A DNA stretch of 52,090 bases from Magnetococcales bacterium (GTDB taxonomy: Bacteria; Pseudomonadota; Magnetococcia; Magnetococcales; UBA8363): positions 1 through 52,090 of the forward strand of contig JADGCV010000030.1 in the NCBI GenBank assembly GCA_015228815.1. Reading direction: 5' to 3'. The notes under the pieces were generated by a model. It searched no databases. It saw nothing but the letters and a program-made list of their open reading frames with translations, and had not been told where the DNA came from. Shown piece after piece: positions 1-52,090 of this stretch (positions within the stretch are counted from its first letter, which is position 1; each line of letters starts with the position of its first letter). The position numbers and the translations under genes are program-made.

Positions 1-98
1 ATTAAGGAAAGTTACATGCCGATCATGCCACATTTGAAGCCCGAAAACTACGTGTCCCGTGATGGTTGCGGTTTAAATTCAAAATCAAAATCAAAACC

Positions 99-115
99 CT
101 GGGGGCAATCCCCAG
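99..115 (-). terminator. Probable terminator hairpin after the DUF1015 gene
   Basis: CTGGGG (99-104) and CCCCAG (110-115) form a 6-bp stem with a 5-nt loop. On the minus strand it is followed by a T-rich tract (the A-rich 81-96 on plus), as expected for an intrinsic terminator of the leftward genes ending at 160. A T6 run at 121-126 could let it work rightwards as well. Confidence 0.5.
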
Positions 116-143
116 ACCCCTTTTTTCTTTCAATAATTTTCCA

Positions 144-155
144 GGGGGGGGGGGG
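144..155. repeat. Homopolymeric G tract (G12)
   Basis: Twelve consecutive G lie five bases beyond the stop of the DUF1015 gene, between that gene and its probable terminator. Such a tract is prone to slippage and to sequencing error. It is outside the coding sequence, so no protein effect is expected. Confidence 0.8.
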
Positions 156-159
156 ACGC

Positions 160-1413
160 TCAAATGGGCTGGATCACGAGGCCATCGCGCAATTTGGGTT
201 CGAACCAGGTCGATTTGGGTGGCATGACCTCATTGGCATCGGCGACCTGCATCAATTCTTCCAGGGAAGTCGGAAAGAGGGAAAAACCGGCGGCCATTGC
301 ATTGGCTTCGACATGGGCCACCAGTCCATCCATGCCACGGATTCCCCCGACAAAATCGATGCGCGGGTCCCGCCGCGGATCATGAATGCCCAGGACGGGT
401 TCCAGGAGAAAACGGCTGAGCAGAGAAACGTCAAGGCGATCCTGGGGGGGAATATCGGCGGCAGGGCGGAATGCGGAGTCGAGTTTAAGATGAAACCAAC
501 CTCGCTGTCGCAGATACAGTCCAAAGGTTGCCTTGGCTACGGGCCTGACCGGTGAAGGGGCCGGACGAACGCGGAATTGCTGGCTGATGGTTTCAAGAAA
601 GCGCTCGGGTGAATGCCCGTTAAGATCGCGAACAACCCGGTTGTAATCCATGATCCGAACCTGGTCGGAGGGAAACAGGACGGAAAGGAATCGGTTGACC
701 GGGGCCTCGTCGGGGGGGGGATTGGGGTTGTTATTGTGGGCACTTTGACAAACCCGGGCCGCAGCGGCAGAACGGTGGTGGCCATCGGCGATGTAGACCG
801 GATCGAGGGTTTCGAACGCAGTCACCAGGTCCAGGATGCGTTGCGGGTCGAAAACCCGCCAGAAGGCATGCCCGATTCCATCCGCCGCCGTGAAATCATA
901 CAAAAGTTCCGCCGTCGCCAGGGCCGATGCAATCGCTTTCCCCACGACCGGCTGCGGACGATGGATCAGAAACACCGGCCCGGTATGCGCCTTGAGGGCC
1001 TCGGCCAGACGGGTTCGGTCTTCCTCCTTGTCGGGGCGGGTGAATTCATGTTTCTTGATGCGCCCCGAACGATAGGCTGCCACCGATGCCGCCGCCACCA
1101 ATCCCAACTGTTCCCGTCCAGCCATCCGGAGCCGGTAAAGGTACAGGGACGGCGTTTCCTCCCGCAGGAGCAGACCGGAGGAGATCATCCGATCCAGACG
1201 ACGCCGGGCTTCTTGATAGACCCGGGGATCACCGGTTTCTACCTCATCAGGAAGATTGATTTCCGCCTTGGTGACATGAAGGATCGAATGGGGATGCCCG
1301 GCGGCCAGGGCCTGGGCTTCCTTGCGGTTGATGACATCATAGGGGGGGGCGGACAGGGTTGCGGCAAGCGCTGGCGGCGGTCGCAGGCCGGAAAAAGGTT
1401 GAATGAGTTTCAC
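160..1413 (-). CDS. DUF1015 family protein
   Basis: 417 aa. The sequence matches the DUF1015 family of conserved bacterial proteins: an N-terminal IQPFSGLRPPP and APPYDVINRKEA block, a central YIADGHHRSAAAARV motif and a C-terminal KSTWFEPKL/GLVIQPI block. The biochemical role of the family is not established; in some genomes it lies near serine metabolism genes, but nothing here supports that. The start is GTG at 1413, whose GTGA overlaps the stop of the upstream Hpt gene by 4 bp, so the two are probably translationally coupled. Length and ends look complete. Confidence 0.85.
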   Translation of the reverse strand: MKLIQPFSGLRPPPALAATLSAPPYDVINRKEAQALAAGHPHSILHVTKAEINLPDEVETGDPRVYQEARRRLDRMISSGLLLREETPSLYLYRLRMAGREQLGLVAAASVAAYRSGRIKKHEFTRPDKEEDRTRLAEALKAHTGPVFLIHRPQPVVGKAIASALATAELLYDFTAADGIGHAFWRVFDPQRILDLVTAFETLDPVYIADGHHRSAAAARVCQSAHNNNPNPPPDEAPVNRFLSVLFPSDQVRIMDYNRVVRDLNGHSPERFLETISQQFRVRPAPSPVRPVAKATFGLYLRQRGWFHLKLDSAFRPAADIPPQDRLDVSLLSRFLLEPVLGIHDPRRDPRIDFVGGIRGMDGLVAHVEANAMAAGFSLFPTSLEELMQVADANEVMPPKSTWFEPKLRDGLVIQPI

Positions 1414-1772
1414 CGCTTGCCCTCCTTTTGCCTGGCGATGGCATCCCGCAGAGATTGTTCCATCTTTTCAAGTGCCGCCGTCAATTGTAAAAACCGTTCC
1501 CTTGCCGGGCCCAGTTGGCCCGATTGCCCGATTTGTTCCAGGGTGAAGGCCAGTTGATAGACCTCGTTGTCCTTGCCAAAGGCGCCCGTCGCTCCCTTGA
1601 GACTGTGTGACGCTTCGCGAACTTCCAGGGGATCGATGCGTTCGATGCCGTGATGGATTCGTTGCAACTGTTGCGGCGCATCGGTGAAATACAGATCCGT
1701 GACTTCCTCCAGGAGCTGCCAATCACCTTCAACGGTCGCCAACAGATGTTGCAAGATCGTCATCGTTTCCAT
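1410..1772 (-). CDS. Stand-alone histidine phosphotransfer (Hpt) protein
   Basis: 120 aa, all-alpha Hpt domain. The phosphorylatable histidine is H56 within EASHSLKGATGAFG, the classic Hpt signature. It would shuttle a phosphoryl group between a receiver domain and another receiver in the cytoplasm. It lies 73 bp downstream of the large hybrid kinase, on the same strand. That kinase's own C-terminal Hpt-like domain has lost its histidine, so this protein is the natural candidate partner. It overlaps the DUF1015 gene by 4 bp. No output receiver is adjacent. Confidence 0.85.
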   Translation of the reverse strand: METMTILQHLLATVEGDWQLLEEVTDLYFTDAPQQLQRIHHGIERIDPLEVREASHSLKGATGAFGKDNEVYQLAFTLEQIGQSGQLGPARERFLQLTAALEKMEQSLRDAIARQKEGKR

Positions 1773-1845
1773 CCTTGCACGGGATCGTTCATGAACGGTA
1801 GCCAGAAAACGGCAATGGCGTTTTTCACCGGGTCCAGGCCCGGGA

Positions 1846-4800
1846 TCAGAAATGTTTGATGAAGGCTTCCACCTTGCGGAAGGAACGCTCCAGCCGGTTG
1901 GTGGTTTCCATCACCTTGGCCCAATCGGGAACCTGGGCAGCATTTTCCGCCACGCGCGACAATTGCGCCAGGGAATTCGCCCCCATGTTGGAACTTGCCT
2001 CGCGCAACTCCTCCGCCGCCTCGGTCAAGGCGGCGACGCTCTTGGAACGCGATGCCTCGCGCAGACGACCGATCAGGGCAGTGGCGGCAGGGAGAAATTC
2101 ATGCAACAGTTCGCGGATCGCCTGATCGTTGGGTCCCATCAGTTGTCGCAGATGGTTGATATCAACGGCGGGCGCGACCTGGGGCCCCTTGGGAATCCAG
2201 AACTTGAGTTTCTCCCGCAGCGTGCTGGGGGAGACGGGCTTGCTCATGTAATCGTCCATCCCCGCGTTCAGACAACGTTCCCGATCACCCTTCATGGCGT
2301 TGGCGGTCATGGCGATGATCGGAACGTGGCCGGAATTCGACCGGTCCAGGCGACGGATGGCATGGGTGGCCTCGAAGCCATCCATGACCGGCATCTGACA
2401 ATCCATGAGAATCAGGGCATAAGGGGCACGGGTCACCGCTTCGACCGCATCCTTGCCATTGGTGACCGCATGAGCGGCATAACCCAGTTTTTTCAGTTGT
2501 AGCAGGGTCACCTTCTGGTTGACGATATTGTCCTCGGCAAGAAGAATCAGTTTTCCCGATTCGATCTCTTCCAGGGTATCGGTTTCCTCGGAATGTTTTT
2601 CGGACGGCTCATTGTCGGCGACGGCGAGGATGCGTGGTTTGGCGGCGGAGGGGTTGCGCAGCTCCACCAGCTCATCGACCCAATCGGACTTCCTGACCGG
2701 CTTGCTCATGACCGATTCGAATCCGGCATCCAGCAATGACACCTTGAATTCCCGATCATCTCCGTGGAGGAGCCCGATCAGATGGGGCATCGTGGCATAA
2801 TGTTCCTCGGCCAAATGGTGTGGAATGGCGCGTGGATCGATGTCGCTCAGGCGTGACGAGACGATGACAAAATCCAATGGCGTTTCCTGGGCCATTTCCT
2901 GGCGAATGGCCTGGAACCCTTCCCGCCACGTCTGTTTCAGTGTGACACGAATGCCCCAGGAGGAAAAGTATTCTTTCAAAAATTCCTGATCGGTGGGAAC
3001 ATCGGAAATGACAACCGCCCGGGCGCCGCGAAGAGGGGCAAGATTCAACTGGCCCGCTTTCCCCATGGCTTCGGGATCGGACAGTTTGAAGGGGATGCGA
3101 ATCCAGAAGGTCGATCCTTTTCCTTCTTCACTTTCGACGCCGATGGTTCCCGACATCAATTCCGTCAGCCGCTTGCTGATGGCAAGCCCAAGGCCGGTTC
3201 CTCCGTATTTGCGCGTCGTATCGCCATCCGCCTGAATGAACGGCTCGAACAGCCGGTCCCGTCCCTGCTTGGAAAGACCAATGCCGGTATCCTCGACCAT
3301 GAAACGGACCACCGCCCGGTCGGGAGAATCGGTTTCCATGCGCGCCTTGACGGTGATGCTCCCCTTCTCGGTAAACTTGACGGCGTTGGAGATCAGGTTC
3401 AGCAGCATCTGCCGCAACCGCCCCGGATCGCCTCGGAGCGTTTGGGGAATTTTTGGCGAAACGAAGGTTTCCAGGACCAAACCCTTCTGACCTGTCTGCC
3501 CCGCCATCAATTCCGCCGACCCCTCGATGACGGTCACTGGCGAAAAATCGATCTCCTCGATATCGATCTTTCCCGCCTCGATCTTGGAGAAATCCAGAAT
3601 GTCGTTGATCAGTGACAAGAGCGATTTGGACGATTCCCGGACGATCGAGGCGAATTCGTATTGTTCGCTGTTGAGCGGGGTATCCATCAGAAGATCGTTC
3701 ATGCCGACGATGGCATTCATCGGGGTACGGATTTCATGGCTCATGTTTGCCAGAAAGACCGACTTCATGCGCGAACTTTCCATCGCCTCCTTGCGGTGTT
3801 GTTCGAGCGACGACTGGGCCTGTCGTGTCAGGGTGTGGTCGCGGAACACGCAGACCGCGCCAACGACATCGTCGTTGCGTCTGAGCGGAGAGGTGACATG
3901 GGACACGGGAAGAAAGGTGTTGTCCTTTTTGATGAAATGATCATCGTCGCGACGGAAAGGCCGTCCCAGAAGTCCTTGATGGACCGGGCAATCCTCACTG
4001 CGCAAATGGGTGCCATCCGGTTTTCTCGAATGAATGACCTCATGGACGAAGCGGTTGATCAGTTCTTCCTCCTTCCAGCCCAGGAGTTTTTCCGCCTCCC
4101 GATTCATCAGGATCAATCGGGCATCCCGATCCATGGCGTAGACGCCTTCACCCATGCATTGGAAAATCTGTCGCAGAAAGTCGCGGCTTGTCTGGATTCG
4201 TTCGCTCTCAAGGACCCGTTGGGTGATGTCGGTGGCCACAAGGATGAATTGATAGGGCCGACCCGACTCCGTCAACAACGGAACGACGGTGCCATCGAGC
4301 CAGAAGTGCCCCCCATTCTTGTTGCGTCCACGAATTTCTCCACGCCAGATCTTTCCCTGAGCGATGTTGCGCCACATCTCCTGGAAAAAGGCTTTCGGTT
4401 GCAGTCCCGAATCAAGGATTTTGGGGTGTTTTCCGACCAATTCCTCCGCGGAATAGAGGGTCGTCTCGCAGGTTTTGTGGTTGACCCGGGCGATCAAGCC
4501 GTCCGACTGGGTGACAATGACCAGGTTATGAGCGTCCAGACCGATCTGGACCTGTTCCAGGCGGGCGAGCGATTCCTGATAGGAACGGGTTTTTTCCGCC
4601 ATCAGGTTTCCCATGCGCTCTCTTTCGGTGATGTCGCGCAGGATGCCCTCGATGGCGGTTTTGCGTCCCTTTTTGTTTCGGACCACCTTGGCGGTCATGG
4701 AGACGGGAATCTGTTTTCCCTTGTTGCACACCAGGACCAGGCCAAAATCGTTGACCTGGTCGGTCTTGTCCAGGAGTTCAAGAAGTTCCCGGAAATAATC

Positions 4801-5361
4801 TCCGGAGGCGCACAGACCTTCGAGCCCGCGGGCCTTGACTTCGGCGGGGCTCATTCCCAGGAGTTTGGTACATGATGGGCTGATGAATTCAAGGTGCCCG
4901 CGTGTATCCATGCGATAATAGACATCCTCGATAAACGTGCAGATCGATTCATAGTGCAGGATGTCACGTTGAACCGATTCGGTGTGAAGCCGTTCCAGGG
5001 TGACATCACGGACCAGGATGAGGGTATCGCGGGTATCGGCTTTGAACAGATGGGGGTGCCCGGAAAAATCGATGACGAATACGCGGCGTTTGGTGTCGGG
5101 GTCACCCTTGGGCATGGGAAGGGAAACCTCGATGGAACCCAGTTGTTGCCCCAGACCACAGGTGGGGCAGAGGGTTACCGGAAAGGGGGGAATGCGACTG
5201 CCGAACCTGGACCACCAGGATTGCAGTCCACCCCAGGCCTCGGTCAGTTCGTTCATGGCGCCGCCGGCAAAGGCGAGGGTGTCGTCTTCACCGAGCAGGG
5301 CAAAACCACTGCGTGCCTGGTAGCCGATTTGAACCGACAGGGCTTTATCCATCGGTGCCAT
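1846..5361 (-). CDS. Hybrid sensor histidine kinase with PAS repeats, two receivers and a degenerate Hpt
   Basis: About 1171 aa. Order: an N-terminal PAS-like part (1-120, with a CPTC pair near 66-69), PAS (about 135-250), PAS (270-385), PAS (395-510), HisKA with [10 protein letters not shown] (H about 543), HATPase with N, DTGIG and GGTGLGL boxes (650-760), a pseudo-receiver (780-900) where the phospho-Asp position reads VIVSSRL, a true receiver (938-1057) with [13 protein letters not shown] (D about 988), and an Hpt-like tail (1065-1165). In that tail the histidine position is Glu ([10 protein letters not shown]). No transmembrane segment is obvious, so it probably senses in the cytoplasm. 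The ATG at 5361 is preferred over a TTG one codon upstream; AGG lies 5-7 nt before it. Confidence 0.88.
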
Positions 5362-5390
5362 CAAACCTGAATTGGAGTGGATGCCTCAAA

Positions 5391-5405
5391 TCCCAGACCC
5401 TGGGA
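5391..5405 (-). terminator. Short hairpin between galU and the hybrid kinase gene
   Basis: TCCCAG and CTGGGA pair as a 6-bp stem around a 3-nt loop, 30 nt upstream of the kinase start. Only a TTT follows on the minus strand, so it is at best a weak terminator of galU or a leader structure. The rest of 5362-5558 shows no gene. Confidence 0.25.
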
Positions 5406-5558
5406 TCGGCAGTGGGACCGACCTCGTTTGCCACAACGATTCACCCCTTCATGAATGGTGGCATTCAGGCGAAGCGAATTCCCGAAAGCGACACCATAAA
5501 ACACCCGACCCTCCGAAGTACAGACCTGATTCATTCTTTTTCAGGAGCGACAACAGGA

Positions 5559-6401
5559 TCATCGCTCCTCCATCGAAGCCTCCTGCCGCATCCGTTGAAA
5601 AAAATGATTCGTCGCCGCCGCGAATCCTTCCAGGCTGCCGCAGTCGAAGCGCTGTCCCTTGAACTGATAACCCAGGACCATTTTTTTCTTGGCCTGAACG
5701 TTGAGGGCATCGGTGATTTGTATCTCGCCGTTTCGTCCCGGAGGTATGGTGCGCAGGTTATCGAAGATGTCGGGTGTCAGAATGTAACGGCCAATGATGG
5801 CATGATTGGATGGACTTTCATTGGCGGGGGGTTTTTCGACCATCGATTCCACAATGAACAGGCCCTCTTCCAACTGTTTGCCCGAAATGATTCCGTATTT
5901 TTCGGTTTCTTCGGGGGGGACCTCCTCGACGGCAACGATGGAACACTGGTACTTGAGGAACACATCAAGCATCTGTGAAAGAACAGGTTTGTCTTCGCCG
6001 ATGCAAAGATCATCCGCCAGAATGACACCAAACGGTTGCGTACCAATCAGGGTTTCTCCGGTCAGGATGGCGTCACCCAGACCGCGCATCTGTATCTGAC
6101 GGGTATAGGAAAAGGTGCAGGTTTGCATCAGTTTCCTGATTTCCTTGAGGTTTTCCTCGGCCTTGGTGCCGCTGATCTGATCTTCGAGTTCGTAGGTCCG
6201 GTCAAAATGATCCTCGATCGCCCGTTTGCTGCGTCCGGTCACGAAGGCGATCTGTCGCATTCCCGCCTCCATCGCCTCCTGTACCCCGTATTGAATCAAG
6301 GGCTTGTTGACGATCGGCATCATTTCCTTGGGCATCGCCTTGGTTGCCGGAAGAAAACGGGTACCGTATCCGGCGACGGGAAAAAGACATTTTTCGATCA
6401 T
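5559..6401 (-). CDS. galU: UTP-glucose-1-phosphate uridylyltransferase
   Basis: 280 aa, full length for bacterial GalU. It makes UDP-glucose from UTP and glucose-1-phosphate for envelope polysaccharide synthesis in the cytoplasm. Visible signatures are the nucleotide-binding PVAGYGTRFLPATKAMPKEM at the N-terminus, PIVNKPLIQYGVQEA, a GLGDAIL block and VEKPP plus GRYILTPDIF in the sugar-binding half. It lies between ntrX (43 bp upstream) and the hybrid kinase on the same strand. RmlA is less likely because the KPLIQY and VEKPPANESPSN blocks are GalU-like. Confidence 0.92.
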   Translation of the reverse strand: MIEKCLFPVAGYGTRFLPATKAMPKEMMPIVNKPLIQYGVQEAMEAGMRQIAFVTGRSKRAIEDHFDRTYELEDQISGTKAEENLKEIRKLMQTCTFSYTRQIQMRGLGDAILTGETLIGTQPFGVILADDLCIGEDKPVLSQMLDVFLKYQCSIVAVEEVPPEETEKYGIISGKQLEEGLFIVESMVEKPPANESPSNHAIIGRYILTPDIFDNLRTIPPGRNGEIQITDALNVQAKKKMVLGYQFKGQRFDCGSLEGFAAATNHFFQRMRQEASMEER

Positions 6402-6444
6402 GGTACACCTTGAGTTACAATCTTCGGGAGGGGCTCGGCCTGGA

Positions 6445-7821
6445 CTATCCCAGACCGATGTTCTTGAACTTCCGGTGCAAGGCGGAACGCTCCATGCCGA
6501 TCGCCTCGGCAGTCCGGGATATGTTGTTTTCGTTGCGCTCCAGATGGGTCTTCAGGTAGATCCGCTCGAATCCCTGGCGCGCCTCGCGCAGGGAACCGAT
6601 TTCCAGAAGCGCCTCCCAGGGCGTCGATGCGGGTGAAACGCTTCGCTTGTGGATGAATTCCGGCAGATCCTCGGGTTCGATGATCGAACCGGGGGCCATG
6701 ATCATCAATCGTTCCACCAGATTTTTCAACTCACGAACATTCCCCGGCCAGTGATACCCCATCAGACACTTCAGGGACGCCTCCGAGAAGGCTCGATCCC
6801 GGGGCAGGCTTTCCCTCTGCTGCTGCATGAAATGATCGACCAACAGTGGCACGTCTTCCAGCCGTTCGCGAAGGGGGGGGATGAACAGAGGGATGACATC
6901 GAGTCGATAGTACAGATCCTGGCGGAAACGCCCTTCGGCAATCTCCACTTCCAGGTCCTTGTTCGATGCCGTGATCACCCGGACATCGACGTCAATGGGA
7001 TGGCGTCCATCGACGCGGTGAAACCTCTGCTCCTGAAGAACCCGGACAATCTTCGATTGGGTCCTCGGCGACATGTCGCCGATGGCATCCAGAAACAGGG
7101 TACCGCCATGGGCCTGTTCGAATCGACCGGGCCGAATGTTGGGCGGTTGGGCAAGTCCTCCTTCTTCCTGTCCAAAAAGCTCGACCTCAATCCGCTCCTC
7201 GGGAATGGCCGCGGAATTGAGCGGTATGAAGGGTCCCTGATGCCTCCGGGATTGTCCATGGATCTGACGTGCCGCGACCTCCTTGCCAACGCCATTCTCC
7301 CCCGTGATCAATACCCAGCCATCGGTAGGCGCCAGACGCTTGATCTGATCCCGAAGCAACTCCATCCCACGGGATTTTCCCAACAGTGGCGGGACAGTCT
7401 TCATCCGCGCCTTGAGATCGCGGTTTTCCCGTACCAGTTCCCACTCCCGAATCGCCCGGTCCAACAGCAGCAAAACCCGATCCAGTGACAGCGGTTTTTC
7501 CAGAAAATCATAGGCCCCTTCCTTGGTGGCGCTCACCGCGGTATCGATGGTGCCATGGCCCGACATCATGATGACAGGAATTCCGCCATTCACTCCATCG
7601 ATGATCGGTTGCGAACGGATCCGCCGAAGGGTTTGGATACCATCGATGCCATCCATCCAGATGTCCAGAAGAACTGCCGACAAAGGTTCCCGGGCGATCA
7701 CCTCCAACCCTTGTTCCCCCGATTCCGCCTCGAAGACCTGATAATTTTCATCCTCCAGGATTCCCTTGAGGCTGATGCGAATCGGTTGTTCGTCATCGAC
7801 GATTAGAATTCTATGGCTCAT
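6445..7821 (-). CDS. ntrX: NtrX-type response regulator with degenerate AAA+ domain
   Basis: 458 aa. Order: receiver (1-120; DD at 9-10, phospho-Asp D53 in VLLDIWMDGIDG, K109), NtrC-like AAA+ domain (140-370) and Fis-type HTH (about 410-458, ISRTAEAIGMERSALHRKFK). Walker A is GENGVGKE (174-181). The sigma54-contacting GAFTGA loop is absent (EEGGLAQPPNIRP instead), and the Walker B glutamate is Ala (LFLDAIGDM, codon GCC). The first is known for alphaproteobacterial NtrX, which represses or activates without sigma54; the second should impair ATP hydrolysis. Its ATG overlaps the ntrY stop as ATGA, so the pair is co-translated. Confidence 0.87.
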   Translation of the reverse strand: MSHRILIVDDEQPIRISLKGILEDENYQVFEAESGEQGLEVIAREPLSAVLLDIWMDGIDGIQTLRRIRSQPIIDGVNGGIPVIMMSGHGTIDTAVSATKEGAYDFLEKPLSLDRVLLLLDRAIREWELVRENRDLKARMKTVPPLLGKSRGMELLRDQIKRLAPTDGWVLITGENGVGKEVAARQIHGQSRRHQGPFIPLNSAAIPEERIEVELFGQEEGGLAQPPNIRPGRFEQAHGGTLFLDAIGDMSPRTQSKIVRVLQEQRFHRVDGRHPIDVDVRVITASNKDLEVEIAEGRFRQDLYYRLDVIPLFIPPLRERLEDVPLLVDHFMQQQRESLPRDRAFSEASLKCLMGYHWPGNVRELKNLVERLMIMAPGSIIEPEDLPEFIHKRSVSPASTPWEALLEIGSLREARQGFERIYLKTHLERNENNISRTAEAIGMERSALHRKFKNIGLG

Positions 7822-10064
7822 GTCGCCTGTCTTGCCTCGATCGTTTCAGGTTTGGCCTCCTGGGGTGCTCCGGGTCCGGCATGATCGAGCGGCAGCTTGA
7901 TTTCGACCAGAACTCCGTGCCATTCCGATTCCTTCAGGCGGATCGTTCCACCATGGTCTTCGATGATCTTCCTGACAATGGCCAACCCCAACCCCGTTCC
8001 CTTTTTCTTGGTGGTAAAATAGGGTTCGAAGACCCGATCCCGGTCCTGGGCGGGGATTCCAATGCCATTGTCGGCAATCTCCAGCGAAATCCGCCCGCTG
8101 CGCTCCAACAGATGGGTGGACAGGGACAGAATGGGTGGTGACGTCCCTTCACGGGTGGCGGCAATGGCGTTGGCGATCAGATTGGTGACCACCTGTTTGA
8201 TCTGCCCTGGATCATGGGGAATCCGGTTGATGCGTTCATCGAAGGAAATACGCACTTCCATCGCTGTCAGCGCTTCGGCATGCAAAATCAATGCCTCTCT
8301 TATGGATGCGTGAATCTCATGGTCATGCAGGCGCGGGCGGGGCAGCCTGGAAAACGTGGAAAATTCGTTGACCAACACCCGAAGCTCCTCGACCTGCTGG
8401 ATGATGGTGTTGGTGCCCTCGTCCAGGATTTTCAAATCGATTTCGGTCGAACCAGGATTTTTCATGTATTTCCTGCGAATCCTCTGCGCCCAGAGTTGAA
8501 TCGGGGTCAGGGGGTTCTTGATTTCGTGGGCGATGCGGCGGGCGACTTCGCTCCAGGCCGAGGTGCGCTGCGCGACCAGGACATCGGTGATGTCGTCAAA
8601 GGTGGTGATGAATCCCCGGCTTTCACCCAGATGATCTTCGAGCAGGGTGATCCGGGCCAGAAGGGTCATCGGTTTGTTCTCTCCCTGGATGGCGATCTGG
8701 ATTCCCGGAAGGCTCGGTTCTCCGGGAACGGGTGGGGGAAGGGGGATCGAACGGTCCTTCTGTTCTTTCAGGAATCGATGCAATGGCTCCAGGAAGGCCT
8801 CGGGCATGACTTCATCCAAGGCGCGACCGATCGCCTCCACGGGATCCACGGCCAGCAGTTTGGCCGCGGTCGGGTTCATCAGTGTCACCTTGTGGTGTTG
8901 ATCGACGCTGATCACCCCGGAGGAAATGTTGTGGACGATGGCGGCCATGAACCGGCGTCGCTCTTCCAGGAGTGCGTTGGTATTCTGGAGTTCATCCCTG
9001 TTTTCACTCAGTTTGCGGATCATCGCGTTGAACGCGGTCATCAGGGTGGCCAATTCGTCGTCGCCACCGATGGCCAGATTGACCGACAAATCTCCCTGGG
9101 CCACTTTTCGCGTCCCGATGACCAGCTCGGTGATGGGGTCGGTCAAACTGTTGGCAATGCCAAAGCCCGACCAGATGGCGGCCAGCAACAGCAGCATCGT
9201 GATCAATACCAGCGTGACGGTGTGGTTGGCCTTGAGCAACTCATGGGTCGCCCGCAATTGTTTGTAATGAGTATAGGTCGATTCGATCGTCTCCATTTGA
9301 CCCAGAATCTGGCGATCGATCCAGTGTCCGGTGGAGAGGAACAATTCCTCTCCCAGCGGCACGAAGGCGCGTACCCGGTCTCCCACGTCATTGGTCGTCA
9401 TGAGCGCTTTGTTTGACCCTTCACTGAGCGACGACAGGTCGGGGATGGGGTCGAAGGGCAGTTCCCCCGCCCGGGCCAGTCGGGCGCCGTCGGCACGAAG
9501 AATGGCGATTTCGTCCAGACCTCGGGCCTGACGTTCGATCTCAAGCTGCGCCACCGCCGCTTCCGCGCCCCCCAGCGATAACGATGTCGTTACCCGACGA
9601 TTGCGGACGATGGATTCGGCATCATGGCGGACGGTGCGCTGGTTTTCATGATAATAGGCCCGCGCAACTTCCAGCGAACTTTCCAGGGCCAGTGAAATGC
9701 GGTCGGAAAACCAGGAATCGACGCCGCGGTTGAGAAAATTGAGCGAAAGAATCGCAATCACCAGGGTCGGCAACAGCGACAGCAGCACAAACATCGAAAC
9801 CATCCTCAGGCGCAGTTTCGAGCCGGCACGACGTTGATAATGATCCTGCCACAACCGGAACACCTTGCGAAACACCAATACGCCCAACACCAGTGCCAGA
9901 AACAAATTCAGATACAACAGCACCAGAAAAAAAAGACTGTATTCCCCGGCAACCGTCGCCGACCCACGCAGTCCCTGGGCCGTGACCATGGTGATGGCGA
10001 TGACCACCAACAGCAACAGGCTCCAGACCCAGCGTTTTCTCCCTTTTTCCGCGGATGACTTCAT
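7818..10064 (-). CDS. ntrY: NtrY-type membrane sensor histidine kinase
   Basis: 748 aa. Membrane segments at about 12-30, 43-65, 88-110 and 281-303 enclose a roughly 170-residue external region. HAMP follows (305-355), then PAS (370-490), HisKA with RIAHEIKNPLTPIQ (H513) and a HATPase with IADNGIGIP and [13 protein letters not shown]. This is the NtrY layout. The family senses nitrogen, redox or envelope-related cues and phosphorylates NtrX at the inner membrane. It is coupled to ntrX by an ATGA overlap and preceded, also with overlap, by a DUF4390 lipoprotein gene, a neighbourhood seen in other proteobacteria. Confidence 0.88.
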   Translation of the reverse strand: MKSSAEKGRKRWVWSLLLLVVIAITMVTAQGLRGSATVAGEYSLFFLVLLYLNLFLALVLGVLVFRKVFRLWQDHYQRRAGSKLRLRMVSMFVLLSLLPTLVIAILSLNFLNRGVDSWFSDRISLALESSLEVARAYYHENQRTVRHDAESIVRNRRVTTSLSLGGAEAAVAQLEIERQARGLDEIAILRADGARLARAGELPFDPIPDLSSLSEGSNKALMTTNDVGDRVRAFVPLGEELFLSTGHWIDRQILGQMETIESTYTHYKQLRATHELLKANHTVTLVLITMLLLLAAIWSGFGIANSLTDPITELVIGTRKVAQGDLSVNLAIGGDDELATLMTAFNAMIRKLSENRDELQNTNALLEERRRFMAAIVHNISSGVISVDQHHKVTLMNPTAAKLLAVDPVEAIGRALDEVMPEAFLEPLHRFLKEQKDRSIPLPPPVPGEPSLPGIQIAIQGENKPMTLLARITLLEDHLGESRGFITTFDDITDVLVAQRTSAWSEVARRIAHEIKNPLTPIQLWAQRIRRKYMKNPGSTEIDLKILDEGTNTIIQQVEELRVLVNEFSTFSRLPRPRLHDHEIHASIREALILHAEALTAMEVRISFDERINRIPHDPGQIKQVVTNLIANAIAATREGTSPPILSLSTHLLERSGRISLEIADNGIGIPAQDRDRVFEPYFTTKKKGTGLGLAIVRKIIEDHGGTIRLKESEWHGVLVEIKLPLDHAGPGAPQEAKPETIEARQAT

Positions 10065-10633
10065 GGCGCTTGAAACCAGGCTATTTTTTCATGAATGACA
10101 GGGGGACTCATGGTCAATATCCGGTTCAGGACGCCCAGAACCCAGGACATTCCTTGATGCTCCACCGAAAAACCAACGTTTAGATAATATCGATGGTCCC
10201 TGGGAAGACCAACCGTGGACCCGATGAAAATATATCGGGGGAATCCGATGAAACTCATGGCCTCATCCTCATCGGCGGTATACTGCAAACGTTTCTGTGG
10301 CAATTCCGTCATTTCGAAGCGTTGGGTGATGAGCCGCAACCGCAGTCGCCGGTGAACGACCTGCTGGCTCAGCCGCCGATCGAAAAACCAATCCTGGGCG
10401 CGATAAAATTCGATCCGGTAGGTGGCTTGAACCGGCTCTCCATGATCCATTTCCCGAAGCAGTTGGTCGAGGTATTCCGGTTGCAGGCGAATGGTGGCAT
10501 AAAGCGCGTTCCCCTGCTGGAAAACGCTGGCCTCGGCGATGGGGTTGTCCGCAGTGCTTTCGGTGGAGACAAAATTACAGCCGTGGAGAAAAATCAGCCC
10601 GACGAAGGCGGCGACAACAAAGCCCTGGATCAT
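10061..10633 (-). CDS. DUF4390 family lipoprotein
   Basis: 190 aa from the ATG at 10633. That start places a signal peptide (MIQGFVVAAFVGLIFL) ahead of a lipobox LHGC, with the lipidated Cys near residue 19. An upstream in-frame start at 10726 would put a 15-bp hairpin inside the gene and bury the signal peptide, so it is rejected; no strong ribosome site is visible for either. The mature part is a mixed beta domain like DUF4390 proteins, which are commonly encoded beside NtrY-type kinases. The function is unknown; an envelope accessory of the sensor is inferred. Its end overlaps the ntrY start by 4 bp. Confidence 0.75.
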   Translation of the reverse strand: MIQGFVVAAFVGLIFLHGCNFVSTESTADNPIAEASVFQQGNALYATIRLQPEYLDQLLREMDHGEPVQATYRIEFYRAQDWFFDRRLSQQVVHRRLRLRLITQRFEMTELPQKRLQYTADEDEAMSFIGFPRYIFIGSTVGLPRDHRYYLNVGFSVEHQGMSWVLGVLNRILTMSPPVIHEKIAWFQAP

Positions 10634-10680
10634 GAAATGCACAGGGTGATCGAAGGGATGTTCGGAAAAACGTCCAGAGC

Positions 10681-10715
10681 CCCACCCGGGAAGGGAACGG
10701 CCCTTCCCGGGTGGG
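10681..10715. terminator. Perfect 15-bp inverted repeat between lpxC and the ntrYX operon
   Basis: CCCACCCGGGAAGGG (10681-10695) and its exact reverse complement (10701-10715) flank a 5-nt loop AACGG. The stem is very GC-rich. On the minus strand a T5 run comes only about 15 nt after it, so termination may be incomplete or factor-assisted. It separates the division/LPS genes from the two-component genes. Confidence 0.6.
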
Positions 10716-10768
10716 TTCCCGGGCAAGCCCCGGAATGTCCGGAGTATGTACCATCCGCCGTCATGTTC

Positions 10769-11704
10769 TCATGCCGTCAGGGCAAAGGCGGGCTGTTCGG
10801 CGGAAGGGGCGATGGGGTAGGGGAGTGGGTCCGCTACTTTCTTTCCGGGGTGCGCCTCGACAAACTCCCAGGCATCCTTCCGTTGCAGCAGTTTTTTCAA
10901 CAAATGATTATTCATGGCATGGCCCGAACGAACCCCCTTGAAGTGTCCCATGATGGGATGACCCAACAGGTACAGATCGCCGATGGCATCAATGATCTTA
11001 TGGCGAACAAATTCTTTTTCATAACGCAGCCCGCCATCGTTGAGAATGCGAAAATCACCGATGACGATGGCATTGTCGAGGGATCCTCCCTTGGCCAGAC
11101 CATTGGCGCGCAAGGTTTCAAGATCCTTGAGGAAACCGAAGGTGCGGGCGCGGCTGACATCCTTGATGAAGGTTGTTTCGGTGATGTCGAGGCTCACCCC
11201 CTGCTTGGACAGAAGCGGATGTTCGAAATCGATCGTGAAACTGACCCGGAAATGGTCACACGGTTCGAAGGAAACCTTCTTCTCCTGCGATGAGACGGAA
11301 ATGGGGCGCTTGATGCGAATCCATTTTTTGGGAAGAGACTGTTCCACAACGCCGGCGCATTGAATCAGGAAGACGAACGGAGCGGCGCTGCCATCCATGA
11401 TCGGGACCTCGGGTCCATCCAGATCGACATAGGCGTTGTCCACCCCCAACCCGACGAAGGCGGCCAACAGGTGCTCGACCGTGGACACCTGAACGCCGTC
11501 GGCGTTGGCGATGGTAGAGCACAAGCGGGTGTCGGTGACATTCTTGACCAGGGCCGGAATCAGGGCGCCTTTCATATCGGTGCGGTGAAAAACGATTCCC
11601 GTGTTTTCCGGCGCCGGGCGCAACGACAGATAGACCTTTTTTCCCCCGTGAAGTCCGATTCCCGTGCAGCGAATGGAATTCTTGAGCGTTCTTTGAAAGT
11701 ACAT
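10769..11704 (-). CDS. lpxC: UDP-3-O-acyl-N-acetylglucosamine deacetylase
   Basis: 311 aa. A zinc enzyme that commits UDP-3-O-acyl-GlcNAc to lipid A synthesis in the cytoplasm. Zinc ligands match the family: H78 in [10 protein letters not shown]235 and D239 in [10 protein letters not shown]; the catalytic His is H262 in SGHAMNNH. The length is usual. AAGGA lies 9 nt before the ATG. It follows ftsZ on the same strand, the classic end of the dcw cluster, but after an unusually long 426-bp gap that may hold its own promoter. Confidence 0.95.
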
Positions 11705-12130
11705 GCGGTGTTTTCCTTAAAAAAAACGATTCCAGGAACGTGGAACCGGTTTCCCAGTGAGGCCGTCAACATTCCGACTGCGTCGTTCACTTCCAATCGA
11801 AAGGTTGTCACCCAAGCCCAGTCTTGTGGCCCCGTATGTCCCTTCTGTTGCACTCATTATGCCAAGTCAGGAAAAACTCTTTATTTGAACCCATCGGCAA
11901 TCAATACTGTCAAAACAATGCCATCCAGGCGATCATCCCGATCCTTCACCCGAAGCAGAGCCGGTAAAGCACGACGGAAAACCATCAGGTGCCTGAAGAT
12001 TGCGCGAAAGTTGACTTCTATTTCGTCAAGAATTTGTCAATGGCCTTAATTTTGACAGACTTGTCTGTCATCAAGTTACCATTTTCTCACTAAATGACAT
12101 TGACGAACAGGATAAGTCAAGGGTTCATTT
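11705..12130 (-). other. 426-bp ftsZ-lpxC intergenic region with a near-perfect palindrome
   Basis: No gene is supported here. An 18-bp dyad, TGACAGAC-TT-GTCTGTCA, sits at 12053-12070; the short centre suits a protein operator better than a terminator. TTGACA-like boxes occur on the minus strand (for example 11913-11908), but I cannot pair any with a convincing -10. The region plausibly carries the lpxC promoter and leader. Confidence 0.4.
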
Positions 12131-13351
12131 TTAATCGGGCTGTTGTCGCCTGATATAGGTCGGGACATCGAAGGCATCTTCGTTGTTGATCTGGTCGAGA
12201 CTGCGGTTGAACTCTTCCCGATCGACCAGAGTGCGCCGTTTGACGACTCCGGGACGGGGCGCGGGGGGGCGTTCGTGAAGGTCGTGGGGCATGTCGTTGG
12301 AGGCCTGGGGATGGAGTCCGGCGCTTCGAACCGGCTGTAGTTTCTTGACGACCGTTTCCTTGACGTGTTGTTTTGTCGATTCGACCTCTTCCGCGCCACC
12401 GATGCCGGTGGCGACGACCGTCACCCGGACCGTGTCCTCCATGGAATCATCGAGGACCGCGCCAAAAACAATGTTGGCATCCTCATGGGCCATGTCGCGG
12501 ACGATCGAGGCGGCATCGTCCACCTCCTGCAAGGTCAGGTTGTAACCTCCGGTGATGTTGATCAGCACTCCGCGTGCCCCATGGATGGAGACATCATCCA
12601 GAAGGGGGCTGGAAATGGCGTTGGTGGCGGCATCGGCGGCCCGCTTGTCTCCAGAACCCTGGGCTGCCCCCATCATCGCCTGTCCCATCTCATCCATGAT
12701 GGTGCGGACATCGGCAAAATCGACGTTGATCAGACCGGGTACCGTGATCAGGTCGGTGATGCCGCGAACCGCCTGTTGCAGGACGTCGTCCGCCTTGCGG
12801 AAGGCATCAAGAATGGTGGTGTTCTTGCCGACGACGGAGAGCAGTTTCTGGTTGGGAATGGTGATGACGGTATCGACGTGGCGTCTCAACTCGGCCAGTC
12901 CATCCTCGGCGAATCGGAGACGGCGTTTTCCTTCGAAACCGAACGGCTTGGTGACCACGGCGACGGTCAGGACCCCCATTTCCTTGGCGATCGAGGCGAT
13001 GATCGGGGCGGCCCCGGTCCCGGTTCCGCCGCCCATTCCGGCGGTGATGAACACCATGTCCGATCCTTGGAGCACATCCCGAATCTGATCGCGACTTTCC
13101 TCGGCAGCCTTCATGCCGACCTCCGGCTTGGCTCCGGCCCCAAGACCCCGGGTCACGTTTTCGCCGATCTGGATCCGAATGGCGGCTTTGCTTCGTGCCA
13201 GGGCCTGGGCGTCGGTGTTGGCAACGATGAACTCCACTCCGTCCAAACCGGAGTCGATCATGTTGTTGATGGCGTTGCCCCCGCCGCCACCCACACCCAC
13301 AACCCTGATGCGCGCATCCATCGTCTCTTTGGTTTCAAATTCGATTGCCAT
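12131..13351 (-). CDS. ftsZ: Cell division protein FtsZ
   Basis: 406 aa tubulin-like GTPase that forms the Z ring. The glycine-rich GGGTGTG loop is at 107-113 ([16 protein letters not shown]) and [10 protein letters not shown] lies near the N-terminus. The T7 loop [11 protein letters not shown] is present. A variable linker of about 70 residues leads to the conserved C-terminal peptide DVPTYIRRQ, which binds FtsA and other partners. It lies 48 bp after ftsA on the same strand. A GGGAGTCAGG stretch precedes the ATG. Confidence 0.97.
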
Positions 13352-13399
13352 CTGACCTGACTCCCATGTCCCGGGGGAAATCCCAGGAAAACCGCTGGA

Positions 13400-14638
13400 T
13401 TAAAAAGCGTTTTTTATCCCATCGACAAGGCGCTGGAAGACACCTCGATTCACCCTGTTTTCGGTGGGGGCGAAATGATGGGACATCTCTCTTTCATTAA
13501 GACTGGCGAATTGTACCAGTCCCACGGCGGTCGAGTAAATGGGGCTTGACACAACGTCGGTCAACCCACCGATTCCCTGGGGCAATCCGCGACGAACCGG
13601 TTTGTTGAACACTTCCTCCGCCAGTTCCACCATCCCTTCGGTGATGGCGGAACCGCCGGTGAGGACGACGCCGGCGGTGATCTGTTCCTCGAATCCGGAA
13701 CGGGCGACCTCGCGGCTGACCAGGGTGAAGAGTTCCTCGACGCGCGGTTCGATGATTTCAGCCAGGATGTGGCGGGGAATGGTGCGTGGCTTGCGTTCGC
13801 CGATGCTTGGGACATCGATGGTATCCTCGGGATCGACAAGCGAGGCCAGGGCGCAACCATATTTGCGTTTGAGGGTTTCCGCCTCGCGGGTCGGGGTGCG
13901 CAGTCCGACGGCGATGTCGTTGGTGATATGATCGCCGCCGATGGCGAGGACTGCGGTATGCTTGATATGTCCTTCGGAAAAGATGGCGATGTCGGTGGTT
14001 CCGCCACCGATGTCCAACAGGCAGACGCCGAGTTCTTTTTCATCGGCGGTCAGGACGGTCTCGGCGGAGGCGAGTTGTTCGAGGATGATGTCGCCCACAT
14101 CCAGCCCGCAGCGGTTGATGCATTTGATGATGTTCTGCGCCGAGGCGACGGCGCCGGTGACGATATGGACCCGGGCCTCCAGTCGCACCCCGGACATCCC
14201 CAGGGGTTCCTTGATGCCGTCCTGACCGTCGAGAATGAATTCCTGGGGAATGACGTGAATGATCTCCCGATCGAGCGGGACGTTCTGGGCGCGGGCGGCA
14301 TCGAGGACGCGCTGGATGTCGGCGGCGGTGACTTCGTTGTTCTTGGTCGCCACGACGCCGTTGGAGTTGCCGCTCTTGATGTGTCCGCCGGCGATGCCGG
14401 CGTAGACCATGTTGATTTCCACCCCCGCCATCATTTCCGCCTCTTCCACCGCCATGCGCATGCTTTCGACGGTGGAATCGATGTCGATGACCACCCCTTT
14501 TCGCAGTCCTCTGGAAGAATGGGTACCGATTCCGATGATGTCCAGGCGGCCATCCGGTTGGAGATCGGCAACGACACAGCAGATTTTCGTGGTGCCGATG
14601 TCAAGGCCGACAATCAGGTTCTGGTCCTGTTTGGGCAT
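13400..14638 (-). CDS. ftsA: Cell division protein FtsA
   Basis: 412 aa actin-family ATPase that tethers FtsZ to the inner membrane. Visible are the phosphate-1 motif VGLDIGTTKI (about 10-19), the phosphate-2 motif LLDIGGGTTDIA, the adenosine motif VVLTGGSA and a C-terminal amphipathic helix (GVFQRLVDGIKNAF) typical of the membrane-targeting sequence. It sits between ftsQ (180 bp upstream) and ftsZ (48 bp downstream). The length is normal. Confidence 0.96.
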   Translation of the reverse strand: MPKQDQNLIVGLDIGTTKICCVVADLQPDGRLDIIGIGTHSSRGLRKGVVIDIDSTVESMRMAVEEAEMMAGVEINMVYAGIAGGHIKSGNSNGVVATKNNEVTAADIQRVLDAARAQNVPLDREIIHVIPQEFILDGQDGIKEPLGMSGVRLEARVHIVTGAVASAQNIIKCINRCGLDVGDIILEQLASAETVLTADEKELGVCLLDIGGGTTDIAIFSEGHIKHTAVLAIGGDHITNDIAVGLRTPTREAETLKRKYGCALASLVDPEDTIDVPSIGERKPRTIPRHILAEIIEPRVEELFTLVSREVARSGFEEQITAGVVLTGGSAITEGMVELAEEVFNKPVRRGLPQGIGGLTDVVSSPIYSTAVGLVQFASLNEREMSHHFAPTENRVNRGVFQRLVDGIKNAF

Positions 14639-14818
14639 AGTGTATTCCGCTCGTGACGTAGATGTACTTTGAAGACCGAAGGTGATGCGTCAAGACCGTG
14701 AAACTTCGGCGCCCCCATGGTGAACGACGGTCGATTCTGCCTCAATTTGGCTGAAATATCCACTGAAAACCGGATATAGGATGGATCGCTCCCCCGAATG
14801 CACCGGATCGTGCGGTGG

Positions 14819-15508
14819 TTACGGAGCAAGACGTACCGCTACTTTTCCGGGAATTCGCAATTCCACCTGTTTGATTTTCCGATCCAATATATTGTATTTT
14901 TTTTGCATCTTCATCAACAGTCCAAGTTCCTGTTCCGCGTTTTCCGAAATCAAGAGTTTGATGCCCCGGGTCGTATGCAAGGCCCAACGCCGGCCCGAAA
15001 AACCGACCGCCTCGGAAATCGTCTCCTTGAGTCCGGGAAAGCGGTCGAGAAGGTTGATCATCCACACGATTTCCCGTGCCGAGTCCTTGTTGGTCGCGGG
15101 GCGAACGACCGGCAGCAGAATCGGGTCGCCGGCGACGAACGGTTTGATGGGTTGGCCGTATTCGTCGAGAATGAAAAGCCTTTCCCCGATCACTCCCATG
15201 CAGACGGGAATCTTTTCCTTGATCTGCACCGTCAAGGTATCCGGGAAAATGCGTCGCACCCAGGCCGAACGAATCCACGGCATCATTTCGAGGCGGTCCT
15301 TGATGGTTCGCGGATCGACCCAGAGAAGATTGGAATCCTTGTCGATACGAATCTGCTCCAGGGCCTCGGGCATTTTGCTGCGGATGAGCCCGTCCATCTG
15401 AATCTTCGTCAACACGAAGCGCCCGGGTTGGTTGGCGATCCACCATCCCAGGTAGAAACTCGCGGCGGCAAGGAGGAGTCCTCCCAGGATCAACAACCGG
15501 TGCAGCAT
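14819..15508 (-). CDS. ftsQ: Cell division protein FtsQ
   Basis: 229 aa from the ATG at 15508, chosen because the transmembrane helix (LLILGGLLLAAASFYLGWW) then begins a few residues in; the frame is open further upstream, but that part overlaps ddl. After the helix come the POTRA domain (FVLTKIQMDG through TVQIKEKIPV) and a beta domain. The protein links the cytoplasmic ring to the periplasmic synthesis machinery. It overlaps the ddl end by 19 bp. The 180-bp gap to ftsA contains no other gene that I can see. Confidence 0.85.
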   Translation of the reverse strand: MLHRLLILGGLLLAAASFYLGWWIANQPGRFVLTKIQMDGLIRSKMPEALEQIRIDKDSNLLWVDPRTIKDRLEMMPWIRSAWVRRIFPDTLTVQIKEKIPVCMGVIGERLFILDEYGQPIKPFVAGDPILLPVVRPATNKDSAREIVWMINLLDRFPGLKETISEAVGFSGRRWALHTTRGIKLLISENAEQELGLLMKMQKKYNILDRKIKQVELRIPGKVAVRLAP

Positions 15509-16476
15509 CGGTCCAACCGGGCACCGGCGAGGATTCGAGACGCCAGGGTATCCATATCCATTCCCGCGGCCAGGGCCGCTTTGGGGGCAAGACTGGTGGC
15601 GGTCATGCCCGGAGTGGTATTGATTTCGAGAATCCAGGGGCGCATTTGGTGATCCACCATGAAATCGACCCGGTACAACCCCCGGCAACCCACGGTCCGT
15701 CCCGCTTCGCGTCCCAACCGCGTCACCGTTTCCAGGACCTCCGGGCCGACGCTTTCCGGGGGAATCAGATAACGGGTGCGTCCCGCCGTGTACTTGTTGT
15801 CGTAACTGTAGAACCCTTTTTCAGGTTTGACCTCGATGACCGGCAGGGGCTGATCATCGAGGATGGCGAGGGTCAATTCGGCGCCAACCACCGCGTTTTC
15901 GACCAGAATCGCCGACGCATCCACGCCACCTTCTCCCATTTGCGCGGATTTAAACAGTATTTCCTCCAGATTTTCAAGTGTTTTAAGAAAAAAAACGCCA
16001 ACCGACGATCCCGATCCGACCGGTTTGACGAAGAGTGGGGCTTCCAGGGGTTTTTTCTGCCCTTCGATCGTGTCGATCTTGCCGCCGCCGACCCGTGCAA
16101 GCATCCAGTCCGGAGTCGGCAGACCGGCGTCGCGCAGCAGTCTTTTGCACAAAACCTTGTCCATGCAGATGGCCGATGCCGCGATTCCCGAACCGGTGTA
16201 CGGGATTTCCAGGGTTTCCAGAAGTCCCTGGACTGCCCCATCCTCGCCGCCAGGTCCATGGAGGGCCAACACCGCAGTTTGAATATTCCTCTCCAGCAGT
16301 GTTCGTGCCAAGGCTTTCCAGGAATCGATTTCAATGGGAATGACCGGAATTCCCAGGCGTTGATAACTGGCGACCAGATTTCTGCCGCTTTTCAGGCTGA
16401 TTTCCCGTTCCCGGGAACGGCCTCCCATGAGAACGGCAATGTTGCCCTGGGGCGGGGATGAATGGTTGTGCTCCAT
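15490..16476 (-). CDS. ddl: D-alanine--D-alanine ligase
   Basis: 328 aa ATP-grasp enzyme that makes the D-Ala-D-Ala dipeptide for peptidoglycan. N-terminal IAVLMGGRSREREISL, ALHGPGGEDGAVQGLLE and the IPYTGSGIAASAICMDK block are diagnostic. The later VKPVGSGSSVGV loop and the metal-binding EINTTPGMT near the C-terminus are intact. It lies between murB (46 bp) and ftsQ (overlap), as in many dcw clusters. The short DdlB-like form fits this context. Confidence 0.94.
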   Translation of the reverse strand: MEHNHSSPPQGNIAVLMGGRSREREISLKSGRNLVASYQRLGIPVIPIEIDSWKALARTLLERNIQTAVLALHGPGGEDGAVQGLLETLEIPYTGSGIAASAICMDKVLCKRLLRDAGLPTPDWMLARVGGGKIDTIEGQKKPLEAPLFVKPVGSGSSVGVFFLKTLENLEEILFKSAQMGEGGVDASAILVENAVVGAELTLAILDDQPLPVIEVKPEKGFYSYDNKYTAGRTRYLIPPESVGPEVLETVTRLGREAGRTVGCRGLYRVDFMVDHQMRPWILEINTTPGMTATSLAPKAALAAGMDMDTLASRILAGARLDRCCTGC

Positions 16477-16522
16477 GGATCTCTCGTGTTTTCGGTTGGT
16501 GGTGGATCGGCGTCCTTCAAGG

Positions 16523-17461
16523 TCAGAGGGGTTCGGGTCCGGTGGGGCCGAGAAATCCGATTTCGGTATCGAGGCGAATGCCCGAATGGGCGAAAACGGC
16601 GTTGCGAACCTTTTGGATCAGGGCGACCATGTCGGTGGCGGTGGCTTTGCCGGTATTGACCAGGAAATTGCAGTGTTTCTCGGCGACCCGGGCATCGCCG
16701 ATGGCGACACCGCGCATGCCGGCGGCATCGATGAGTTTCCAGGCCGCGGGGCCATCGGGTGGGTTCTTGAAGGTGCTGCCGGCGGATGGAAGGTTCAGGG
16801 GTTGGGCGCGGCGGCGTTGGTGATTGTGATGACGCATGGTTTGGCGGATGGTATCGGGATCTTCGGGACGAAGACGGAAGCGGGCCGAAACAAAGATCCA
16901 TCCTTGAGGGAGCGCGGTATGCCGATAGCTCATGTCAAGGTCGGCGGGCGTCATGAGATGCCGCTCGCCATCGGGATCCAGCAGAAGGGCGTCGATGAGA
17001 ATATCCTTGAGTTCGTGTCCATGGGCGCCGGCATTCATCACCAGGGCCCCGCCCACCGATCCGGGGATCCCCGCCAGGAACTCGGCCCCTCCCAGTCCCA
17101 GCCGACGGGCGGCGTGGGCCAGAGCACGGGTCGATGTCCCCGACAGGGCGGTCACAACGGCCTCGGGGGCGTCGGTTCGGGATGGACGTTCCAATTGGAT
17201 GCGGGCGAACCCTCGGGTCATATCCAGGATCACCCCCTGGAATCCGGAATCACCGACCAACAGATTGCTGCCTCCTCCGAGAATGAATCGCGGGGTTTCC
17301 GGATGCAGCGTCCGCCAGAAGGAACTCAGCTCCTCGATGTCGCGAAACGAAACGAGCCAACGCGCCGGTCCCCCGATTTTCAGGGTTGTCCGGTCCGCCA
17401 GCGCGACCTGTTCGCGCATGTGTCCGCTCCGTCCGGGTGGCGGTGGCACGGGGGATGGCAT
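16523..17461 (-). CDS. murB: UDP-N-acetylenolpyruvoylglucosamine reductase
   Basis: 312 aa FAD enzyme that reduces UDP-enolpyruvyl-GlcNAc to UDP-MurNAc. The FAD-binding TTLKIGGPARWLV, ILGGGSNLLVGD and AEFLAGIPGSVGGALVMNAG motifs are clear, with the SAGSTFKNP catalytic-serine block and the C-terminal EIGFLG glutamate. The start at 17461, 3 bp after the murC stop, fits operon spacing; an internal ATG at 17419 is a possible shorter start. Lacking the insert of the E. coli enzyme, it looks like the shorter type II MurB. Confidence 0.94.
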   Translation of the reverse strand: MPSPVPPPPGRSGHMREQVALADRTTLKIGGPARWLVSFRDIEELSSFWRTLHPETPRFILGGGSNLLVGDSGFQGVILDMTRGFARIQLERPSRTDAPEAVVTALSGTSTRALAHAARRLGLGGAEFLAGIPGSVGGALVMNAGAHGHELKDILIDALLLDPDGERHLMTPADLDMSYRHTALPQGWIFVSARFRLRPEDPDTIRQTMRHHNHQRRRAQPLNLPSAGSTFKNPPDGPAAWKLIDAAGMRGVAIGDARVAEKHCNFLVNTGKATATDMVALIQKVRNAVFAHSGIRLDTEIGFLGPTGPEPL

Positions 17462-17464
17462 GAC

Positions 17465-18880
17465 TCAGCGCTCCCGGATCCAGGATCCGGCGTAATCCCG
17501 GGCGCGGTGGGTAATGGATCCGGCCCCGAGGAAGACGACGACATCGCCCGAATCGAGCAAACCTTCCATCGCCTCGCGCCAGTTTTCCCCTCCGGGCAGG
17601 GCCAGCGCCGGAATGCCGCTGTGTTCCTGGATCCCCTCGATCAGCGGGGTTCGTTCTCCCTCAGGGAAAAACTCGGGTGGCGGACGTTCCCCGGCGGAAT
17701 GGACCCGATCCACCAGAACCAGGCCGGCATGACGGAAGGCGCGCAGAAATTCGTCGAACAGGTTCATCAGGCGGCTGTAACGATGTGGCTGAAAAACCGC
17801 CACGATCCGGCGTTCGGGTGGGTAGACATCCCGGGCCGCCGCGAGCGTTGCCATGATTTCGGTGGGATGGTGGGCATAATCATCGATTACCGAACGTTCG
17901 GGCCGGTCCAGAAGGATGTCGAAACGTCTTTGAACCCCCTTGAAATGGTTCATCGCCGTGACGATGACCGGCCATTCGATGTCCAGCTCCAGCGCAACCG
18001 AGATCGCCGCCAGTGCATTGAGTATGTTGTGCCGTCCCGGCTGCGCCAGTTGCAGTTCGCCCAATTCGGTCATGGATCGGGTCACGGGGGTTTTGCGCAA
18101 CACGGTGAAGGTATTGCGATGATCCTTTCTTCCGATCCGCACCGCCTGCAAATCGGCTCCGTCCTCGAAACCATATCCGATGATTCTCTTGTCCGCCAAT
18201 CGCGACAAGAGCGCACGGGTTTCCGGATGGTCGCGGCACAGCACCCCGAGGCCGTAGAAGGGAATCTTTTCCACAAACCCATGAAACGCGCTCCTCAGCG
18301 CCTCGACGGTGCCATAGTGTTCCATGTGTTCCGGTTCGATATTGGTGACCACGGCGATGGTGGGAAACAATTTCAGAAAGGTGCCATCGCTTTCGTCCGC
18401 CTCGGCGACCAGAAAATCGCCGCTTCCCAAACGGGCGTTGCTGTTGAGTGCCTTGACGATTCCTCCATTGACGATGGTCGGGTCCATCCCCGCTTCCCCC
18501 AGGAGCGAAGCGATCATCGAGGTCGTCGTCGTTTTGCCATGGGTACCGGCGATGGCGATGCCATATTTGATCCGCATCAGTTCCGCCAGCATTTCGGCCC
18601 GTTTGGCCACTGGAATATTGTAGTTTCTGGCAGCCTGGATTTCCGGATTTTCCTGGCCGATCGCGGATGAATGGATGACGACATCGGCGCCCTCGACGTT
18701 TCGGGCATCGTGTCGGGAATGGATGACCGCCCCGAGTTCCTGGAGGCGGTGCGTCCGGGCGTTGCCCGCCGGATCGGATCCCGAGACCTGATATCCCAGG
18801 TTGATCATGAGTTCGGCGATGCCGCTCATGCCGATGCCACCAATGCCGACAAAGTGGAGTTTGCGAATTTTTTCGTACAT
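17465..18880 (-). CDS. murC: UDP-N-acetylmuramate--L-alanine ligase
   Basis: 471 aa Mur ligase that adds the first residue of the stem peptide. The N-terminal Rossmann motif is HFVGIGGIGMSGIAE (about 9-23), the ATP loop is GTHGKTTTT (112-120), EADESDGTF follows in the central domain, and DDYAHHPTEI opens the C-terminal domain. It is the first gene of the leftward wall/division run. A divergent 215-bp region separates it from a plus-strand gene, so the promoter of this run probably lies there; no ftsW or murG is present upstream as in longer dcw clusters. Confidence 0.95.
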   Translation of the reverse strand: MYEKIRKLHFVGIGGIGMSGIAELMINLGYQVSGSDPAGNARTHRLQELGAVIHSRHDARNVEGADVVIHSSAIGQENPEIQAARNYNIPVAKRAEMLAELMRIKYGIAIAGTHGKTTTTSMIASLLGEAGMDPTIVNGGIVKALNSNARLGSGDFLVAEADESDGTFLKLFPTIAVVTNIEPEHMEHYGTVEALRSAFHGFVEKIPFYGLGVLCRDHPETRALLSRLADKRIIGYGFEDGADLQAVRIGRKDHRNTFTVLRKTPVTRSMTELGELQLAQPGRHNILNALAAISVALELDIEWPVIVTAMNHFKGVQRRFDILLDRPERSVIDDYAHHPTEIMATLAAARDVYPPERRIVAVFQPHRYSRLMNLFDEFLRAFRHAGLVLVDRVHSAGERPPPEFFPEGERTPLIEGIQEHSGIPALALPGGENWREAMEGLLDSGDVVVFLGAGSITHRARDYAGSWIRER

Positions 18881-19095
18881 GTGCCTGACCAGACCGTGGC
18901 AGAGTAAAAGCCATATCCTGACTTTTTTTAATCCAGACGTCCAGGTTGTTGTTCAATTATTTTTCAATTCATGGTCGATGTGCTTGTCGTTGATCAATTT
19001 TTTCTCCCCATGGCCCGTGTTTCCCCCGCGTCCCCGATGGGGGACTGTACAGGGGTAATGAGGTTCTGGTATCATGCGCCAATTATTGGGCGTGT

Positions 19096-20580
19096 TTGTT
19101 GTTTCTAAATATAATTCATTGGATTATAAAGAAATATGAGCCACATCTTCGGTGCGGGGAGTGCGTATTGTTCACCGGTCCGCCAGAGTTGGTCCCAGGG
19201 CCCATCCATTCCTTCTGGCCTCCCTTCCCCCGTCCCGAAGGGGCCTTGTTGCTGGCGATGCAGTGGCAGTTCGAGCAGGGGGAACGGTTGGCTCCCGAGT
19301 TGTTGCGGCAGAGGGTGTCGCGGCAGTTGGCGGTTCTGGTCCGTTTCGCCTTCAAGGAGGTCCCTTATTATCGGGAGCGTTATGTGCGCGAGGGATGGCG
19401 CTGGGACCGCCTGCCGCGTCGGGTCGAGGACTGGTCTTCGCTGCCCATCCTGTCTCGGGAGGGGTTGTTGCAGGCGGGGACAGCGATGATCGCCGGTCGT
19501 CGCCCTGCCGGGCACGATCGGGGCCATCCCATGAAGTCCTCGGGCTCCACCGGTCAACCGGTCGTGGTGCAACGCAACAATGTCAAGGACCTTGTCTGGC
19601 AGGCGATCACTCTGCGGGAGCATTTGTGGCATCGACGGGATTTTTCCGGAAAGATGGCAACGATCCGCAAGATGGACCATCCCGATCTGGGGCGTCCCCC
19701 TCATGGCAGTCTGCTGTCCAACTGGGGGGCCCCGGTTGCCCATGTGTTCCGTGGCGGACCCATGGCGGTATTGGACATCGCGACCGCCTCCATCGCCCAA
19801 CAGAGGGAATGGCTGTTGCGTGAAAATCCCGACTATCTTCTGACCTATCCGACCAATGCCCATGCCCTCGCCCGGGAATTCATCGATCTGGGGTTGCGGC
19901 TGCCGCGCCTGCGTCAGGTGCGCACTCTGAGTGAAACGCTGACCGGGGAAACACGAAAATTGTGTCGCGAAGCCTGGGACGTCGCCATTGTCGATACCTA
20001 CAGCGCCAATGAAGTGGGTTACATCGCCCTGCAATGCCCCGATCATGAGCGCTATCATGTCCAGGCGGAGAATGTCTGGGTGGAAATCGTCGATTCACAG
20101 GGCGCCCCCTGTGTCCCGGGAACGGTAGGACGGGTGATCGTCACCGATCTGAACAACTTTTCCTCGCCACTCCTGCGCTATGACACCGGCGATTGGGCCA
20201 TACCTTCCGACCCATGCCCTTGTGGCCGCGGTTTGCCGACCCTGGAACGAATCATGGGGCGCAGCCGCAACATGCTGGTTCTTCCCTCGGGGGAACGACG
20301 CTGGCCCATGATGCGTCCCAGCCTGTATCGCGAGATCCTTCCCCTGAAACAGATTCAGATGGTTCAACACACGCCAGTCCGACTCGAAGTCCGGTTGGTG
20401 GTCGATCAACCTCCCGGTCCGGCTGCCGAGGACCGGCTGCGGCAGGCAATCGTGCAAACTTTGGGATACGGGTTCGACATCGAGTTCCAATATCGGAAGG
20501 AACTTATCCGCTCGCAACGGGGCAAATTCGAGGAGTTCGTTTCTCTTGTGGAGGAATCCGCCTTTAAACCAGGTACCTGA
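19096..20580 (+). CDS. PaaK/CapK-family adenylate-forming enzyme
   Basis: About 494 aa in the longest frame, which opens with TTG. The start is unsure: no ribosome site is evident and the first in-frame ATG is at 19258, but the FWPPFPRPEGALLLAM block upstream looks like part of the protein. The core matches phenylacetate-CoA ligase/CapK-type enzymes: MKSSGSTGQPVVVQ phosphate-binding loop, YSANEVGYIALQCP, YDTGDWA and a C-terminal lid with GRSRNMLVLPSG. It probably activates a carboxylic acid as an acyl-adenylate; the substrate is unknown. Such proteins often belong to surface polysaccharide or exopolymer loci. It is monocistronic or co-transcribed with the chemoreceptor. Confidence 0.7.
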   Translation: MLFLNIIHWIIKKYEPHLRCGECVLFTGPPELVPGPIHSFWPPFPRPEGALLLAMQWQFEQGERLAPELLRQRVSRQLAVLVRFAFKEVPYYRERYVREGWRWDRLPRRVEDWSSLPILSREGLLQAGTAMIAGRRPAGHDRGHPMKSSGSTGQPVVVQRNNVKDLVWQAITLREHLWHRRDFSGKMATIRKMDHPDLGRPPHGSLLSNWGAPVAHVFRGGPMAVLDIATASIAQQREWLLRENPDYLLTYPTNAHALAREFIDLGLRLPRLRQVRTLSETLTGETRKLCREAWDVAIVDTYSANEVGYIALQCPDHERYHVQAENVWVEIVDSQGAPCVPGTVGRVIVTDLNNFSSPLLRYDTGDWAIPSDPCPCGRGLPTLERIMGRSRNMLVLPSGERRWPMMRPSLYREILPLKQIQMVQHTPVRLEVRLVVDQPPGPAAEDRLRQAIVQTLGYGFDIEFQYRKELIRSQRGKFEEFVSLVEESAFKPGT

Positions 20581-20597
20581 TTCTTGGTACCATTTTT
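20572..20597 (+). terminator. Possible terminator overlapping the stop of the PaaK-like gene
   Basis: GGTACC (20572-20577) pairs with GGTACC (20586-20591) around an 8-nt loop that holds the TGA stop; T5 follows at 20593-20597. The stem is only 6 bp, so it is a weak candidate. Confidence 0.35.
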
Positions 20598-20601
20598 GTC
20601 A

Positions 20602-23412
20602 ATGGCTGGTCCAGCGTGGGAATCAAGAAAGCAAGTGAAAACATTGACGAACAATATTCCTCTGGGGCGATTTCTTCCCTGGATTTTCTTTTCCGCCGTC
20701 GTCGGGGTATCGATGACGGTGGCGACGCTCAATCATCTGGCTCTGACCCCTTCCTTCGAAAAAATGGCCGCAACGGTCATGACCCGGGTGGGGCGGGAAA
20801 CTGCGGGAAACACGAAAAACTTTCTCGACACCGCGGCGCGATCGGTGCGGTTGATCGCCGGTCTCCTGGTCCGGGACCATGTCGAAGGATTGACCCGGGA
20901 ACGGTTCAACATGGTGACCCGGGGGTACCTGATGGAGCATCCGCACGTCAGCCTGATCTACCTGGGAGATCGAAATGGAAACAACTGGTTGAACAAACGG
21001 GAACACGACGGGACGTTGCGGACACGCATTCTGCGTCGGTTGGACGATTCGGAAGTCTCGCGAGCGATCGTCGCCGAGGCGATGTCCATGCCGGTGGTGA
21101 CCGACGAGGAAAAACAAAAGGTTGCGGTCCGGATTTCTTCCATCCTTGAAACAAAATGGTTTACCCAGGACGATGCGGGTCAACTCAGGGAAAGCGAAAC
21201 GGCCCCTTATTTTGCGTTTGATCCACGACTGCGCCCCTGGTACCAGGGGGCACAGCGGAGCGGTGGGTTGTTCTGGACCGATGTCTATACCTGGGCGGAA
21301 CATTATCAGGGGACGACAACCACCCAGATCGGAATCACCGCCTCGATTCCGATGGAATTCCAGGGAGAACGGCGGGGGGTGGTCGGGGTTGACATCGGCC
21401 TGAAGGACATGTCCGATTTCTTTTCCGGCCTCAAGGTGACCGAACATGGACGGGCGTTCATGGTCGATGGCGCTGGTCGCCTGGTGGCGGTGGCCAATTA
21501 TGACGAAATGGTGGCGAAAAACGAGAATGGATCGATCGAACGGATCAAGGTGGTTGACTCCAGGGACCGGGCGATGGCCATCGCGTTTGCGACCTTTGGC
21601 GAACAATTGAACGCCGATGGGAAAACAATGGCCGATTTCAAGGGGGAAACACTGTTCACCATTGCGGTGGACGGAGAAGAACAGTTTGTCTTCATCCGAT
21701 CTCTCGATTCGGGCCATGAACTGCCGTGGTTTATCGGCGTGGTCGTTCCGGTGGACGATTTTCTCGGGCAGGCGCGGACGCAACTGAGCGTCAGTCTGGG
21801 CATTTCTTTTCTGTTGTCTTTGGTCATGGGAATCGGAGCGATGGTGCTTGGACGCATGATCATCCGTCCGATCGAAAAACTGGTCGCCGCCAGCCGCAAG
21901 GTCGGGGCGTTGGATCTGGATGCCTTCGAAACCATGGGAACCCGGTTTCTCGAGCTGGAGATCATCAACAGGCAGTTTCGGGAAATGAGGGACAATCTGT
22001 TTCTGGTTTTACGCCAGATTGTCGATACCGTGCAATCGTTGCGCGAGGCCTCGGTCAAACTTTCGGAACTTTCTCCGGCGCTTGTGACGCATGTGGATCG
22101 GATGGCCGATTTGTCGCTGGCCAGTGCCCAGGTCGCCCGTCGTTCGAGTGAAGCCATGGTGGCGATTTCCGGTTCGGTCACGGCCATGAACGTGGAGATG
22201 ACCTGTTCCAATCAGAGCATGGATGCGGCGCGCGGCAGCGTCGATTTTCTTCATGAGCGGATGGAAGAACTGGTGGACGGCATCCGGATGGTGACCCACC
22301 TTCTGGAGTCGGGAACAGAAGAATTGTCGGCGATTCAAAGGGATGCGGCAGAGAGTGCCGTGGCGTCGCAAACCCTGGTGACAGGCTTCACCGAGCTTGA
22401 GAAAAACTCCCAGACCATTCACGCCCTGGGTCAGAGTGCCACCCTTCAGGCGCGGGGGGCCCATGCCAAGGCGGAAAAGCGGATGGATTCCATTCATCGG
22501 CTTGGGGCGGCGATCCAGGAAATCGGTCAGGTGATGGCTTCCATCCGCGACATCGCCGATCAGACCAACATGCTGGCTCTGAATGCGGCCATCGAGGCGG
22601 CGGGGGCGGGTGAGTCGGGGAAGGGGTTTTCGGTCGTTGCCAACGAGGTCAAGGATTTGTCGCGCAAGACCCATCAGGCGACCGTCGAGATCGATCGCCA
22701 TGTCGATGGCATCGCCGATATTTTTTCCGAGCTGGAAACCTTCGTTCGCGAATTGATGGCGGGTCTGGGCGGGATCGATCGGTCAAACAACAGTATTTTC
22801 AAGGCACTGGAAGAGTTCAACATGCGGATGGCCACCATGGCGGGATCGGTGGGGAGCCAATCTCGGGTATTCAACCAAATCTCGGAACGTCTGACCGGAC
22901 ATGCGACCGCGCTGGCGAGAGAAAATCCAAGATTCCAGGAATTGTCGCACCATGTGGCGGAGATCCGGGAGCATGTGGCCAATGTCGTCCGCCAGACGGG
23001 TGACATATCCGCCAACCTGGGACGGGTCGTCATGGCAAGCGATGCCATTGCCGCGAATGTGGTCATGGTGACCAGCGACATGGAACGGACCGCGACCGAC
23101 ATGGAACAATTGAAGGAAACGACGGAGATCATTCGTTCCTTCAGCGGCAACCTGAGCTACGAAACCGAAAAAAATCGCCGACACGACGATGGACCTGGAA
23201 AATACCGCATCGCGGTTTATCGTTTGAGGGACGAACAGACCCAATGCCATGGATTAACCATCGCGGATTGTCAATCCTTCGAGTTTTTGCATGTCAATAC
23301 GCCCAAGATCCGACTTTATCTTCTCGGCGACATAATGAACGAGGTGGTAAGGGAAATGACCAGAGCGTACCAACTCAAGTTGATCATTGCGAATCCTCAC
23401 GATCGTGCCTGA
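20602..23412 (+). CDS. Methyl-accepting chemotaxis protein with a probable 3' frameshift
   Basis: As read, about 936 aa from ATG 20602 (TTG 20584 and GTG 20635 are alternatives). A signal-anchor helix (about 24-45), a large dCache-like periplasmic sensor (50-385) and a second helix (about 400-420) lead to a long cytoplasmic coiled-coil signalling domain with the tip IADQTNMLALNAAIEAAGAGE. The usual Arg in EAARAGE is Gly here. The last 62 residues are antisense to the sua5-like gene. Removing one A from the A7 run at 23168-23174 restores a natural tail, ETEKIADTTMDLENTASRF, with a stop at 23225-23227 and an 874-aa protein. The extension is therefore likely an artefact or a slippage mutation. 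Confidence 0.82.
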   Translation: MAGPAWESRKQVKTLTNNIPLGRFLPWIFFSAVVGVSMTVATLNHLALTPSFEKMAATVMTRVGRETAGNTKNFLDTAARSVRLIAGLLVRDHVEGLTRERFNMVTRGYLMEHPHVSLIYLGDRNGNNWLNKREHDGTLRTRILRRLDDSEVSRAIVAEAMSMPVVTDEEKQKVAVRISSILETKWFTQDDAGQLRESETAPYFAFDPRLRPWYQGAQRSGGLFWTDVYTWAEHYQGTTTTQIGITASIPMEFQGERRGVVGVDIGLKDMSDFFSGLKVTEHGRAFMVDGAGRLVAVANYDEMVAKNENGSIERIKVVDSRDRAMAIAFATFGEQLNADGKTMADFKGETLFTIAVDGEEQFVFIRSLDSGHELPWFIGVVVPVDDFLGQARTQLSVSLGISFLLSLVMGIGAMVLGRMIIRPIEKLVAASRKVGALDLDAFETMGTRFLELEIINRQFREMRDNLFLVLRQIVDTVQSLREASVKLSELSPALVTHVDRMADLSLASAQVARRSSEAMVAISGSVTAMNVEMTCSNQSMDAARGSVDFLHERMEELVDGIRMVTHLLESGTEELSAIQRDAAESAVASQTLVTGFTELEKNSQTIHALGQSATLQARGAHAKAEKRMDSIHRLGAAIQEIGQVMASIRDIADQTNMLALNAAIEAAGAGESGKGFSVVANEVKDLSRKTHQATVEIDRHVDGIADIFSELETFVRELMAGLGGIDRSNNSIFKALEEFNMRMATMAGSVGSQSRVFNQISERLTGHATALARENPRFQELSHHVAEIREHVANVVRQTGDISANLGRVVMASDAIAANVVMVTSDMERTATDMEQLKETTEIIRSFSGNLSYETEKNRRHDDGPGKYRIAVYRLRDEQTQCHGLTIADCQSFEFLHVNTPKIRLYLLGDIMNEVVREMTRAYQLKLIIANPHDRA

Positions 23413-23922
23413 GTCTTGGTACAGTATCCGACCATTTCCTATGGTCATGTTCACCTCAGGAATCAACGGCGCCAGATCTTCTTCCCTTCGTATGCTTGGT
23501 TCCTCGGAACGATTGGCGGATGTGATCGCGATTGGAAAAGAGAGCGTTTGAATCAAATACCAAGTAACAACACCGGGATAGGAGAGCATCATTACTTCTT
23601 CGGTATTTCCAGAAATCCATTTTGGAATGCATTCTTTTTGGGGGAAAATGATATTCAAGGTAGAAGGCCATAATAGGTCGATCAAGCGACGGCCAAACAG
23701 TGATATTTCCGCATAATCAATTGCAGTAGCTTTGTCTACAAGAATTCCGATAGGTTTGTCCATAGCGCGGCGCTTGATACTCCGAATACGGGCGACAGAC
23801 GTTTCATTAAATGCATGGCAACAAAGGCAGTAGGAGGTATCAGTTGGGAGGAGTACTACGCCTCCTTGTATGATACATTGAGCTGCCTGTTGAACGGATT
23901 CTGTTGTTGGTTTGTAAATCAT
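23254..23922 (-). CDS. Sua5/YciO/YrdC-domain protein
   Basis: 222 aa. The YrdC fold is shown by VVLLPTDTSYCL, RSIKRRAMDKPIGILV (KRxxxxKP nucleotide-binding) and PIAITSANRSEEPS. In TsaC/Sua5 this fold makes threonylcarbamoyl-adenylate for tRNA t6A; the sequence is divergent (WPSTLNIIF where WPGPLTLIL is usual), so a specialised carbamoyl-adenylate role is possible. Base composition is clearly lower in GC than the flanking core genes, suggesting transfer. It ends 27 bp from the corrected receptor stop. Its upstream side is only 61 bp from an insertion sequence that separates it from leuD and leuC on the same strand. Confidence 0.75.
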   Translation of the reverse strand: MIYKPTTESVQQAAQCIIQGGVVLLPTDTSYCLCCHAFNETSVARIRSIKRRAMDKPIGILVDKATAIDYAEISLFGRRLIDLLWPSTLNIIFPQKECIPKWISGNTEEVMMLSYPGVVTWYLIQTLSFPIAITSANRSEEPSIRREEDLAPLIPEVNMTIGNGRILYQDSGTIVRIRNDQLELVRSGHFPYHLVHYVAEKIKSDLGRIDMQKLEGLTIRDG

Positions 23923-23983
23923 TTATTGTTCCATTTCATGAAGTGAAACGAAGATATTTGGAGGTTTCCCGCCTAATACGAAC

Positions 23984-24004
23984 TTCACTACCGGACACTT
24001 TTTT
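23984..24004 (+). repeat. Left terminal inverted repeat of the IS4-family element
   Basis: 21 bp, matching the right end at 19 of 21 positions (differences at positions 11 and 21). It lies 95 bp before the preferred transposase start. Confidence 0.85.
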
Positions 24005-24099
24005 AGGAAAAAAAGTGGAAGTTCCTAAATTTGATTGATTTTTCTAAATTATTAATGAAACTCATGGCTATAAATTACCCCACCTCAGGAGATCTGGCC

Positions 24100-25179
24100 A
24101 TGTGCGATAATGCGAAGAGATTTCGTGCCGTCAGGAGCCAACTTGCCAAGGCCCATCCAATCCAACCGAGGGGAAATTTTGCGCGACATTTAGACACGCT
24201 TGCCGGGTTGGTAAGTGGTATCGTTGGCAGCAAGAGCGTGAATCTGCCAAAGGTGGCATTGGAGGTGCCAGATGGCAACAAGCCATCCAGTCGGGAGAAG
24301 AAGTTTTGTCGATTGATAGACAATCAAAGTATTGATTTTGAAAGATATTTCTTGCCATATGTTAAGACTATGCTCAGCAATCTTGGGGGAGAAATTTTGG
24401 TTATTGCCATTGATGGAAGTACTGTTGGCCGAGGTTGCATAACCTTGATGGCGAGCGTAATTTTCCAAGGCCGTTCTTTGCCAATTGCTTGGCTTGTAGT
24501 AAGGGGAAAAAAGGGTCACTTGGCAGAGTCTTTCCACCTTGAGCTACTCAACAGTCTCAAGGATATTGTTCCTGACGGGAAGCAGGTTGTGATTGTGGGT
24601 GACGGCGAGTTTGATGGGATCAGATTGCAGGATTATGTAAAAAGTTGTGGATGGAACTATGTCTGTCGTACTGGAGTTAACATCTCCATAGTGTGGAATG
24701 GTCATGAGGTTAAATGTGGGGACGCAACGGAAAGTTTAGAGCCTGGTAAGTACATAATCTTTAAAGATATATTGTTCACAGAAGAGAGATATGGTCCAGT
24801 TAATGTCGTCTGTTATTGGAGGAAAGGATATAAGGATCCCATTTTCCTTGTGACGAGCATCGATTCGGCTGGGAGGGCTTGCGCCTTATACCGTTTACGT
24901 TTCAGGATAGAGACGCTTTTTTCAGACAAAAAGAGCCGTGGTTTCAACATTCACAAGTCACATCTATCTGATCCAGAGAGAATTTCAAGACTGCTCATTG
25001 CGGTGAGCCTTGCGTACATCTGGATCGTTTTTTTAGGGGTGGTGGCGAAGACTGAGGGGTGGGTGGGTATTATTCACAGAACCAAACGTTGCGACCTGAG
25101 TCTGTTTCAGCTCGGTCTGCGTTTTCTGGAGCATTTAATAAACAGAGGCATGAGAGTCATAGTATTATTCTCGTTTTAA
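24100..25179 (+). CDS. IS4-family DDE transposase
   Basis: 359 aa from ATG 24100, which has AGGAGA 9 nt ahead; the frame is open further upstream. It catalyses cut-and-paste movement of the element. The catalytic triad is visible: Asp in VIAIDGST, Asp in VGDGEFDG, and Glu in YRLRFRIETLFSDKK, which exactly fits the IS4 Y-(2)-R-(3)-E-(6)-K signature. No internal stop or frameshift is seen. Its GC content is well below that of the core genes. Confidence 0.9.
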   Translation: MCDNAKRFRAVRSQLAKAHPIQPRGNFARHLDTLAGLVSGIVGSKSVNLPKVALEVPDGNKPSSREKKFCRLIDNQSIDFERYFLPYVKTMLSNLGGEILVIAIDGSTVGRGCITLMASVIFQGRSLPIAWLVVRGKKGHLAESFHLELLNSLKDIVPDGKQVVIVGDGEFDGIRLQDYVKSCGWNYVCRTGVNISIVWNGHEVKCGDATESLEPGKYIIFKDILFTEERYGPVNVVCYWRKGYKDPIFLVTSIDSAGRACALYRLRFRIETLFSDKKSRGFNIHKSHLSDPERISRLLIAVSLAYIWIVFLGVVAKTEGWVGIIHRTKRCDLSLFQLGLRFLEHLINRGMRVIVLFSF

Positions 25180-25187
25180 GTTGTTAT

Positions 25188-25208
25188 TAAAAAGTGTACG
25201 GTAGTGAA
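25188..25208 (-). repeat. Right terminal inverted repeat of the IS4-family element
   Basis: The inverted copy of the left end begins 8 bp beyond the transposase stop and ends at 25208 in GTAGTGAA. Confidence 0.85.
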
Positions 25209-25564
25209 ATCAACGAACAGATCGTTGATGAAAAATTGTTTCAGTTCGATAATGGCAGTATTGACATCAAAAGTATCCATGGAACTCACCTGTTTGTTAG
25301 TGGAATTGTTATTATTTATAGCATAAGTATTTCCTGTTTACCTTTCATTTGGCTGGGAGATCTTTCTTCAACTTTTTTCAGGACACACATCCAGGATTGA
25401 ATATTATTAAATCTATTTTATTGATTATAATAATTATTAAATGACGCAAAACATGCCATTTATGTAGAAAATTGTTGGACATATCATTCAGGAGAATTCT
25501 TACGCGCCGGGTATCCATCTATGTGGATTTGGACACCCGGAACATGCTACAGCATGAGTCAAAT
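25209..25564. other. AT-rich gap between the IS and leuD, with hairpins
   Basis: No credible gene; a 68-codon plus-strand frame lacks any recognisable feature. Downstream of leuD on the minus strand lie two hairpins: CATGCT/AGCATG at 25543-25556 and a 10-bp stem at 25507-25516 with 25531-25540. The second needs one G-U pair on the minus-strand RNA but is mismatched on the plus strand. No T run follows, so a terminator role is uncertain. Confidence 0.4.
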
Positions 25565-26041
25565 TTATTCTTGGCGTAAGTAGTTCACCAAACCTCCACA
25601 CTCGATAATATTCTTCAGAAAACCAGAGATCGGAACAAAAGTATGCGTCGTTCCGCCAATATCGACCGTGGATCGATCGGTATCGATGGTGAGTACATCA
25701 CCTGTATGCACCTCTGGAAGAGTTTGAATTTCAATGAGAAGAATGCCCAAATTAATTGCATTGCGGAAGAAAATTCGGGCAAAACTGCGGGCCAGGATGA
25801 TCTTGACGCCCAGTTCGGCCAGAACAGCTGGTGCCTGTTCTCGGCTGGAACCGCAGCCAAAGTTTTTCCCTCCTATTAAAATTTGGCCCGGTTGGTATTG
25901 AGTGGCGAACGCCCGGTCCTGGGGCTCCATGGTATAAGCAGCCATTTCTTTAATGGTGGGCAAGGTCAAATATTGGGTAGGAATGATCTGATCGGTATCA
26001 ATATCGTCTCCGAATACCCACGTCTTTTCCTGTATCCGCAT
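25565..26041 (-). CDS. leuD: LeuD-type small subunit of an aconitase-family dehydratase
   Basis: 158 aa, the short type-2 LeuD swivel domain. The start is ATG 26041, fused to the stop of the preceding large subunit as TAATG. Motifs: DDIDTDQIIPTQYLTL, GKNFGCGSSREQAPAVL and FARIFFRNAINLGILLI. The YLTL loop is the position that discriminates substrates among isopropylmalate and homoaconitate isomerases, where YLxx variants such as YLVY or YLRT are known; YLTL is neither, so the substrate is uncertain. It must partner one or both LeuC-type proteins encoded immediately upstream. Confidence 0.85.
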   Translation of the reverse strand: MRIQEKTWVFGDDIDTDQIIPTQYLTLPTIKEMAAYTMEPQDRAFATQYQPGQILIGGKNFGCGSSREQAPAVLAELGVKIILARSFARIFFRNAINLGILLIEIQTLPEVHTGDVLTIDTDRSTVDIGGTTHTFVPISGFLKNIIECGGLVNYLRQE

Positions 26042-27285
26042 TAAACTTCTCCAGTTGGGCTGGTTATTTTTCCATGGACGGCACTCAAAGCTACAGTGGC
26101 CGGGCTGGCCAGATAGATCTCCGAGTGGGCACTGCCTGCCCTTCCCTTGAAGTTGCGATTGGCTGTGGAGATCATTTTCTGTCCTTTGGCCAGAGACCCC
26201 TGTGAAGCGCCCCAACAGGTGCTGCACCCCGGATGATTGACAATCGCGCCGGCCTCCATGAAACGGCCAATCAGACCGCGCTCAAGCGCTGCCTGATAAA
26301 CGGCTACCGAGGCGGGAGTCACCAACATACGTACCTCCGGATGGATCTTGCGTCCACGAAGCTGCGCAGCAGCGATTTCAAGATCGTCCAGCCGGCCATT
26401 CGTGCAGGATCCCAGAAATGCTTGGTCGATGGGTGTCCCTGCAACTTCGGCAATATCTTTGACATTGTCTACATGATGAGGGCAGGCCACCTGTGGTTCC
26501 AGGTGGGAAACATCAAAAGAACGCCTTTCGGCGTATGTCGCATTCATCCCCGTTTCGAAGAAATCCCAACTGATGTCACGATTGGCGAAGTGTCGGCGGG
26601 TAGTTTCATCAGGTAAAATCATGGAGCTTTTTCCGCCGGCTTCGATGACCATGTTGCACAGGGTAAATCGTTCGGAGATCGAAAGGTTGCCTACCAAATC
26701 GCCACCGAATTCCACCGCCATATAAGTGGCTCCGGAAGCGGTCAAATGTTTGATGACATACAGAATCACATCTTTGGCATAGACACCGGGCTTAAGGCTT
26801 CCTGAAAGTTCGATGCGCAGGCATTCAGGCACCTTGAGCCATGTCCGACCGGAACCGATAACCGCGGTAATGTCGGTGGACCCCATTCCCACCGAAACTG
26901 CGCCGATACTACCGTAACTGCAGGTATGGGAATCGGCCGCCACCACCAATTCACCGGGTTTGACGTAGCTTTCGAACATGACCTGATGGCAAACGCCGTC
27001 ACGTTCGTGCAGCCTAAGGTCATGTTGCTTGGCGAAGTTTCGTATTATCTGATGCGCTTCGGCGGTGTTGATATCATCGGCAGGGATGCGATGATCATTG
27101 ATCAGCACCACTTTTTCTCGGATTCCTACCCGGTCGAAGCGGAACCGATCATTGAACAGGGAAACGGTCAGGGGAATCGTGACATCATTCGCCATGCACC
27201 AATCCACCTCCACTTCCACAACTTCTCCTGCTTGCACCTTTGGAAGGCCAGCATGTTTGGCGATGATCTTCTCGGTCATGTTCAT
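26041..27285 (-). CDS. leuC: LeuC-type aconitase-family large subunit (second copy)
   Basis: 414 aa, the short type-2 form near 418 aa. It is a [4Fe-4S] hydro-lyase that isomerises hydroxy-acids of the isopropylmalate/homocitrate type with a LeuD partner. Cluster cysteines are C293 (GSCTNGR), C354 and C357 (HPGCSTCWG). Conserved GVCHQVMFE, AADSHTCSYG and GMGSTD blocks support an active enzyme. AAGGA lies 10 nt before ATG 27285. It is 55 bp downstream of another LeuC paralogue and overlaps leuD by one base. The two paralogues are clearly divergent, so this is not a fresh duplication. Confidence 0.85.
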   Translation of the reverse strand: MNMTEKIIAKHAGLPKVQAGEVVEVEVDWCMANDVTIPLTVSLFNDRFRFDRVGIREKVVLINDHRIPADDINTAEAHQIIRNFAKQHDLRLHERDGVCHQVMFESYVKPGELVVAADSHTCSYGSIGAVSVGMGSTDITAVIGSGRTWLKVPECLRIELSGSLKPGVYAKDVILYVIKHLTASGATYMAVEFGGDLVGNLSISERFTLCNMVIEAGGKSSMILPDETTRRHFANRDISWDFFETGMNATYAERRSFDVSHLEPQVACPHHVDNVKDIAEVAGTPIDQAFLGSCTNGRLDDLEIAAAQLRGRKIHPEVRMLVTPASVAVYQAALERGLIGRFMEAGAIVNHPGCSTCWGASQGSLAKGQKMISTANRNFKGRAGSAHSEIYLASPATVALSAVHGKITSPTGEV

Positions 27286-27340
27286 ATGTGTACGGTCCTT
27301 GATGCGCTCGATGCGTTGCGCTGATACTCCAGATGGTCGT

Positions 27341-28594
27341 TCAGTGCCGTGATTGTGGGTTGGTCAGGCATCCCGCCACTACCGATGCGGCTACGGTAGC
27401 CGGGCTGGCCAAGTAGATTTCCGCGCTTGGATGGCCCAATCTGCCAGGAAAATTGCGGTTGTTGGAGCAGACAGCCACTTCCGTAGGACCGATCACGCCT
27501 CCCAACTTGCCAAAACACAGACCACAGCCGGGATTGGTAACCACTCCTCCAGCTTCCAGGAAGATGGTGATCAACCCTTCCTCCATGGCCTGTTGGTAAA
27601 TGGTACGACTGGCCGGGGTAATGATCAGTTTGACGAAGGGGGCTACCTGACGACCTTGAAGATAGGTCGCTGCTTCCCTCAGATCACTCAGACGGCCATT
27701 GGTACAAGAACCGATGAATCCTTGATGGATGATTTTTCCAGCCAGTTCATCCACGGGGTGGATGGAATCCACTTTTCCAGGACCGGCCAGTTGCGGTACC
27801 AGTGTGGCCAGGTCCACGGTGATTGAATCCTGATAGTGGGCATCATGGTCACTGGCGAAACGTTGATAATCCGTAATACCTCGATCACTCAAGTAGGACT
27901 CGGTGATTTCATCAACCGGAAAAATACCATTTTTTGCACCCATTTCAACCACCATGTTGCTTATGGTCAACCTCTGTTCCATGGAAAGCGCTGCCACACC
28001 TTCACCGGTGAATTCTATCGCCTTGTAGGTGCAGCCATCAGCCCCGAATCGTCCGATGAGGTGCAAGATGACATCCTTGGCGGTAACGCCCGTACCCAAA
28101 GAACCTTCCAGACGAATCTGAATGGAGTGAGGTACTTTCAACCAGACGGATCCCCTGCTCCAGATGCCGGCCATTTCGGTGCTGCCCATGCCGGTAGCCA
28201 GTGCGCCAAGAGCGCCATAGGTCACGGTGTGGGAATCGGTACCAATGACGATCGATCCGGGGATGACATAACCCTTTTCAGGCATCAGTTGATGGCAGAT
28301 ACCTTCACCATAGTGGAATTTATCAATTCCCCAAGATCTTGAGAATTCGGCCATTCTTTGGTAGATGTTTCCGGAATTACTGGAAGTTGAAGGGACATCA
28401 TGGTCGATAATGAGGACCACCCCATCTGGACGCCACAGAGGTTTTCCCAGTTTTTCAAACTCGGTGATCACCGTGGTCGCAAAAATGTCATGGGCGAAAA
28501 CCCGGTCCACCGCGACGGTCACGATTTCACCAGGAATTACCTTTACTTTTCTTGCGTTATTGGCGATGATCTTTTCTGTAAGCGTTTGTCCCAT
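27341..28594 (-). CDS. leuC: LeuC-type aconitase-family large subunit (first copy)
   Basis: 417 aa, same short type-2 form. Cluster cysteines are C297 (GSCTNGR), C357 and C360 (NPGCGLCFG). GICHQLMPEKG, GTDSHTVTYGALGA and GMGSTE are intact. It is first in the leftward order leuC-leuC-leuD, with AAGGA 9 nt before the ATG. The only small subunit in the window is the LeuD beyond the second copy, so the two large subunits may compete for it or form two enzymes with one shared subunit. The substrate cannot be read from sequence; leucine, citramalate or homocitrate-type pathways are all possible. Confidence 0.85.
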   Translation of the reverse strand: MGQTLTEKIIANNARKVKVIPGEIVTVAVDRVFAHDIFATTVITEFEKLGKPLWRPDGVVLIIDHDVPSTSSNSGNIYQRMAEFSRSWGIDKFHYGEGICHQLMPEKGYVIPGSIVIGTDSHTVTYGALGALATGMGSTEMAGIWSRGSVWLKVPHSIQIRLEGSLGTGVTAKDVILHLIGRFGADGCTYKAIEFTGEGVAALSMEQRLTISNMVVEMGAKNGIFPVDEITESYLSDRGITDYQRFASDHDAHYQDSITVDLATLVPQLAGPGKVDSIHPVDELAGKIIHQGFIGSCTNGRLSDLREAATYLQGRQVAPFVKLIITPASRTIYQQAMEEGLITIFLEAGGVVTNPGCGLCFGKLGGVIGPTEVAVCSNNRNFPGRLGHPSAEIYLASPATVAASVVAGCLTNPQSRH

Positions 28595-28817
28595 TGTTTC
28601 AATTCCTTAAGGAGGCCCATTGCCGATTGGAAATGGGAGAGAAAATGTACCGGGGTAAATCTTGACCGAAAGTGTCAAGCGGCACAAACACCCCGCCAAG
28701 CCACTTGTGGGCGAAAAGGATTTCCTCTTGATCGCCTATTTTGAGAACCGAAACACGAAAAAATGCCGCTATCTGCAAGATTTCGCGTCAATTTCTAAAT
28801 GACTCAAATTGCCTTCA

Positions 28818-30698
28818 CTATTCGTTGACCGCCTTGCGGATCTGATCCAGCACGGTGGGATCGTCGATGGTCGGAAGGTCTCCGGGATCTCTTCCTTCCG
28901 CGAGGGCCTGGATCGAACGGCGCAGGACCTTTCCCGACCGGGTCTTGGGAAGTCCCGGGACAATGTGGACGGTCCGGGGACGGGCGATGGGTCCGATCTG
29001 GTGGGAGACCAGGTCCTTCAACTCCTGTTCGGTTGGCGGCGTCCCATCCCTGGCGACGACAACGAAGGCGATCACCTCCTGTCCTTTCAGGTCATCCTTG
29101 ATTCCCACCGCCGCCGCCTCGGCGACGGTCGGGTGGGTACACAGGATTTCCTCGATTTCCCGCGTTCCAAGACGATGGCCCGCCACATTGATGACATCAT
29201 CATCCCGTCCCATGATGAAATAATATCCCTCTTCGTCATGCATGGCATAGTCGAAGGTGGCATACAGCAAGGTTTCGAAGCGGGAAAAATAGGTGTCGAT
29301 GAATCGCTGATCGTTGCCCCATACCGTGGTCATGCAGCCGGGAGGGAGCGGCGGCTTGATCATGAGCGATCCCTTTTCATTGGCCTTGACCGGTTGTCCC
29401 GTCGTCTCATCGACCAGGAGACACTCGAAACCATAGGCGGGAACGGTCGGAGAACCAAATTTGGTTTCCATCAATCCAAGGCCCGCATGATTGGCCAGGA
29501 TTGGCCAGCCGGTTTCGGTCTGCCAATAGTTGTCGATCACCCGTCCTGTCAAATGCTCCGAGATCCAGCGATGGGTTTCCCGATCCAGTGGTTCACCGGC
29601 AAGAAACAGGTATTTCAACGAGCCCAGGTCATGGGTTTTGATCCATTCGGGACCGGTTTTTTTCAATAATCGGATCGCGGTCGGTGAAGTGAACATGACA
29701 TTGACCTTGAACCGTTCCACCATCGACCACCAGATGCCTGGATCGGGTCGTGTCGGCAGCCCTTCATAGAGTATCGTGGTTGCCCCGGTCAGGAGTGGGG
29801 CGTAGATGATGTAGGAATGGCCGACGACCCAGCCGATGTCGGATCCTGTCAGCATGACCTCGCCGGGTTGCAGGTCGTAGATGTGTTTCATCGAGGCCCG
29901 CATCGAGACGGCATGGCCTCCGGTATCCCTCTGGACCCCCTTGGGCGAACCGGTGGTGCCGGAGGTGTACAGGATATAGGAAGGATGGTCCGAGGGGACC
30001 GCTACCGGGGCGATGCTGGCGCCACTCTCGCGGTTCATCTCTTGATCCCAGTCCAGGATGGCATTCCCGGGGACGGAGGAGGAGGCAAGACCACGATCGA
30101 CCCTCAAGATCCGGGGTTGGGCAATGGTGACGTGTTGCAGTGCCTCGGCCAGAAGGGGACGGTAGTCGATCACCTTGCCGCCACGCATTCCGGCATCGGC
30201 GGTGACGATGAGTTTGGGCGCGGCATCGTTGATCCGGGAGGCGAGGGCGTGGGCGGCAAAGCCACCGAACACCACCGAATGAACGGCGCCGATGCGGACA
30301 CAGGCAAGCATCGCCACCACTGCCTGGGGGATCATCGGCATGTAGATCAGGATCCGATCCCCCCGGCGCACCCCCATCCGCAGGAAAAGGGCGGCGGCTT
30401 GATTGACCCATGCGTGCAGGGTGCGATAGGTGATCTCCATGGAAGTCCCGACCTCGGTCGAAACCCAGATCAAGGCATTCTGGTCCCCCCGTTCCTCCAG
30501 ATGACGGTCAAGGGCATTGTGGCACAGGTTGAGGGCGCCATCGGGATACCAGCGGGCAAACGGAGGATTTTCGTATTCCAGAACCTGGGTGAACGGGGTT
30601 TCCCAATCGATCAAACGGGCCTGCTCCTTCCAGAATTCTTCCCGATGGTCAATGGAATTCCGATAAAATGACCGATATCTTTCGCTGTTGTTCATCAT
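28818..30698 (-). CDS. prpE: Propionate--CoA ligase
   Basis: About 626 aa from ATG 30698, which has GGGAGA about 10 nt ahead and matches the usual N-terminus; ATG 30755 is an alternative. An ANL-family acyl-CoA synthetase activating propionate (or another short acid) via an acyl-adenylate in the cytoplasm. The PrpE-like marks are EFWKEQARLIDW, NPPFARWYPDGALNLCHNA and EGLPTRPDPG. The P-loop YTSGTTGSPKG, DNYWQTETGWP and the catalytic lysine in TRSGKVLRR are present. Acetyl-CoA synthetase is less likely given those N-terminal marks. It lies just right of the lower-GC island, with no other methylcitrate-cycle gene nearby. Confidence 0.85.
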   Translation of the reverse strand: MMNNSERYRSFYRNSIDHREEFWKEQARLIDWETPFTQVLEYENPPFARWYPDGALNLCHNALDRHLEERGDQNALIWVSTEVGTSMEITYRTLHAWVNQAAALFLRMGVRRGDRILIYMPMIPQAVVAMLACVRIGAVHSVVFGGFAAHALASRINDAAPKLIVTADAGMRGGKVIDYRPLLAEALQHVTIAQPRILRVDRGLASSSVPGNAILDWDQEMNRESGASIAPVAVPSDHPSYILYTSGTTGSPKGVQRDTGGHAVSMRASMKHIYDLQPGEVMLTGSDIGWVVGHSYIIYAPLLTGATTILYEGLPTRPDPGIWWSMVERFKVNVMFTSPTAIRLLKKTGPEWIKTHDLGSLKYLFLAGEPLDRETHRWISEHLTGRVIDNYWQTETGWPILANHAGLGLMETKFGSPTVPAYGFECLLVDETTGQPVKANEKGSLMIKPPLPPGCMTTVWGNDQRFIDTYFSRFETLLYATFDYAMHDEEGYYFIMGRDDDVINVAGHRLGTREIEEILCTHPTVAEAAAVGIKDDLKGQEVIAFVVVARDGTPPTEQELKDLVSHQIGPIARPRTVHIVPGLPKTRSGKVLRRSIQALAEGRDPGDLPTIDDPTVLDQIRKAVNE

Positions 30699-30770
30699 GA
30701 CGATGGTTTCTCCCGACCGTTGCAGGTCTGGTGATTGTGCGTGAGCGACTGGCATTTCCACCCTGTTCCA

Positions 30771-31199
30771 TCAAAGCAGCTTCACCAGCGCGGCCACGGC
30801 GCCGACGGCCACGACCATCAGGCTCCCGAGCTTGATTACCATGCGTTGTTCCAGTTCCTTGAGCCGGACTTCGACCTTCGTGTCCAGTTCCTTGATGTCC
30901 CGCTTCAACTCCGCCCGGAGTGACTCGATGTCCCGCTTCAACTCCGCCCGGAGCGACTCGATGTCCCGTGTCAAATCGGTTCGAACCGACTCGATGTCTC
31001 GCTTCAACTCCGCCCGGACCAACTCGATGTCCCGGCGCAAGACGGCTTCGACCTGGGCCAGTTCTTGTTTGGTGGCCAGTCGGTTCTCGATCAGGGTGAC
31101 AAGGGCCTCGGCCTGGATGGCCGCCTGCCGTTCATCGACCCCGACATCCCGCAGTTTCTTGACATAAGCGTAAGTGTCAAACGCAATTGCCTGGTTCAT
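30771..31199 (-). CDS. Membrane-anchored coiled-coil protein (DUF1640/CCDC90-like)
   Basis: 142 aa. The N-terminus AFDTYAYVKKLRDVGVDERQAAIQAEAL resembles DUF1640 (CCDC90/MCU-regulator-like) proteins. A long coiled coil follows (about 40-118) with four 11-residue units of the form E-S-L-R-A-E-L-K-R-D-I. A single C-terminal helix (about 120-142, LGSLMVVAVGAVAALVKLL) would anchor it, with the coil in the cytoplasm. Hendecad spacing predicts a straight or slightly right-handed coil. Function unknown. It lies between prpE and the GspE-like ATPase gene on the same strand. Confidence 0.75.
   Translation of the reverse strand: MNQAIAFDTYAYVKKLRDVGVDERQAAIQAEALVTLIENRLATKQELAQVEAVLRRDIELVRAELKRDIESVRTDLTRDIESLRAELKRDIESLRAELKRDIKELDTKVEVRLKELEQRMVIKLGSLMVVAVGAVAALVKLL
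30894..31025. repeat. Four tandem 33-bp repeats inside the coiled-coil gene
   Basis: Units begin at 30894, 30927, 30960 and 30993, each opening with GATGTC and encoding 11 residues. The first two differ at a single base; the third is the most diverged. Copy number could vary without breaking the frame, changing coil length by 11 residues per unit. Confidence 0.9.
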
Positions 31200-31302
31200 C
31201 GATGGTCTCTTTCACAAAATTCCGACCCCGATCCATCTTATACCGCATCAGAAAACATGACAACCATGATGCTCCGGAGGTCAAGAGTGATTCATCCTGG
31301 AC

Positions 31303-33198
31303 TCATCCGGTTTCGATGAATGGTTCCAGGTAGGGGGCAACCTCGTTCAGTGCGGTGATGCCTTTGATAACCTTGGCCAGACCGCTCGATGCCAGGGGAG
31401 AAAATCCCCGACCCAAGGCGGCGTGGCGGAGGGTCGAGGCGGCTTCATTGCGGGCGATGCGGTGTTTCATCTCTTCATCGACCGTCAACATTTCATAGAT
31501 GACCGTCCTGCCGACATGCCCTGTATGGTTGCATGAGGGACAACCGGGGCTTTCAAAAAGGGTGACGGTGGAAGAGGGCGGCGTTGCGGGGAGGGACAAT
31601 CCCATGGCGGCAAGGATCCGTTCTTCCCGGGGCGTGGCGGGACGACCGACACGGCATCCGGGACACAAACGGCGAACCAGTCGTTGCGCGACGACGAGGC
31701 TGATCGCCGAGGAGACGAGAAAGGGTTCCACCCCCATGTCCACCAGTCGTGTGATCGCCCCCGGGGCATCGTTGGTATGCAGGGTGGAAAAGACCCGGTG
31801 ACCCGTCAGGGCTGCCTGGACTGAAATCTTGGCGGTTTCGGCGTCACGGATTTCCCCAACCATGATGACATCGGGATCATGACGCAGGAATTGTCGCAGT
31901 GCCCGGGGAAAGGTAAAGCCGATGCGGGTGTTGACCTGCACCTGGGTGACTCCGTCCATTCGCACCTCGACGGGATCCTCGATCGTCAGGAGATGGCAAA
32001 ACTGATGACGGACGATATAATCGAGGGCGGCGCGCAGGGTGGTCGATTTGCCGCTGCCGGTGGGACCGGTGACCAGGATCAGACCATGGGGAAGGGCGAC
32101 GTTGCGCCGAAACCGTTCCAGATCGGTCTGGGCAAAACCAAGTTGCTCCATGGGAACCAGACCGACCTGAAGGTCCAGAAGTCTCATGACGATGGTCTCG
32201 CCCCGTACCGACGGCACGTCGGAAACCCGGATATCGAGGGTGCGATCGGCCAGCCGTCCCTGGACATGTCCATCCTGGGGCAGCCGTTTTTCCGCAATGT
32301 CCATCCCCGAGATGACCTTGATGCGCGATACGAGCGGATTCTTCAGGTGCAGCGGCAGGCGGACCTCCTCGAACAGCCGTCCATCGATGCGAAAATGGAC
32401 ATGGAGAAAACGTTGGTCCGGAACGACATGAATGTCGCTTGCCCGTTTGGCGATGGCATTGACGATGAGTTGGTCGAGGAGTGCCGGAATGGGCAGATTG
32501 GGGTTGATGGCGGTGCCGGGGAGGGGCGTCACGCCACGCAGGTCGATGTGTCCGACCGGATGTCCTCCCTGGGACAGCCCCTCGCTCCCATACCAATGAT
32601 CGATGGCGGCCATGACGAGCGGTCGTGGCGCAATGCACAGACGGATCGATCGTCCCGCCAGTTGTTGTGCCCGCTCCAGATCCACTTTTTTTGGATCGGA
32701 ACAGGCCATGAACAGCGTCTCGCCCTCCATCCGTACCGGTACGGTCTCCCATCGGGTGGCGTTGAGGCCATCCATCCGCTGGACCGCGGTTGGATCCATT
32801 TGTCCCGGATCCATCTCGGTATAGGGCAGGTCGAGGGTTGCGGCCAATCCGATGGCCATCGCCCGCGGGCCGATGATTCCCCGGTCGCGCAGGAGCCTCC
32901 AGAGTGGAATACCCGAGGCGGTTTTTTTTCCCTCCTTGGCCTGTTGTATCTCTTCGGTACGGATCAGACCGGCGGAAAGAAACAAATGCAGCAGATTGGT
33001 GGTATCATCGACGGGACCAAATCCCATGAGCCGGATCAGGTGTCCCGGGGCGAGGATCCCTTCCCGTTGCAGCGCGTCATTGAGGGGCAGAAAACGTTCA
33101 TGTTCCTTGAGGATTCGATCACTGGGAGCCAGTACCTCCTCGCGGACAAACTTTTCTTTTTCCGTGGGATCTTCCGGTGGCCTTGCGGTATCGATCAT
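31303..33198 (-). CDS. GspE/PilB-type secretion or pilus ATPase
   Basis: About 631 aa from ATG 33198 (an in-frame GTG lies at 33228). N-terminal GspE-N/MshEN-like region (about 70-210), then the catalytic core: Walker A GPTGSGKSTT (near 388), Asp box, Walker B DPDVIMVGEIRD (near 451), HTLHTND-type His box and a tetracysteine zinc site CPGC plus CPSC. This is a T2SS/type IV pilus motor layout. No GspF/PilC, pilin or secretin is encoded nearby, so it is an orphan here. The gene starts 11 nt after the stop of a cyclic-nucleotide-binding-type gene, implying co-expression. The MshEN region lacks a clean RLGxx c-di-GMP motif. Confidence 0.85.
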   Translation of the reverse strand: MIDTARPPEDPTEKEKFVREEVLAPSDRILKEHERFLPLNDALQREGILAPGHLIRLMGFGPVDDTTNLLHLFLSAGLIRTEEIQQAKEGKKTASGIPLWRLLRDRGIIGPRAMAIGLAATLDLPYTEMDPGQMDPTAVQRMDGLNATRWETVPVRMEGETLFMACSDPKKVDLERAQQLAGRSIRLCIAPRPLVMAAIDHWYGSEGLSQGGHPVGHIDLRGVTPLPGTAINPNLPIPALLDQLIVNAIAKRASDIHVVPDQRFLHVHFRIDGRLFEEVRLPLHLKNPLVSRIKVISGMDIAEKRLPQDGHVQGRLADRTLDIRVSDVPSVRGETIVMRLLDLQVGLVPMEQLGFAQTDLERFRRNVALPHGLILVTGPTGSGKSTTLRAALDYIVRHQFCHLLTIEDPVEVRMDGVTQVQVNTRIGFTFPRALRQFLRHDPDVIMVGEIRDAETAKISVQAALTGHRVFSTLHTNDAPGAITRLVDMGVEPFLVSSAISLVVAQRLVRRLCPGCRVGRPATPREERILAAMGLSLPATPPSSTVTLFESPGCPSCNHTGHVGRTVIYEMLTVDEEMKHRIARNEAASTLRHAALGRGFSPLASSGLAKVIKGITALNEVAPYLEPFIETG

Positions 33199-33208
33199 GG
33201 ATCGCCGT

Positions 33209-33718
33209 TCATGACGGGCTGGGGGCACCCATTTCGGAAAGAATTTTCTCTCGCAGGGCCAGTGTCAGGGTTTCATTGATTCTTTTTTGTTGCACGATGT
33301 CTTCGGTCAGTTTTTCCAGGCGTCCGACCAGAATGTCGGTCAGTTGCCGGAGAATCTTGACCTGCATCGGCGCCCCCAGGCGGTTCATGGTCCCCTGATT
33401 GACCTTGAATACGGTCGCCCCTTCCTCGGCGATCACGTTGGTCGAACGGGGGTTGCCGGTCAGGAAGGTCATTTCTCCGAGGATGGCCCCGGAGCCAAGA
33501 GTGGTCAATACCTTTCCTGGCAGGCTTTCCTTGGTGATGTTGACCTGGCCATCCAGGATGATGAAAAAGGAATCATCCGCGTCGGGTCCCTCCCGGATCA
33601 GAAATTCTCCCGGCTTGAGGGTCAGGAAAAGGTCTTCGGTTTGTGTGAAGGATGATTTTTCCTCACTGGTGAAGCTTTCGAAAAACGTGATGCTTTCCAG
33701 CAACCCCATCAATGACAT
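33209..33718 (-). CDS. Cyclic nucleotide-binding-type domain protein
   Basis: 169 aa from ATG 33718, where GGGGAG lies about 10 nt upstream; a longer frame to 33805 has no support. One cNMP-binding beta-roll (residues about 5-125) with PGEFLIREGPDADDSFFIILDGQV and GEMTFLTGNPRSTNVIA, which keeps the phosphate-cassette Glu and Arg. A short helical tail follows. There is no HTH, so it is not a CRP-type transcription factor but more likely a regulatory subunit. It is sandwiched between the FHA/cNMP gene and the GspE-like gene. Confidence 0.82.
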   Translation of the reverse strand: MSLMGLLESITFFESFTSEEKSSFTQTEDLFLTLKPGEFLIREGPDADDSFFIILDGQVNITKESLPGKVLTTLGSGAILGEMTFLTGNPRSTNVIAEEGATVFKVNQGTMNRLGAPMQVKILRQLTDILVGRLEKLTEDIVQQKRINETLTLALREKILSEMGAPSPS

Positions 33719-33913
33719 GATACCGATCTCCCCGACTTCACCCCGATTTCCGATGCGCCGACATCCAATGGTGCAAGAATAGCGTTTCGTCTCAAAGAAA
33801 GACAAGTTACAAAATAAGTTTTGTATGGCATATGATTATGTTATATCGTTTCTGGAGACGCTCCAGCGCCATCATGTTCGTGGGAAGAAGGGCTGTGGGA
33901 CTGGGAAGGGCAG

Positions 33914-35602
33914 TCAATCGGCAGGGGGGCGGGCGGAGTCGAGGATGGTGGTGTTCTGTCGGGATTGCCTCGTGAGGATCTGGTCCAGGATGATGTCCTT
34001 GATTTTCTCCCTGATCTCGATCGACAGGACGTTCATATCCTCCGCGGTAATCCGCACTGTCCGGACCTGTTCCCTGGCGATCACATTGGCCGAGGTCGTT
34101 TTCTTGCCGATGGTGGATATTTCGCCAAATATGGCTCCGGCCTCAAGAACGGCCAAAACGATGTCACGCCTCGTGACGGTAATGGCGACCGATCCTTCGA
34201 TGATGAAATACAATCCATCCTGGAGTGTATTCTCCTTGACGATGACCTCGCCTGCGGCAAAAGATTCGATCGTATCGAGAAGTACCGACAACCCGGTTTT
34301 TTGATATTTGGTCAGTTTGGCAAACACTGGAGATTCATTGATGAATGCGGCAATCCGTTTTTTATGTCCGTGTCGATCGTCCCCGGGGGAATGAGGTGCT
34401 TTTTTCCGCGGAATTCTGGGATTGGCAAGGTGCTGATCTCTATTGAGATCTTGAATTTCACGGTTTTGCCGAATGATGTTGGCGGAGATTTGCCGAATAA
34501 TCTGGTCCTTGAACTTCTCCCGAATTTCGATGCCGACATTTTCATAGAAGTCACGATCGATGGTCAACATGATGGTCGGTTCGCGGGCGATGACGTTGGC
34601 CGACCGGCGGGTTCCGGTCAGAAAGGCGATTTCTCCGAAACTGTTGCCTGGGCCAAGGGTGTTGAGAGTCACCTGGCCTTCTTCCTTGACGACGTCCACC
34701 TTTCCCTTGAGAATGATGAAAAAATTATTGCTCTCATCATGTTCGCGGACGATCATTTCGTCCGGCTGGGCCAATAGAAGCCTGTTGTGAAATGATACGA
34801 TCTGCTTTTTCTCGTGAAGCGAAAAGGAATTGAAAAACGGAATGAATGAAATGATCGTCAGCAACTTGTCGTCGAGGTCCTCGCATTCTTTTTTCTCAAT
34901 GCATTCGGCGACATAGGCGGATGTTGCGTTAAGTTTTTCTTTTAACTGGTTTTCAGAGACATCCGGGTGGGTGGGTTTCCTGATGAGTTCATTTTTTTCC
35001 TTTTTTCCCGAGAGCAACAGAAAACAGGTCTTGGGTTCGAGGAAGAGAAATTGATAGCGACCGAAGGCCAGATGATCGCCATCATTGAGAAGAACCTCCC
35101 TGGAACCGAAGGAGACGCCGTTGACGTAGCTGCCGAACTCGCTTTGCAGATCCTTGAGAAAGGTTCCATTGCGTTTTCTGGTGAAAACCGCGTGCTTCTT
35201 GGAAATCGTGTAGTCGGGGACGACAAACTGATTACCCGATGCCGAACCGAGAAAGAAAACCCCGGAGTTTCGCTGGCCCGGATTTTTCTGGACCAGGGGA
35301 AAGATGGTGTCGAGCGATGTTCGGCTGGTGGCGTCCTGGTCGGAGGGAAAATTCAGTGTTATTTTGCCGTCGATCGAAACGACTTCGATGTCGGCAACGC
35401 TGTCGCCGAACAAAAAAGGGTAATCGACAAATTTGGCGAATGTGGCCGCAGGGATTCCTTTCAGGAGCGTTTCGAGATCCTTAAGTCCGATCCATCCGGA
35501 ATTGTTTATTTTTTCGAGAAGGGCATTGAGAGAACTGGTCATATGCGCGGCGGTGGTACCAGAAAAGGGTGGGTGGAACATAATCTCAATCGACCTGGCC
35601 AT
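33914..35602 (-). CDS. FHA domain protein with two cyclic nucleotide-binding-type domains
   Basis: About 562 aa from ATG 35602; TTG 35662 is possible and the start is unsure. Counting from TTG: an unassigned N-terminal region (20-120), an FHA domain (125-210) with VVPDYTISKKHAVF and FGSYVNG, a linker, cNMP domain 1 (270-390; GEIAFLTGTRRSANV, Arg kept), a basic linker (400-435) and cNMP domain 2 (440-560; GEISTIGKKTTSANV, Arg lost). FHA domains bind phosphothreonine, so the protein may join Ser/Thr phosphorylation to cyclic-nucleotide or structural sensing. No kinase gene is near. No HTH and no membrane segment. It heads the block of cNMP and GspE-like genes. Confidence 0.8.
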   Translation of the reverse strand: MARSIEIMFHPPFSGTTAAHMTSSLNALLEKINNSGWIGLKDLETLLKGIPAATFAKFVDYPFLFGDSVADIEVVSIDGKITLNFPSDQDATSRTSLDTIFPLVQKNPGQRNSGVFFLGSASGNQFVVPDYTISKKHAVFTRKRNGTFLKDLQSEFGSYVNGVSFGSREVLLNDGDHLAFGRYQFLFLEPKTCFLLLSGKKEKNELIRKPTHPDVSENQLKEKLNATSAYVAECIEKKECEDLDDKLLTIISFIPFFNSFSLHEKKQIVSFHNRLLLAQPDEMIVREHDESNNFFIILKGKVDVVKEEGQVTLNTLGPGNSFGEIAFLTGTRRSANVIAREPTIMLTIDRDFYENVGIEIREKFKDQIIRQISANIIRQNREIQDLNRDQHLANPRIPRKKAPHSPGDDRHGHKKRIAAFINESPVFAKLTKYQKTGLSVLLDTIESFAAGEVIVKENTLQDGLYFIIEGSVAITVTRRDIVLAVLEAGAIFGEISTIGKKTTSANVIAREQVRTVRITAEDMNVLSIEIREKIKDIILDQILTRQSRQNTTILDSARPPAD

Positions 35603-35700
35603 CTTATGGTTTTCTTTACGGTCGAAGCAAGAATTTGTCTTCGGTGCGCTGGATCTTTTCAATATCTTTCAATTAATATCTTTACATCAGGCGCACATGA

Positions 35701-36468
35701 ATGATTAAATTTATTTTCATCCATATTTTGAAGCATATTGTGTGTTCCGTCATGCCACTATTGATACTCTATTCAAATCCCTGTTTTGCCTTCGCGGGGA
35801 ATGAATCGGGTCTTGGCGTGGCCATCGATATTGGACATACCTCCTCTGCCGTTGGCGCCCGGAGTGCCCGAGGTCGGGGGGAATTCTACTTCAATCGGGC
35901 GGTGGGACTGCATGTCCTGATGGAATTGCAGCGACAGGGTTTTGAACGCTCCTTTGCCATCATCAATCCCAAGAGCCTGTATGCCAGAACACGAATGGCG
36001 CATGAAAAGAAAGCGGATCTGCTGCTTTCATTCCATCATGATTCCGCCCAGTCCCAGTTCCTTGAAGAATGGATCCATGAGGGAAAGAAACAACGGTTCA
36101 GTGACCGCTTCAGGGGATTTTCATTGTTGATTTCCACGAAGAATCCTCGTTTCCGAGAAAGCCTGCGACTGGCGACGATGATTGGTCGGCATCTGAAACG
36201 GGAGGGGTTCGAACCGACCCTGCATCATGCCGCGGACATACCAGGGGAGCGGCATGCCTTGTTCAATGCCCGACTGGGTATCTACTGCTATGATGATCTG
36301 GTCGTATTGCGGACCGCCTCCATGCCCGCGGTCCTTGTGGAAGTCGGGGTGATCATCAACCGGCAGGAGGAGGTGATCCTGAGTCGGGAAGAGACTCGAA
36401 ACAAGGTGGCACGGGCCATCGTTTTAAGCCTTCGGGAATACCAGGAATGGGGCGGGAAGCGTCGATGA
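35701..36468 (+). CDS. N-acetylmuramoyl-L-alanine amidase (Amidase_3)
   Basis: 255 aa with a signal peptide (about 1-32, cleavage near CFAFA-GN). The zinc amidase fold is shown by VAIDIGHTSSAVGA (H46), E61 in GRGEFYFN, LLLSFHHDS (H112 or H113) and the catalytic E214 in MPAVLVEVGVI. It would cut the MurNAc-L-Ala bond in the periplasm for cell separation or wall turnover. It lacks extra SPOR or AMIN domains, so localisation must come from partners. It is divergently transcribed from the FHA gene over a short AT-rich region. Confidence 0.85.
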   Translation: MIKFIFIHILKHIVCSVMPLLILYSNPCFAFAGNESGLGVAIDIGHTSSAVGARSARGRGEFYFNRAVGLHVLMELQRQGFERSFAIINPKSLYARTRMAHEKKADLLLSFHHDSAQSQFLEEWIHEGKKQRFSDRFRGFSLLISTKNPRFRESLRLATMIGRHLKREGFEPTLHHAADIPGERHALFNARLGIYCYDDLVVLRTASMPAVLVEVGVIINRQEEVILSREETRNKVARAIVLSLREYQEWGGKRR

Positions 36469-36708
36469 CTTGCACGCCATGGATTGACTTCGGTTGATGT
36501 GACGGGAGGTAAAGTCGGTGCGCCTGTTCGTCGCTGCTTGTCATGGAAATTCCGCGCTTTCAATTGGCGTTTCAAAGGTGTATGGTGTGTATCATGGCCA
36601 TTCCGGCACCATCGTGGTGGCCCTGACGGATGGGAATATGGTTGCTCCCTTGTCCCATGCCTGGGGCAGGACATGATTCGTCATTCCATCGTTCCAGAAC
36701 ATCCGGCA

Positions 36709-37038
36709 ATGCCGTATACTCCTACCATTACATTCGTTGAAGCGCCGATCTTTTCTCGGCTGGTTCATTGCTATTTGGATGATACCGAATATGCGGCACT
36801 TCAATGGTCCCTGGCACTGCATCCGGAGTCGGGCGATGTCATCCCCGATTCGGGCGGGGTGCGCAAACTGCGATGGAAGGCCATGGGATGAGGGAAACGG
36901 GGCGGCCTTCGCATCATCTATTATTGGCGTAACGCGGCTGGGGAAATCTGGTTGTTGACTCTCTACGCCAAAAATGAAGCCGAGAACATCCCGGCAGGTG
37001 TGTTGTACAAGCTACGCAAGGAACTGGAGGAAACATGA
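36709..37038 (+). pseudogene. higB: higB-type (RelE superfamily) toxin gene with an in-frame TGA
   Basis: A 109-residue toxin frame interrupted at codon 61. The first part (TFVEAPIFSRLVHCYLDD to LRKLRWKAMG) and the part after the stop (GKRGGLRIIYYWRNAAGE to LTLYAKNEAEN) are both typical of HigB/RelE-like mRNA interferases. The TGA at 36889-36891 stands where a basic residue is usual (GRGKRGG), so a CGA to TGA change is the simplest cause. The frame otherwise continues to 37038 and overlaps the antitoxin ATG by ATGA, so only this one lesion is seen. Without readthrough the toxin lacks its C-terminal catalytic half. Confidence 0.8.
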
Positions 37039-37301
37039 CCACGGGACGAAACATCGGCCAGGAACTCCTTGATGGAGTCCTCGCCATCAAAGATGGCCAG
37101 GGGCGGCGTGTCACGGTGTGCATTCCGGATGCGCACACGGTGCGAGAACGCATGGGGCTTTCCCAGTCCGCATTCGCCGGACTGCTGGGGGTGAGCATCC
37201 GCACTCTTCAAGATTGGGAACAGAGACGGCGTGTCCCTTCCGGCCCGACCGCATCCCTGCTGCGCATCGCCGAGCGCCACCCTGATGCCCTGATGGGGTA
37301 G
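37035..37301 (+). CDS. higA: HigA-type XRE-family antitoxin
   Basis: 88 aa with a C-terminal helix-turn-helix (about 35-80: VRERMGLSQSAFAGLLGVSIRTLQDWEQ). HigA-type antitoxins bind the toxin and repress their own promoter. It is intact, while the overlapping upstream toxin carries a nonsense codon, leaving an orphan regulator. The start is fixed by the ATGA overlap and by the toxin's GAGGAAACATG end, which supplies a ribosome site. Confidence 0.85.
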   Translation: MTTGRNIGQELLDGVLAIKDGQGRRVTVCIPDAHTVRERMGLSQSAFAGLLGVSIRTLQDWEQRRRVPSGPTASLLRIAERHPDALMG

Positions 37302-37318
37302 GCCTACCGAATGTTCGG

Positions 37319-37335
37319 CCTGCCGCGACGGCAGG
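37319..37335 (+). terminator. Hairpin after higA
   Basis: CCTGCCG and CGGCAGG pair perfectly around a CGA loop; a 10-bp palindrome, GTAGGCCTAC, overlaps the higA stop just before it. No T run follows, so termination is uncertain. Confidence 0.3.
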
Positions 37336-37390
37336 AAAAGGGGACTCCTTTCACCCTTTGGCCGGGCGCCCTCCTGAAAGGCGTATCGGG

Positions 37391-37549
37391 GCAAGGAAAT
37401 CCGTGAACACCATCCGGATGCTTTGCTGGCGGGGGTCGGCTGGCAGGTGATCAACAAAATCCGGAAAGGTGACGGTGACGCATCCCAGGCATGATCTGCC
37501 TGCGGGCACGGTGCGTTCAATTTGGAAACATGCGGGGATCAAGCCATGA
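37391..37549 (+). pseudogene. hicA: Relic of a hicA toxin gene
   Basis: The frame ending at 37549 reads KSGKVTVTHPRHDLPAGTVRS and then IWKHAGIKP, the typical C-terminal half of a HicA toxin (VPHPKKDLPIGTxRSIxKQAG). Upstream, a different frame gives KEIREH...GVGWQV, which fits the HicA N-terminus. A frameshift and a deletion must separate the two parts, and the catalytic GSHH segment is missing. A hicB remnant follows 480 bp downstream, with a relBE pair between them. Confidence 0.6.
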
Positions 37550-37610
37550 ACTTCCAAAGGTTGAGGTCGTATCGTTGCCTAAAATTTACGCCAACCAAGG
37601 AGGTTGAACC

Positions 37611-37856
37611 ATGTTGACCATCACCCTGCCCGATGACTTGGCGGAAGAGTTCCGGTTGATGGCTGAGGCGAACGGAAAAACCTTGCCTGAATGCGTCATT
37701 GTGACCATCCGGCGTTACTTGGAGGAACTGGAAGACCGACAGGACACCGAAGACGCACGGAAGGCATTAGAGGAATACCGTCGCAATCCTGGCACGGCAG
37801 TTACCATGGATGAAATATTGAAAGAATATGGTTTGGCCAGGGAAGAGTTGCCATGA
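37611..37856 (+). CDS. RelB-type (ribbon-helix-helix-like) antitoxin
   Basis: 81 aa. The N-terminal MLTITLPDDLAEEFRLMAEANGK resembles the strand-helix of RelB/DUF6290 antitoxins; the acidic C-terminal half (residues 40-81) is the usual toxin wrap. A strong AAGGAGG lies 7 nt before the ATG. The stop overlaps the relE start as ATGA. It is intact, although its toxin partner is truncated. Confidence 0.8.
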   Translation: MLTITLPDDLAEEFRLMAEANGKTLPECVIVTIRRYLEELEDRQDTEDARKALEEYRRNPGTAVTMDEILKEYGLAREELP

Positions 37857-38065
37857 CCTACGCGGTGGTTTGGGATGACATTGCCCGTCGGCAACTGCGC
37901 AATCTGGACCCGACAACACGGAAACGGGTTATCAAAAAGGCGGTAAGCCTGGAATCAAATCCTCGTCCACAGGGAGCCAAGAAACTATCAGGACTGCCCG
38001 ACACTTGGCGCATTCGCGCTGGGGACTATCGGATCACAAGGATTCGGACTCCGACTACGGAGTGA
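37853..38065 (+). pseudogene. relE: C-terminally truncated RelE toxin gene
   Basis: 70 codons. The first 60 are a standard RelE/ParE toxin (YAVVWDDIARRQLRNLD, KKLSGLPDTWRIRAGDYRI). The usual C-terminal strand (VYxIxDxxxxVxVxxVGHRxxVY) is missing. The sequence passes directly into hicB sequence near 38033 and ends in ten unrelated residues. A deletion that joined relE to hicB explains both truncated ends. Loss of the last strand removes catalytic residues of most RelE toxins, so activity is doubtful. Confidence 0.75.
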
Positions 38066-38405
38066 CCGTTCCCACCTGCCCGGATGTTTTTCCGCCGGAT
38101 TGACCCTGGACGAAGCCGCCACCATGGCTGTGGAGGCCATTCAAACCCATGTGGAAGGCTTATTGCTGGATGGCGCGGTCCTCCCCGATCCCCGTTCTTT
38201 GGAAGAGCATCAGGCCAACCCGGATTTTGCGGGGGCCGTGTGGGTGCTGGTGTCGGTGGACATGGGCAAAATTTCGGGCAGGGTCAGACGGGTCAACATC
38301 ACCATCCCGGAACCGGCCCTGGTGCGCATCGACCAGTATGCCCGGACCCACGGGGAAACCCGTTCCAGTTTTCTGACGAGGGCAGCGCTGCAAGCCATGC
38401 GCTGA
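38034..38405 (+). pseudogene. hicB: hicB antitoxin gene: 5' end lost and frameshifted
   Basis: One frame from about 38035 encodes HKDSDSDYGVTVP, the HicB N-terminal strand. The continuation, LPGCFSAGLTLDEAATMAVE, through VNITIPEPALVRIDQYARTH and a ribbon-helix-helix end, is in another frame up to 38405. One missing base near 38073 (CCCACCTG where CCCGACCTG would read VPDLPG) explains the shift. The first few codons are gone at the junction with relE. The C-terminal part could still be made from the in-frame TTG at 38100 as a DNA-binding fragment. Confidence 0.75.
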
Positions 38406-38568
38406 ATATGGAAGCGAAACTCTTGACCAGGCATGGTAATGAGAGGTACAAAAAACACTCTCGGACCTGTGGGCAGTTTTTTGGGTTCTTGCAGGGAAGA
38501 ACAAGAAGCCGACATATTCGCCGACACCTTGTGGATGGACAGAAATCGACGGACAGGAGATAGTGATT

Positions 38569-40053
38569 ATGATCGATTGCGCCGTGATTCCTGCGGGTGG
38601 GAGGGGTTCTCGTGTCACGGCAAAACGCAAGGACCGGAATCTGATCAAGGTTCTTCTGCCCATCGATGGAAAACCGGTTCTTCAGGAAAATATCGAGATT
38701 GTCCGGGATCGCCTGGGAATTCGCCGAATCATCATCATTATCGGGCATCATGGAGATGAAGTCCAAAAGTTTCTTGGAGATGGCGAACCTTTCGGCGTCA
38801 GGATTGAATATCTCTATACCGATGTGGACAAGGGGTTGGTGGAAGCGCTATTGCTCGCCGAGCCACACGTCAGAGGCCATTTTGTCCTGCTGTTGAGTGA
38901 TGGGTTTTACCTGAACTGCAATCATGAAACCCTTTTGCCTCTGGACTACGCAACGATTGATGGCGTGGTTACCTACATCCACCATTACAGCCATGAGGAC
39001 ATATCCAGTTCCTTCTCCATCAATCTGGCCCCGAATGGCAACCGGGTCTCTTATCTGGTAGAAAAACCACAAACTGTCAACAATGACATGCTGGGTTTGG
39101 GAACATTCGTGCTCAGCAAAGAAATATTCGAATATTTCAGAAATGTACATGTCAATGAACGCACTGGAAACCGCGAATTTATTGACGCGATTTCTTTTTT
39201 CGCTCAGGAGAGGCACGTCATTGGCCATATGTTGACAGGCTTGTACGTCAATATCAATACAACCGATGATTGGCATTTTGCTCAGTTTCTTGCCCGCCGC
39301 CATGTTTTCGACGAAACCAGAAAGAGTCTGGTTATCCCAACGTATAACGAAAACGAGTCCATTCTCTTCGTGTTGAACAATTTCCATGAGTGTGTCGATG
39401 AGATTGTCGTAGCGGATGGTGGCAGTTCCGATGGTACGGTGGAAAAAGTTGAAGGATTTCGCGATCGCTGTGCCTGCGCACTGATCCTGTTGAGAGGACC
39501 GTTTCGTGGCTATGGCGATGCTTTGCGACAGGGAGTGGAGGCAAGCACGGGCCATATTGTGACCTTTGTGGAGGCCGATGCTACATTCCGATCCCAGGAC
39601 CTGTCAAAAATGTACGAATATATTAAAGACTGTGACATGGTTCTCGGGACGCGCACAACACGCCAGATGATCTGCCAGGGGGCCAACATGAATGGTTGGC
39701 TGCGTTTTGGCAACGTGCTGGCCGCCAAAGGGATTGAGTTTCTGTGGTGGTTCAATGGCGAACCCCGCATTACGGATGTGGGATGTACCTATCGCACTTT
39801 TTGGAGAAATCGTTATGAGGAAATCAAACATAATTTTGTCGGTCAGGGGCCGGAATTTTCTCCAGAGATGATGATCGAATTTATTAGAAATAATAAAAGA
39901 GTTATCGAGATTCCGGTCAGTTACTTTCGCCGGGTCTCCGGCGAATCAAAGCACTCGCGAGGAATCCTGGGGGTATCAAAAACCGCATGGCGCATGTTGG
40001 TGCTGACGCTGAGGAAGCGGTTTTCCAGAGCTTTCGGAACGGTCTATCCATAA
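38569..40053 (+). CDS. Nucleotidyltransferase / DPM1-like GT2 glycosyltransferase fusion
   Basis: 494 aa from ATG 38569, with AGGAG 9-10 nt ahead. Domain 1 (about 1-240) is a sugar-1-phosphate nucleotidyltransferase: VIPAGGRGSRVTAKRK, KVLLPIDGKPVLQENI, LLSDGFY and VEKPQT. Domain 2 (about 255-490) is a GT-A family 2 transferase like DPM1: LVIPTYNENESI, VVADGGSSDGTVE, GYGDALRQGVEASTG, FVEADATF and a TDVGCTYRTF block. No membrane helices. A likely job is to make an NDP-sugar and hand the sugar to polyprenyl phosphate; the sugar is unknown. The downstream DprE1/DprE2-like genes on the same strand suggest later epimerisation of that lipid-linked sugar. Confidence 0.8.
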   Translation: MIDCAVIPAGGRGSRVTAKRKDRNLIKVLLPIDGKPVLQENIEIVRDRLGIRRIIIIIGHHGDEVQKFLGDGEPFGVRIEYLYTDVDKGLVEALLLAEPHVRGHFVLLLSDGFYLNCNHETLLPLDYATIDGVVTYIHHYSHEDISSSFSINLAPNGNRVSYLVEKPQTVNNDMLGLGTFVLSKEIFEYFRNVHVNERTGNREFIDAISFFAQERHVIGHMLTGLYVNINTTDDWHFAQFLARRHVFDETRKSLVIPTYNENESILFVLNNFHECVDEIVVADGGSSDGTVEKVEGFRDRCACALILLRGPFRGYGDALRQGVEASTGHIVTFVEADATFRSQDLSKMYEYIKDCDMVLGTRTTRQMICQGANMNGWLRFGNVLAAKGIEFLWWFNGEPRITDVGCTYRTFWRNRYEEIKHNFVGQGPEFSPEMMIEFIRNNKRVIEIPVSYFRRVSGESKHSRGILGVSKTAWRMLVLTLRKRFSRAFGTVYP

Positions 40054-40100
40054 ACTTTCAAGTCAAACGAGGTTTATCAATTACCAGGAGATCGTCAAGG

Positions 40101-41429
40101 TTGTTGCACTATAAAAGCTGGGGTGGCTACCCCTCTACCCCTCAGACGGGTGTTCCCCTGTATTGGGGCCAAGACCTTCTTGTACAATTGGCAAGGTATC
40201 CGGAATCAAAGGTGCTTCCTTTTGGTAACGGTCGTTCCCAGGGGGACGTGTGTCTCAATGGCGGGGGAATTCTTGTGGGTACCCGGTCCATGGATCGGTT
40301 TCTTCACTTCGACCATCTCCAGGGGACCATTATTTGCGAATCGGGGGTGTTGCTTGGGGAGCTGATGGAGATGACCGTGCCCAGAGGCTGGTTTCCCATC
40401 GTTACCCCGGGGACCCGGTTCATCACCATCGGTGGAGCCATCGCCAATGATGTCCATGGGAAAAACCATCACCGGGCAGGAAGTTTTGGCAATCAGGTGC
40501 TGCGCTTGGAACTGTTGCGTTCCGATGGTCAGAGATTGATCTGTTCGCCAACGGAAAATCGTTCCTGGTTTGAGGCAACTATTGGTGGTCTGGGGCTTAC
40601 AGGGTTGATATTATGGGCCGAACTGCGTCTCCGCCCCATAGCCAATCCCTTGATTCATCAGCAAGTCATCCGTTTTTCCCATCTGGATGACTTCTTTGCC
40701 ATCTCTGTCGATTCCGATCAGGATTATGAATATACTCTGGCCTGGGTCGATGGGCATGCAACGGGAGCAAATCTGGGACGGGGTGTTCTGACTCGGGGAA
40801 ATCATGCAGGTTTTTTCACCGATTCCCATCGCCAGGTTGCGCAACCCGCGCTGCAACCCAGTTTTCCGGTAACGTTACCATTTTCATTGGTTAATCCATG
40901 GACCGTATCGTTATTCAACAAATTTTATTACCATAAGCCCATTCGCAAGGATGGCTATTCAACAATTCATTATCGCCCTTTCTTTTATCCGTTGGACGGT
41001 ATTTTGCATTGGAACCGTGTTTATGGTCGTGGTGGGTTTCTGCAATACCAATGTGTTGTTCCAACTGCACATGGTCGCGATGCCATGAAGGAGATTTTAT
41101 CTCGTATTGCGGCAACGCGGTTGGGTTCCCTGATTGCAGTTCTCAAGATTTTCGGCGCGGTTTCCTCTGTGGGGCTGCTTTCTTTTCCCCGTCCGGGTGT
41201 TACCCTTGCCATTGATTTTCCTAATCCTGGACCGCGAACATTGGAGCTTCTATCCAAACTGGATGGAATCGTCAGACAGGCTGGTGGAGCGGTCTATCCG
41301 GCCAAGGATGCCCGCATGAGTCCTGAGGCTTTTCACGACTACTATCCGAAAACGGATCGATTTCGGGAATTTATCGATCCCCGATTTTCATCGCAATTTT
41401 GGCGGCGCATCCGTGGGGGGAATCCATGA
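40101..41429 (+). CDS. FAD-linked oxidase, DprE1-like
   Basis: 442 aa from TTG 40101, chosen because AGGAG lies 10 nt ahead and HYKSWGGYP then opens the protein as in DprE1 homologues; the frame is open upstream into the previous gene. FAD domain: FGNGRSQGDVCLNGGG, PRGWFPIVTPGTRFITIGGA, NDVHGKNHHRAGSFGN. The C-terminal YPAKDARM matches the DprE1 end. DprE1 oxidises the 2'-OH of decaprenyl-phospho-ribose to a keto intermediate that DprE2 reduces. The stop overlaps the SDR start as ATGA, so the two are made together. Neighbouring transferases suggest a lipid-linked sugar substrate, not necessarily ribose. Confidence 0.8.
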   Translation: MLHYKSWGGYPSTPQTGVPLYWGQDLLVQLARYPESKVLPFGNGRSQGDVCLNGGGILVGTRSMDRFLHFDHLQGTIICESGVLLGELMEMTVPRGWFPIVTPGTRFITIGGAIANDVHGKNHHRAGSFGNQVLRLELLRSDGQRLICSPTENRSWFEATIGGLGLTGLILWAELRLRPIANPLIHQQVIRFSHLDDFFAISVDSDQDYEYTLAWVDGHATGANLGRGVLTRGNHAGFFTDSHRQVAQPALQPSFPVTLPFSLVNPWTVSLFNKFYYHKPIRKDGYSTIHYRPFFYPLDGILHWNRVYGRGGFLQYQCVVPTAHGRDAMKEILSRIAATRLGSLIAVLKIFGAVSSVGLLSFPRPGVTLAIDFPNPGPRTLELLSKLDGIVRQAGGAVYPAKDARMSPEAFHDYYPKTDRFREFIDPRFSSQFWRRIRGGNP

Positions 41430-42163
41430 GGAAGATACTGGTCATGGGAGCTACATCGGCCATTGCCCAAGCAACAAACCGATTGTTTGCTCAGGATGGG
41501 GACTATCTGTTCCTGGTGGCACGCAACAGGGAAAAACTGGAAAGCATATCCGCAGATTTGGCACTTCGAGGTGCGGGACGTGTGATAACCGTCGTTCAGG
41601 ATGCCAACGCCACGGAAGGTCATGCGGCATTGGTCAAACAGGCTGCTCAGGCATTGGGTGGGCTGGATACGCTATTGGTGGCCCATGGACTGCTTCCAGA
41701 TCAGAAGCAGTGCCAGGCTTCGTGGACAGCGACACGTCAGGCCTTGGAAACCAATGCCTTGAGTATTCTCTCTCTGCTCACACATGGCGCAAACCATTTT
41801 GAAGCCCAAGGACATGGTACCATTGCCGTCATTTCGTCAGTTGCTGGAGACAGGGGTCGGCAGAGCAATTATGTTTACGGCGCTGCCAAGGCGATGGTTT
41901 CGACTTTTCTCCAAGGTTTACGCAATCGGTTGCACGCCTCGGGGGTTACGGTGGTTACGATCAAACCGGGTTTTGTGGATACACCCATGACAGCTTCCTA
42001 CAGTAAGGGGCTGTTGTGGGCCCAACCCGAACAGGTCGCCCGGGACATCCATGAAGCGGTTGTCTCGAAGAGGGAGATTTGTTATACCCCATGGTTTTGG
42101 CGCTGGATTATGTGGGTGATTCAGCATCTTCCAGAGTGGCTGTTCAAACGCCTTTCCCTATAA
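41426..42163 (+). CDS. Short-chain dehydrogenase, DprE2-like
   Basis: 245 aa from ATG 41426 in the ATGA overlap. Classical SDR: nucleotide motif GATSAIAQATNR, NALSILSLL, catalytic Ser in ISSVAG and the YxxxK pair in NYVYGAAKAM. A hydrophobic C-terminal stretch (WFWRWIMWVIQHLPEWLFKRL) resembles the membrane-associating tail of DprE2-type reductases. The adjacent DprE1-like oxidase makes a two-step 2'-epimerase the best reading. The gene converges with a GT-C gene 66 bp away. Confidence 0.82.
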   Translation: MRKILVMGATSAIAQATNRLFAQDGDYLFLVARNREKLESISADLALRGAGRVITVVQDANATEGHAALVKQAAQALGGLDTLLVAHGLLPDQKQCQASWTATRQALETNALSILSLLTHGANHFEAQGHGTIAVISSVAGDRGRQSNYVYGAAKAMVSTFLQGLRNRLHASGVTVVTIKPGFVDTPMTASYSKGLLWAQPEQVARDIHEAVVSKREICYTPWFWRWIMWVIQHLPEWLFKRLSL

Positions 42164-42229
42164 TTTTCACCCATGAGATGGATCCGAATCCAGGATGTGT
42201 TTGGAATTGCTTCGGGTCAACAAGTGAAA

Positions 42230-43855
42230 TCAGGATTTTGTATCGTAAACCAACCAGTCGTCTGACTCGATAATACGCTTGCAGCAATTTTGTTTAAGAA
42301 ATTTTTCCATGGTTGCGGAACGATCAAATTTATAAAAGATGATATATCTATAATGGGCATAGAGTTCATCTCCCAGGACATCAAGGGCATTTCCAACTCC
42401 GGCTTCCTCAACGACATTAACCCCACCATACTGTCCAAGGGCATACATGATCGCCGGTTCCCTTCCATAATAATTCTGTATCAAAATTTCTTTCCGCGCT
42501 TCTTTATTGGAATCCAGGTTCCATTCACTGGATAGAAACTTCCTCTTGGTAATTCGGGCCATGAAATCCGTGGCTTTGTAAAACGGGTCGTCATCGGGAA
42601 ATTTTGCATCGCTATTCATAAAAAGATAGGCGTACTGATGCTTCTCAAGGATATTCCCTACCTTCTGGGATATTTCATGGTATCTTTTTGATGAAGAAAA
42701 AATGCTAAATATGTTGTCTTTGAAAAACAGGAAGAAGGAAACAAACGCCGCCATCGTGACAAAAATAACACGAATATTTGAGCCGCTCTTGATTAGATGA
42801 TTCGTTTCCAGAAGTCTTTCGACATCGTGCGCACCACACCCGGCAACCGTGGCAAAAAAGGGTACGAGGATAACGGAGTAGTATTCATGGGGGTAGTTTA
42901 TTGGAAACATGAAGTAATACACTGGTACAATGGTCAGAAGAACAAGATTCTCAGGGGATTTCTTTATCTTGATGAGTGATAGAATCCCAATTGAATATAA
43001 TAGGAATACGAAGGGATTTCCGAGATCCAGCAGGATCCTGGAAAGGAGTGTCTTGATTAATTTGAGGGCATTGGGCTCGATTTTTCCAGCGTGGAGGAGG
43101 ACCATGGAATTCCCATCATGGAGGATGGTCACGGCAATCCATGCAACGAGAGAAAGAAAAATAATAGATGTGTATAATACAACCAAATAATTGTATTTAA
43201 AATAATCCACAACCGATCCAAGAAAATTGTCCCTCTTGATAGACTGGAAAAAATGAAAAAGAAAGAATAACGTGACAGGAAACAAATAGACAGCCTTGAT
43301 CATTGCTGCCATGGAACCTGTCAATATATACAGAAAGACTGTTACTTTATGGTTGTCACCGCGAGTAATCTGGACAAGAAGAAAGAAAGCGACCGTCCCA
43401 CAGAGTGCCGATAAGATGTCCGGGAGAACCGATGGATGGAATAACAGGCTGATTGGCGACACCAAGTAAAATAATGTGCCATATAATCCCACCACAGTAT
43501 TAAATAAGATTCTTCCGATATAAAAGACAAATAATGATGTAATAATCCCAAAGAATATATTAACCGTTCGTGAGGTGATCAGCGTTTCGCCAGTATACTT
43601 CGACAGCAAGAACATGGAATATTGAAACAGGGGTGCCTCGTAAAGTTTGTTGGAAGGCCACGGTTCATAATTTATTTTGTACTTAAGAAAATCAACATCA
43701 TGATCTTCATAGGAATCGATATTGGATAGCGTATGAAGTTGCCTGAATTGGTGGGCCCCAAAAAAAGGATCATCGATTCCGATAAATTTTATGGCTGTCG
43801 ATAAGCAAAACAACCCCGAAAATACAGCGAAAAAAATGATCTTTCGAAGGCTCAT
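42230..43855 (-). CDS. GT-C (PMT/ArnT-like) membrane glycosyltransferase
   Basis: 541 aa with roughly ten or more predicted membrane helices over residues 5-390 and a C-terminal soluble part (about 400-541). The first external loop has an acidic GIDDPFFGAHQFRQ motif, as in GT39/GT83-type transferases that use polyprenyl-phosphate sugars. PHEYYSVILVPFFA lies in a later helix. GGAG lies about 10 nt before the ATG. It is convergent with the DprE-like operon, whose product would be a suitable donor. GC content is well below that of the flanking genes. Confidence 0.72.
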   Translation of the reverse strand: MSLRKIIFFAVFSGLFCLSTAIKFIGIDDPFFGAHQFRQLHTLSNIDSYEDHDVDFLKYKINYEPWPSNKLYEAPLFQYSMFLLSKYTGETLITSRTVNIFFGIITSLFVFYIGRILFNTVVGLYGTLFYLVSPISLLFHPSVLPDILSALCGTVAFFLLVQITRGDNHKVTVFLYILTGSMAAMIKAVYLFPVTLFFLFHFFQSIKRDNFLGSVVDYFKYNYLVVLYTSIIFLSLVAWIAVTILHDGNSMVLLHAGKIEPNALKLIKTLLSRILLDLGNPFVFLLYSIGILSLIKIKKSPENLVLLTIVPVYYFMFPINYPHEYYSVILVPFFATVAGCGAHDVERLLETNHLIKSGSNIRVIFVTMAAFVSFFLFFKDNIFSIFSSSKRYHEISQKVGNILEKHQYAYLFMNSDAKFPDDDPFYKATDFMARITKRKFLSSEWNLDSNKEARKEILIQNYYGREPAIMYALGQYGGVNVVEEAGVGNALDVLGDELYAHYRYIIFYKFDRSATMEKFLKQNCCKRIIESDDWLVYDTKS

Positions 43856-44029
43856 TAATGGCCTGCTCCAATATGATTGACGACCAGGAATGATTCAGGC
43901 ATGTGACCGCAAACCAATCCACCAGGGCATATACAATTTCCGGATGTCCATATGGCTATGTTGGCGGCAGAAAATCTGGAGTGACGGAGCTTAACGAAGA
44001 AGGTATTTGACGCAATTTCCAGGACAAGA

Positions 44030-44104
<75 letters not shown>

Positions 44105-44189
44105 GCTGTGATCCGCCCGAAGCATGGGTCGAATCAGACTCTGTCGCAGCATGAATTGCCATGGTATCCGAACGCCGTTATCCGCACAG

Positions 44190-44217
44190 ATTCTAACGTT
44201 TCAGGTCTTAAAGTCAA
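44190..44217 (-). promoter_or_regulatory. Sigma70-type promoter for tRNA-Val
   Basis: On the minus strand, TTGACT (44217-44212), a 16-nt spacer and TAGAAT (44195-44190). It lies about 85 bp upstream of the tRNA and beyond the end of the M50 protease gene, so it would give an RNA with a leader of about 80 nt. Confidence 0.5.
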
Positions 44218-44261
44218 TGGAAAAACGTGATCCGGGCGCGAGGAAGTTTGATGTTCATTGT

Positions 44262-44936
44262 TCAGTCCAGTCCGGCGAGCCAGTAGAAGAAGGTCAGGGA
44301 CCAGTGCATGGGGGTTTGGAGGAGGGGGCCAAGGCTGCCCGAAAACGCAAGAATGATGATGATCGGCAGGCCGAATTTTTCCATCCGGGCCAGCTTGCGG
44401 TTGAGCGGAAAGGGAAGGATCGCCGTGGTCACCCGGCCACCATCGAGGGGGGGGACGGGAAGCATGTTGAAAACAGCGAGCAGCACATTCATTTGAATGG
44501 CCGCCATCAGCATCGAGGCGAGGGGATCGATCATGAAGGGGGGGAGGAAAAAGACCATCCGAAACAGGAGGGCACAGATGGTCGCCAGGAGGACATTCAT
44601 GACCGGTCCCGCAATTGCCACCGAGAGAAGGGCGAGACGGAAGGAGTTCGGGGAAAAGTTTCCCGGATTGATCGGGACCGGTTTGGCCCCGCCAAAGACG
44701 ATCGGATGCCCGGTCGTTGCCAGTGTCGTGACCAGCATGACGACCGGAATGACGATGCTCCAGAGCCAATCGATGTGGGGTAGTGGATTGAGGGTCAAAC
44801 GTCCATAGGCGGCAGGGGTCGGGTCGCCGAATCGGGTGGCGGCGAAGCCGTGGGCCCATTCGTGGAGGGTTACGGCAAGGACGATCCCTGGGGCCCAGGT
44901 GATGATTCCCGTGATGATCTGGCTGGTGGTCATCAT
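44262..44936 (-). CDS. Site-2-protease-like M50 zinc metallopeptidase
   Basis: 224 aa from ATG 44936, which has GGAG 9 nt ahead; an ATG at 44966 fused to the lolD stop (TAATG) would add 10 residues. Multi-span membrane protein with the zinc motif HEWAHG in the first helix and NMLPVPPLDGG as the third ligand region. It lacks PDZ domains, unlike RseP, and belongs to the compact FtsH-independent YwhC-like branch. Substrates unknown. It ends the lysS-lolC-lolD run. Confidence 0.82.
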   Translation of the reverse strand: MMTTSQIITGIITWAPGIVLAVTLHEWAHGFAATRFGDPTPAAYGRLTLNPLPHIDWLWSIVIPVVMLVTTLATTGHPIVFGGAKPVPINPGNFSPNSFRLALLSVAIAGPVMNVLLATICALLFRMVFFLPPFMIDPLASMLMAAIQMNVLLAVFNMLPVPPLDGGRVTTAILPFPLNRKLARMEKFGLPIIIILAFSGSLGPLLQTPMHWSLTFFYWLAGLD

Positions 44937-44965
44937 GATGCAGTTCTCCGAGAAACTTCGAACCA

Positions 44966-45682
44966 TTACCGGTCGGGAATGTTTGCGGGAATCTTGTCGC
45001 GGTCGATGACCAGGTTACCGTTTTCAAGATGGAAACAACGGTCCGACTGTTTGGCCAGATCACCATTGTGCGTTACCATGAGGCAGGTCAGGCTCATGGT
45101 CCGGTTGAGGGTCTTCAAGAGTGAGAAGACCTGCGTTGCCGTTGCCTGATCCAGATTGCCCGTCGGTTCGTCCGCCAGCAACAGCACGGGGTTGGTGACG
45201 ATGGCTCGGGCGATGGCGACCCGTTGCTGCTCCCCACCGGAGAGTTGACCCGGACGATGGTGCAGTCGGTGGGTGAGTCCCACCTGGGAAAGGGATTCTT
45301 CCGCCCGCGCCAGGGACTGGTTCCGGGGCAGGCGTCCGATCAACAACGGCATGGCGACATTTTCGATGGCGGAAAACTCGGGCAGCAGTCGGTGAAATTG
45401 ATAGATGAAGCCGATTTTTCGATTGCGGTGTCGTGACAATTCCCTGGATCCCAGGGAGAACACATCCACGCCATCGAGAAAAACGTGACCACTTGTGGGA
45501 CGATCAAGGGATCCGAGAATTTGAATCAAGGTGCTTTTTCCCGAACCCGAAACCCCCAACAGGGCAGACATCTCTCCGGAATGAAGTGTCAGGTCCACTC
45601 CTTTCAACACCTCGGTCAGACGTGATCCCGAGGAAAAGCTTTTGGTCAATCCCTGGGCCTCCAGGAGGGGATGATCATTCAT
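44966..45682 (-). CDS. lolD: Lipoprotein-releasing system ATP-binding protein
   Basis: 238 aa ABC ATPase that powers LolCE release of outer-membrane lipoproteins to LolA. Walker [10 protein letters not shown], the signature [14 protein letters not shown], Walker [13 protein letters not shown] and the switch His in MVTHNGDLA are present. It overlaps the lolC/E end by 8 bp, confirming an operon. MacB-type ATPases are similar, but the adjacent LolC/E-type permease decides the call. Confidence 0.92.
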
Positions 45683-46922
45683 AGCGCAAGGACTCCACCG
45701 GATCGACCCCCGCCGCGCGCCACGCGGGATACAAGGCGGCGCCGAGGCTCAAGAGCAGGCTGATGGCGACGATCCAGCCGACATCATTCCACAGAACGAC
45801 CGAGGGGACATGATCGATGTAGTAGACATCGCCATGAAGGATTTGGATCGAAAATATTTTTTCGATCTGTCCCAAAACCGCCTCCAGATTGAAGGCCAGA
45901 AGCAATCCCAATCCCATTCCCGACAAGGTTCCGGTAATCCCGATGACCCCGCCGTTGATCAGGAAAATGGCGATGATGCCCGCCGAGGTCGCCCCCATGG
46001 TTTTCAGAATGGCAATCTCTTTTCCTTTTTCCATCACCACCATGATCAGGGAGGAAATGATGTTGAAGGCGGCAACGACCACGACAAGAAACAGGATGGT
46101 GAACATGGTGGCCTTTTCGACCTGTAATGCCTTGAAGAAGTTGCGGTTCATCTGCATCCAATCCTGCACGACGAAGGTTGGATCCAGTTGACGGGACAAT
46201 TCATGGCCGATTTCGAAAGCCAGATTGGCGTCGGGGGTCATGAGGTCGATGCCGCTGACCTCATCGGATTGCATCCTCATGAGGGTTTGGGCATCTTCGA
46301 GATGGATGTAGGCCAGGGACGAATCGTATTCATGCATTCCCGAATCGAACAATCCCACCACCTTGAACCGCTTCATTCGTGGCAGAGTGCCCATGGCGGT
46401 GACATTGCCCGCGGAGGTGATGACGGCGACGTGGTCTCCCGGTTCGACGCCAAGATTCAATGCCAGGTTCTTGCCGAGTATGATTCCGAACGCGGCCAGA
46501 TCTTCCAGTCGGCCATGGATCAGGTTGCGGTGGAGGGCGGAAACATTTTTTTCAAAAGTGGGATCGATCCCTCTCAGGGCCGCTCCCAGGGAGGTTCTCG
46601 CCCCTTGAATCATGGCATGAGCGGCGATGAATGGCGCCGCTCCGGTGATTCGTGGATGGGCGCGGACCTTTTCCAGAAGGGGGGGATAGCGGGTGATCGA
46701 TCCCGAATAGGAACGGATATTGATTTGTCCCGTCACACCAAGAATCTGTTTTTGCAATTCTTCCCGAAATCCGGTCATCACCGCCAATACCACGATCAAT
46801 GCCGCGACGCCCAGGGCGATCCCTCCCATGGAAAGAAAGGTGATGACCGAAATGAAGTGCTGCGACCGTTTGGCCCGGAGATAGCGTAGCCCAATGAACC
46901 ATTCATAACGATGAATACGCAT
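45675..46922 (-). CDS. lolC: Lipoprotein-releasing system transmembrane protein LolC/LolE
   Basis: 415 aa. N-terminal YEWFIGLRYLRAKRSQHFISVITFLS leads to the first helix; a periplasmic MacB_PCD-like domain (about 50-250) and three C-terminal helices (around 270, 320 and 380) complete the FtsX fold. Only one LolC/E gene is present, suggesting a homodimeric (LolF-like) arrangement instead of an E. coli-style LolC/LolE pair. It starts 5 bp after the lysS stop and overlaps lolD. Confidence 0.9.
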   Translation of the reverse strand: MRIHRYEWFIGLRYLRAKRSQHFISVITFLSMGGIALGVAALIVVLAVMTGFREELQKQILGVTGQINIRSYSGSITRYPPLLEKVRAHPRITGAAPFIAAHAMIQGARTSLGAALRGIDPTFEKNVSALHRNLIHGRLEDLAAFGIILGKNLALNLGVEPGDHVAVITSAGNVTAMGTLPRMKRFKVVGLFDSGMHEYDSSLAYIHLEDAQTLMRMQSDEVSGIDLMTPDANLAFEIGHELSRQLDPTFVVQDWMQMNRNFFKALQVEKATMFTILFLVVVVAAFNIISSLIMVVMEKGKEIAILKTMGATSAGIIAIFLINGGVIGITGTLSGMGLGLLLAFNLEAVLGQIEKIFSIQILHGDVYYIDHVPSVVLWNDVGWIVAISLLLSLGAALYPAWRAAGVDPVESLRYE

Positions 46923-46927
46923 GGCAT

Positions 46928-48421
46928 CTACCCTGAATCCCTGGAGCGCATCTGCGGAAACAGGATGACATCGCGAATCGCGGCGGAATCGGTCAGGAGC
47001 ATCACCAGGCGATCGATCCCAATCCCCGCGCCGCCGGTCGGGGGCATTCCGTATTCCAGGGCGCGGATGTAATCATCATCGAAGTGCATGGCCTCCAGAT
47101 CGCCCGCATCCTTGGCGCGCACCTGGGAATGGAAACGTTCCGCCTGGTCCTGGGGATCGTTCAATTCCGAGAAGGCGTTGGCAATCTCCCAGCCACCGAT
47201 GAACAGTTCGAATCGTTCCGCGACCAGGGGGTTATGCACGGAGCGCCGCGACAGGGGGGACACGGAAACCGGGTAATCCTTGATGAAGGTCGGTTGAATC
47301 AGTTTTTCCTCGACGGCTTCCTCGAACAGTTCCAACAGAAGAACGCCCTCGTCCCATTCCTTCGTCGTATCCAGACCGAATCGGGCCGCCAATTCCATCA
47401 AACCGTCGCGGCTTGTGACCTGATCGGCGCTGACGCCCGCGTGGCGCACCAATGCTTCGCCCAGGGTCAGCCGCGGCCAGGGAGGGGTGAAATCGATTCG
47501 GCGCCCCTGATGTTCGACCACAAGGCTTGAATCATTGACCTCGGCGACAACCTGGCCAATCAAACGTTCGATGAAGGACATCAGTTCATCATAATCGGTG
47601 AAGGCCTGGTAGAATTCCATCATGGTGAATTCAGGATTGTGCCGGGTCGATAGACCTTCATTGCGAAAGTTGCGGTTGATTTCGAACACCTTGTCGAATC
47701 CACCGACGATCAGCCTTTTCAGATACAGTTCGGGGGCGATCCTCAGGTACAGGTTGCGGTCGAGGGCATTGTGATGGGTGACGAACGGCCTTGCCACGGC
47801 ACCTCCCGGGATGGGGTGCATCATGGGTGTTTCGACCTCCAGAAACCCTTGTTCTTCCATGCGGTCGCGCAGGATGCGCATGATGCGGGAACGTTTCTTG
47901 AACAGGGTCCGGACTTCGGGATTGACGATCAGGTCCAGATAGCGTTGGCGGTAGCGGGTTTCGATGTCTTCAAGGCCATGCCATTTTTCGGGCAGTGGCC
48001 GCAGTCCCTTGGCCAACAGTTGAAATCGGGCCACCCGTACCGTCAATTCACCGGTTTTGGTGCGAAACATCGCCCCTTCGACCCCGATCCAATCGCCGAC
48101 ATCGAATTTGCGGAAGACCTGGGCATACAGTTGTTCTCCCACTTCGTCGCGCTGTACAGCGACCTGCATGTCGGCGGTGGCATCGCGCAGTGTGGCGAAG
48201 ACCAGTTTGCCAAAATGACGATAAAGGATGATCCGTCCGGCGACACGGACCTGGGTGGCGGCCAGGGTTTCGCTGTTTTGCTCCGGACCATGCCGGGACA
48301 GGACCTCGGCCAGTGATTGTTGTGGCCGGAATTCGTTGGGATAGGGTTCGATGCCCATCTGAACAAGCGTCGCGAGTTTTTCCCGGCGCACGAGAATCTG
48401 GGCGTTTTCTTCCTTGGACAT
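46928..48421 (-). CDS. lysS: Lysyl-tRNA synthetase, class II
   Basis: 497 aa. N-terminal OB fold for anticodon binding (about 55-165), then the class II core: motif 2 FRNEGLSTRHNPEFTMMEFY and motif 3 GGAGIGIDRLVMLLT. Length and motif spacing are standard. A GGGA ribosome site precedes the ATG. It follows prfB by 51 bp, the same order as in E. coli prfB-lysS, and leads into lolC with 5 bp between them. Confidence 0.96.
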   Translation of the reverse strand: MSKEENAQILVRREKLATLVQMGIEPYPNEFRPQQSLAEVLSRHGPEQNSETLAATQVRVAGRIILYRHFGKLVFATLRDATADMQVAVQRDEVGEQLYAQVFRKFDVGDWIGVEGAMFRTKTGELTVRVARFQLLAKGLRPLPEKWHGLEDIETRYRQRYLDLIVNPEVRTLFKKRSRIMRILRDRMEEQGFLEVETPMMHPIPGGAVARPFVTHHNALDRNLYLRIAPELYLKRLIVGGFDKVFEINRNFRNEGLSTRHNPEFTMMEFYQAFTDYDELMSFIERLIGQVVAEVNDSSLVVEHQGRRIDFTPPWPRLTLGEALVRHAGVSADQVTSRDGLMELAARFGLDTTKEWDEGVLLLELFEEAVEEKLIQPTFIKDYPVSVSPLSRRSVHNPLVAERFELFIGGWEIANAFSELNDPQDQAERFHSQVRAKDAGDLEAMHFDDDYIRALEYGMPPTGGAGIGIDRLVMLLTDSAAIRDVILFPQMRSRDSG

Positions 48422-48472
48422 GGACTTCCCTTTTGTAAAATAAATCGGTCCGCTTGATCGGGGTTGGACGGA

Positions 48473-49574
48473 TCAGCCGGAGATCCTTTGCGCCAGTGCG
48501 GCACGGATAAACTCATCAAGGTTGCCATCCAGAACGGCGTCGGCATTGCTTTTTTCGACGTTGGTCCTGAGATCCTTGACCATCCGGTAGGGATGCAGGA
48601 CGTAGGAGCGGATCTGATGGCCCCAGCCGATGTCGCTCTTGGCATCATTGATCGCCTGGGCCTCGGCCTGACGTTTGTCCAGTTCCAGTTGATACAGCCG
48701 CGCCCGGAGCATTTTCATGGCCTCGTCCTTGTTGCGATGCTGCGACCGACCGCTTTGACATTGAACGACGATGCCGGTGGGATAATGGGTGATGCGGATG
48801 GCGGAGGAGGTCTTGTTGACATGCTGTCCTCCCGCTCCCGAGGCGCGGAAGGTGTCGATGCGCATATCCTTGTCGAAAAGCTCCACGGTGATGGAATCAT
48901 CGATTTCGGGATAGACGTACACCGAGCAGAAGGAGGTATGGCGCCGGGCGGCGGCATCAAATGGGCTGATCCGAACCAGGCGGTGAACGCCACCCTCGGT
49001 CTTCAGATAGCCATAGGCGAACTCACCTTCGATGCGGACACTGACCGATTTGCATCCCGCTTCCTCTCCTGCCTGATAATCCTGGATCTCCGTGGCATAT
49101 CCATGCGTTTCGCACCAGCGCAGGTACATGCGCAGGAGCATCTCGGCCCAGTCCTGGGATTCGGTGCCACCCGCTCCGGGATGGATTTCCAGAAAGGCAT
49201 TGTTGATGTCCGCCTCTTCGGAAAGCATTCGTTTCAGTTCAAGGTTTTCCACCCGGGCGAGAAGGTCTCGGGCCGCTTGATGGATTTCCTCCTGGACCGA
49301 CTGGTCCGATTCGGCGCTGGCGAGGGTGAAAAGTTCCCGGTTGTCGGCGAGTTCCCGTCCCAGGCTTTCCCATTCGCCGATGGTTTTTTCAAGGCGGCTT
49401 TTTTCCTGCATCAGGATGCGTGCCTGATCGGGTTTGTTCCACAACGACGGGTCTTCGCTCAGTGCCTGGACCTCTTCAAGCCGTTTCTTTCCGTTTTCGT
49501 AGTCAAAGATGCCCCCTTAGGAGAACCAGCTTCTCCTGGATGGCGTCGAAGATTTTTTCAATATTTTCATCCAT
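48473..49574 (-). CDS. prfB: Peptide chain release factor 2, with programmed +1 frameshift
   Basis: 366 aa when joined: codons 1-23 from ATG 49574 to CTT (49508-49506), then a +1 slip past T49505 into GAC TAC GAA and on to 48473. It releases peptides at UGA and UAA. The stop-codon-recognising SPF (RISPFDAA) and catalytic GGQ (GAGGQHVNKTSS) motifs are intact. The ribosomal slip regulates RF2 by its own activity, since low RF2 lets the CTT-TGA pause shift frame. It is followed by lysS. A frame without the shift would lack the first 42 residues. Confidence 0.95.
49502..49518 (-). promoter_or_regulatory. RF2 autoregulatory frameshift site
   Basis: The minus strand reads AAGGGGGCATCTTTGAC: a Shine-Dalgarno-like AGGGGG 3 nt before CTT, then the in-frame TGA followed by C. 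This is the canonical prfB shift site, with CAT in place of the more common TAT spacer codon. Confidence 0.95.
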
Positions 49575-49738
49575 GATGATCGCCGTTTCGTCTTGACATG
49601 AGCCAATCTTGACCTCCTACCATTGTGCGTGACGGAGTCTATCATTTCTTGCCGTGTTTCGTCATCCTGCGCTCTTGAAAAAAAGGAACGCCATCCCTAC
49701 ACTCCATTTTACGAGCCATTACGAAAGGAGTCATCAAG

Positions 49739-50035
49739 ATGCTGTATGCCATCATCGGAGAGGATGTTCCCGACAGTCTGCAAAAGCGTCTTTCGGTACG
49801 TCCGGCCCATCTGGAGCGGCTTGAATCGTTGCAGCGGGCGGGGCGGCTGCTTGTGGCGGGACCGTTTCCCCGCGAGGCGGGGGAGGGGTTCACGGGAAGT
49901 TTGATCGTCGCCGATTTTTCTTCTCTGGAGGAGGCGCAACGATGGGCCGACGCCGATCCCTATATTCAAGCCGGGGTCTATTCCTCTGTCGCGGTCAAAC
50001 CATTCAAGAAGGTTTTCGGTCCCGCAGCTGGATGA
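49739..50035 (+). CDS. YciI-like protein
   Basis: 98 aa, a small ferredoxin-like-fold protein of the YCII family. Typical marks are [10 protein letters not shown], the His in VRPAHLERL and a [11 protein letters not shown] segment. The family includes cyclic-ether or lactone lyases and many proteins of unknown role. AAAGGAG lies 10 nt before the ATG. It stands alone between prfB and the MntA/HepT pair. Confidence 0.85.
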
Positions 50036-50057
50036 GGGGACGGATCCGTTCCGTGGA

Positions 50058-50372
50058 TCATCCGTGTTCCTCTTGCCGGTAGATGGGCACGCCAACCCGA
50101 CGAATGTGTTCCAGAAGTGGCGGATAACGTATGCCATCGAAGGCTTTGACATCGAACGTGTAGGGAATGGGCAGCTGGTCCAGGGCTTCGGCCACCGCTT
50201 CGGCACTGAGCCCGTCCGCCATACCCACCAGGGCCAGATCCACATCCGAATGGGGTCGAAAGTTGCCCTTGGCGCGGGAGCCAAAAACAATCACCTCTCG
50301 AATCTCCGGCACTTGCCGGAACACCGTGCGCATCAAGGCAATCTCCCGCACGCTCAAGCCTGTGTCGGTCAT
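50058..50372 (-). CDS. mntA: MntA-like minimal nucleotidyltransferase (antitoxin)
   Basis: 104 aa. The GSX10DXD motif is exact (VFGSRAKGNFRPHSDVDLAL), with a further Asp in FDVKAFD. In MntA/HepT systems this enzyme adds AMP to a tyrosine of the HEPN toxin and so silences it. Its start overlaps the HepT-like stop as ATGA. The length is typical. Confidence 0.85.
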   Translation of the reverse strand: MTDTGLSVREIALMRTVFRQVPEIREVIVFGSRAKGNFRPHSDVDLALVGMADGLSAEAVAEALDQLPIPYTFDVKAFDGIRYPPLLEHIRRVGVPIYRQEEHG

Positions 50373-50782
50373 GACGCCACCGACCGCATCAGGAAAAACT
50401 CATGCAGATGGTCGAACGCCACGAAATAACGTTCGGAAACCTGTGTCAGGGCTTCGTCGAAAATCTGGAAATCATACGTGTGGGAAAGCAAATTTCGATG
50501 GTGCAGGATGTCCATCCACACCTGGGCGTCATCCAGAATACCCACGGAAAACGCTTCCTTGAGCACCTTGCGGGGTGTCGCCTCCTTGATCACGACTCCC
50601 TGGCTTTCCAGATAATCCTTAAGGGTTTTCCATGCCAACTCGAAAGCGAACTCGAAGCGTTGGATCGCTCCCTCTTTTTCGAGTCGCGAAAGTGATGCCA
50701 TGCCCCGGTCCTGTACCTCCCGCAACAATACGAAGGCACGGTCAAAGTTGTCGAAACGCTGTTTCCAACGGATGTCTTCCAT
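50369..50782 (-). CDS. hepT: HepT-like HEPN toxin (HI0074 family)
   Basis: 137 aa helical HEPN protein. The ribonuclease/AMPylation motif RX4HXY is present as RNLLSHTY (R96, H101, Y103). The FEFAFELAWKTLKDYLE segment is typical of HI0074-type nucleotidyltransferase-substrate-binding proteins. In the paired MntA system the tyrosine is polyadenylylated and the RNase is thereby inactivated. Both genes look intact, unlike the decayed modules near 37 kb. Confidence 0.85.
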   Translation of the reverse strand: MEDIRWKQRFDNFDRAFVLLREVQDRGMASLSRLEKEGAIQRFEFAFELAWKTLKDYLESQGVVIKEATPRKVLKEAFSVGILDDAQVWMDILHHRNLLSHTYDFQIFDEALTQVSERYFVAFDHLHEFFLMRSVAS

Positions 50783-50860
50783 GTGCCTTTCCCATTGGCC
50801 ATGTAACCGGGCATTGTTTTTTGGGTGTTACCGGGAAATGTTCCGGTATGGAATGAGTTT

Positions 50861-51003
50861 TCATGATGTTGCAGTATCCGTCCGATTGTCCCCGATGCGC
50901 AATCTGGGATCAATGTAGGGACGGATTTTTTCGAGATAGAGAAAAATCACCGGGGTGATGTACAGGGTCAGCCATTGGGAAAGGACCAACCCGCCGACGA
51001 CGG
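50861..51003 (-). pseudogene. C-terminal remnant of an RND efflux transporter
   Basis: The minus frame reads VVGGLVLSQWLTLYITPVIF, then LYLEKIRPYIDPRLRI, and stops at 50861. This is the last transmembrane helix of AcrB/MdtB-type pumps (VxGGLxxSQxLTLYxTPVxYLYL). Everything upstream is missing, and the sequence breaks off exactly at a GC-rich direct repeat at 51001. About 46 codons remain, so no functional protein is expected. Confidence 0.75.
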
Positions 51004-51034
51004 AATCCCGGGGACAACCGGAATCCCGGGGACA
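51001..51034. repeat. Two direct 16-bp repeats at the pump remnant's breakpoint
   Basis: CGGAATCCCGGGGACA occurs at 51001-51016 and again at 51019-51034, 2 nt apart. GTATAT follows. The style recalls REP-like ends associated with Y1 (RAYT) transposases, but that is from memory. The adjacent gene remnant suggests an insertion or deletion occurred here. Confidence 0.7.
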
Positions 51035-51338
51035 GTATATTCATTTTCCTACCGCAATCTGGATTCCATGGACACCATACTCAATTCAGTCCTTCATCGT
51101 TTCCCCGGAGCAAATGATACCGAAAACGGAACATTCTCCATTTATGTTGTAGTGCAGCATGGAAAAATTCCGAATCCGTTTCGGTTGTCGATTGAGCGTG
51201 TTGGAAATGTTCACGACATTGATAATAAAAAATATTTTCCGATATGGTCAGAACCATGTCCAGGGCCAAGGAAGATAAGGTTCGCCTTGTATCGATTGGT
51301 TACCGGAAATCTGCGCAAACTTTTCTTGGAAAACGTTG
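51035..51338. other. Gap without a supported gene
   Basis: A 155-codon plus-strand frame crosses this stretch but begins inside the pump remnant and ends antisense to the Rpn gene, so I do not call it. I see no RNA gene here; a terminator for the leftward Rpn-type gene is not obvious. Confidence 0.5.
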
Positions 51339-52090
51339 TCACGTCTTGTCCGAGAAAACATCGCCCAAGGACTGGGCATCGAAGATACGAAGGCTCCATT
51401 CCTCCAATAAAGGCGGTTCGGCCATGGCTATTTTTTCGTTAGCCCATGCGGGCAGATCGCCAAAGCGGCGTTGTAGCTGGCGAGTTAATATTTTGGCCTC
51501 GCCTTCCTGCCGTCCTTCCTGCCGTCCTTCCCATTGACCAGCACCATAGGTGGAGAGTACAAAGCTTGCCTGGTCATGCAGTTCTTCCTGATAACGTTCG
51601 TAGGCCTTGCGCTCTGTCTCTGGCAATTGCAGGATGTCAAGTTTTTCTTTTGCTTTTTTCAGTCCACGAGCCGTAAAATCATCACGGATATCGGAATTTT
51701 TCAAAAAATAGACCCACTCGTCCAGGGTGTCGCGGGCGACATCATCAAAATTTCTCACCTTGATCAAATAGTGCTCTGGGAAAATAGCGGCTACCGAAGG
51801 GCGTTGAAACAATGCCTTCTGCCCCTCGTCCAAAGCCAGTTCTTCCTGGGTGTGCAACCCCCTGAAAGAAGTGTTGCCTACATAAACATAATCGCTGCCG
51901 TGCCCCAGATCAAAATAGAGAATGCTGATGGTGATGACCTTGATGACACTGGCGTAAGGTTTTCCTTCCGTCATGTGTTCGGTGATGGCCTTGGCGGTGC
52001 TGAAGAGTAACCTCTGTAGATAGTCCCACTCACGTTCATATTGCAATTCAACGATGACAATCTCATCCCGGGTGTTTTTGATCTTGAGAT
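51339..52090 (-). CDS. Rpn-family PD-(D/E)XK nuclease/putative transposase (partial)
   Basis: The 3' part (at least 250 codons) of a gene whose start lies beyond the right edge; the frame is open to 52090. Upstream residues read RDEIVIVELQYEREWD, where the E-x-Q fits the PD-(D/E)XK core, followed by HGSDYVYVGNTSFRGLH. A GRQEGRQEG hinge leads to a DUF4351-like C-terminal domain (LTRQLQRRFGDLPAW). Such proteins are recombination-promoting nucleases often in multicopy families. Composition is slightly lower in GC than the core genes. Confidence 0.8.
   Translation of the reverse strand, partial: LKIKNTRDEIVIVELQYEREWDYLQRLLFSTAKAITEHMTEGKPYASVIKVITISILYFDLGHGSDYVYVGNTSFRGLHTQEELALDEGQKALFQRPSVAAIFPEHYLIKVRNFDDVARDTLDEWVYFLKNSDIRDDFTARGLKKAKEKLDILQLPETERKAYERYQEELHDQASFVLSTYGAGQWEGRQEGRQEGEAKILTRQLQRRFGDLPAWANEKIAMAEPPLLEEWSLRIFDAQSLGDVFSDKT

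What the first reader, a model, noticed from the sequence alone, without database searches (positions are those of the whole stretch)
38569..43855. Compact putative pathway for a lipid-linked, epimerised sugar (NT-GT2 fusion, DprE1-like, DprE2-like, GT-C)
Four adjacent genes supply every step in order: nucleotide sugar formation and transfer to polyprenyl phosphate (one fused protein), 2'-oxidation and re-reduction (FAD oxidase and SDR with ATGA overlap), and a GT-C transferase that would use a polyprenyl-phosphate sugar. DprE1/DprE2 chemistry is best known for decaprenyl-phospho-arabinose in mycobacteria; there the precursor comes from a UbiA-type enzyme, not from a DPM1-like GT2 fusion. The combination suggests a different lipid-linked sugar.
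Basis: partly seen in the sequence, partly recalled or inferred. Interest (0 to 1): 0.68.

Follow-up and report, generated by a model that had tools for sequence, protein, structure and literature searches.

The report
UbiA-free route to lipid-linked arabinose
A rare fused enzyme in a magnetotactic-type bacterium and a few others appears to replace the usual UbiA-type enzyme that feeds the DprE1/DprE2 arabinose pathway (a tuberculosis drug target), which would mean that lipid-linked arabinose can be made from a nucleotide sugar instead of from PRPP.

Summary
The genes are real. A nucleotidyltransferase-GT2 fusion (38569-40053 +), a DprE1-like oxidase (40101-41429 +) and a DprE2-like reductase (41426-42163 +, ATGA overlap) form an operon-like cassette. 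The GT-C gene (42230-43855) is convergent, on the minus strand.

Elsewhere, DprE1-DprE2 pairs are fed by a HAD-UbiA phosphoribosyltransferase (PPPRS) that uses PRPP: 41 of 59 fetched loci have a UbiA-type gene nearby, and 14 more genomes carry one elsewhere. All four genomes with a close fusion (>=54% identity) plus DprE1 have no detectable PPPRS (0/4, against 56/58 without the fusion). The two exceptions have altered DprE1 pockets.

The fusion accompanies two DprE1-E2 lineages that cannot be joined as one clade (AU p=0.003), and a third in G025. Pocket residues of fusion-linked and PPPRS-linked DprE1s are nearly the same.

Best reading: the fusion replaces PPPRS and makes polyprenyl-phosphate-ribofuranose from a nucleotide sugar; DprE1/E2 epimerise it to arabinofuranose; the GT-C transfers it. 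The GT-C family occurs in only the two cassette genomes among 48 of the order. The NT substrate is inferred, not shown. New variant of a known kind.

The parts
38569..40053 (+). NT-GT2 fusion (494 aa): N-terminal sugar-1-phosphate nucleotidyltransferase domain (residues about 6-240) and C-terminal DPM1-like GT2 domain (residues about 251-465); no TM segment. Proposed polyprenyl-P-ribofuranose synthase that makes its own nucleotide sugar.
   Evidence: PF00483, PF00535; RmlA and DPMS as nearest solved structures; relatives at 69, 57, 54 and 36% identity; motifs GGxGxR, K27, D111, EKP and D234 kept
40101..41429 (+). DprE1-like FAD oxidase (442 aa), proposed polyprenyl-P-ribose 2'-oxidase; likely start TTG 40101
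   Evidence: NF053785 357 bits; M. tuberculosis DprE1 E 1e-68; pocket residues H132, K134, W230, D318, R325, Q334, Q336, K367, K418 kept
41426..42163 (+). DprE2-like SDR (245 aa), proposed 2'-keto reductase; ATGA overlap with the DprE1-like gene
   Evidence: NF005489 323.5 bits, NF053786 187 bits; M. tuberculosis DprE2 E 1e-28
42230..43855 (-). GT-C-type membrane protein (541 aa), convergent with the cassette; proposed arabinofuranosyltransferase using the lipid-linked sugar
   Evidence: PF13231 26.6 bits; 8 TM-like segments; family found only in the two cassette genomes of 48 in the order; G012 copy 4.5 kb downstream of its cassette

Best explanation
The three-gene cassette is a UbiA- and PRPP-independent entry into the DprE1/DprE2 pathway. 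The NT domain activates a pentose 1-phosphate, most simply alpha-D-ribofuranose 1-phosphate, to an NDP-alpha-ribofuranose. The fused inverting GT2 domain passes it to undecaprenyl phosphate, giving undP-beta-D-ribofuranose. This is the same lipid that PPPRS plus a phosphatase make from PRPP elsewhere. The DprE1-like and DprE2-like enzymes then invert C2' through a 2'-keto intermediate to give undP-beta-D-arabinofuranose. After flipping, the GT-C protein transfers the arabinofuranose to a surface glycan or glycoprotein. Shown here: gene order, conservation, absence of PPPRS, pocket conservation, and co-occurrence with at least two DprE1/E2 lineages. Inferred: the substrate of the NT domain, the product of the GT2 domain, the final acceptor and the flippase.
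For: Same cassette in two phyla. In 41 of 59 other fetched DprE1 loci a UbiA-type gene, mostly HAD-UbiA directly before DprE1, stands where the fusion stands here. Whole-genome test: G000, G012, G025 and G398 (fusion + DprE1) have no PPPRS (at most 41.5 bits or no hit), while 13 Verrucomicrobiota genomes without a UbiA at the locus, and G009, have one elsewhere (168-634 bits); 0/4 against 56/58, p about 3e-5. The fusion is joined to DprE1-E2 lineages that do not form one clade (AU p=0.0028), with G025 a third. DprE1 pocket residues are nearly the same in fusion-linked and PPPRS-linked proteins. GT-C family restricted to the cassette carriers in the order. Inverting GT2 chemistry on an alpha-NDP-pentofuranose gives the beta-linked lipid that DprE1 uses (established knowledge).
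Against: No direct evidence for NDP-ribofuranose in any bacterium was found, and the NT domain's nearest solved relatives are glucose-1-phosphate enzymes. G411 has a distant fusion (36%) without DprE1, so that branch makes a lipid-linked sugar that is used unepimerised. In G025 fusion and DprE1 are 33 kb apart. Only four genomes carry the close fusion; G012 is 71% complete and the completeness of G398 is not given, so absence of PPPRS there is weaker. Y60Q and L363I in the two Magnetococcales DprE1s could mean a shifted substrate. DprE1 alone does not reject a single origin (p=0.119). No flippase gene lies in the cassette.
Confidence: 0.55

Rival explanations
1. A different lipid-linked sugar: NT-GT2 makes a polyprenyl-P-linked hexose, hexofuranose or modified pentose, and the DprE1/E2-like pair epimerises that sugar at C2', giving a product other than arabinofuranose.
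For: The NT and GT2 domains are nearest to hexose enzymes (RmlA, DPMS). A dedicated NT suggests an uncommon sugar phosphate. Y60Q and L363I in the pocket of the two Magnetococcales DprE1s. G411 has a fusion without epimerase.
Against: The rest of the DprE1 pocket is the same as in PPPRS-linked enzymes, and the Verrucomicrobia cassette lacks both substitutions. Exclusive distribution of fusion and PPPRS. Association with DprE1-E2 lineages that are otherwise PPPRS-fed.
Confidence: 0.27
2. Two separate functions side by side: NT-GT2 makes a polyprenyl-P-hexose for the GT-C, while DprE1/E2 work on a lipid or soluble substrate supplied otherwise.
For: Fusion and DprE1-E2 are not adjacent in G025, and fusion without DprE1 exists in G411 beside a GT-C-like gene. 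No polyprenyl-P-ribose source other than the fusion is known in these genomes.
Against: Adjacent gene order kept in two phyla, in different DprE1-E2 lineages. With no PPPRS the pair would have no known substrate.
Confidence: 0.13
3. A degenerating or non-functional acquired island: the cassette is foreign, low-GC DNA next to toxin-antitoxin remnants and does nothing in this host.
For: GC3 0.50-0.55 in the cassette and 0.46 in the GT-C gene, against 0.66-0.77 downstream; none of seven same-genus genomes has the fusion or a DprE1 at E 1e-40.
Against: All reading frames intact, catalytic motifs kept, gene order kept with relatives of other families at 57-69% identity.
Confidence: 0.05

Closest known systems
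Three-component pentofuranose systems with PPPRS (Citrobacter youngae O1/O2; PMC11127046) and the HAD-UbiA/DprE1/DprE2 loci of Proteobacteria
   Same: DprE1/DprE2-type epimerisation of a polyprenyl-P-linked pentofuranose and a GT-C transferase that uses it; DprE1 pocket nearly the same
   Different: Entry enzyme: NT-GT2 fusion instead of UbiA-type PPPRS with PRP phosphatase; no MATE flippase gene at the locus; GT-C matches PMT_2 rather than a tested GT136 member
Mycobacterial DPA pathway (Rv3806c UbiA, Rv3807c, DprE1, DprE2, Emb/Aft transferases)
   Same: DprE1 and DprE2 are the best solved relatives of the two redox enzymes
   Different: No UbiA-type enzyme; below the equivalog cut-offs for DprE1 and DprE2; NT-GT2 entry
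GT2 polyprenyl-P-hexose synthases (DPMS, GtrB, ArnC, AglJ) with GT-C partners
   Same: GT2 domain of the DPM1 type (PF00535; DPMS E 4e-11) and a GT-C next door
   Different: Fused to its own nucleotidyltransferase, no TM anchor, first metal-motif Asp is Glu (ExD), and followed by a C2' epimerase pair
UbiA-independent arabinosylation of LAM in C. glutamicum (PMC2884958)
   Same: Arabinofuranose still reaches LAM without UbiA; the authors suggest an unknown sugar nucleotide
   Different: Genes unknown there; no sequence link to this cassette was tested

Membership tests
DprE1 (decaprenylphosphoryl-beta-D-ribose oxidase) | FAD_binding_4 domain and DprE1 as best solved relative | tested here: met
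   PF01565 68.8 bits; M. tuberculosis DprE1 E 1e-68, next family 2.5e-9
DprE1 (decaprenylphosphoryl-beta-D-ribose oxidase) | NCBIfam equivalog cut-off (NF053785, 500 bits) | tested here: not met
   357 bits; so DprE1-like, not filed as DprE1
DprE1 (decaprenylphosphoryl-beta-D-ribose oxidase) | Substrate-pocket residues H132, K134, W230, Q334, Q336, K367, K418 | tested here: met
   All kept; Y60Q, L363I, N385T and C387A differ from M. tuberculosis
DprE2 (keto-pentose reductase) | NCBIfam equivalog cut-off (NF053786, 250 bits) | tested here: not met
   187 bits; above the cut-off of NF005489 (323.5 against 267)
DprE2 (keto-pentose reductase) | Best solved relative is DprE2 and gene is paired with DprE1 | tested here: met
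   E 1.2e-28, next 3.8e-19; ATGA overlap with the DprE1-like gene
PPPRS three-component pentofuranose system | UbiA-type polyprenyl phosphoribose synthase | tested here: not met
   No UbiA-type PPPRS in G000 by PF01040 or by the HAD-UbiA model
PPPRS three-component pentofuranose system | MATE (or SMR) flippase gene at the locus | tested here: not met
   No such ORF between 35701 and 46922 by Pfam and reading of the ORFs; elsewhere in the genome not tested
PPPRS three-component pentofuranose system | GT-C transferase using the lipid-linked pentofuranose | tested here: inconclusive
   PMT_2 match just over cut-off, 8 TM-like segments; model too poor; activity unknown
Sugar-1-phosphate nucleotidyltransferase | NTP_transferase fold family and catalytic motifs | tested here: met
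   PF00483 53.1 bits; GGxGxR, K27, D111, EKP, D234
Sugar-1-phosphate nucleotidyltransferase | Sugar phosphate and NTP used | not testable with these tools
   No equivalog model reached its cut-off
Polyprenyl-P-sugar synthase (GT2, DPM1/GtrB-like) | GT2 domain related to DPMS/ArnC/AglJ | tested here: met
   PF00535; DPMS E 4e-11; AglJ model 81.8 bits, far below its cut-off of 325
Polyprenyl-P-sugar synthase (GT2, DPM1/GtrB-like) | Transfer of sugar from NDP-sugar to polyprenyl phosphate | not testable with these tools
   Needs an in vitro assay

The most novel reading that the evidence does not exclude
Bacteria possess a nucleotide-activated ribofuranose (NDP-ribofuranose) and a Leloir-type route to polyprenyl-phospho-ribofuranose/arabinofuranose that replaces the PRPP/UbiA route, acquired by unrelated lineages through a single fused gene.
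Probability: 0.45. Interest if true: 0.75.

Novelty: new variant of a known kind. Interest (0 to 1): 0.6.

Why it matters
Lipid-linked pentofuranoses (ribose, arabinose, xylose) in bacteria are thought to enter through one door, PPPRS acting on PRPP (PMC11127046), and no nucleotide sugar of arabinofuranose had been identified when the UbiA-independent LAM arabinosylation of C. glutamicum was reported (PMC2884958). This cassette names a specific candidate protein for a second, nucleotide-sugar door. It makes the question testable in vitro with one purified fusion protein and known DprE1/E2 assays. If right, it gives a new sugar nucleotide, a new activity for each of two old folds, and a DprE1 context that does not depend on PRPP.

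Tried and rejected
AlphaFold models of the fusion (3 sequences, pLDDT 40.6) and of the GT-C (2 sequences, pLDDT 36.5) are too poor for any fold search; none was run. The one genome-contig scan with the fusion found two loci only, because its peptide patterns came from a single sequence. tblastn of the fusion against plasmids found nothing at E 1e-20. A paper search for nucleotide-activated ribofuranose returned one unrelated review. MtxS/methylthioxylose was considered as a GT2-plus-GT-C precedent for a lipid-linked pentofuranose, but the papers held gave nothing usable. The single-origin test on DprE1 alone did not reject one clade (p=0.119); with DprE1+DprE2 it did (p=0.0028). G018 and G022, at first possible counter-examples (DprE1 without PPPRS or fusion), have substituted pockets.

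Full report
WHAT IS THERE. The window belongs to a 4.2-Mb, 99%-complete Magnetococcales-type genome (the nearest named relative is Magnetococcales bacterium nCLbin10). Between an amidase gene (35701-36468 +) and a tRNA-Val gene (44030-44104 -) lie, after a stretch with small toxin-antitoxin-like ORFs, three co-directional genes and one convergent gene. The first three are a nucleotidyltransferase-GT2 fusion (38569-40053 +), a DprE1-like FAD oxidase (from TTG 40101 to 41429 +) and a DprE2-like SDR (41426-42163 +, ATGA overlap). The fourth is a PMT_2-type GT-C protein (42230-43855 -). The cassette has GC3 0.50-0.55 and the GT-C gene 0.46, against 0.66-0.77 for the downstream housekeeping genes. 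Seven same-genus genomes have neither the fusion nor a DprE1 at E 1e-40, so it is probably an acquired island.

CONSERVATION. The three genes occur in the same order in Magnetococcales nCLbin10 (fusion 69% identity, DprE1 64%, DprE2 68%) and in a Verrucomicrobia MAG (fusion 57%, DprE1 51%, DprE2 57%). The fusion alone, 54% identical, is in G025 of the same order beside an LPG_synthase_TM protein, with a DprE1-DprE2 pair 33 kb away on the same contig. A 36% relative in the Verrucomicrobiota genome G411 stands beside a GT-C-like gene without DprE1. Overall the fusion is rare: 3 of 398 Pseudomonadota and 2 of 338 Verrucomicrobiota genomes, while DprE1-like oxidases are in 53 and 26 of them.

THE KEY COMPARISON. 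Of the 59 other DprE1 loci fetched, 41 have a UbiA-type gene at or near the DprE1 gene, mostly a HAD-UbiA fusion directly before DprE1 and DprE2 (Pfam check of one). This matches the polyprenyl phosphoribose synthase (PPPRS) plus phosphatase that makes polyprenyl-P-ribofuranose from PRPP (PMC11127046). Thirteen Verrucomicrobiota genomes without it at the locus, and G009, have one elsewhere; two of the thirteen (G414, G589) score only 168-171 bits and are less sure. G049 has a fragment at a contig end. The genomes with a close fusion have none. G000 has UbiA of ubiquinone synthesis and two CtaB proteins beside cytochrome-oxidase genes. G012 has two UbiA proteins, G025 one and G398 one. With the PPPRS model these four stay at or below 41.5 bits (G398 has no hit), whereas PPPRS carriers score 168-718. 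The two genomes with neither enzyme, G018 and G022, have altered DprE1 pockets.

NOT ONE INHERITED CASSETTE. On a tree of DprE1 the window and nCLbin10 group with PPPRS-linked copies of their own order, and the Verrucomicrobia copy groups with Verrucomicrobiota. Holding the three together is not rejected for DprE1 alone (p=0.119) but is rejected for DprE1+DprE2 (p=0.0028). G025's pair falls in a third place. The same fusion family was therefore joined to different DprE1-E2 lineages, each time with PPPRS missing. This is what a functional replacement predicts.

SUBSTRATE. The pocket residues known from M. tuberculosis DprE1 (positions from general knowledge, alignment) are kept, and are nearly the same in fusion-linked and PPPRS-linked proteins. 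The exceptions are Y60Q and L363I in the two Magnetococcales copies, which the Verrucomicrobia copy lacks. N385T and C387A are common to most of the copies outside actinobacteria. This argues that the substrate is still polyprenyl-P-ribofuranose. Stereochemistry fits: an inverting GT2 enzyme using an NDP-alpha-ribofuranose gives the beta-linked lipid that PPPRS makes from alpha-PRPP (established knowledge of GT2 and of DPR). The NT domain keeps its catalytic motifs. It departs from hexose enzymes at two sites that, from memory of RmlA structures, touch the sugar: the Asn after the metal-binding Asp is G or E, and the Gly of the YGV motif is S, A or T in all five fusions. This is compatible with a non-hexose substrate but proves nothing. 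The identity of the sugar phosphate is inference.

LAST STEP. The GT-C family of the window occurs in only two of 48 Magnetococcales genomes, the two that have the cassette (p=0.0009). In nCLbin10 one copy lies about 4.5 kb downstream of the cassette. This supports the GT-C as the user of the lipid-linked sugar despite its strand. The acceptor and the flippase are unknown.

VERDICT. The pathway reading holds, but the better-supported novelty is the entry route rather than a different sugar. It is a new variant of the DprE1/DprE2 pentofuranose pathway. An earlier hint of a sugar-nucleotide source of arabinofuranose exists in C. glutamicum (PMC2884958), without genes.

Noticed in passing
window 37313-37381 +, with 37600-38405 and tRNA-Val 44030-44104: An int-alpA sRNA match (RF02996, 36.5 bits against a cut-off of 35.8), toxin-antitoxin-like ORFs (HicB_lk_antitox at 38100-38405) and a tRNA gene flank the cassette, as in an integrated island.
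   Followed up: partly
L039 (G022) 8452-10029 -; L059 (G018) 7979-9412 -: DprE1-like proteins next to DprE2-like ones with substituted pocket residues (G022: K134A, W230H, Q334H, Q336H, K367R, K418R) in genomes with neither PPPRS nor the fusion; their substrate may differ.
   Followed up: partly
L062 (G411) 3620-7696 +: A distant NT-GT2 fusion (36%) directly after a GT-C-like gene and a separate GT2 gene, without DprE1 in the genome: the fusion's lipid-linked sugar seems usable without epimerisation.
   Followed up: partly
L067-L085 (Verrucomicrobiota): Many Verrucomicrobiota DprE1-DprE2 pairs stand in housekeeping surroundings with no UbiA gene nearby, while a full-length HAD-UbiA lies elsewhere in the genome.
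   Followed up: yes
window 26041-27285 - and 27341-28594 -: Two tandem aconitase-family ORFs of about 415 aa each (PF00330).
   Followed up: no
window 24031-25179 +: DDE transposase in a 0.43-GC patch.
   Followed up: no
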